23,782 bases of DNA from a virus. Every line of letters begins with the position of its first letter. The first letter of the stretch is position 1. The position numbers were made by a program, and so were the translations under genes. The DNA lies in the IMG/VR virus record IMGVR_UViG_3300048826_000084, positions 1 through 23,782 of that record; one strand, written 5' to 3'. Below the pieces are notes generated by a model. It worked only from the letters and a program-made list of their open reading frames with translations. It searched no databases and had not been told where the DNA came from. Shown piece after piece: positions 1 to 23,782 of the stretch.

Positions 1-34
1 GCTTCGCACCGGGCGACGATCTCGTCCGTTGCGC

Positions 35-107
35 GCGGATGTGGCGCAGTTGGTAGCGCATCACCTTGCCAAGGTGAGGGTCGCGGGTTCGAATCCCGTC
101 ATCCGCT
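35..107 (+). tRNA. tRNA-Gly (GCC)
   Basis: The acceptor arms GCGGATG and CATCCGC pair, the T-loop is GGTTCGAATCC, and the anticodon loop reads TTGCCAA with GCC at 68-70. The 3' CCA is not encoded. It is the first of three closely spaced tRNAs that are probably co-transcribed. Bases 1-34 before it hold nothing I can identify. Confidence 0.97.
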
Positions 108-135
108 CGAAGGTGCTTGAGGCATCAATCCCAGC

Positions 136-206
136 GGTGGAGTGGCCGAGTGGTGAGGCAACGGCCTGCAAAGCCGTGCACACGGGTTCGATTCCCGTCT
201 CCACCT
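136..206 (+). tRNA. tRNA-Cys (GCA)
   Basis: The acceptor arms GGTGGAG and CTCCACC pair, the T-loop is GGTTCGATTCC, and the anticodon GCA lies at 168-170. CCA is not encoded. It lies 28 bases after tRNA-Gly and 19 bases before tRNA-Val, consistent with one transcript. Confidence 0.97.
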
Positions 207-225
207 CAAGATTTTCGAACCCCCC

Positions 226-300
226 GCGCGATTAGCTCAGCGGGAGAGCGCTTCCCTGACACGGAAGAGGTCACTGGTTCAATCCCAGTATCGCGCACCA
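226..300 (+). tRNA. tRNA-Val (GAC), attachment gene for both elements
   Basis: The acceptor arms GCGCGAT and ATCGCGC pair, the anticodon GAC is at 258-260, and the T-loop is GGTTCAATCCC. Unlike its two neighbours this gene encodes CCA (298-300). Its last 28 bases, plus CG, recur at 13744-13773, and its last 23 recur at 23322-23344. It is therefore the integration target, kept whole because each element supplies a copy of the 3' end. From memory, the Gly-Cys-Val cluster is also the phiRv2 site of M. tuberculosis. Confidence 0.97.
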
Positions 301-302
301 CG
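273..302 (+). other. attL core of element 1 (tRNA-Val 3' end)
   Basis: These 30 bases, from the T-arm of tRNA-Val to two bases past CCA, are identical to 13744-13773. The last 23 bases of the tRNA also occur at 23322-23344. This is the direct repeat expected from integration of tyrosine-recombinase elements at a tRNA 3' end. The exact crossover point cannot be read from the sequence. Confidence 0.92.
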
Positions 303-335
303 TTTGATCTGCATTAACGGTCAAATTCACCCGGG

Positions 336-356
336 TTTGCACCACATATGCACCAC
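336..356 (+). repeat. Element 1 left arm-type site pair
   Basis: Two direct copies of TGCACCAC start 11 bp apart (TGCACCAC-ATA-TGCACCAC). The whole 21 bp occurs again, identical, at 13605-13625 next to the integrase. One copy near each end of the element, in phase with the DNA helix, is the layout of integrase arm-binding sites in phage attP. Function is inferred. Confidence 0.7.
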
Positions 357-408
357 AACGTCACTGCAGGTCAGGACTCCGCACAGTATCCGTGAGGAGA
401 ACCACACA

Positions 409-927
409 GTGACGACAGCAACGAATCCCCCCGCCCTCGCTGTCATGTGCCCGGTATGCCGCGTGCAGCCGGGCCAGCCGTGCCGCGACCCACTCGGGGC
501 TATCACAGAGCGCCACCCAAACCGGCATTTCGCCTGGGACCGCGCGGGCCGGCCGCACCTGTCGGTGCCTGGTGCCACGGTGGACTTCCCCGCACCGGAA
601 GGTTCAGCCATGACAACCACCGCAGCGACCGCAATCCCCGACGTCCCGCTGCCCGCCGGCGCCGAGCACGGCGACACCTGGGAAGGACCGGGCCCGCGGC
701 GGGTCATCATGGGCCCGGACCGCCGTATCACCGACTCGGACGTGTACATCTGGACTTCGGCGATCCAACAGGCGGACGGCCAGATCGCACCGGAGAACCC
801 CGAACCGCCTCAGGTCCACATCGAGGAAACCGGAGACGTGGGCCTCAACAGCGACCAGGCGCGTGAGCTGGCCGCGGTCCTACTCGAGGCTGCCGCCGTA
901 TTGGATGGGTGGGCCGCCCGTGACTAG
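409..927 (+). CDS. Phage-type zinc-binding protein of unknown function
   Basis: The protein has 172 residues. Near the N-terminus it has CPVC, then PGQPC, then a histidine-arginine pair (HPNRH). This spacing is seen in small zinc-binding modules of many actinophage proteins. The C-terminal half contains a helical REL-AAVLLEAA stretch. I chose the GTG at 409 because GAGGAG lies just upstream; the frame stays open further left but runs into the att region. An in-frame ATG at 610, preceded by GGAAGG, could give a shorter 105-residue product lacking the Cys module. The stop overlaps the next gene. By position it corresponds to Rv2645 of phiRv2, but I cannot confirm homology. Confidence 0.7.
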   Translation: MTTATNPPALAVMCPVCRVQPGQPCRDPLGAITERHPNRHFAWDRAGRPHLSVPGATVDFPAPEGSAMTTTAATAIPDVPLPAGAEHGDTWEGPGPRRVIMGPDRRITDSDVYIWTSAIQQADGQIAPENPEPPQVHIEETGDVGLNSDQARELAAVLLEAAAVLDGWAARD

Positions 928-1201
928 GTCCCTGATCGCCGTGGTGTTGGCTGTCGGCGCCGTGTTCGGTTGGTGTGGCCCTGGGTTCGGCTCCGAGGCA
1001 TCGGTTACATCGGTTACAGCTGACCCGCCGGCGCACGCCTCTGGCCCATGCCTGTTCCAAGGCGACTGGAACTGTGACGGGCCACCCCAGTGGAACGGCC
1101 CGCTGCAGCCGACGTGGGAGGTACCGCCCTACACGTGGCCGAACAGCCGGCTGCAGTGCAACCCGTCCGCATATACCTGCTCTCCGGCTGTGCGGCCGTG
1201 A
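920..1201 (+). CDS. Small secreted cysteine-containing protein
   Basis: About 93 residues. A basic start (VTRS) is followed by a hydrophobic run (LIAVVLAVGAVFGW) and small residues, consistent with a signal peptide. The mature part is rich in Trp, Pro and Asn and contains four Cys (GPC, NCDG, LQC, TCSP), which suggests disulfides outside the cell. The GTG start overlaps the previous stop by 8 bases and its own TGA overlaps the next GTG, so the three genes look translationally coupled. I do not recognise the family. Secretion from a dormant element suggests a lysogeny-expressed cargo gene. Confidence 0.6.
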   Translation: MTRSLIAVVLAVGAVFGWCGPGFGSEASVTSVTADPPAHASGPCLFQGDWNCDGPPQWNGPLQPTWEVPPYTWPNSRLQCNPSAYTCSPAVRP

Positions 1202-1488
1202 GTGACGAGGACCGCCGTAGCGGTGGTGGTGGTGGTGGTGCGCTGCTCCTGGTGCTCGTCGTCGTGGGCGCGGTCGCGAAATATGCGATCTGGATCGCAG
1301 CGTTCTTCGGGGCGGTCTTGGTCTTCGGCGGCATCATCTCGTGGTCCTTCTACCTCGCCCGCCGCGACGACCAACGCCGAGCGGCACGGGATGAGATTGT
1401 GGCCCGCGCCGATGAACAGCACCGCCTGGTTCTGGCCGGCGACGACCGCGGCATGTACGGCGAATGGCCACCAGCGCGGATGCCGTAG
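1198..1488 (+). CDS. Small membrane protein with a glycine tract
   Basis: About 96 residues. A short acidic N-terminus (VSDEDRRS) is followed by six glycines encoded by a GGT repeat (1222-1240), then one or two hydrophobic segments (ALLLVLVVVGAVA and AAFFGAVLVFGGII). A charged cytoplasmic tail follows (RRDDQRRAARDE) and ends in MYGEWPPARMP. GTG 1198 overlaps the preceding TGA. It closes the three-gene left-arm unit. Similar small membrane proteins occur in mycobacterial phages; the role is unknown. Confidence 0.6.
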   Translation: MSDEDRRSGGGGGGALLLVLVVVGAVAKYAIWIAAFFGAVLVFGGIISWSFYLARRDDQRRAARDEIVARADEQHRLVLAGDDRGMYGEWPPARMP

Positions 1489-1533
1489 ACCGGAAATCAG
1501 ATGAATATCGGTTACGCCCCCCCGGAGCGGAAG

Positions 1534-1560
1534 CCAGGTGTGTCAGATTGATACACCTGG
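1534..1560. repeat. Inverted repeat with CAGGTGT / ACACCTG arms
   Basis: Arms CCAGGTGTGTC (1534-1544) and GATACACCTGG (1550-1560) pair with one mismatch around a 5-base centre. It lies 46 bases past the stop of the left-arm genes, so it could be a terminator without a T-tract. Its outer seven bases match the palindrome at 3244-3267, which suggests a shared protein-binding site. Confidence 0.6.
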
Positions 1561-1630
1561 TCAAGCGATCTGGCCGCGAGACTGACTATGTCGTCGGCGA
1601 AGCCCTCGGGCAGGGCGAATTTCGCCCAAG

Positions 1631-1648
1631 AAATAGGTATACCTATTT
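1631..1648. repeat. Perfect 18-bp palindrome, probable operator
   Basis: AAATAGGTA-TACCTATTT is a perfect palindrome with no spacer. Its length and dyad symmetry fit a dimeric HTH regulator. It is followed at 1654-1663 by a second perfect palindrome, AGCTATAGCT. Both lie upstream of the recombinase gene. Confidence 0.5.
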
Positions 1649-1705
1649 TCCGTAGCTATAGCTGTTGCTTGCATCGGGTTTGCAATGCACAAGGCAATGC
1701 CCAAG

Positions 1706-1734
1706 TTGCCCATATGTCCAAAATTGCGCATATG
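1706..1734 (+). repeat. Pair of 11-bp direct repeats
   Basis: TTGCCCATATG (1706-1716) and TTGCGCATATG (1724-1734) differ at one base and start 18 bp apart. They could bind a regulator or integrase, or overlap a promoter. Confidence 0.45.
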
Positions 1735-1821
1735 AGTAATCTTCAAAGTTGCTCTACCGCAGGTTAGTTCGGTTGTGTACGCTGACCGGTCATGAGCCAC
1801 CATCCTGCAATTCGGGTCTGA

Positions 1822-1847
1822 CACGAATAGTCGTGCATAGCACGAAT
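1822..1847. repeat. CACGAAT direct repeats with an inverted TCGTGC half-site
   Basis: CACGAAT occurs at 1822-1828 and 1841-1847. TCGTGC (1831-1836) pairs with GCACGA (1840-1845) around ATA. It lies 63-88 bases before the ATG at 1910, a position suited to repression of that gene. Confidence 0.45.
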
Positions 1848-1909
1848 TACATTTCGTCAGAGCGATCTGTCAACGCTATCCTGCGCCATTGTCTTTGAAA
1901 GGCTCCGCC

Positions 1910-3106
1910 ATGACCGCCAAGCCCGTTCACCCACTCTCCTATCCACTGCCCGACGCCTGGGACGCCGCCATTATCGGGTGGCTGACTTACCTGGTGGCCG
2001 CCGGCACATCGCCAGCGACACGCCGCACCCGCCGCGCCCATGTCCGTTCGGTAGCCCATGATCTCGGAATGGCCGCCCCTAACGACGTCGAGACCGCGGA
2101 TATGTTGGCTATCCTCGGCCGTCCTGCGTACTCGATCGAGCATCGTCGTGGCCTGCGGTCCAGCCTGGCGTCGTTTTATCGCTGGTGCGTATCAAAAGGC
2201 ATCGTCGACGACGACCCGACCGCGGCGCTGCCGGTGATCCGCACCCCTATCGCGGCCCCTAAGCCCGCGACTGATGAGATCTGGGCTCAGATCCTGGCCA
2301 CGGCCGACCAGCGGACCCGGCTGATGGCGCGGCTGGCGGGCGAGGCTGGGCTAAGGCGGGCTGAGGTCGCCCAGGTGCACACAGACGATCTGGTCACCAG
2401 CGCAGAGGGGTCGGAACTCATCGTGCACGGCAAGGGCGACAAGCAGCGGGTAGTGCCGGTCACGGCTACGCTGGCCGACGCGATCGCCAACTACTGTCCG
2501 TTCGGTGGCTTCCTGTTCCCCGGTCAGATCGACGGCCATATGAGCCCGGATCGTGTCGGGCACCTTGTTAGTAAAGTCATGCCGAAAGGATGGTCCATGC
2601 ACCGACTGAGGCACAGATTCGCCACTCGCGGCTATGCCGGGACCGGAAACCTTCGCGCGGTACAGGAGGTGCTCGGGCATACGAATGTGGCAACGACACA
2701 GAGATACGTTGCGGTTTCGAGCAGGGACATCCGCTCGGTATCGGAGGCGGCGGCCGGCACTGCGGAAAAGCACCTTGACCAGTCCACACCGACAGCAGCA
2801 CCCAAGAGGGCGGCCCCAGTCGACAGACACACAGTTGACTTTGAGAATGTGATCTCACGATGGGATGACGTCCTCCCTTGCGAGGTGGGCACCTTGACGA
2901 CCTACCAGGCTGCCGTGTGTAAGCGCCGGGCGAACTGGCGGCTCAACTTCCACGGCTGCACTCAAAGGCTGATGTGTGGGCACCACCTACAAGCATGGAA
3001 GCGCAGTTACCTGGCTGGCCTTCACCAGGGGCACCAGATGCAGTGCGTGCACTGCGAAAAAACGTTCGACCAGTTCGACGCCGCCTGCTCGATCACACGA
3101 CTATGA
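1910..3106 (+). CDS. Tyrosine recombinase with a cysteine-rich C-terminal extension
   Basis: The protein has 398 residues. An N-terminal core-binding region (about 15-110) precedes a XerC/D-like catalytic domain. The full residue set is visible: Arg149 (AGLRRAE), Lys175 (HGKGDK), His231-x-x-Arg234 (HRLR), His257 (LGHTN) and Tyr266 (TQRYVAV), so it should be active. A linker and an unusual tail (about 310-398) follow, with Cys324, 337, 350, 356, 379 and 382 plus His358/359, resembling a zinc-binding domain. ATG 1910 has GAAAGG upstream; a TTG at 1889 is less likely. It is not the att-adjacent integrase. Its position corresponds to Rv2646 of phiRv2 as I remember it. Its target is unknown; related palindromes flank it. 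Confidence 0.88.
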   Translation: MTAKPVHPLSYPLPDAWDAAIIGWLTYLVAAGTSPATRRTRRAHVRSVAHDLGMAAPNDVETADMLAILGRPAYSIEHRRGLRSSLASFYRWCVSKGIVDDDPTAALPVIRTPIAAPKPATDEIWAQILATADQRTRLMARLAGEAGLRRAEVAQVHTDDLVTSAEGSELIVHGKGDKQRVVPVTATLADAIANYCPFGGFLFPGQIDGHMSPDRVGHLVSKVMPKGWSMHRLRHRFATRGYAGTGNLRAVQEVLGHTNVATTQRYVAVSSRDIRSVSEAAAGTAEKHLDQSTPTAAPKRAAPVDRHTVDFENVISRWDDVLPCEVGTLTTYQAAVCKRRANWRLNFHGCTQRLMCGHHLQAWKRSYLAGLHQGHQMQCVHCEKTFDQFDAACSITRL

Positions 3107-3171
3107 CCACCGAGCGATACACCGCGGTCTACGACGACGAAATCCGCGCAGCGGCGGCATTCGCGTGGTGA
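3085..3171 (+). pseudogene. Remnant of a tyrosine recombinase C-terminus
   Basis: In a different frame from the preceding recombinase, this stretch encodes LLDHTTMTTERYTAVYDDEI followed by RAAAAFAW and a stop. That is the usual end of an actinobacterial tyrosine recombinase, including the nucleophilic tyrosine context (TERYTAV). No start codon or catalytic body belongs to it. The likely reading is that the Cys-rich tail replaced or was inserted into an older integrase end, leaving this fossil. Without alignments this stays an inference, but the motif is clear. Confidence 0.65.
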
Positions 3172-3243
3172 GTTGTTAGGCAAACACCTAAAAACACAGG
3201 TCAGATACTCCCGCTTATTGTGCAGGGCTTCAGGGACTCAATC

Positions 3244-3267
3244 CAGGTGTCCGAAATCGGACACCTG
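3244..3267. terminator. Perfect palindrome between convergent genes, terminator or operator
   Basis: CAGGTGTCCG (3244-3253), AAAT, CGGACACCTG (3258-3267) form a perfect 10-bp stem. It sits between the plus-strand recombinase and the minus-strand gene ending at 3302, where a bidirectional terminator would be expected. It has no T-tract, which is common in mycobacteria. The outer CAGGTGT/ACACCTG matches the repeat at 1534-1560. The rest of the 3172-3301 gap holds a looser ACACCT...AGGT pair at about 3184-3201. Confidence 0.6.
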
Positions 3268-3301
3268 AACCCCTGCGGAGCCTACGGGATCGGGAACACA
3301 A

Positions 3302-3661
3302 TCACTCGTCTTCGTCATCGGGATACGCCGAGATATCCGGCCTGATCGGATCGACGACCGGCGAAACTGTGCGCTCGACAACATCATCCGGTGTCACCAG
3401 CCACCATGAACCCGGCGCGTTCCCCGGCCGCATGTGCTCCGGCAAGCGAATCTCCCCACTGCCCATGCCCAGCTGCGATGCCGACACAGTCACCGCCTCA
3501 CCCGCATCGAGCGCGTTAAGCAGGTGCCTCGATCGAAGGAAAAAGGCAGCGCCCGGATTCTGCGGGTCCGCCGCCGTCGTGCGGGACCGCGCGGCCCGCT
3601 CCCGCTCACGCCGCAACAGACTCTGGTAGATGCCGGGCACATGAACACTCTGACTAGCCAA
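3302..3661 (-). CDS. Hypothetical protein after the large terminase gene
   Basis: 119 residues, with no family recognised. The N-terminal third is basic (LLRRERERAARSRTT), the middle has FFLRSRHLLNAL, and the C-terminus is acidic (YPDDEDE). The ATG overlaps the end of the large terminase gene by 8 bases, so it is in the packaging operon. In most phages the portal gene follows TerL. This protein is far too short for a portal and shows no portal features. It could be a packaging accessory factor. Confidence 0.65.
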   Translation of the reverse strand: MASQSVHVPGIYQSLLRRERERAARSRTTAADPQNPGAAFFLRSRHLLNALDAGEAVTVSASQLGMGSGEIRLPEHMRPGNAPGSWWLVTPDDVVERTVSPVVDPIRPDISAYPDDEDE

Positions 3662-5375
3662 GTGCTCCTCCTCTGACTCGTGCGATGACTGCTTTCTTGC
3701 GTCGCGCTCCCAGGCCGGCGGACAGCGCGTCCAGGCGGGCTTTCCACGCCATTATCGCAGCGTAGGCGGCATCAATCTTGTCCGGCGACTCCGGATATGC
3801 CTTGTACAGCAGATAGCCCGCCCTCATCGCCCGCCGGCGCGCGTTCAACACATGCCGTGTGAGCGCGGCCGACCCGTCATGCGTACACACGCCGTTCTCA
3901 ATCGCCTGGCCGAGGGTTGCCACGGCGAGGATCGCGGCGGTGTGTTTCCCGGTCGGCCACGCCGAGATCGGCTGCCGTTGAGTAGCCCGCACTTTCAAGC
4001 GACCGCCGTACTTGGCTTCCCACTTCGCGGTGATCTCCGTCCAACCCGACGGGTCAGCATAGAAACCGACCACCTTGAAGCGTTGGAACGCCAACTGCAC
4101 CGCGGCCTCAACCTCAGCGATAGGCGGTGTCCATGCGATTGTGGTGTCACCGGTGGCCTTGCGCTCGGTGGTCGTCTTCTCCCGCCGCGGCGGCTCCCAC
4201 ACCGACTTGTCGCCGATCTCAAACAGATGGCCGTCCCGCACCCGGCAGCCGATCAAAGCTGTAGCGTCCGCTTTGCCCTTCATGCGGCCAGTCGAACCGT
4301 CGAAGCCGAGCGTGATCGTGTCACCGTCATGCACGACGGTGTCGACCGCAGCGCAGGCCAACCATTGTGGCGACGTCACCCACGCATCCGATGCATGAGT
4401 GATCTGGTTCAAGTAGTAGCGGCGCGCATCCTGCGGATCGGTGTCGGGATCCCAGTACTCGGCCACGATCCGATCCAGGTTGACCCATCCGCCGTTATCG
4501 TCGGCGCTCTCCCCGTACGCGAACCGCAAACCTTCCCGCAGCGACTCGTAATCGTCGGGGTCGGTGTCTGCCGGGGCTTCGCGGTGATCGAACAGCAGCC
4601 CAGACGACTTAAGCTGTCCCGCGGTCTGCGCTTGGTATGCCTTCCACGAGTTTTCGGCTACCGACCCCTCGCCAGGAAGATAGGCGTTCGGGGTCTCGAC
4701 GCTGCAACCGTTGACCTTCGCCAAGTTTCGGCGGATCGTGCCAGCCAGCTTCCGGCCGCCATTCGTCGGGGTCCACGACTCCGTTTGATCGCAGGCAGTG
4801 AACACCGGCCGGAAACCCTCACGGCTCAACCCCGCAGACGTCGCCGCCTCGATCCGGCCACGCGGGAAACTGATGAAAGTTTCCATCGGATCGACCTTGT
4901 ACTTCGCGATCAGCTTCGGGCTCGAGCGCACCATGTCCAGACACGGCTCCCACGTGTTGGCCGTGGAATCCTCTGACACGGAGACGATTTGCACCTTCGG
5001 CTTGATCCCGGTCTTAACCCACGGCTTGCCGACCGGGCGCCCGTTGGCGTCCCAACCATCGAGCACGACCGGACCGAACGCCTCCACAATGCACAACGCC
5101 GCAACGATCGGACTTTTCCCCCAGCCTTTGCTCCGCGACAACACCGCACGCCGAATCAACCTGCCGTTGTTGACCGTCCGGCCGACAACGGCGCCACCCT
5201 GAAAGCGCGGATCAACCTCGTACAACTCCAAGACGAACTGCGCCTGCTCGCGGGTCAGGATGAGCGTATCGCCCGTCGCCGGCCCGTCGACCACCGTCAG
5301 ATAGTCCCGGATCCACGCCAGCACCCCTCGCCCCAGCGTCGGCCGCTCACCCGGTGTCGATGGCTTCCAAGGCAA
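3654..5375 (-). CDS. Phage terminase large subunit (TerL)
   Basis: 573 residues, full length for the family. This is the motor ATPase and nuclease that cuts concatemeric DNA and drives it into procapsids. The N-terminal ATPase has a Walker A-like SRSKGWGKS (80-88, Lys87) and a Walker B region FTACDQTESW with Asp196 and Glu199. The nuclease domain starts near GFDGS (Asp359), with a second acidic site at FYADPSGW (Asp441) and a helical C-terminus (AAYAAIMAWKARLD). No frameshift is visible, so it is probably functional. It starts one or two bases after the TerS stop and overlaps the next gene. A complete TerL without a portal or capsid nearby is unusual. Confidence 0.93.
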   Translation of the reverse strand: MPWKPSTPGERPTLGRGVLAWIRDYLTVVDGPATGDTLILTREQAQFVLELYEVDPRFQGGAVVGRTVNNGRLIRRAVLSRSKGWGKSPIVAALCIVEAFGPVVLDGWDANGRPVGKPWVKTGIKPKVQIVSVSEDSTANTWEPCLDMVRSSPKLIAKYKVDPMETFISFPRGRIEAATSAGLSREGFRPVFTACDQTESWTPTNGGRKLAGTIRRNLAKVNGCSVETPNAYLPGEGSVAENSWKAYQAQTAGQLKSSGLLFDHREAPADTDPDDYESLREGLRFAYGESADDNGGWVNLDRIVAEYWDPDTDPQDARRYYLNQITHASDAWVTSPQWLACAAVDTVVHDGDTITLGFDGSTGRMKGKADATALIGCRVRDGHLFEIGDKSVWEPPRREKTTTERKATGDTTIAWTPPIAEVEAAVQLAFQRFKVVGFYADPSGWTEITAKWEAKYGGRLKVRATQRQPISAWPTGKHTAAILAVATLGQAIENGVCTHDGSAALTRHVLNARRRAMRAGYLLYKAYPESPDKIDAAYAAIMAWKARLDALSAGLGARRKKAVIARVRGGALG

Positions 5376-5376
5376 C

Positions 5377-5856
5377 TCATTTACCTACCAGCCGCGGGAA
5401 ACCCGCGAAGTCGTCACCGTCGCCCGCTTCCGAACTGTGCTGCTGTGGCGTGCTCTCGTCCTCATCCGGCGCGTAGGTGATCTTCAGCCGGGCCCGATCC
5501 TCCGCGGTCGCGCCCATCTTCGCCACCCGCAAACGCAACTCGCCCATCATGCTCAGGTCACCATCACCCCACACCCGTGCGTGGATCAGCGCGGTATCCA
5601 TCAGGAAATCCCAATCGGTTGACCGGAATCGGTCGGCCATCGGCTCGGCCGCCCAGTTCGCCCACCACCGCTTCGTCGCCGCCGGCCACACAAACCGGAC
5701 CTTCTTGCCGGCCTTGCCAGGCAGGTACAGCACCGGCAGCGGAGGCTGCCGAACAGCATCCGCGACAAACACCTTCGTGCCGGCGGACCGGGCCTTCGCC
5801 CGGCCATGACCGGCCAGCTGGTCAACGTCCTTCGGGGTCGGTCCCTTACCCGCCAC
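5377..5856 (-). CDS. Phage terminase small subunit (TerS)
   Basis: 159 residues. TerS recognises the packaging site and recruits TerL. The N-terminus (MAGKGPTPK) is typical of actinophage TerS proteins. The middle contains WPAATKRWWANWA and a helical segment around the DTALIHARVWGDG stretch, followed by ELRLRVAKMGATAEDRARL, which fits the P27-like group. The C-terminus is acidic and disordered. The call rests on these features and on the gene lying directly upstream of TerL. It differs strongly from the TerS-like protein of element 2 at 16575-16916. Confidence 0.82.
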   Translation of the reverse strand: MAGKGPTPKDVDQLAGHGRAKARSAGTKVFVADAVRQPPLPVLYLPGKAGKKVRFVWPAATKRWWANWAAEPMADRFRSTDWDFLMDTALIHARVWGDGDLSMMGELRLRVAKMGATAEDRARLKITYAPDEDESTPQQHSSEAGDGDDFAGFPRLVGK

Positions 5857-6224
5857 AGCTACCCCTCTCCGCAGCCGCCGCCGGGGTTTTTAGTGGGGCC
5901 ACTAATAACCTCGCTACCAGCGGTAAGACTGTCCCGAATCCGCCGAAACGGCGCCGCTCCCGGCCCTGTGCGACCGTGTTTGCTGGGATCGCCAGACCCG
6001 GGCAGATCGCTAGCCACAGAGCGTTCCGCATGCGGCGTGGGCCCGGGGGAGGCGGTGGGTGCCGGGGGGTCTGACCTGCGGTTATGGTGACCGTGGGTGA
6101 TGGTGACCGGTGCCCGGTCGCATGGTGGACGTCAGCCGGTTGGGGCGTCGGGTGTGTGCTGGTGATGGTTGACGTCAGCCGTGCGCCGGCGGGGGTCGTC
6201 ACCATTTCAGGCCGGCGGGGGTCG
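5857..6224. other. Gap between HNH and TerS genes, candidate packaging site
   Basis: About 370 bases with open frames on both strands but no convincing gene. In HK97-like phages an HNH gene and TerS flank or adjoin the cos site, so this is the likeliest place for one. It contains an inverted repeat at 5890-5905, a G-rich stretch around 6038-6070, and four copies of ATGGTGAC in two opposed pairs: plus at 6084 and 6100, minus at 6198-6205 and 6224-6231. A GCAGGTCAGA motif lies on the minus strand at 6070-6079. No overhang sequence can be identified by eye. Confidence 0.4.
5890..5905. repeat. Inverted repeat upstream of TerS
   Basis: TTAGTGG (5890-5896), GG, CCACTAA (5899-5905). It lies 34-49 bases upstream of the TerS start codon, where an operator for the packaging genes or a TerS-binding site would be plausible. 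Confidence 0.45.
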
Positions 6225-6236
6225 TCACCATTTCAG
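6185..6236. repeat. Tandem 26-bp duplication across the HNH stop codon
   Basis: Bases 6185-6210 and 6211-6236 are identical. The right-hand unit contains the end of the HNH gene (GLKW and stop) and the left-hand unit repeats it beyond the stop. Each unit also carries one of the four ATGGTGAC copies. It looks like a recent slippage duplication. Confidence 0.8.
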
Positions 6237-6545
6237 GCCTGGGTGTCGTTCGGGCTTCCGCTTCCACGCGTTCCGGGCGACCGTGGCCTCTCGCTGTGCT
6301 TTGCGGCCGTTGCAGGTCGGGCAGGCCGCGACCAAGTTGGCAGGGTCTAGTCGAGCGCCGCCGGCGGCGACGTTGATGACGTGATCGACCTGGGTTGCTT
6401 CGCCTGTGCAGCCCGGCTCTTTGAGTTGGCAACGGTTGCGGTCGTGTTTGAGCACCTGGGCGCGGACGCGCCGCCAAGCGGCGGTCGCGGTCACTTCACC
6501 GCTCTTGGTGCGAGTGCCTTCCCAGGATCTACGAGGCGCGGTCAT
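6225..6545 (-). CDS. HNH endonuclease
   Basis: 106 residues. Structural zinc ligands are CQLKEPGC (Cys39, Cys46) and CPTCN (Cys75, Cys78). The nuclease motif has Asp54-His55 (VDHVINVAAGG), Asn70 (LDPANL) and Asn79, in the correct order for a compact phage HNH. In HK97-type phages such proteins act with TerL at cos cleavage. The gene order HNH, TerS, TerL is the same here, so a packaging role is likely. ATG 6545 overlaps the preceding stop (ATGA), and the start has no strong ribosome site of its own. The stop codon lies in a tandem duplication. Confidence 0.92.
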   Translation of the reverse strand: MTAPRRSWEGTRTKSGEVTATAAWRRVRAQVLKHDRNRCQLKEPGCTGEATQVDHVINVAAGGARLDPANLVAACPTCNGRKAQREATVARNAWKRKPERHPGLKW

Positions 6546-6736
6546 CTGTCAGCCTTCCCGTCTGAGTCGGCACGATTTTGAGCGGTCCTGTGGGGACTTC
6601 TCGGCGTGGGTGGTCGGGTTGTTCCGGCGGCGGCTGGCGCAGGTCGTTGCTCGTGTCCCACTGGGGCCGACCGTCTTGGCAACGCCTTCCCAAGGAAAGG
6701 ATTAGAAGGGTTGACGCCAGCCGCCGCCGTGCTCAT
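6542..6736 (-). CDS. Small basic proline-rich hypothetical protein
   Basis: 64 residues, starting MSTAAAGVNPSNPFLGKALP and then rich in Pro, Arg, Ala and Thr, probably disordered. ATG 6736 lies six bases after the stop of the upstream gene and its own stop overlaps the HNH start, so the gene fits the operon. I recognise no family, and the composition gives little else to judge by. Confidence 0.5.
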   Translation of the reverse strand: MSTAAAGVNPSNPFLGKALPRRSAPVGHEQRPAPAAAGTTRPPTPRSPHRTAQNRADSDGKADR

Positions 6737-6741
6737 GGGTG

Positions 6742-6924
6742 TCAGCCGCCCAGTGCGGTGTTGACCGCGTTGACGACTGCCTTGATGAACGCGCTGTTCG
6801 GGTCGAAGTGCCCGAGCTGGGCCACTAATTCGGTGTCTTGTGTTGCCAGCACGGCCTGGATTGCGGCGGGGTAGCTGCTGGAATTGAATCCGGCCGCCTG
6901 CCATCCGGCGAAAACATCAGACAT
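6742..6924 (-). CDS. Small hypothetical phage protein
   Basis: 60 residues: MSDVFAGWQAAGFNSSSYPA, then IQAVLATQDTELVAQLGHFD and a hydrophobic helical end (AFIKAVVNAVNTALGG). AGAAGGG precedes the ATG, which lies just after the stop of the 318-residue gene. No family is recognised. It belongs to the same leftward operon leading into HNH and terminase. Confidence 0.6.
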   Translation of the reverse strand: MSDVFAGWQAAGFNSSSYPAAIQAVLATQDTELVAQLGHFDPNSAFIKAVVNAVNTALGG

Positions 6925-6926
6925 TT

Positions 6927-7883
6927 CTATTTCCCTTCTGCGAATATGTCGAGGTCGATTGGTGGGGTTGAGGTTTCGAGTGGTGTGACTACGCGCGAGT
7001 ATTTATCGCCGGGCGGTTGCGGGGCTTGATTGAGGACCAGGCGCGCGGGCTGCGAGTCTGGCGTCGGGTTGTCGCGGTCGCGCCGCTCGGCGAACAATTC
7101 GTCGATCTCGGTTAGGGTCGGGATCCATACATGGGCCGGCTGCCGCGCTGCGGCTGGGAGCGATGTGACCAGCCAGAGAAGCAGTTGGACCGGATCGCTG
7201 GGCCACGGCTCGCCTCGCTGCTTGGTGCCGTCGACGTGCATCTGTTGCGCGAGTCCTGGATTCGTCCAGCTCGGCCAGACGTCGTCGAGATTACGAATCA
7301 CCGCCAGGCTGCCGGTGTCTTCACCACCGAGAATCGGCCGGCAGGTTGTCCAATAGTGGCGTGGCGCAAGGTTCAATAGAACGTATTCTTGGGCCGCTCG
7401 CAATTCGGCGTAGTGGCCGGCGAGGTCGCTGAGTGACTTCCAGGCCGGTGCGACGCCGCGCCCGATCGCTTGCTCGGCAGTTGTGGTGCCCTCGAGCTTG
7501 TCGGCGACTTCTGCGACTTCATACAAAAGCTCTGTGAGGCGGTCGTTGAGGACACTGAGAAGGTCGTTGACGTTGACGCGCAGAATCGACGCGGCCTCGC
7601 CTAGCGACGCTTGTTTTGATGCCAGGAGGCGCCGGCGGTGCCTGTCGTGCCGTTCGACGTCCTTGTCGTGGTCGTCGAGCGCGTCGAGCCATTTCAGCGT
7701 GGGGCCGCCGGTGTTGTGCGGGTCGAGCTTGGCGGGTACCGGTGCCGGTGGCTTTAGTTCGCGGAGCAGCTTGTCGGCTTGGTCTGCGCGTGCGAGCGCC
7801 TCCTTGTAGCCGTCCAATGTTTCGATGGCCGGCTTGAGAAATCTGTTATTCGGCAATCTGATTGCGGTCGCTGGCGCGGTCAT
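6927..7883 (-). CDS. Helical hypothetical phage protein
   Basis: 318 residues. The first two thirds are charged and helix-prone (YKEALARADQADKLLREL, then DDHDKDVERHDRHRRRLLA and VNDLLSVLNDRLTELLYEVA), probably coiled coil. The C-terminal part contains YWTTCRPILGG, a DPVQLLLWLVTSLPAAAR helix and a Pro-rich end. It is not a recognisable portal, capsid or scaffold. ATG 7883 follows a GGGGG ribosome site and overlaps the stop of a 35-codon ORF (ATGA). It is the largest unassigned protein of element 1 and could be a particle-remodelling or helper-interaction factor, which is speculation. Confidence 0.75.
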   Translation of the reverse strand: MTAPATAIRLPNNRFLKPAIETLDGYKEALARADQADKLLRELKPPAPVPAKLDPHNTGGPTLKWLDALDDHDKDVERHDRHRRRLLASKQASLGEAASILRVNVNDLLSVLNDRLTELLYEVAEVADKLEGTTTAEQAIGRGVAPAWKSLSDLAGHYAELRAAQEYVLLNLAPRHYWTTCRPILGGEDTGSLAVIRNLDDVWPSWTNPGLAQQMHVDGTKQRGEPWPSDPVQLLLWLVTSLPAAARQPAHVWIPTLTEIDELFAERRDRDNPTPDSQPARLVLNQAPQPPGDKYSRVVTPLETSTPPIDLDIFAEGK

Positions 7884-7987
7884 CGCTGGTCCCCCTTGTT
7901 GTATCGCTTCGCTAGCTCGGCTCTCGCTGATTGGCCGGATCCTGTTCGTGCGGTAGCCGGGTGCCAGGACGGTCTCGGTCGGATCAT
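7880..7987 (-). CDS. 35-codon ORF with a duplicated C-terminal tail
   Basis: A short ORF from ATG 7987 to TGA 7880, preceded by GAGGG and overlapping the next gene by ATGA. Its last residues (GQSARAELAKRYNKGDQR) nearly repeat the end of the protein at 8390-8848 (GQSARAELAKRYKKGGQR). The following gene start (MTAP) is shared too. It is either a tiny functional peptide or the remainder of a duplicated gene whose body was lost. Confidence 0.5.
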   Translation of the reverse strand: MIRPRPSWHPATARTGSGQSARAELAKRYNKGDQR

Positions 7988-7991
7988 CGGC

Positions 7992-8393
7992 TCATCCCTC
8001 GGGCGGGTCGTAAGCCAGGTGCTCATACCGGGACAGATCGTCACCGGGGGCGATCGGGGACCACTCTATTGGGAGGCCGACACGTGCCTCGACCTCCGCC
8101 CTCGTCGGGTGGGCCGCGATGCCGAAGCCCGGAGTGACGGGGGTCGGTATATACGGGAAATACGGGCCCGGACGCGGTGGCGCGACGGTGGTTGTTGAGG
8201 TGTCGATCTTCATCCGGGGGTCGAAGTTCCCCGGCGGGATGGGAGGGCGGTCCCACGGCGCAAATGCCGGGGTGAGTTTACTTTCTGTGCCCTCTGGCGC
8301 GCCGGGCGGGTGCGGCTGGGTGGGCGGGTGCGGCATCTGGGTGCCAAATGCGCCTCCCAGATCCCCGTCCCCGCCGGGTTGCGGTGCGGTCAT
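7992..8393 (-). CDS. Proline-rich hypothetical protein
   Basis: 133 residues, very rich in Pro and Gly (HPPTQPHPPGAPEG, PPRPGPYFPYIPTPVTPGFG), mostly disordered. It ends in a short ordered-looking segment (AEVEARVGLPIEW to YEHLAYDPPEG). ATG 8393 follows a strong GGAGG and overlaps the upstream stop, so I reject the longer open frame to 8576. No family is recognised. Such Pro-rich proteins are common beside structural genes in mycobacterial phages. Confidence 0.68.
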   Translation of the reverse strand: MTAPQPGGDGDLGGAFGTQMPHPPTQPHPPGAPEGTESKLTPAFAPWDRPPIPPGNFDPRMKIDTSTTTVAPPRPGPYFPYIPTPVTPGFGIAAHPTRAEVEARVGLPIEWSPIAPGDDLSRYEHLAYDPPEG

Positions 8394-8848
8394 CGCTGGC
8401 CTCCTTTTTTGTAGCGTTTGGCGAGCTCGGCTCGCGCGGATTGGCCGCGGGCGACTTGGCCGCCGGCCGCGGGCTGCTGCGTGTCGGCGCCGACGCCGTG
8501 CCTCTTTTTGAGAGCGGAGCGGGCGTCGTCGCCCGGCTGTCTGCTCGGGCCGCCGGCAGCGCTGGACTGCCCCCAATTTCGCTGCTGCGATGGCTCGCCC
8601 GTCGCAAAAAGCGCTGTCAGGTGGCCCGCGACTTTCTCCTCGTCGACGGTCCCGGAGGCGTTGGTGAACACGGCCGGGTTCGCGGCATTTACGAACGCGT
8701 CGAGCTGCGGGCCGTCCAAAAACTTGGCTGCGTGGGTCCGGATCTGCTCTGCGGTGTCGGGGGCGCGGAGTTTGGCTGTCATTGCGGCGAATTCGCCGGG
8801 TGTCATGCTGGCGATTGCTGCCTCGGCGTCAGCCGGCAATTCTGGCAT
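8390..8848 (-). CDS. Hypothetical protein, scaffold-like composition
   Basis: 152 residues. The N-terminal half is acidic and helical (ADAEAAIASMTPGEFAAMTA, then FLDGPQLDAFVNAANPAVF). The C-terminal half is basic and disordered (SALKKRHGVG, ELAKRYKKGGQR). This acidic-to-basic layout resembles small phage scaffolding or assembly proteins, but no capsid gene follows, so I leave it unassigned. AAAGG precedes ATG 8848. The gene overlaps its neighbours at both ends. Its final 18 residues are repeated in the ORF at 7880-7987. Confidence 0.68.
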   Translation of the reverse strand: MPELPADAEAAIASMTPGEFAAMTAKLRAPDTAEQIRTHAAKFLDGPQLDAFVNAANPAVFTNASGTVDEEKVAGHLTALFATGEPSQQRNWGQSSAAGGPSRQPGDDARSALKKRHGVGADTQQPAAGGQVARGQSARAELAKRYKKGGQR

Positions 8849-9197
8849 TCCGTTGCCTTTCTCGGTACTCGCGTACTACGTCTTCGTCGAAAACCCACCG
8901 GCCGGCGACCTTTACGCCGCCTAGTCGGTCCTCGGCGATCTGACCGATGTAGCGGGTCGTACAGCGCAAGATGACCGCTGCTTGGCTGGCACTGATCAGA
9001 ACCGTCTCCGATTGTTCATCGCCGCCAGGGGCAGCACTTCCGATAGCGGAAGTGCTGACCTCCAGTTCAAGCGCGCGGACGAGCTCGCTTTCCCAGCCTT
9101 GAATAGGTCGCCTCGGTGGCGGTTTGTCTCCGCGCCTGCGCCTGAGCTCTTGGTTGGCGCAGTACAACGCGAACCCCCAGAGCCGCGGTGTCAGCAT
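8829..9197 (-). CDS. HTH DNA-binding protein, excisionase/MerR-like fold
   Basis: 122 residues. The N-terminal part is basic (QELRRRRGDKPPPRRP). Residues 66-113 form a compact winged-HTH typical of excisionases: VLISASQAAVILRCTTRYI for the HTH, VKVAGRWVFDEDVV for the wing, then a basic tail. I chose ATG 9197, which overlaps the stop of a 59-residue ORF (ATGCTGA); the longer frame upstream is non-coding shadow. This is a second Xis-type protein in element 1, besides the one at 11651-11878. It could regulate the late packaging genes rather than excision. Confidence 0.75.
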   Translation of the reverse strand: MLTPRLWGFALYCANQELRRRRGDKPPPRRPIQGWESELVRALELEVSTSAIGSAAPGGDEQSETVLISASQAAVILRCTTRYIGQIAEDRLGGVKVAGRWVFDEDVVREYRERQRNARIAG

Positions 9198-9370
9198 CCG
9201 CCGGCCGTTCCCTCGTGTATCAACACGATGGCATCGGCGATGTCCATTACCAGCGCCCGGGCTTCGTCGATAGTCGCCTCGAATGTGCACATGCCGTAGC
9301 CGATGACGATGGGGTGGTCGCCGGTCTGCGCGCTGACCCGGGCGGTAAAGGATTGCTTCCGAAGCCTCAC
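9191..9370 (-). CDS. Small hypothetical protein (GTG start)
   Basis: 59 residues from GTG 9370 to TGA 9191, beginning VRLRKQSFTARVSAQTGDHP and ending in a helix (DEARALVMDIADAIVLIHEG). The GTG overlaps the upstream TGA (GTGA) and its stop overlaps the next ATG, so both junctions are coupled. It fills what would otherwise be a gap in a tightly packed operon, and its third codon positions are mostly G or C. No family is recognised. Confidence 0.62.
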   Translation of the reverse strand: MRLRKQSFTARVSAQTGDHPIVIGYGMCTFEATIDEARALVMDIADAIVLIHEGTAGGC

Positions 9371-9609
9371 GTGTTGGGCCTGCCGTCATCGCGGACGAGA
9401 CGCAGCGTCGCTGGGGTGGGCCGATCAGTCTTTTCACGGTCAACCGTGAAAAGACTGGTGGGCGCGTCGAGTCGATCAGTGATCTCGGTTAGCAGCCCGA
9501 GCAGTCGCAGCGCTTCGGGTGCGGTCAGATCGGCCGGGTGCAGGCGCCGCCAGTGCCGTGCGATAGCGCCCAGGATCGGCCGCAGATCGTCTAAGACGTC
9601 CGGCTTCAT
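9367..9609 (-). CDS. Small helical hypothetical protein
   Basis: 80 residues: MKPDVLDDLRPILGAIARHW, then a Leu-rich helical stretch (TAPEALRLLGLLTEITDRLD) and a basic tail (TLRLVRDDGRPNT). The start overlaps the upstream stop and its stop overlaps the next GTG. No family is recognised. By position it falls where phiRv2 carries small genes of the Rv2653c/Rv2654c region, but I see no clear resemblance to them. Confidence 0.62.
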   Translation of the reverse strand: MKPDVLDDLRPILGAIARHWRRLHPADLTAPEALRLLGLLTEITDRLDAPTSLFTVDREKTDRPTPATLRLVRDDGRPNT

Positions 9610-9842
9610 GGCTCACGCACCGCGAGGATTGCGGTCAGCGGCCCGCTGATTCGGGCGCCGGTATCGTCGGTGAAGGTGAATCCGGTTGCGGTGATGAGAC
9701 GGTCCCGGCCGCCGGCGTGGACCAACTGCTCCTCGCAGACGTATTCGTAGGAGTCCAGGTCGAAAGATTCGCCGGCGACCATGTGCCAGCCGTCTGCCAG
9801 GAGCACGTCGGTGATCCTGTCCGTGTCGATCGCAATGCTCAT
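9606..9842 (-). CDS. Small hypothetical protein
   Basis: 78 residues beginning MSIAIDTDRITDVLLADGWH, probably alpha/beta, with an acidic middle (SFDLDSYEYVCEEQ) and a beta-rich end (LITATGFTFTDDTGARI, PLTAILAVREP). ATG 9842 follows GAAAGGAAC and overlaps the end of the ATPase gene (ATGA). The frame is open further upstream but lies inside the ATPase gene. I think similar proteins occur in other mycobacterial prophages; the role is unknown. Confidence 0.65.
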   Translation of the reverse strand: MSIAIDTDRITDVLLADGWHMVAGESFDLDSYEYVCEEQLVHAGGRDRLITATGFTFTDDTGARISGPLTAILAVREP

Positions 9843-11320
9843 TGGTGGTTCCTTTCGTAGCGGGTTTGCGGGCACTTGGGTTTGTGGCCTTGGGTTGGTA
9901 CGTGACAGCCGCATCGGTCGCAGCGCTCCGGGCCTGTAGGTGGCGTGAATCCTGGCCCGTTGGAACCGTTGTCCGGCGGTGGTGCGTCAGAATCCGTCAG
10001 AAGCGTCAGAAGTGGCCTCTGATCTGGGGTTTCGCGTTGACGGATGATTTCGTTCTGACGGATCGATCCGTCAGACGGTTTGAAAGTGTCAGTCGGTCTT
10101 GGCTGTTCACGCTGTGTTTCTGACGCTTCTGACGCTTCTGACGGATCGTCCGCGAGGTATCGGCCGAAGGCGTCCTTGAGGGCATCGAGCCGGTACCCGC
10201 GGACGCTCCCGGTGGTATTGCGTTCGGAGCGCACGCCGAACGGTTTGAGTCGCCAGGCGAGTTTCCTGGTCGTCATCTCGAACTCACTCCACGGCGACTC
10301 ATCCAACTTGGACAGTGAGGACAACAAATCCACGGATGCGATGAAGGGCACTGCCCGCTCGGCGAATATCGTGCGGATATCGGACAACAGCCTTGTGCTT
10401 AGTGAGCCGTCTTCGTCTGCATCAGTCGCCCGGTCGACCAACGCTTTGCACGCTGCCCGGGCACGCTGCGGCCAATCGCCGCCGGCCAAGTCGGCTACCG
10501 CGATCAACGGCTCCCATGTATCGGCAGCCCGATCTTCTACGGGCATGTCTGGTTGTGCCTGCCTTAGCTCATCGATGTGCGCGGCCGCCCACACGGCAAG
10601 CTGCTCTCGAAGGGTCACCAGCTTCGGGTTGTCGCGGCGAGATCGGAACTGCGCGACTGTTTCACCGCTGGCCCGCCGGCGCATCGAGATGTTGATTGCC
10701 CTATCTGTGATCGTGTCGGGCATATTGCCGATTCCTGCGAGCGCAGCCATAGCGAAGGTGTTGAACTCTGTGGGGATCTGCATCTGTCCGACGCAACGTA
10801 GAGCGGGCCGGCCGCGTTGGTGGCCAGCGTTTAGCAGTGCGCGCAAATCCTCATTTTGTTCGGCGACACGCTTGGAACCGAATATCGTGTCGGCCTCATC
10901 TATCACCAGCGTGGGTGGATGATCTCCGTTGATCGAGCGGAAGATTGCGGCCACGGTCGCGTTCGATGTCGCCAACGTCTTATGTGACGTGCCGGTGATG
11001 ATGTCGAGCAATCGCGTTTTTCCACAGCGCTTTTCAGGGCTTGTGGCAACCAGTCGCGGCGCGAACTCGAACGCCGGCAGAGCATGCGTTGCCGCTGTCC
11101 ACAGTGTCACCGCTACCGACGAGTGTCGATCAGGCAGCGCAACGTAGCGCATAAACGTGTCGTGCAGGTCGTCGAGCAGCTCGGCGCCTTCGACGTCTAC
11201 AGGACCAGGTGGTGTACTTTCCACCAACTGGCCGTCGCGTTCAGCAGTGTCGGGAGCGGGCCTGTACCTGCCGGATTCGGCGATCGCTTTACCGTGTGCC
11301 ACCAGATCGTCAGTCGTCAT
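9839..11320 (-). CDS. DUF3631-type P-loop ATPase
   Basis: 493 residues. It has Walker A SPEKRCGKT (94-102, Lys101), Walker B TLVIDEADTIF (about 137-147) and the family block DLRALLNAGHQRG, then a helical region (DRAINISMRRR, LLSDIRTIF). A C-terminal CDRCGCHVPTQGHKPKC looks like a zinc ribbon. DUF3631 proteins occur in actinophages and mobile elements; a role as a replication ATPase or helicase is plausible but unproven. ATG 11320 has CGGAG upstream and overlaps the previous gene; a GTG at 11329 is possible. I recall Rv2655c of phiRv2 as the positional counterpart. A distant relative is at 19267-20679. Confidence 0.87.
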   Translation of the reverse strand: MTTDDLVAHGKAIAESGRYRPAPDTAERDGQLVESTPPGPVDVEGAELLDDLHDTFMRYVALPDRHSSVAVTLWTAATHALPAFEFAPRLVATSPEKRCGKTRLLDIITGTSHKTLATSNATVAAIFRSINGDHPPTLVIDEADTIFGSKRVAEQNEDLRALLNAGHQRGRPALRCVGQMQIPTEFNTFAMAALAGIGNMPDTITDRAINISMRRRASGETVAQFRSRRDNPKLVTLREQLAVWAAAHIDELRQAQPDMPVEDRAADTWEPLIAVADLAGGDWPQRARAACKALVDRATDADEDGSLSTRLLSDIRTIFAERAVPFIASVDLLSSLSKLDESPWSEFEMTTRKLAWRLKPFGVRSERNTTGSVRGYRLDALKDAFGRYLADDPSEASEASETQREQPRPTDTFKPSDGSIRQNEIIRQRETPDQRPLLTLLTDSDAPPPDNGSNGPGFTPPTGPERCDRCGCHVPTQGHKPKCPQTRYERNHQ

Positions 11321-11651
11321 TGGCGCCACTCCGCTTAATGATCGTGGCTAGCTTAGTGCGCGCCAAATCGTCGAGTTGAGATGCGAATTCGCGCAGCACG
11401 TAGCGAAGAGCTGCCACGTAGCCTTGACGATAGCCAGCGGCTCTCAAGCCTGTCGTCGGCCTGTGGTATCGGCGGCCTCGGTGTAACGGGTCGGGATTAT
11501 CGCCGATCATGCGAACAGCCGCTCCGCGTCGGCGCTGGCGCGCTGCCAGATCGTCGAACTCAGGTGCGGTATCGTAGGCGGTAGTTGTGGTGGTTTCTAG
11601 TGAGGCGCTGGCCGGGTCTGAGGGGGCCCGGTTTTCGTCTTTCTCAGTCAT
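11310..11651 (-). CDS. Hypothetical protein between excisionase and ATPase
   Basis: 113 residues. The N-terminal half is polar (MTEKDENRAPSDPASASLET). The second half is basic and helical (RYHRPTTGLRAAGYRQGYVA to LDDLARTKLATIIKRS), compatible with DNA or protein binding. The ATG overlaps the excisionase stop (TAATG) and the end overlaps the ATPase start. Its place matches Rv2656c of phiRv2 as I recall it. No domain is recognised. Confidence 0.65.
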   Translation of the reverse strand: MTEKDENRAPSDPASASLETTTTTAYDTAPEFDDLAARQRRRGAAVRMIGDNPDPLHRGRRYHRPTTGLRAAGYRQGYVAALRYVLREFASQLDDLARTKLATIIKRSGANDD

Positions 11652-11878
11652 TATCCGGCGCCGCCCATCGGTGTGAGCACCGCGTCCAGGTCTGCAACTT
11701 TGACCTTGATAATCCGGTTGCCAAGACGGTAGCCGGGCAGAAGCTGCGCGGCGATTAGCCGTCTGATCGTCTTGTGATCAACGTCGAGATATGCTGCCGC
11801 TTCAGGAATTCCGACATAAGCGGGGCGTAAAGCGGAATGCCGCCGAGTCGACTGTGAAGAACTTTTTACGTTGGCCAT
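11651..11878 (-). CDS. Excisionase-like HTH protein (Xis)
   Basis: 75 residues. Residues 21-66 form the small winged-HTH of excisionases: YVGIPEAAAYLDVDHKTIRR for the HTH and YRLGNRIIKVKVADLDAVL for the wing and last helix. It would bind attachment-site DNA and steer the integrase towards excision. It is the first gene of the long leftward operon and lies close to the integrase. Rv2657c of phiRv2, which I recall as an L5-gp36-like excisionase, occupies the same position. Candidate binding repeats are at 13639-13664. Confidence 0.85.
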   Translation of the reverse strand: MANVKSSSQSTRRHSALRPAYVGIPEAAAYLDVDHKTIRRLIAAQLLPGYRLGNRIIKVKVADLDAVLTPMGGAG

Positions 11879-11989
11879 GAGCTAGCCCGTCCCCTTCGGG
11901 ATCTGGCTGCTGGCCCCTAAATGTGCAACGTCCGCGGTTCGCCCGCATATGACCGGTTATCAGAGTACAGAAAAGTCAACGATTGGGTA
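11879..11989 (-). promoter_or_regulatory. Probable promoter region of the excisionase operon
   Basis: This is the only gap in the leftward gene array between the integrase unit and the packaging genes. It contains TTGATA and TTGACT boxes on the minus strand near 11970-11995 and an AT-rich stretch (TACTCTGATAAC), but I cannot pair them convincingly. GGGGACGGG precedes the xis ATG as a ribosome site. Confidence 0.4.
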
Positions 11990-12457
11990 TCAACGCCGGC
12001 TCGTCGGCGTGTTGCTGCTTTTCGAGCCTGTGCGCGCCAGGATGCCTTTTTCAGTGAACTGGTGGTGCCCGCACTCGCAGACACTGAACACGAGCTCTGC
12101 GCGCGGAGGTTCCGGATCGCAACCGGTGATTATGTTGAATCTCCACTCTCCCAGGCGATATGAGCGCTTCTGAGACATCACTCGAGCTCGTTCCGTTGGA
12201 TCCATGTCGACGGGAAGGGGAATTAGTTCGTTTGTGCGGTAGCGCATCACGCTAACTGGCTGATCGGTCGGAAGCCTCAAATCAAGAATCTGAATCACGA
12301 CGTCCTCGCATCTAGCGCAGCGGATTTCGTGGGCGATGTACCGCGACCGCTTCTTGTAGGGCAGCGTGTTGATGGCCAGAAGTTGGTCCCTCAGGTAGTC
12401 GTATATTTTCGCGGTGTCTTCGTCCTTCCACCACGACAAATCCAGTCGCTCGTTCAT
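11990..12457 (-). CDS. Cys-containing protein coupled to the integrase
   Basis: 155 residues with two possible metal-binding clusters, CARC (near residue 47) and CECGHH (near 127), in an otherwise polar protein (SWWKDEDTAKIYDYLRDQL at the start). ATG 12457 overlaps the integrase stop (ATGA), so the two are co-translated. A Cys-containing small gene in this place is also seen in element 2 (21510-21968), and I recall one (Rv2658c) in phiRv2. Conserved linkage suggests a role with integration or its control; the function is unknown. Confidence 0.68.
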   Translation of the reverse strand: MNERLDLSWWKDEDTAKIYDYLRDQLLAINTLPYKKRSRYIAHEIRCARCEDVVIQILDLRLPTDQPVSVMRYRTNELIPLPVDMDPTERARVMSQKRSYRLGEWRFNIITGCDPEPPRAELVFSVCECGHHQFTEKGILARTGSKSSNTPTSRR

Positions 12458-13593
12458 CCGTCAACCTCCTTACCCGCCAACGCGATCTTGGACAGGGCGG
12501 CCGCGATTTGCGCGTCTCGATTGTCGGCGACGTGCTGGTACACGAGCGCCGCCGAGACGGTGCTGTGGCCCAGTCGGTTCATCAGTTCGGCCAGCGTGCC
12601 GCCCGCCTGGGCGGCCAGCACGGCACCGGTGTGGCGAAGGTCGTGGAATCGCAGATCGGTTCGCTTGGCTTTTTCCCGTGCCGGGTAGAAATACCGATAC
12701 AGCGCGGACGGTTGCAGGTGTCGCCCGTTGACGGCCGAAAAAAGCAATGCATCGCGGGCAGACCCAGTGTGGTTTTGAAGGTGCTTGGCGACTAGCGGCA
12801 TCAGATGGGGCGGCACCGTGACGTCGCGTGATCCCGCGGCGCTCTTCGGGGTGGTGACACGCATTTCCCCGTCGACGCGGACCACGCCGCGCCGAACGCG
12901 GATCACGCTGCCGTCGATGTCGCCTCTGCGGAGCTCGGCCAGCTCGCCGAATCGCATCGCAGCCCAGGCAGCGAGCAGAACCATGAGTCGCAGACGCTGG
13001 GGCATCTCGGTGGCGATGATCTCCAACTCGGACAAGGTTGCGGGTTTGATCTTGACCCGGCGCTCGGTGTTGCCGGCACCCGAGATCGTGCACGGGTTCT
13101 GATCCGCGATCCCCTCGGATGCCGCGGTGGCCATGATCGTGGACAGCAGCGAATAGGCGTGCGCGCGGATCACCGGGGCGCCGATCGCGCACGTGGCGTA
13201 CCACTTGCGCACCGACTCGGGGTTAATCGCGCGAACCGTCACGTGACCAAACGTGTCGTTGATGTGGTGCTTCAGGAGCTTGGTGTAGTGCTCGGCTGTC
13301 CGGTCTTTCAATGGCCGACCTTTGACGGTGCGGCGCTTCAGCCACTGCTCTGCATAGTCGGCGAACGTCGCGTTGGGGCGATCATCCTGTCCGCTCGATG
13401 GCGACCAGAGATCCCGGTCGATTTCGCGGCGCCGATCGGTGAGCCACGCCTCGCCGTCCTGCTTGAGCGCGAAGGTGTTCGGCGCCTCGTAGAACATCCC
13501 GTCAGGGCCCGTGTAGGAGGCTTTCCAGCGGCCGGAACGGAATTGCCGCAACCGACCAAAGCTGCGTCTTTGCTTGCGTTCTGTCGTAGTCAC
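12454..13593 (-). CDS. Tyrosine integrase of element 1
   Basis: 379 residues from GTG 13593, preceded by AAAGGCGG. The ATG at 13614 lies inside the arm-site repeat, lacks a ribosome site, and would add residues that I do not recall in Rv2659c. An N-terminal arm-binding region (FGRLRQFRSGRWKASYTGPD) precedes the core-binding and catalytic domains. Catalytic residues are Arg214 (AMRFGEL), Lys250 (TPKSAAGSRD), His317-x-x-Arg320 (HDLR), His343 (LGHS) and Tyr352 (VYQHV), all present. It is about 150 bases from the right att core and should integrate the element into tRNA-Val. It closely resembles the phiRv2 integrase as I remember it. Confidence 0.95.
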   Translation of the reverse strand: MTTTERKQRRSFGRLRQFRSGRWKASYTGPDGMFYEAPNTFALKQDGEAWLTDRRREIDRDLWSPSSGQDDRPNATFADYAEQWLKRRTVKGRPLKDRTAEHYTKLLKHHINDTFGHVTVRAINPESVRKWYATCAIGAPVIRAHAYSLLSTIMATAASEGIADQNPCTISGAGNTERRVKIKPATLSELEIIATEMPQRLRLMVLLAAWAAMRFGELAELRRGDIDGSVIRVRRGVVRVDGEMRVTTPKSAAGSRDVTVPPHLMPLVAKHLQNHTGSARDALLFSAVNGRHLQPSALYRYFYPAREKAKRTDLRFHDLRHTGAVLAAQAGGTLAELMNRLGHSTVSAALVYQHVADNRDAQIAAALSKIALAGKEVDG

Positions 13594-13604
13594 TGTTGCC
13601 GCCT

Positions 13605-13625
13605 TTTGCACCACATATGCACCAC
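13605..13625 (+). repeat. Element 1 right arm-type site pair
   Basis: Identical over 21 bp to 336-356: two TGCACCAC units starting 11 bp apart. It is 12 bases upstream of the integrase GTG, so integrase binding here could also control its own promoter. It lies about 120 bases from the core at 13744-13773. Confidence 0.7.
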
Positions 13626-13638
13626 TATAGAGGGAAGG

Positions 13639-13664
13639 TGTGGTTAGTTGTGGTCAAGTCTGGT
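13639..13664 (+). repeat. Three 10-bp-spaced TGTGGT repeats, candidate Xis site
   Basis: TGTGGT at 13639 and 13649, then TCTGGT at 13659, exactly one helical turn apart, between the right arm site and the core. Excisionases of phages such as lambda and L5 bind repeats phased like this in the same part of attR. Function is inferred. An inverted pair AGCAGG/CCTGCT (13687-13714) lies between these repeats and the core. Confidence 0.5.
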
Positions 13665-13743
13665 AAATGCTACTGTTTGGCGTGTCAGCAGGTCAGAGGC
13701 TTTCTGTGCCTGCTCAGCAACAGTGTAGAGGATCCTGATTGAG

Positions 13744-13773
13744 ACTGGTTCAATCCCAGTATCGCGCACCACG
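13744..13773 (+). other. Middle attachment site: attR of element 1 and attL of element 2
   Basis: This 30-base copy matches the tRNA-Val 3' end (273-302), but with no tRNA body to its left. Its last part is shared with 23322-23344. To its left is the integrase end of element 1; to its right the left arm of element 2 begins. An open frame on the minus strand across it (13644-13874) is an artefact of the junction. Confidence 0.92.
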
Positions 13774-13788
13774 CTTGACCGCAGGTCA

Positions 13789-13805
13789 GGCCCTATTTTT
13801 GGGCC
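13789..13805. terminator. Hairpin just inside element 2, replacement tRNA terminator
   Basis: GGCCC (13789-13793), TATTTTT, GGGCC (13801-13805). It is placed like the hairpin at 23362-23377 beyond attR. When element 2 alone occupies the site, this hairpin would end the tRNA transcript. The similarity suggests the element carries a substitute terminator in its att region. Confidence 0.5.
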
Positions 13806-13819
13806 GCCGCGCGGGCACC

Positions 13820-13839
13820 GCTGCCAATACGCTGCCAAT
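13820..13839 (+). repeat. Element 2 left arm-type site pair
   Basis: GCTGCCAAT at 13820-13828 and 13831-13839, starting 11 bp apart. Matching sites, with two changes in the first unit, are at 23180-23199. Spacing, distance from the core and placement mirror the TGCACCAC pairs of element 1, but the sequence is different, as expected for a different integrase. Confidence 0.68.
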
Positions 13840-13882
13840 CCGATGTTGATTCGACCTTTGAACTGCTTTTTCATCGCGCTGG

Positions 13883-14380
13883 CTACTGCGGCGGAGAATT
13901 CATTTCGTTCGCCACCTTCTGCAAATCGGTCACCACCTGGTCGAACTCGGCCTCCGTGCTACCCGGCCACAGCGACAAACAATCCCGCTCCGCTTCCTGC
14001 AGCTCGTCGGCCGCTCGCTGCATCCGCGTGACCAACGACGCGACACGGTCCGACAGGGCATAGCCGCGTCCTTCCGCCAGCGCGGCACTCAGGTCGCGGC
14101 CAGCCTGCCCGACCGGCCGACAACCAATGTGAACCGCGGCCACGTCGTGCGTCCGCAGGGCAGCCACCAGCGTGTCATTGGCGGGGTTGATTTCGTCTAG
14201 CGCCGCGTCGACCCGGGTTTTGAATTGCTCGATCTGGTCTCGGCTCATTGTCGCCGACGCAGTTACCGGAGGCGTTATGGGCGTCGGCGATGGCGACGAC
14301 GTGCCCTGGCCGCCCTGCGGGCCCCCGCACGACACCGCCGCCACCAACACCACCGCAAACCACGACGCGCGAATGGTCAC
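13883..14380 (-). CDS. Putative lipoprotein
   Basis: 165 residues. A short signal (MTIRASWFAVVLVAAVSC) ends in a lipobox-like AAVSC, then a Ser/Thr/Pro/Gly linker, then a helical domain (RDQIEQFKTRVDAALDEIN, DRVASLVTRMQRAADEL, DQVVTDLQKVANEM). Two further Cys (GCRP, RDCLSL) could form a disulfide. It should be lipidated and displayed outside the membrane. It starts with GTG at 14380, after AGGATCG, and runs divergently from the protease gene. It is cargo next to the left end, possibly affecting phage entry or the host envelope, which is speculation. Confidence 0.75.
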   Translation of the reverse strand: MTIRASWFAVVLVAAVSCGGPQGGQGTSSPSPTPITPPVTASATMSRDQIEQFKTRVDAALDEINPANDTLVAALRTHDVAAVHIGCRPVGQAGRDLSAALAEGRGYALSDRVASLVTRMQRAADELQEAERDCLSLWPGSTEAEFDQVVTDLQKVANEMNSPPQ

Positions 14381-14438
14381 GCGACGATCCTAAGCTGTGT
14401 CCCAACCACCAGAACGACGTGCGATTAGCGTGGGGGTC

Positions 14439-15650
14439 ATGGTGGGCACCGACGACGACACGAGCGCCGGCAACAACACCGCGCCTCAGCAGCCCACGGC
14501 CGCCGATCTAGAGCCCGGCACCCTCGCCTGGCGGGTGCAAGTCGCAATGGGTGCGCACGGGTTCTTCAAGATGCCCCACGATCCGGGCATCGCCACGGCA
14601 ATCGGCAAAACGGTCCACCCGACAACGTTCGAAATGTGGTCGGTCGCCGACTATTCGAAATACCTCCACACGCGGGGCCTCCGCGACGCCGGCAACGTCA
14701 TCGCGCTAACTCAAGTCACCCGCGCAATGGAACGCGTCGGCTTCCTATTGCCCTGCGGCACAGCGCCCAACGCGCCATTCATGGCACAGCAGTACCTCAC
14801 CCAAGGTGGCGCGTCGCCCGGCCAGGTCGGCGGGAACCTCTGGCTGTCGGAGATTTTCGGCGCGGAACTCATCATTCCTAGCTACAACTTGGTGACCGTT
14901 CAAATCTCAGGCACCGATGCGGCCGGCAATGCGCACTGGGGCACCGGTTTGGTCCTCGACCACACACATATCGTCACCAACAAGCATGTCGTGGCCGCCC
15001 TGGATCCCGGCTCGCCCCTCGTGGTAAGCCCATCGACCGGCCATGACGGCACCCAAGAGGTCCCCACCAAATATGCCGCTCATCCGCATGCGGACCTCGA
15101 CGTTGCGGTTATCGAAACTCAGTTTCCGGCAGGCCAGGGTATGCCGCACCTGGCGGGGATGGCGTTCCGTGACCCAGCGTGGGCTGACGAGGTCTACTTA
15201 TTCGGCTACCCGCGCGTACCGATGATCGCCGGGATGCAGATAACTGTGCAGCGTGGCGAGGTGGTCAATCCGGCTGCCGAGACACCCGCGGCCGGCGGCC
15301 TGCTCCGGCAGAAGACCTTCCTCTATTCGGCCATCGCGCGCCCAGGCAACAGCGGTGGACCCATCGTGGCTCACGATGGGCGGGTCATTGGTTTAGTGGT
15401 GGAAGACAGTGCGCCTGGGGCCCGCGCCCAGGCCGCAGGATACGAGCCGCCACCGGCGGACACGCCCGAAAAGCGGATAGACCGCCTCGAGGGCGAGGTG
15501 GAGCAATTGAAATCCAAAGCCCGCGCCCCGGCGTTCTATCGCGGCATCCCGTCGAGCGAAGTCATCCAAGCACTCAGCGATCTCGGGTTTGGAGGACTCG
15601 CGAAGCTAGATGATTTGCCGCCCAGCGGCACGTCGGTCTACTACCCTTAG
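14439..15650 (+). CDS. Trypsin-like serine protease with an N-terminal extra domain
   Basis: 403 residues. The chymotrypsin/HtrA-type catalytic triad is complete: His183 (TNKHVVA), Asp221 (DLDVAVIE) and Ser305 (PGNSGGPIV). No signal peptide or membrane segment is visible, so it is probably cytosolic. About 140 residues precede the protease domain (RVQVAMGAHGFFKMP to RVGFLLPCG) and look like an alpha-helical or winged-helix module. A coiled coil (KRIDRLEGEVEQLKSKA) and a short helical tail follow. No PDZ domain is visible. I chose ATG 14439; a GTG at 14397 would leave almost no promoter space to the divergent lipoprotein. Proteases of this type serve as effectors in some bacterial defence systems, so an anti-phage role is possible but unproven. 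Confidence 0.85.
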   Translation: MVGTDDDTSAGNNTAPQQPTAADLEPGTLAWRVQVAMGAHGFFKMPHDPGIATAIGKTVHPTTFEMWSVADYSKYLHTRGLRDAGNVIALTQVTRAMERVGFLLPCGTAPNAPFMAQQYLTQGGASPGQVGGNLWLSEIFGAELIIPSYNLVTVQISGTDAAGNAHWGTGLVLDHTHIVTNKHVVAALDPGSPLVVSPSTGHDGTQEVPTKYAAHPHADLDVAVIETQFPAGQGMPHLAGMAFRDPAWADEVYLFGYPRVPMIAGMQITVQRGEVVNPAAETPAAGGLLRQKTFLYSAIARPGNSGGPIVAHDGRVIGLVVEDSAPGARAQAAGYEPPPADTPEKRIDRLEGEVEQLKSKARAPAFYRGIPSSEVIQALSDLGFGGLAKLDDLPPSGTSVYYP

Positions 15651-15657
15651 CGACCTC

Positions 15658-16233
15658 ATGCCACCGAAGGTTGGACGACTCGCAGCAGCCGCGACGCTCG
15701 CCATCATCACAGCCGCCTGCTCATTTCCCCACACCTCCGCAGACCCCTCGACGACCCAGACCCCGCCGTTCCCCGTCGGCCAGGTCGGCAGCCCCGTGCA
15801 CGTGAAGGCCGCCAACGGGGCGACTGCCGACGTCACCCTCAACAGCGCCACGTGGCTCCCGGCCGGCTGCGCCGGCGGCTGGGAGTGCAACCTGATCGAG
15901 CTCACTATCACCGGCACATCCACTGCGCCGTTCAAGTTCGACGACAGCTACATCGTGACCGGCTACGGGGGCGGGGACCAACCGTTCACCCACCCCACCG
16001 ACGACCACTGGCTCGGCGGCGACTACAGGGTCAACTACCAGAAGATCGCCAAGCTGCCACCCCTGCGATCGGGCAGTGTCGCGGCCGGCCAGACCGCCCA
16101 GGGCTACATCGGCTACGGCTGCAACTCGTGCGGCGGGCACGACCTGTACGTCAAGATGATCGATCCCGACACCGAGAACCCCAGCACCGAGCCGTACGGC
16201 GTCGTCGAGGCAGGCTGGAAAATCCACACCTGA
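15658..16233 (+). CDS. Putative lipoprotein with a beta-sandwich-like domain
   Basis: 191 residues from ATG 15658. The signal (PPKVGRLAAAATLAIITAAC) ends in the lipobox TAAC. After a Thr/Pro linker comes a beta-rich domain (GSPVHVKAANGATADVTLNS, LIELTITGTSTAPFKFDDSYIV) reminiscent of DUF4352 or MPT63-like immunoglobulin folds of mycobacterial exported proteins. Cys pairs (GCAGGWEC, GCNSCGG) may form disulfides. It begins 8 bases after the protease stop and is probably co-transcribed. It resembles host lipoproteins more than phage proteins, suggesting cargo picked up from a mycobacterial genome. Confidence 0.75.
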   Translation: MPPKVGRLAAAATLAIITAACSFPHTSADPSTTQTPPFPVGQVGSPVHVKAANGATADVTLNSATWLPAGCAGGWECNLIELTITGTSTAPFKFDDSYIVTGYGGGDQPFTHPTDDHWLGGDYRVNYQKIAKLPPLRSGSVAAGQTAQGYIGYGCNSCGGHDLYVKMIDPDTENPSTEPYGVVEAGWKIHT

Positions 16234-16278
16234 CGAAACGGCGATTCGCGTGTCGGACCCATGCGCGAAGATTGACCG

Positions 16279-16578
16279 CTAGTGCTCGGTGGGGTCCAGG
16301 CCGTGCTCATCGCACACCACAAACTCGCGCCCCGGCTTGTGACGCCACTGCCCGCCGTGACAAAACAACACCGAGCCCTCGACCGGGGACTCGCCCAACT
16401 CGGTCGCCGGCAGGGCGACACCCGGATGCCCGGCCTCCCAGTCCTGGCGCCGATCGCACCACGCGCAGTACACCGCCCACCACTCGGCCTCCGTGCCGGT
16501 CTCGCCGAGCTCGCGGCCATCGAAGACCACGAAATCCTGCGGTGGCGCGTCGTCACCACGGCGGGCGCGGATACTCAC
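16279..16578 (-). CDS. Cys/His-containing hypothetical protein after TerS
   Basis: 99 residues. CAWC in the middle, then CHGG and CDEHG, give a likely zinc site, with several Trp (EAEWWAVYCAWCDRRQDWEAG). ATG 16578 overlaps the TerS stop (ATGA), so the two form one small operon ending near the convergent lipoprotein gene. It lacks the HNH signature (no DH or N-x-C motif), so I do not call it a nuclease. Confidence 0.65.
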   Translation of the reverse strand: MSIRARRGDDAPPQDFVVFDGRELGETGTEAEWWAVYCAWCDRRQDWEAGHPGVALPATELGESPVEGSVLFCHGGQWRHKPGREFVVCDEHGLDPTEH

Positions 16579-16916
16579 GCGACACCGACCATATGCCGGC
16601 CAGACGAGGACCGGCGGCGCGGCGCGACCGGCCCATCGGCCGGAGGTTTGAGAGCGCGAGATAGACGGGCCAGGGCCAGACGCTGCTGACGTAATTCCAC
16701 CGCGGCCGGATGCGCCCGCAGCCCCTGCGAGGACTCGGACATCAGGCCGTCACGCTTCAGGATGGCTTTCAGCGCCTCGATGAGGTCGACCGTGGCGCAC
16801 ACCTCCACCAGTAGCGCCCGGTCGGTGCCGTCGAAATCGAAATCTCGCGTCACCTCGGCCCACAGCCGGCGACCCGCCGGCCCCAGCGCGGCAGGTGCGC
16901 CCTGTTTAGCAGCCAT
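16575..16916 (-). CDS. P27-like terminase small subunit
   Basis: 113 residues. LGPAGRRLWAEVTRDFDFDG (11-30), a middle helix (LLVEVCATVDLIEALKAILK) and HPAAVELRQQRLALARLSRA (69-88) follow the P27 family pattern of actinophage small terminases. The basic C-terminus ends the protein. AAGGGAG precedes ATG 16916. No large subunit follows; only a small Cys-rich gene shares the operon. In SaPI-like satellites a lone TerS redirects the helper's TerL to satellite DNA, and the same could apply here. The promoter should lie in the AT-rich gap upstream. Confidence 0.82.
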   Translation of the reverse strand: MAAKQGAPAALGPAGRRLWAEVTRDFDFDGTDRALLVEVCATVDLIEALKAILKRDGLMSESSQGLRAHPAAVELRQQRLALARLSRALKPPADGPVAPRRRSSSGRHMVGVA

Positions 16917-17284
16917 TCGGAACTCCCTTCAAACACATTGTCCCACAACGCTTCTGGCCGACTCGGATGAGTCGAATTGTGTTGGACGCCAACAGTTTTC
17001 ACTTTAAGGGCCAAACCTTTTTCGCTTTAGTAAATATAACAAGCCCGACCGGGCGGTCGGGCGCGTAGCAAAGAAAAAAACGGCATAGTCGCAGTTCAGA
17101 GGCTTTCCAGCAAACCCGCCTGACCTGCATGTTTCAAATTGCATTCGGTCTGGCGTGCAATTCTGGGGCGTCTTAGAATGGTGTTCAGGCCCCCAATTTA
17201 ATGGTTGGCGGTGTTTATCGGCGCGTTGGAATGGATACAATTCCTTAAACACCATTCATACCATTTAACATACCATTTAATTGG
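16917..17284. promoter_or_regulatory. AT-rich control region between the TerS operon and the long operon
   Basis: About 370 bases with weak open frames only and a marked rise in A+T. Contents include TGTTGG-ACG-CCAACA (16980-16994), a strong hairpin at 17043-17062, a GCAGTTCAGAGGCTTTC motif (17091-17107) shared with 13688-13704, AATTGCA/TGCAATT inverted arms (17137-17143, 17156-17162), and ATACCATTTAA twice (17258-17268, 17270-17280). The TerS promoter should be near 16920-17040. The rest could hold operators, a replication origin or a packaging site; I cannot choose between these. Confidence 0.5.
17034..17062 (-). terminator. Intrinsic terminator of the long leftward operon
   Basis: On the minus strand GCCCGACC-GCCC-GGTCGGGC (17062 down to 17043) is a perfect 8-bp stem followed by TTGTTATATTT. 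The stem and T-rich tail fit a rho-independent terminator, placed after the last genes of the operon that begins at 21444 and before the TerS operon. Confidence 0.75.
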
Positions 17285-17496
17285 TTATTCCGACCGATCT
17301 CGGCGATCGGTGAAACCATCTCGCCCGCGGGTCTCGTCGACCCACTTCTTGTCGGCCGCGGAGAAGTTGAGCGTTTCGGGGCAGCGTGCGGGTTCGGTTG
17401 GGCGCGCGTCGTGTGGCGGGATGGTCGGGTTGGTCCCTCGGTGTGCCGGGTCTGGCGAGAAAGGGGCGCCGTCCGCGGCACACCGAGGAAGTTCAT
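17285..17496 (-). CDS. Possible small gene with a frameshift, uncertain
   Basis: ATG 17496 overlaps the previous stop (ATGA), and the first codons (MNFLGVPRTAP) favour G or C in third position. Further on that frame loses the bias, while the next frame gains it: around 17310-17385 it reads PETLNFSAADKKWVDETRGR then DGFTDRRDRSE to TAA at 17285, with almost all third positions G or C. That second frame has no start codon of its own in this stretch. So the gene may have a frameshift mutation, a sequencing error, or programmed shifting. A 13-bp inverted repeat lies at 17436-17448 and 17476-17488, near the start. The unshifted product would be 83 residues ending at 17245. Confidence 0.4.
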
Positions 17497-17666
17497 CGGG
17501 CCGGTTTCGGTTTCGGGTGGTCCCCCTCGGCCACGCCCGCTCCCGGCGAAGGAATTGGTTCGCGTGACCGAGGGATCTGGTCGAGCTTATCGAGGACCGG
17601 GTTGGGTCGGCGGGGTTTGTTGCGAAGCGGGCGGGGCTCCGGTGGTTGGTGGTTGCGTCTAGGCAT
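17493..17666 (-). CDS. Small basic proline-rich protein
   Basis: 57 residues starting MPRRNHQPPEPRPLRNKPRR, then LDKLDQIPRSREP and a Pro/Lys-rich end. It starts six bases after the stop of the zinc-ribbon gene and ends overlapping the next ATG. It is probably disordered and could bind nucleic acid. No family is recognised. The long open frame upstream of its ATG is a shadow of the zinc-ribbon gene. Confidence 0.5.
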   Translation of the reverse strand: MPRRNHQPPEPRPLRNKPRRPNPVLDKLDQIPRSREPIPSPGAGVAEGDHPKPKPAR

Positions 17667-17671
17667 GGCGA

Positions 17672-17926
17672 TTAGTGCCCGGGCGAGCGTTGCGCCCCGC
17701 ACCGCGGGCAATGGGTGTCGGCGGCCTCGAGGACCGCGTGGCGGCATGTCCAGCACCATTGCAGTGATGCGCGTCGGGCCTTGATCCGCTCGAGTTCGCG
17801 GTCGACCTCGCGGCTGACTTTCTCGCGTTGGCGTTCGGCGTCGGCGTCGCGCAATTCGGTCGCCCTGCGCAGGGGGGCGGGTCGGCGGGTGAATTGGGCT
17901 GTGAAGTCGTCGTCGTCCATTTTCAC
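17672..17926 (-). CDS. Coiled-coil protein with a C-terminal zinc ribbon
   Basis: 84 residues. An acidic start (MKMDDDDFTAQF) and a charged helix (ELRDADAERQREKVSREVDRE) lead into CWTCRHAVLEAADTHCPRCG, two CxxC knuckles typical of a zinc ribbon. ATG 17926 overlaps the upstream stop (ATGA). Size and layout suggest a small DNA- or protein-binding factor. The specific function is unknown. Confidence 0.72.
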   Translation of the reverse strand: MKMDDDDFTAQFTRRPAPLRRATELRDADAERQREKVSREVDRELERIKARRASLQWCWTCRHAVLEAADTHCPRCGAQRSPGH

Positions 17927-18390
17927 TGCTCCCCGGGTCGTTTGAACCGCGGGAACGTTGCGCCGGTACCCACAAGTCCGGCGCGCTCGGCCGCCCGCAT
18001 TTCATCAATATTCCTGGTGGCGCGGTCGATTGGGTCGTCGGCGCCGTCTGCGGCGATCAGGTTTTCGGCGGCCGTTAACTCATCGCTCCATCTGCCTTCG
18101 CGCCTGAGGCGGTCCTGGCGGGCTTGGATGGCCCGCACGCGGTCTTGTGCCGGGTTGCCCATCGCGGCTAGCTCGCTGCGGAATTGGGCGGCCTTGGCGG
18201 CCTGGGCGGCTTGCTGTTCGGCGCGTTCGGTGAACAGCTGGCGGGCGACGTCGCGTGCGATGCAGCGTCGGCCTAGGTCGTCGAGGAACACGGAGCCGTC
18301 GAGGCGTGCGGCTAGGTCGTCGATGGTGGGCGCGAATCCCTCGGCGACGAGCTCGGACAGCGTAATCGGGGTGCTGGTCATATCGGTCAT
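17923..18390 (-). CDS. Helical hypothetical protein
   Basis: 155 residues from ATG 18390, which follows AGGGAGAAC. Predicted helices dominate: ITLSELVAEGFAPTIDDLAA, then CIARDVARQLFTERAEQQAA and VRAIQARQDRLRREGRWSDE. It ends RFKRPGEQ and its stop overlaps the next ATG. The open frame upstream to 18678 runs through a structured non-coding stretch and the end of another gene, so I reject it. No family is recognised. Confidence 0.72.
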   Translation of the reverse strand: MTDMTSTPITLSELVAEGFAPTIDDLAARLDGSVFLDDLGRRCIARDVARQLFTERAEQQAAQAAKAAQFRSELAAMGNPAQDRVRAIQARQDRLRREGRWSDELTAAENLIAADGADDPIDRATRNIDEMRAAERAGLVGTGATFPRFKRPGEQ

Positions 18391-18428
18391 TGTTCTCCCT
18401 CGGTTGTCGGTTGTGAGGCGGTTGTTGG

Positions 18429-18514
18429 GGCGGTCGGGTCGCGCCAAGAGCAGACACGCACCGCCGGATGCGTTGGTCTGCCCCCCTCCGCTGGTTGCGC
18501 GCGGCCCGACCGCC
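18429..18514 (-). ncRNA. Nested stem-loop between two operon genes
   Basis: Outer arms GGCGGTCGGG (18429-18438) and CCCGACCGCC (18505-18514) pair perfectly. Inside, GCAGACACGCA (18450-18460) pairs with TGCGT-TG-GTCTGC (18469-18481), with a two-base bulge and an 8-base loop. It fills the only sizeable gap (18391-18517) in the long operon. It could be an attenuator, an internal terminator, an RNA-processing site or a small RNA; no T-tract follows. The class as ncRNA is tentative. Confidence 0.45.
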
Positions 18515-18517
18515 GGC

Positions 18518-18754
18518 TCATGGGGTGCTACCGAGGAGTTGTCGGGCTCGGCCGGCGGTGGTCGTGACGCGGTTGTCGTGGTCGACGGCGCAGCAACCCG
18601 GCACCCTGCACGACCAGAACAGCTGCCGGTGGACCCGGGGGCTGGCCCCGCAATCCCCACAGAGCGGGGTCGCGGCACCGATGACGGTTATCGTGGCGCG
18701 CTTCCCCAGGCGCCGATCGCAGCCGGCGCAATGCAGCTGGACGCCGGCGGTCAT
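18518..18754 (-). CDS. Small zinc-ribbon protein
   Basis: 78 residues from ATG 18754: CAGC then CGDC about 24 residues later, followed by CRVPGCC and a His/Asp pair, giving one or two zinc sites. It continues VTTTAGRARQLLGSTP. The start overlaps the preceding stop (ATGA). Longer open frames upstream overlap real genes in other frames. It is probably nucleic-acid or protein binding; the role is not known. Confidence 0.65.
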   Translation of the reverse strand: MTAGVQLHCAGCDRRLGKRATITVIGAATPLCGDCGASPRVHRQLFWSCRVPGCCAVDHDNRVTTTAGRARQLLGSTP

Positions 18755-18927
18755 CGGTCCCCGATTCGGATGGGCCCTAGGCCGCAGTGCGCGGCGGTGA
18801 CGGCGCCGGCGTCGGCGGGGGTGGGGTGGAGTTCGAGTCTTTGGCATCGCGGGCAGTAAATGCGGACGGTGTGCCGGCCGGCGTAGACGCGTTCGGCGAT
18901 GACCTCGGCGACGGGGATCTCGGTCAT
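18751..18927 (-). CDS. Very small Cys-containing protein
   Basis: 58 residues from ATG 18927: MTEIPVAEVIAERVYAGRHT, then IYCPRCQRLELHPTPADAGA and AAHC. CxxC plus a later HC could bind zinc. ATGA overlaps occur at both ends. It lies within a run of Cys-rich small genes and has no recognised family. Confidence 0.6.
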   Translation of the reverse strand: MTEIPVAEVIAERVYAGRHTVRIYCPRCQRLELHPTPADAGAVTAAHCGLGPIRIGDR

Positions 18928-19253
18928 GCGTTTGTCCTCTCGGCGCGGTGCGCGCCGCAGCGTTGCCCCGGTGTGGCGACCGGGTGTCGGCAGGGGTTGC
19001 CGGCCAGGGTGGGACGTCCGCAACGCAGCGGGGCCAGTTGGGTGCGGGCCCGCCAGACCGCCGGTAGCGGGCCGGTCTGCTCGTGGGCCGGCGGCTCGAG
19101 GTCATACCGCACGGTCGGGTCGTCGATGCCGTCACGCCACGCGAGGACCAGCTGCGCGGTGCCGTCGGGTGCGATGACGGTGGCGGCGAGGTAGTCGGGC
19201 CGGCCGACGTCACAGAGGCAGATGGTCCGGCCGGGGTCGATGATGCCGTTCAT
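18924..19253 (-). CDS. Cys-rich hypothetical protein
   Basis: 109 residues from ATG 19253, preceded by GAAAGG. The N-terminal part has CLCDVGRPDY and a beta-rich stretch (LAATVIAPDGTAQLVLAWRD). The C-terminus has RCGRPTLAGNPCRHPV then PGQRCGAH, a Cys pattern I associate with small zinc-binding modules of actinobacterial phage proteins. Its end overlaps the next start. It lies directly after the ATPase gene. The function is unknown. Confidence 0.68.
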   Translation of the reverse strand: MNGIIDPGRTICLCDVGRPDYLAATVIAPDGTAQLVLAWRDGIDDPTVRYDLEPPAHEQTGPLPAVWRARTQLAPLRCGRPTLAGNPCRHPVATPGQRCGAHRAERTNA

Positions 19254-19266
19254 CGGGTCCTTTCGA

Positions 19267-20679
19267 TCAGAACAGCGGTTGGTTGTCGGCGATGCGGCAC
19301 TCATGGCAAGCCCCGTACCGCAGGGAAGCTGGGCTCGTGAGTTCCGCGCCGCAGTCGCATGTAGCGGCTGTAGCGGATATATGGCGGGACAGAGGCGGGT
19401 TCTCGTCGGCCTCGGCCGACTCTTTGCCGGGGTCGGAATCGTCGTCGACGACGGCGGCCAGATACCGCGACCAGGCATCGGCGAACTTCGCCCGCGCATA
19501 GCCCTTTACGACGTTGCCGGCGTCATCGCGGAAGTTCGCCGATTTAATGCCGTACCTGCTAAGACGGTGCGCTAGTCCTCTGGCGTTAAGTGCGCTGCCA
19601 TCCCTGTTTATAGATCCCCAAGGACTCTCTAAAAAATCGTTTAACTGAGTTAGTACTGAAGCACTCGCTAAGGAGTCGGCGCCCTGTTTGCGGAAGACCT
19701 CCCGGATATCGGAGAGCAGCAACACGCCGAGGCTAGGTCTGTCTCCCCTAGATGCCGCTACAGCCGCTACAGCCGCTACGCGGGCGGCGTCGGGCCAGTG
19801 GCCGCCGGCTAGTTCGGCGACCGCTAGCAGGGCTTCCCAGACGTCGGCGTGACGGTCTTCGATACCGGCGGGCATCTGCGGCCATTGCTCGCGGGCGTCC
19901 TGCTCGACGATCGCCGACCAGGCGGCGAGGCGGCCGCGCAGCTTCTCGCCTTCGGGCGCGTTGATCCGGTGCCGCCACGGCTCGACGGCTTCGGTCGGCG
20001 CACGCCGGCGCATCCGAATAACCACGCTGCGCGACATGATGGTGTCGGGCAGGTCGTCGAGGCCGGCCATCGCCACAGCGCAATAGGCGGGCAGGTCTTC
20101 GGTTTCAACGAGCCTGCCGCGAACGACGCAGCGGCCGGCGACGGCGCCGTTACGGTGGCCGGCGTTGAGCATCCCGCGAACGTCCTCGTGTTCTTTGGCT
20201 CTCGGCCCGAATACAGTGTCAATCTCGTCATAGAGGATGGTGGGGAGTCCGTCGGGGTCGCTAACTTTGCGGAACAGGTAGGCCGGCGTGGTGTTGACCG
20301 CGTGTACCGGGCGCGGGACGAGCGGCTCGCTGACCTCCAAGGCGCGGGTCTTGCCGCTGGCCGGTTCGGGGCTGAGGAACGCGATCCGCGGGGTGGACTC
20401 CCAGCAGTGCATTAGATGCGTGTGAGCGATCCACAGGGTGTGCGCGTCGAGCGCCCACTCGTCGGGATACGCGACGAACCGGGACAAAAACCCCCTGATG
20501 TCGTCGAGCAGGTCGGCGCCGTCTGGGTCGTCTTCGGCGCCGTCGGGGGCGAAATCAGGCGGCGGGACGTCGGTAGGCGCGTCGACGATGCCGCCGGCGG
20601 CGCCAGACGGGTCGAGTTTCGGCGCGTATTTGCGGCTCTCGCCGATCCGCTTGCCCATGGCGATCAGATCGTCGGTCAT
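19267..20679 (-). CDS. DUF3631-type P-loop ATPase of element 2
   Basis: 470 residues from ATG 20679. Walker A is SPEPASGKT (103-111, Lys110) and Walker B is TILYDEIDTVFG (about 147-158), followed by the family block DVRGMLNAGHRNGA and SRSVVIRMRRRAP. A C-terminal CDCGAELT and CHEC form a likely zinc ribbon, as in the element 1 relative, though the two proteins are well diverged. It is probably a replication or mobilisation ATPase of the element; the family has no settled function that I know of. ATG overlaps the upstream stop; the frame open to 20850 is shadow. Confidence 0.87.
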   Translation of the reverse strand: MTDDLIAMGKRIGESRKYAPKLDPSGAAGGIVDAPTDVPPPDFAPDGAEDDPDGADLLDDIRGFLSRFVAYPDEWALDAHTLWIAHTHLMHCWESTPRIAFLSPEPASGKTRALEVSEPLVPRPVHAVNTTPAYLFRKVSDPDGLPTILYDEIDTVFGPRAKEHEDVRGMLNAGHRNGAVAGRCVVRGRLVETEDLPAYCAVAMAGLDDLPDTIMSRSVVIRMRRRAPTEAVEPWRHRINAPEGEKLRGRLAAWSAIVEQDAREQWPQMPAGIEDRHADVWEALLAVAELAGGHWPDAARVAAVAAVAASRGDRPSLGVLLLSDIREVFRKQGADSLASASVLTQLNDFLESPWGSINRDGSALNARGLAHRLSRYGIKSANFRDDAGNVVKGYARAKFADAWSRYLAAVVDDDSDPGKESAEADENPPLSRHISATAATCDCGAELTSPASLRYGACHECRIADNQPLF

Positions 20680-21059
20680 GCTGCCCACTTCCGGAGCCAT
20701 ACGGGGATCTGGCGGCGGCGCACGGCGGCCGTAGTGTCCGGATCGAATACCGGCGGCAACCCGACAGCGGTCAGGTGCTCGCTCGCGGCGGCGGCGCCGT
20801 CGACCATCCGCGCCGACAGCACCGGACGGGGCCGGCAGCGATGCCGCCAAGGATCACGGCAACCGCAATCGAGGGGGACGGACCGGGCAGCGGCCGGCCG
20901 GCGCCGGCGCAGCTGGGCGGCCAGTGTGTCGCCTGCGCGGTATCGGTGCGCTGGGTTACGCTGAGTTCGGTTGGCGGTGGCGACTTCTAACCGTTGAGAT
21001 CCGGTTCCCTTGCCCGAGGGGGCCGGTTCTTTTTTGGGTGGCTCCCCTCGCGCGGTCAT
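20676..21059 (-). CDS. Hypothetical protein with a Cys cluster, before the ATPase
   Basis: 127 residues from ATG 21059: MTARGEPPKKEPAPSGKGTG, a basic middle, then DCGCRDPWRHRC and a helical end (DGAAAASEHLTAVGLPPVF, IPVWLRKWAA). The Cys cluster may bind metal. ATGA overlaps occur at both ends. Proteins with a DCGCRDPW-like motif seem familiar from mycobacterial prophages next to the DUF3631 gene, though I cannot name the family. Confidence 0.68.
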   Translation of the reverse strand: MTARGEPPKKEPAPSGKGTGSQRLEVATANRTQRNPAHRYRAGDTLAAQLRRRRPAAARSVPLDCGCRDPWRHRCRPRPVLSARMVDGAAAASEHLTAVGLPPVFDPDTTAAVRRRQIPVWLRKWAA

Positions 21060-21220
21060 GTCGCGACCACCTTGGACACCCTCCAGCACGAGCGACAGAC
21101 GCCGCGCCGGATCGTTGCCCGCGTCGACAACAGCCGGCCGCATTCCCGACAATTGGCCGGGGTTTCGGGCGGGGTTATCTGTTGCCGCCGCGACTGGTTG
21201 ACCCACTGCTTACGGCTCAT
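21056..21220 (-). CDS. 54-residue zinc-ribbon protein
   Basis: ATG 21220 to TGA 21056: MSRKQWVNQSRRQQITPPET, then CREC and, 16 residues later, CRSCW. That is a minimal four-Cys zinc ribbon with a basic N-terminus. ATGA overlaps with the excisionase gene upstream and the next gene downstream show that it belongs to the operon. It is probably DNA-binding and is small enough to be missed by automated calling. Confidence 0.65.
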   Translation of the reverse strand: MSRKQWVNQSRRQQITPPETPANCRECGRLLSTRATIRRGVCRSCWRVSKVVAT

Positions 21221-21444
21221 GCGCTCTGGCCGGTCTGCCCGGCCATCACGGCGTCAATTTCGTTGAGGTCAACGCGCAGGACACGCGGACCCATCTGGTA
21301 CCGGGTGAGTCGGCCGTCAGCGAACATCGCCCGGATGGTGATGGGATGAACGCCGACATAGTCGGCGGCCTGCGCCACGGTGGCATACCGGCGGCGACCG
21401 TTGCCGTTGACGGTGTCGAGACGTGCTCGGGTTTGGTTCTTCAT
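21217..21444 (-). CDS. Excisionase-like HTH protein (Xis) of element 2
   Basis: 75 residues. After a basic start, YATVAQAADYVGVHPITIRA forms the HTH and YQMGPRVLRVDLNEIDAVM the wing and last helix, the usual excisionase fold. GGAGATCG precedes the ATG. It is the first gene of the long leftward operon, as in element 1, and lies two genes from the integrase. It probably directs excision and may also act as a regulator, since no repressor is visible. Confidence 0.85.
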   Translation of the reverse strand: MKNQTRARLDTVNGNGRRRYATVAQAADYVGVHPITIRAMFADGRLTRYQMGPRVLRVDLNEIDAVMAGQTGQSA

Positions 21445-21460
21445 TTCGATCTCCAGGCAT

Positions 21461-21487
21461 GAAAAAAGGCCCGGGATCGAAGCCGGC
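21461..21487 (-). terminator. Intrinsic terminator between the integrase unit and xis
   Basis: On the minus strand, GCCGGC...CCCGGGC (about 21486 to 21468) forms an imperfect stem with a bulge and is followed by six T residues (21467-21462). It lies after the 152-residue gene and 17 bases before the xis ATG, so it would separate the integrase unit from the xis operon. The xis promoter must overlap it or lie just upstream in 21488-21520. Confidence 0.6.
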
Positions 21488-21509
21488 TCTCAAGAAGACT
21501 AGCAGTAGT

Positions 21510-21968
21510 TCATATGTCTAGGTGCAATCTTGTGCAGGCTGCGTCGCGCGCCATCTCCAACTGGTCCAGCGTCATCACGATCACCGACTCGCTCGCCTCA
21601 ATGGTGAACACAGCGCGGAACCTGTCATCGGTCGCGATCATCGTCAGCAGGGTTTGCAGCTTGTCGTCATCAGAGCGGTACGACCGCCGGCTGCAATGCG
21701 GTGCCGTACAGATGATTTCGATAGCGAGGCGCCGCAAATCGGGCTCATCGGGGCTAGTCCATTCCGGCCGAAACCATTTCGGGTCGTGGCCGCGCTCCTC
21801 GCCTTCCATCGCCCAGATACGAATAGCGGCTTCGTCGACACTTTCGGCGCCCCACCAGCCGGGCCGGTCGGCGAACCACGGCAACCGAGCGACTCTGTCG
21901 AGTTGGCCGCCGCGACCGCCGTGGTCGCAGACGATGACGAAGTCCGGGTGGCGTTGTCCGCTAGCCAT
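21510..21968 (-). CDS. Hypothetical protein coupled to the integrase of element 2
   Basis: 152 residues: MASGQRHPDFVIVCDHGGRG, then a Trp-rich acidic middle (WFADRPGWWGAESVDEAAIR, WAMEGEERGHDPKWFRPEW), TAPHCSRRSYR, and a helical end (TLDQLEMARDAACTRLHL). The ATG overlaps the integrase stop by 8 bases. The same gene slot is filled by 11990-12457 in element 1. A Cys and a His-Gly-Gly near the N-terminus and a further His-Cys pair could bind metal. The function is unknown; conserved linkage suggests partnership with the integrase. Confidence 0.68.
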   Translation of the reverse strand: MASGQRHPDFVIVCDHGGRGGQLDRVARLPWFADRPGWWGAESVDEAAIRIWAMEGEERGHDPKWFRPEWTSPDEPDLRRLAIEIICTAPHCSRRSYRSDDDKLQTLLTMIATDDRFRAVFTIEASESVIVMTLDQLEMARDAACTRLHLDI

Positions 21969-23160
21969 TGGCGGCCATTTTCGACAGCATCGCCGCTATC
22001 TCGCGGTCCCGGCCTTGCGCCGCGTGCTGGTAGCGCATGGCCGCCGCCGGGCTCGAATGCCCTAGGCGGGCCATCAATTCGGCGATCGTCGCCCCTGACG
22101 CGGCGGCCAGCACCGCCCCCGAATGCCGCAGGTCGTGCCAGCGTAGGTCGTCGCGCCCAACCTTCGCCCGCGCCTTATACCAGTGCCGGTTGAGGGTCGA
22201 CGGCTGCAAATGCCGCGCACTGCTCGCATGGGCAGATTTTTTGTCTATGCGTCCGCCGGATTTTTTACGGGGCACTAAGGCGCCGGCTGGGAAGAGCAGC
22301 GCATCCCGTCCCGTGGCAACGTGTTTCGCTAAATGCGCTTCGACGGCGGGGATGAGGTGCGGCGGGATCGCCACATCACGGACCCCCGCCTCGCTTTTGG
22401 GGCTGGTGACCTCGTAGAGGTACTTCGCGGGGTTGTCGGCGGTGTTGCCGGTTTGTTTGACGCGCACTGCGGCGCGCCGAATGCGAATCACCTCGCCGGC
22501 GACATCAATGTCGCGGCGGCGTAGCTCAATGGTCTCCCCGAAGCGGAGCGCGCACCACGACGCCAGCAGCACCATCAGTTGCAGCCGGTCGGGCATGGCA
22601 GCGGCAAGTTCGGCGATCTCGGCGACGCTGGCGGGCTGGATCTTGTGGACGCGGGTGGCGCGGCCGGCGCCGACGATGCGGGCCGGGTTGGCATCAATCA
22701 GGTCATCGTTAACCGCCGACGCCAAGATGGTGCGCAGCAGGCTGTAGGCGTGGGCCCGCATCGTGGGCTTGTCGGCCAGGGTGGCGGCGTGCCACACCCG
22801 CACATCCTTCGGGGTGATCGCCGACAACTGGCGGTTACCGAACGTCTCGACGAGGTGGTCGTCGAGAAGGGCTTGGTAGTGGGCGCGGGTGCGTGCCTTG
22901 ATGGGGCGGCCGGCCACATGCCGGCCCGCAAGCCACGCCGTCGCGTACACCGAGAAGGTGGCCTTCTCGCGCGCCGCAGCGGGCCCGCGCTCCAATTCGC
23001 GGCGCTTGTCGACGGCCCATTGCTCCGCATCGGCCTTGCGCTCGAAGGTCTTTCCCGCCGAGCATCGGGCACCGCTGGTCGGGTCGGTGTAGCGCACGCT
23101 GTAACGGCCGGACCGCTGCTGGTCGACTTGGGCGAAGCCCCGTTTGTGCCGTCGGGCCAT
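21961..23160 (-). CDS. Tyrosine integrase of element 2
   Basis: 399 residues from ATG 23160, preceded by GAGGAAC; the frame continues to 23256 but has no better start and would cover the arm sites. An N-terminal arm-binding region (RGFAQVDQQRSGRYSVRYTD) precedes the core-binding and catalytic domains. Catalytic residues are Arg206 (ALRFGET), Lys255 (SPKSEAGVRD), His342-x-x-Arg345 (HDLR), His368 (LGHSS) and Tyr377 (RYQHA). An insert (PRKKSGGRIDKKSAHASSAR, about 298-317) is absent from the element 1 integrase. Both enzymes use the same tRNA-Val core but different arm sites. Confidence 0.95.
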   Translation of the reverse strand: MARRHKRGFAQVDQQRSGRYSVRYTDPTSGARCSAGKTFERKADAEQWAVDKRRELERGPAAAREKATFSVYATAWLAGRHVAGRPIKARTRAHYQALLDDHLVETFGNRQLSAITPKDVRVWHAATLADKPTMRAHAYSLLRTILASAVNDDLIDANPARIVGAGRATRVHKIQPASVAEIAELAAAMPDRLQLMVLLASWCALRFGETIELRRRDIDVAGEVIRIRRAAVRVKQTGNTADNPAKYLYEVTSPKSEAGVRDVAIPPHLIPAVEAHLAKHVATGRDALLFPAGALVPRKKSGGRIDKKSAHASSARHLQPSTLNRHWYKARAKVGRDDLRWHDLRHSGAVLAAASGATIAELMARLGHSSPAAAMRYQHAAQGRDREIAAMLSKMAANG

Positions 23161-23179
23161 GCTGGTGTTCCTCGATTCC

Positions 23180-23199
23180 GCTGCCGATGCGCTGCCAAT
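23180..23199 (+). repeat. Element 2 right arm-type site pair
   Basis: GCTGCCGAT (23180-23188) and GCTGCCAAT (23191-23199) start 11 bp apart and match 13820-13839. They lie 20 bases upstream of the integrase ATG and about 120 bases from the core, the same geometry as in element 1. A TGTA repeat with 10-bp spacing follows at about 23225-23240. Confidence 0.68.
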
Positions 23200-23321
23200 G
23201 AGCCTATACGAGGCTGCGTCCAACTGTACGTAATTGTATTGGTGGGCGGCGGACATGTGAGCAGTTCAGAGCCAGTTTTTGCAGGTCAACTGGGATGCTC
23301 GCGGCCATACAGTAAGCCTAC

Positions 23322-23344
23322 TTCAATCCCAGTATCGCGCACCA
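23322..23344 (+). other. attR of element 2 (23-bp tRNA-Val end)
   Basis: The last 23 bases of tRNA-Val including CCA (from TTCAATCCC to CACCA) match exactly; bases on either side do not. The shared core of all three sites is therefore at most 23 bp. What follows should be host DNA or a further inserted segment. Confidence 0.9.
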
Positions 23345-23361
23345 GTGTTTTCGCAGTTCAG

Positions 23362-23377
23362 GGCCTATATCTAGGCC
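23362..23377 (+). terminator. Hairpin beyond attR, original tRNA operon terminator
   Basis: GGCCTA-TATC-TAGGCC is a perfect 6-bp stem 17 bases past the tRNA end copy, a likely terminator of the tRNA operon before integration. A similar hairpin is found just inside element 2 at 13789-13805. Nothing else is recognised between here and 23489. Confidence 0.55.
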
Positions 23378-23489
23378 TGCTCTACAAAATTCGTGACCCC
23401 AACGGAACCGATGCTATTTCGAGGGCGCTCCGCGATCGCTGCTGGCGACGACGGAGCCGAGTCAACGACACCACCTTAGGATTCATCCT

Positions 23490-23782
23490 GTGTGGGCGGA
23501 GATCATCCCGGTGATCATTTCGGGCCTTCTCGGTGCTGGTGTCGCGTCGGTGGTGGCACCATGGTCGAACTGGGGCGTGGAGAAGCGAAGGAGCGACAGG
23601 CAGTATCGGCGCGACTTGATTCGTGACTGGCGAACCGGCATCGCGTCACTAAGTTCGGAAGAGCAGGCGCTCGGGACTATGTGGTACGAGAGTCTTCGTC
23701 CGCATCTGACACAGGATGAGATTCTGAAGGTCGAGGGTGAGTACGTACCTCCTCGTCCTCGAACGTTTGTGGTTCCGGCTGA
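23490..23782 (+). CDS. Start of a membrane-anchored protein, cut by the window edge
   Basis: GTG 23490 opens a frame that reaches the window end (97 complete codons), preceded by TTAGGATT. It begins VWAEIIPVIISGLLGAGVAS, an N-terminal hydrophobic helix, then a basic-charged segment (EKRRSDRQYRRDLIRDWRTG) that should lie in the cytoplasm, and a soluble part with TMWYESLRPHLTQDEILKVE. Single-helix proteins with this opening are common and mostly uncharacterised. It is outside element 2; whether it is core genome or a further island cannot be told from this piece. Confidence 0.6.
   Translation, partial: MWAEIIPVIISGLLGAGVASVVAPWSNWGVEKRRSDRQYRRDLIRDWRTGIASLSSEEQALGTMWYESLRPHLTQDEILKVEGEYVPPRPRTFVVPA

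Follow-up and report, generated by a model that had tools for sequence, protein, structure and literature searches.

CpmB of SaPI1 and Rcm of SaPIpT1028 are short satellite proteins that share the C-terminal region of their helper's scaffold (PMC5644958, PMC12409344). CpmB uses a C-terminal RIIK helix and hook, common to both proteins, to compete with the scaffold of 80alpha (PMC5644958). SaPIs encode at most TerS and not TerL; the capsid-forming PICIs (cf-PICIs) carry HNH, TerS and TerL (PMC10690885, PMC12409344) together with capsid, portal, protease and connector genes. The actinobacterial satellites MulchRoom and MiniFlayer of Streptomyces encode TerS, TerL and a scaffold, but also portal and capsid, and are without known primases (PMC10690885). 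Candidate Mycobacterium PICIs and phiRv1/phiRv2 are in part integrated at tRNA genes by a tyrosine integrase, and some of the candidates have terminase and scaffold genes (PMC10654092). One large mycobacterial survey defined its candidates by an integrase and a major capsid gene (PMC10654092), and would therefore miss satellites that lack a capsid gene, such as the family described here.

The element analysed here, E1, has a tyrosine integrase and a tRNA site like part of the mycobacterial candidates, both TerS and TerL in contrast to SaPIs, and a short scaffold homologue, but neither the capsid and portal of MulchRoom and MiniFlayer nor the protease and connectors of cf-PICIs. Its scaffold homologue resembles CpmB and Rcm in design, but belongs to another sequence family and another host and has two tails in its long form; proteins of the CpmB type yield small capsids, whereas the E1 protein is known from its sequence. 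E1 is best read as an intermediate between PICIs and cf-PICIs, with its own terminase and a borrowed, redirected shell. No description of a terminase-encoding satellite without capsid genes was found in the literature searched, which lay mostly outside subscription journals and did not cover the original cf-PICI and satellite-census papers. AH14b was considered as a precedent and set aside, since it has no identified terminase (PMC4936722).

Two tandem elements at a tRNA-Val gene

The window comprises the complete IMG/VR record IMGVR_UViG_3300048826_000084 (23,782 bases). tRNA detection located tRNA-Gly, -Cys and -Val at its start, a cluster that recurs with 93-95% identity in the genomes that matched best among those sampled across the class. 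These genomes were taken to be Mycobacterium because relatives of the scaffold and of TerL sit in mycobacterial phages. A 30-nt repeat from the end of tRNA-Val occurs again 13,471 bp on, and a partial copy follows after a further 9,573 bp. Since the repeat is present at three points, we divide the window into two tandem elements, E1 (~300-13778, 13.47 kb) and E2 (~13779-23351). Both encode an integrase, an excisionase-like protein and a DUF3631 protein of their own; the HNH-TerS-TerL module belongs to E1. The boundaries, integration and replication features of E1 are:

273..307 (no strand): attL, 3' end of tRNA-Val(gac), 30-nt exact repeat with 13744
13744..13778 (no strand): attR of E1 and left att site of E2, repeat with attL
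12454..13614, minus strand: tyrosine integrase of E1 (Phage_integrase 6e-18, phrog_1 1.5e-59)
11651..11878, minus strand: excisionase-like HTH protein of E1 (phrog_66 4.8e-6)
9839..11329, minus strand: DUF3631/AAA-like protein (PF12307 7e-61)
1889..3106, plus strand: second tyrosine recombinase (Phage_integrase 1.9e-21, phrog_1 3.7e-36)

The DUF3631/AAA-like protein presumably functions in replication. The second recombinase gave one weak C-terminal match to a 'tail fiber' PHROG. With its length, integrase and tRNA-Val att site, E1 falls among PICI-type satellites (~10-16 kb, integrase, specific att), and it is best interpreted as an integrative phage satellite of a mycobacterium.

An intact HNH-TerS-TerL module

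Three genes on one strand, all intact, form the packaging module:

6225..6545, minus strand: HNH endonuclease (Pfam HNH 2e-8, PHROG 8e-23)
5377..5856, minus strand: terminase small subunit TerS (Pfam Terminase_7 1e-24)
3654..5375, minus strand: terminase large subunit TerL (phrog_9 9e-69, 573 aa, no stops)

The first-pass annotation had described this module as complete and its TerL as retaining the Walker and nuclease residues, and both statements hold. TerL keeps the Walker-A sequence SKGWGKS, DQTE and the nuclease motifs GFDGS, ADPSGW and KIDAAY, and so has all catalytic motifs, at 58-68% identity to phage TerLs of the same family (Cornie, G629 and McProf types; 68% to McProf, 64% to the phage fragment L064). 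TerS shares 63% identity with TerS of L064. The HNH protein is 69% identical to the HNH of the satellite L050 versus 37-45% to phage HNHs, and is thus best read as a satellite gene; TerS and TerL, by contrast, are of phage type.

The TerS-TerL form was found in one element only, plus a separate IMG/VR contig of 5,680 bp (L002), in which TerS, TerL, the 3302 gene and the recombinase are identical to E1. L002 starts inside the gap between HNH and TerS and matches 312 nt of the 400-nt gap query, so the link of TerS to HNH and to the rest of E1 rests on one record. The continuity across this gap is supported by an element of the L049 type located there.

A scaffold homologue, with no portal or capsid gene detected

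The remaining genes of E1 considered here are:

8829..9194, minus strand: HTH protein, with which the conserved satellite module begins (HTH_17 0.0015; homologues in relatives)
8390..8848, minus strand: scaffold mimic (phrog_4708 7.6e-11; tblastn to Cornie gp4 4e-7)
7992..8393, minus strand: proline-rich gene inserted in E1 between the scaffold mimic and 6927
6927..7883, minus strand: conserved satellite protein, 6927 family (homologues in relatives)
6742..6924, minus strand: small conserved satellite protein (L049 homologue, 5e-25)
3302..3661, minus strand: conserved satellite protein overlapping the TerL end (homologues in relatives without TerL)

Pfam and PHROG searches of the E1 genes scanned gave no match to portal, major capsid, MuF, protease or connector families, in agreement with the earlier claim that E1 has no portal or capsid gene. 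The broader claim that no head gene is visible was wrong: the gene at 8390-8848 encodes a shortened head-scaffolding protein. The other proteins in which a portal or capsid fold might have been hidden (3302, 6742, 6927 and 7992) showed no portal or capsid similarity, and three of them (3302, 6742 and 6927), previously unassigned, are products of conserved satellite genes. For the 6927 family, profile-profile comparison with portal, MCP, MuF and decoration profiles (hhalign) gave a probability of 0.1%; since there was also no significant PHROG, Pfam or PDB match, it was rejected as a hidden portal or capsid protein. The 6927 protein of E1 had no match among 50,697 phage records and is predicted, by a low-confidence model, to be largely helical. 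Single-sequence structure prediction without an alignment reached a pLDDT of 46 for 6927 and 61 for the mimic. The 8829 HTH protein aligned to the excisionase family with an hhalign probability of 95%, and the proline-rich 7992 protein had no PHROG match. In relatives the mimic and 6927 genes mostly abut or overlap, whereas in E1 the 7992 gene intervenes, its junction being duplicated within a 65-nt repeat.

Of the structural, tail and lysis genes or remnants expected of a prophage, E1 shows only TerS, TerL, the short scaffold and the weak 'tail fiber' match.

The scaffold mimic and its graded series

The 8390 protein matches the PHROG 4708 head-scaffolding family over residues 6-122 and the C-terminal halves of the Cornie and prophi102-2 scaffolds (4e-7), so that it is a scaffold homologue by sequence whose N-terminal half is absent. 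In the alignments about 110 N-terminal residues are missing and a C-terminal extension is present. A tail motif, roughly G..[AG]RxAAxKR[FHY], is single in all eight phage scaffolds whose C-terminus is intact, whereas the E1 protein has two copies, as have the other long mimics (135-157 aa, and L086 with 101 aa); the motif pair of L049 was read from the alignment, all other counts from the motif pattern. The pattern had no match in L058, L088 and L096, although a related tail is visible in the alignments of L088 and L096.

Minimal mimics, the smallest of 52 aa, are little more than an N-terminal module with a single tail. The module comprises 30 residues (about LxxAFEQHLRSLSDxEWxALxxRVR), and the tails are of two types, each matching one kind of phage scaffold tail: the first is GDAGRAAAEKRFGK in L095 (compare GTAGRAAAAKRFG in prophi102-2), the second NEGLAEARRRGYID in L097 (compare EEGLAEARRRGYIKD in Cornie). 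Like CpmB, the E1 mimic is shorter than the phage scaffold and corresponds to its C-terminal part. The mycobacterial tail would bind the capsid protein, and the mimic probably redirects capsid assembly of the helper.

Relatives in Mycobacteriaceae

A class-wide search of 395 genomes for the scaffold returned nothing; a search of the genus Mycobacterium with the 8390 protein gave short relatives in at least eight genomes, and also scaffolds of full length, which lie beside portal and capsid genes in prophage-like loci. The 6927-family profile was found in 19 of 297 genus genomes and 15 of 301 family genomes (the two samples overlap). IMG/VR scans for relatives of 6927 and the scaffold found none. 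Altogether, about 29 related loci in Mycobacteriaceae contain parts of an [HTH]-[scaffold mimic]-[6927 family] backbone, and in some of them the conserved module also includes HNH and a 3302 homologue. Mimic and 6927 occur together in 18 elements, E1 included; the weakest members (e.g. L089, L091, L098, L101, L104) were recognised by 6927 only, which makes them less secure. Repeats of att type at a spacing of 12.6-16.4 kb were detected in 11 elements, again including E1; all of these lie at tRNA genes detected in the region, as most do, or are tRNA-like repeats. The longest att-bounded element, L093, carries a transposase. This size range is compatible with a capsid-size limit. Tail tape-measure proteins are encoded by ten relatives but not by E1. 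Vibrio PLEs with chimeric tails likewise encode a tape-measure protein (PMC12987554), a likeness to these relatives by description only, in different hosts and not extending to E1.

In the fetched regions of the ~29 satellite loci, purpose-built profiles detected no TerL, TerS, portal or capsid; the TerL profile covers phrog_9-like and prophi102-like TerLs, and other TerL families were addressed by PHROG spot scans of large ORFs. The distribution bears on the origin of E1. It could be a capsid-forming PICI or a prophage that lost its portal and capsid genes, and mycobacteria commonly contain PICI candidates that are phiRv-like or bear a capsid gene (PMC10654092). Yet the backbone is shared by the relatives without capsid genes while TerS-TerL is present in E1 alone, which points to a gain of terminase; moreover, head-gene remnants were not found in E1 and its genes are intact. 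We therefore regard such a loss as very improbable, and E1 is unlikely to be a decayed prophage, the alternative named in the first-pass annotation.

A helper terminase must serve the relatives of the same backbone that have no detected TerS or TerL, several of which do have HNH. The same could apply to E1, the captured TerS-TerL mainly competing with the helper terminase at the portal and blocking packaging of the helper, while the helper terminase does most of the packaging of E1 at a helper-like cos, as in cos-type SaPIs. This is unlikely in our view, as the TerL of E1 has ATPase and nuclease motifs that a mere blocker would not need.

The gene slot before 3302

Relatives carry a gene of ~118-200 aa directly before the 3302 homologue, sometimes after HNH, whose product often has an N-terminal zinc-finger-like stretch. 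This gene is absent from E1, where TerS-TerL stands in its place before 3302, suggesting that a scaffold-mimic satellite gained a terminase rather than that capsid genes were lost. The slot gene of the relatives may serve packaging; as a candidate TerS it was rejected, since hhalign gave 0.7-1.4% and neither Pfam nor PHROGs returned a terminase. Two palindromic elements flank the block:

5886..5923, plus strand: palindromic core GTTTTTAG-N8-CTAATAAC plus CTCGCTACCAGCGG, upstream of TerS
3172..3201, minus strand: second, inverted palindromic core after 3302, 30-nt identity with L049

The inverted copies of GTTnTTAG-N8-CTAAnAAC (3172-3195 and 5886-5909) bound TerS-TerL-3302, and one adjoins the gene of the second tyrosine recombinase and a C-terminal fragment of a recombinase. 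In the window and 39 fetched regions (at most one mismatch, spacers 6-10) the element occurs elsewhere once, in L049, where the single site connects the sequences that lie outside the two copies in E1. Apart from L002, a scan with AACCTCGCTACCAGCGG hit only stretches whose flanks are unrelated, and the 59-nt core region had no phage match of note. The palindromes may be recombinase cores that make the block invertible or exchangeable, although the differing spacers of the two copies make present recombination activity doubtful; they may equally well be protein-binding or packaging sites.

With its position between inverted palindromes and beside a recombinase, and its single occurrence among ~30 elements, the TerS-TerL pair might be a recent passenger, brought by phage recombination or a recombinase-borne cassette, that takes no part in the transfer of E1. 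Against this stand the divergence of the lesion-free TerL, by at least 32%, from the nearest phage TerLs in the comparison, a third-position GC of coding type (0.78) and the adjoining position of TerS and TerL in a single gene run, and we consider a passenger quite improbable.

Discussion

We favour, with moderate confidence, the reading that E1 redirects the capsid of its helper by means of the scaffold mimic and uses a terminase of its own for packaging. Growth in the host of a helper siphovirus resembling Cornie, prophi102-2 or G629 would induce E1, which would excise by means of integrase and Xis, replicate with the DUF3631 protein and then express its late module. In competition with the scaffold of the helper, the mimic would engage the helper's capsid protein, leading to small procapsids; HNH, TerS and TerL would recognise E1 DNA, cleave it and move it through the portal of the helper, and helper tails would complete the particle. 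We infer induction, competition, small capsids, self-packaging and the identity of the helper; the boundaries, the intact terminase, the N-terminal loss and tail duplication of the scaffold homologue, the backbone common to relatives without detectable terminase and the lack of a detected portal or capsid gene are read from the sequences. One helper that fits both terminase and scaffold is plausible, since L064, a fragment of a phage, encodes a portal and a Cornie-type scaffold alongside related TerS and TerL proteins. Against the favoured explanation count the occurrence of TerS-TerL in one element only and the fact that the best-matching TerL is of McProf type while the best-matching scaffolds come from other phages, Cornie and prophi102-2; moreover, neither a cos nor a pac site was identified, and the explanation assigns no role to 6927 and 3302. 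A satellite with a terminase of its own and without portal or capsid, as proposed by the first-pass annotation, is supported, but the term packaging-only is not, since the 8390 protein is a scaffold homologue that probably redirects helper capsid assembly.

More tentatively, and with rather less confidence, E1 could represent a class of satellites with their own packaging motor and a shell of helper proteins, in which the mimic combines a constant N-terminal module with exchangeable, helper-matched tails. The slot would be a swappable cassette, filled by a small gene in the relatives and by TerS-TerL in E1, and ten relatives would carry a tape measure instead, giving a modular family in which each member picks one virion part.

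The mimic series, from ~52 to 157 aa, offers natural material for defining the minimal requirements of capsid redirection, and through the E1 family mycobacterial satellites that have no capsid genes become accessible to study. If the favoured explanation is true, the stepwise gain of capsid independence by satellites becomes testable.

A terminase block bounded by palindromic sites

The block of E1, the mycobacterial satellite at tRNA-Val, that comprises TerS, TerL and the conserved satellite protein 3302 is bounded by inverted copies of a palindromic core, GTTnTTAG-N8-CTAAnAAC, one of which adjoins the second tyrosine recombinase of the element. The recombinase gene is followed by a fragment in another frame, which resembles the C-terminus of another recombinase (...TERYTAVYDDEIRAAAAFAW).

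Features at the terminase block of E1
1889-3106, second tyrosine recombinase
2974-3171, recombinase-like fragment
3172-3201 and 5886-5923, palindromic core copies, inverted relative to each other

The related satellite locus L049 has only one core site (11642-11685), joining both outer flanks of the E1 copies. The slot of TerS-TerL is occupied by a conserved small satellite gene in L049 (11811-12170), in a second relative, L054 (7867-8436), and in other relatives, and the product of this gene often carries a zinc-finger-like stretch at its N-terminus.

Elsewhere in E1, a 65-nt repeat (83%; 7873-7937 and 8383-8447) covers the end of the scaffold mimic, a shortened phage head-scaffolding protein, together with the beginning of the gene that follows. 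The gene at 7992-8393, which is proline-rich, appears to be an insertion where the scaffold mimic and the conserved satellite protein 6927 meet.

A second element in tandem

A second satellite-like element, E2 (13779-23351), lies in tandem with E1 at the same tRNA-Val. Its genes include its own integrase, a DUF3631 protein and a TerS from a different family than that of E1 (phrog_1496, 1e-15; Terminase_4); neither a TerL nor a scaffold mimic was found in E2. A trypsin-like protease gene of E2 (14397-15650; Trypsin_2, 1e-16) is possibly a defence or cargo gene.

Tape-measure genes in related satellites

Ten of the satellite loci related to E1 contain a long tail tape-measure-type gene (1116-2081 aa), assigned by PHROG matches or by homology to such a gene. 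In four of them (L056, L090, L094 and L103) it lies within the att-bounded element.

Tape-measure-type genes in satellite relatives of E1
L048, 2373-8618
L056, 4915-8265
L058, 10203-15488
L085, 2484-6611
L087, 10862-15316
L088, 2931-6623
L090, 11036-15952
L092, 4994-9214
L094, 3391-8439
L103, 11627-16126

In L053, the gene at 13744-14916, located close to a related satellite module, shows similarity to a family of minor tail proteins (phrog_754, 7e-27).

Tape measures encoded by a satellite were described as new in 2026 for the Vibrio PLEs (PMC12987554). The tape-measure genes of the satellite relatives may deserve more attention than the terminase finding in E1.
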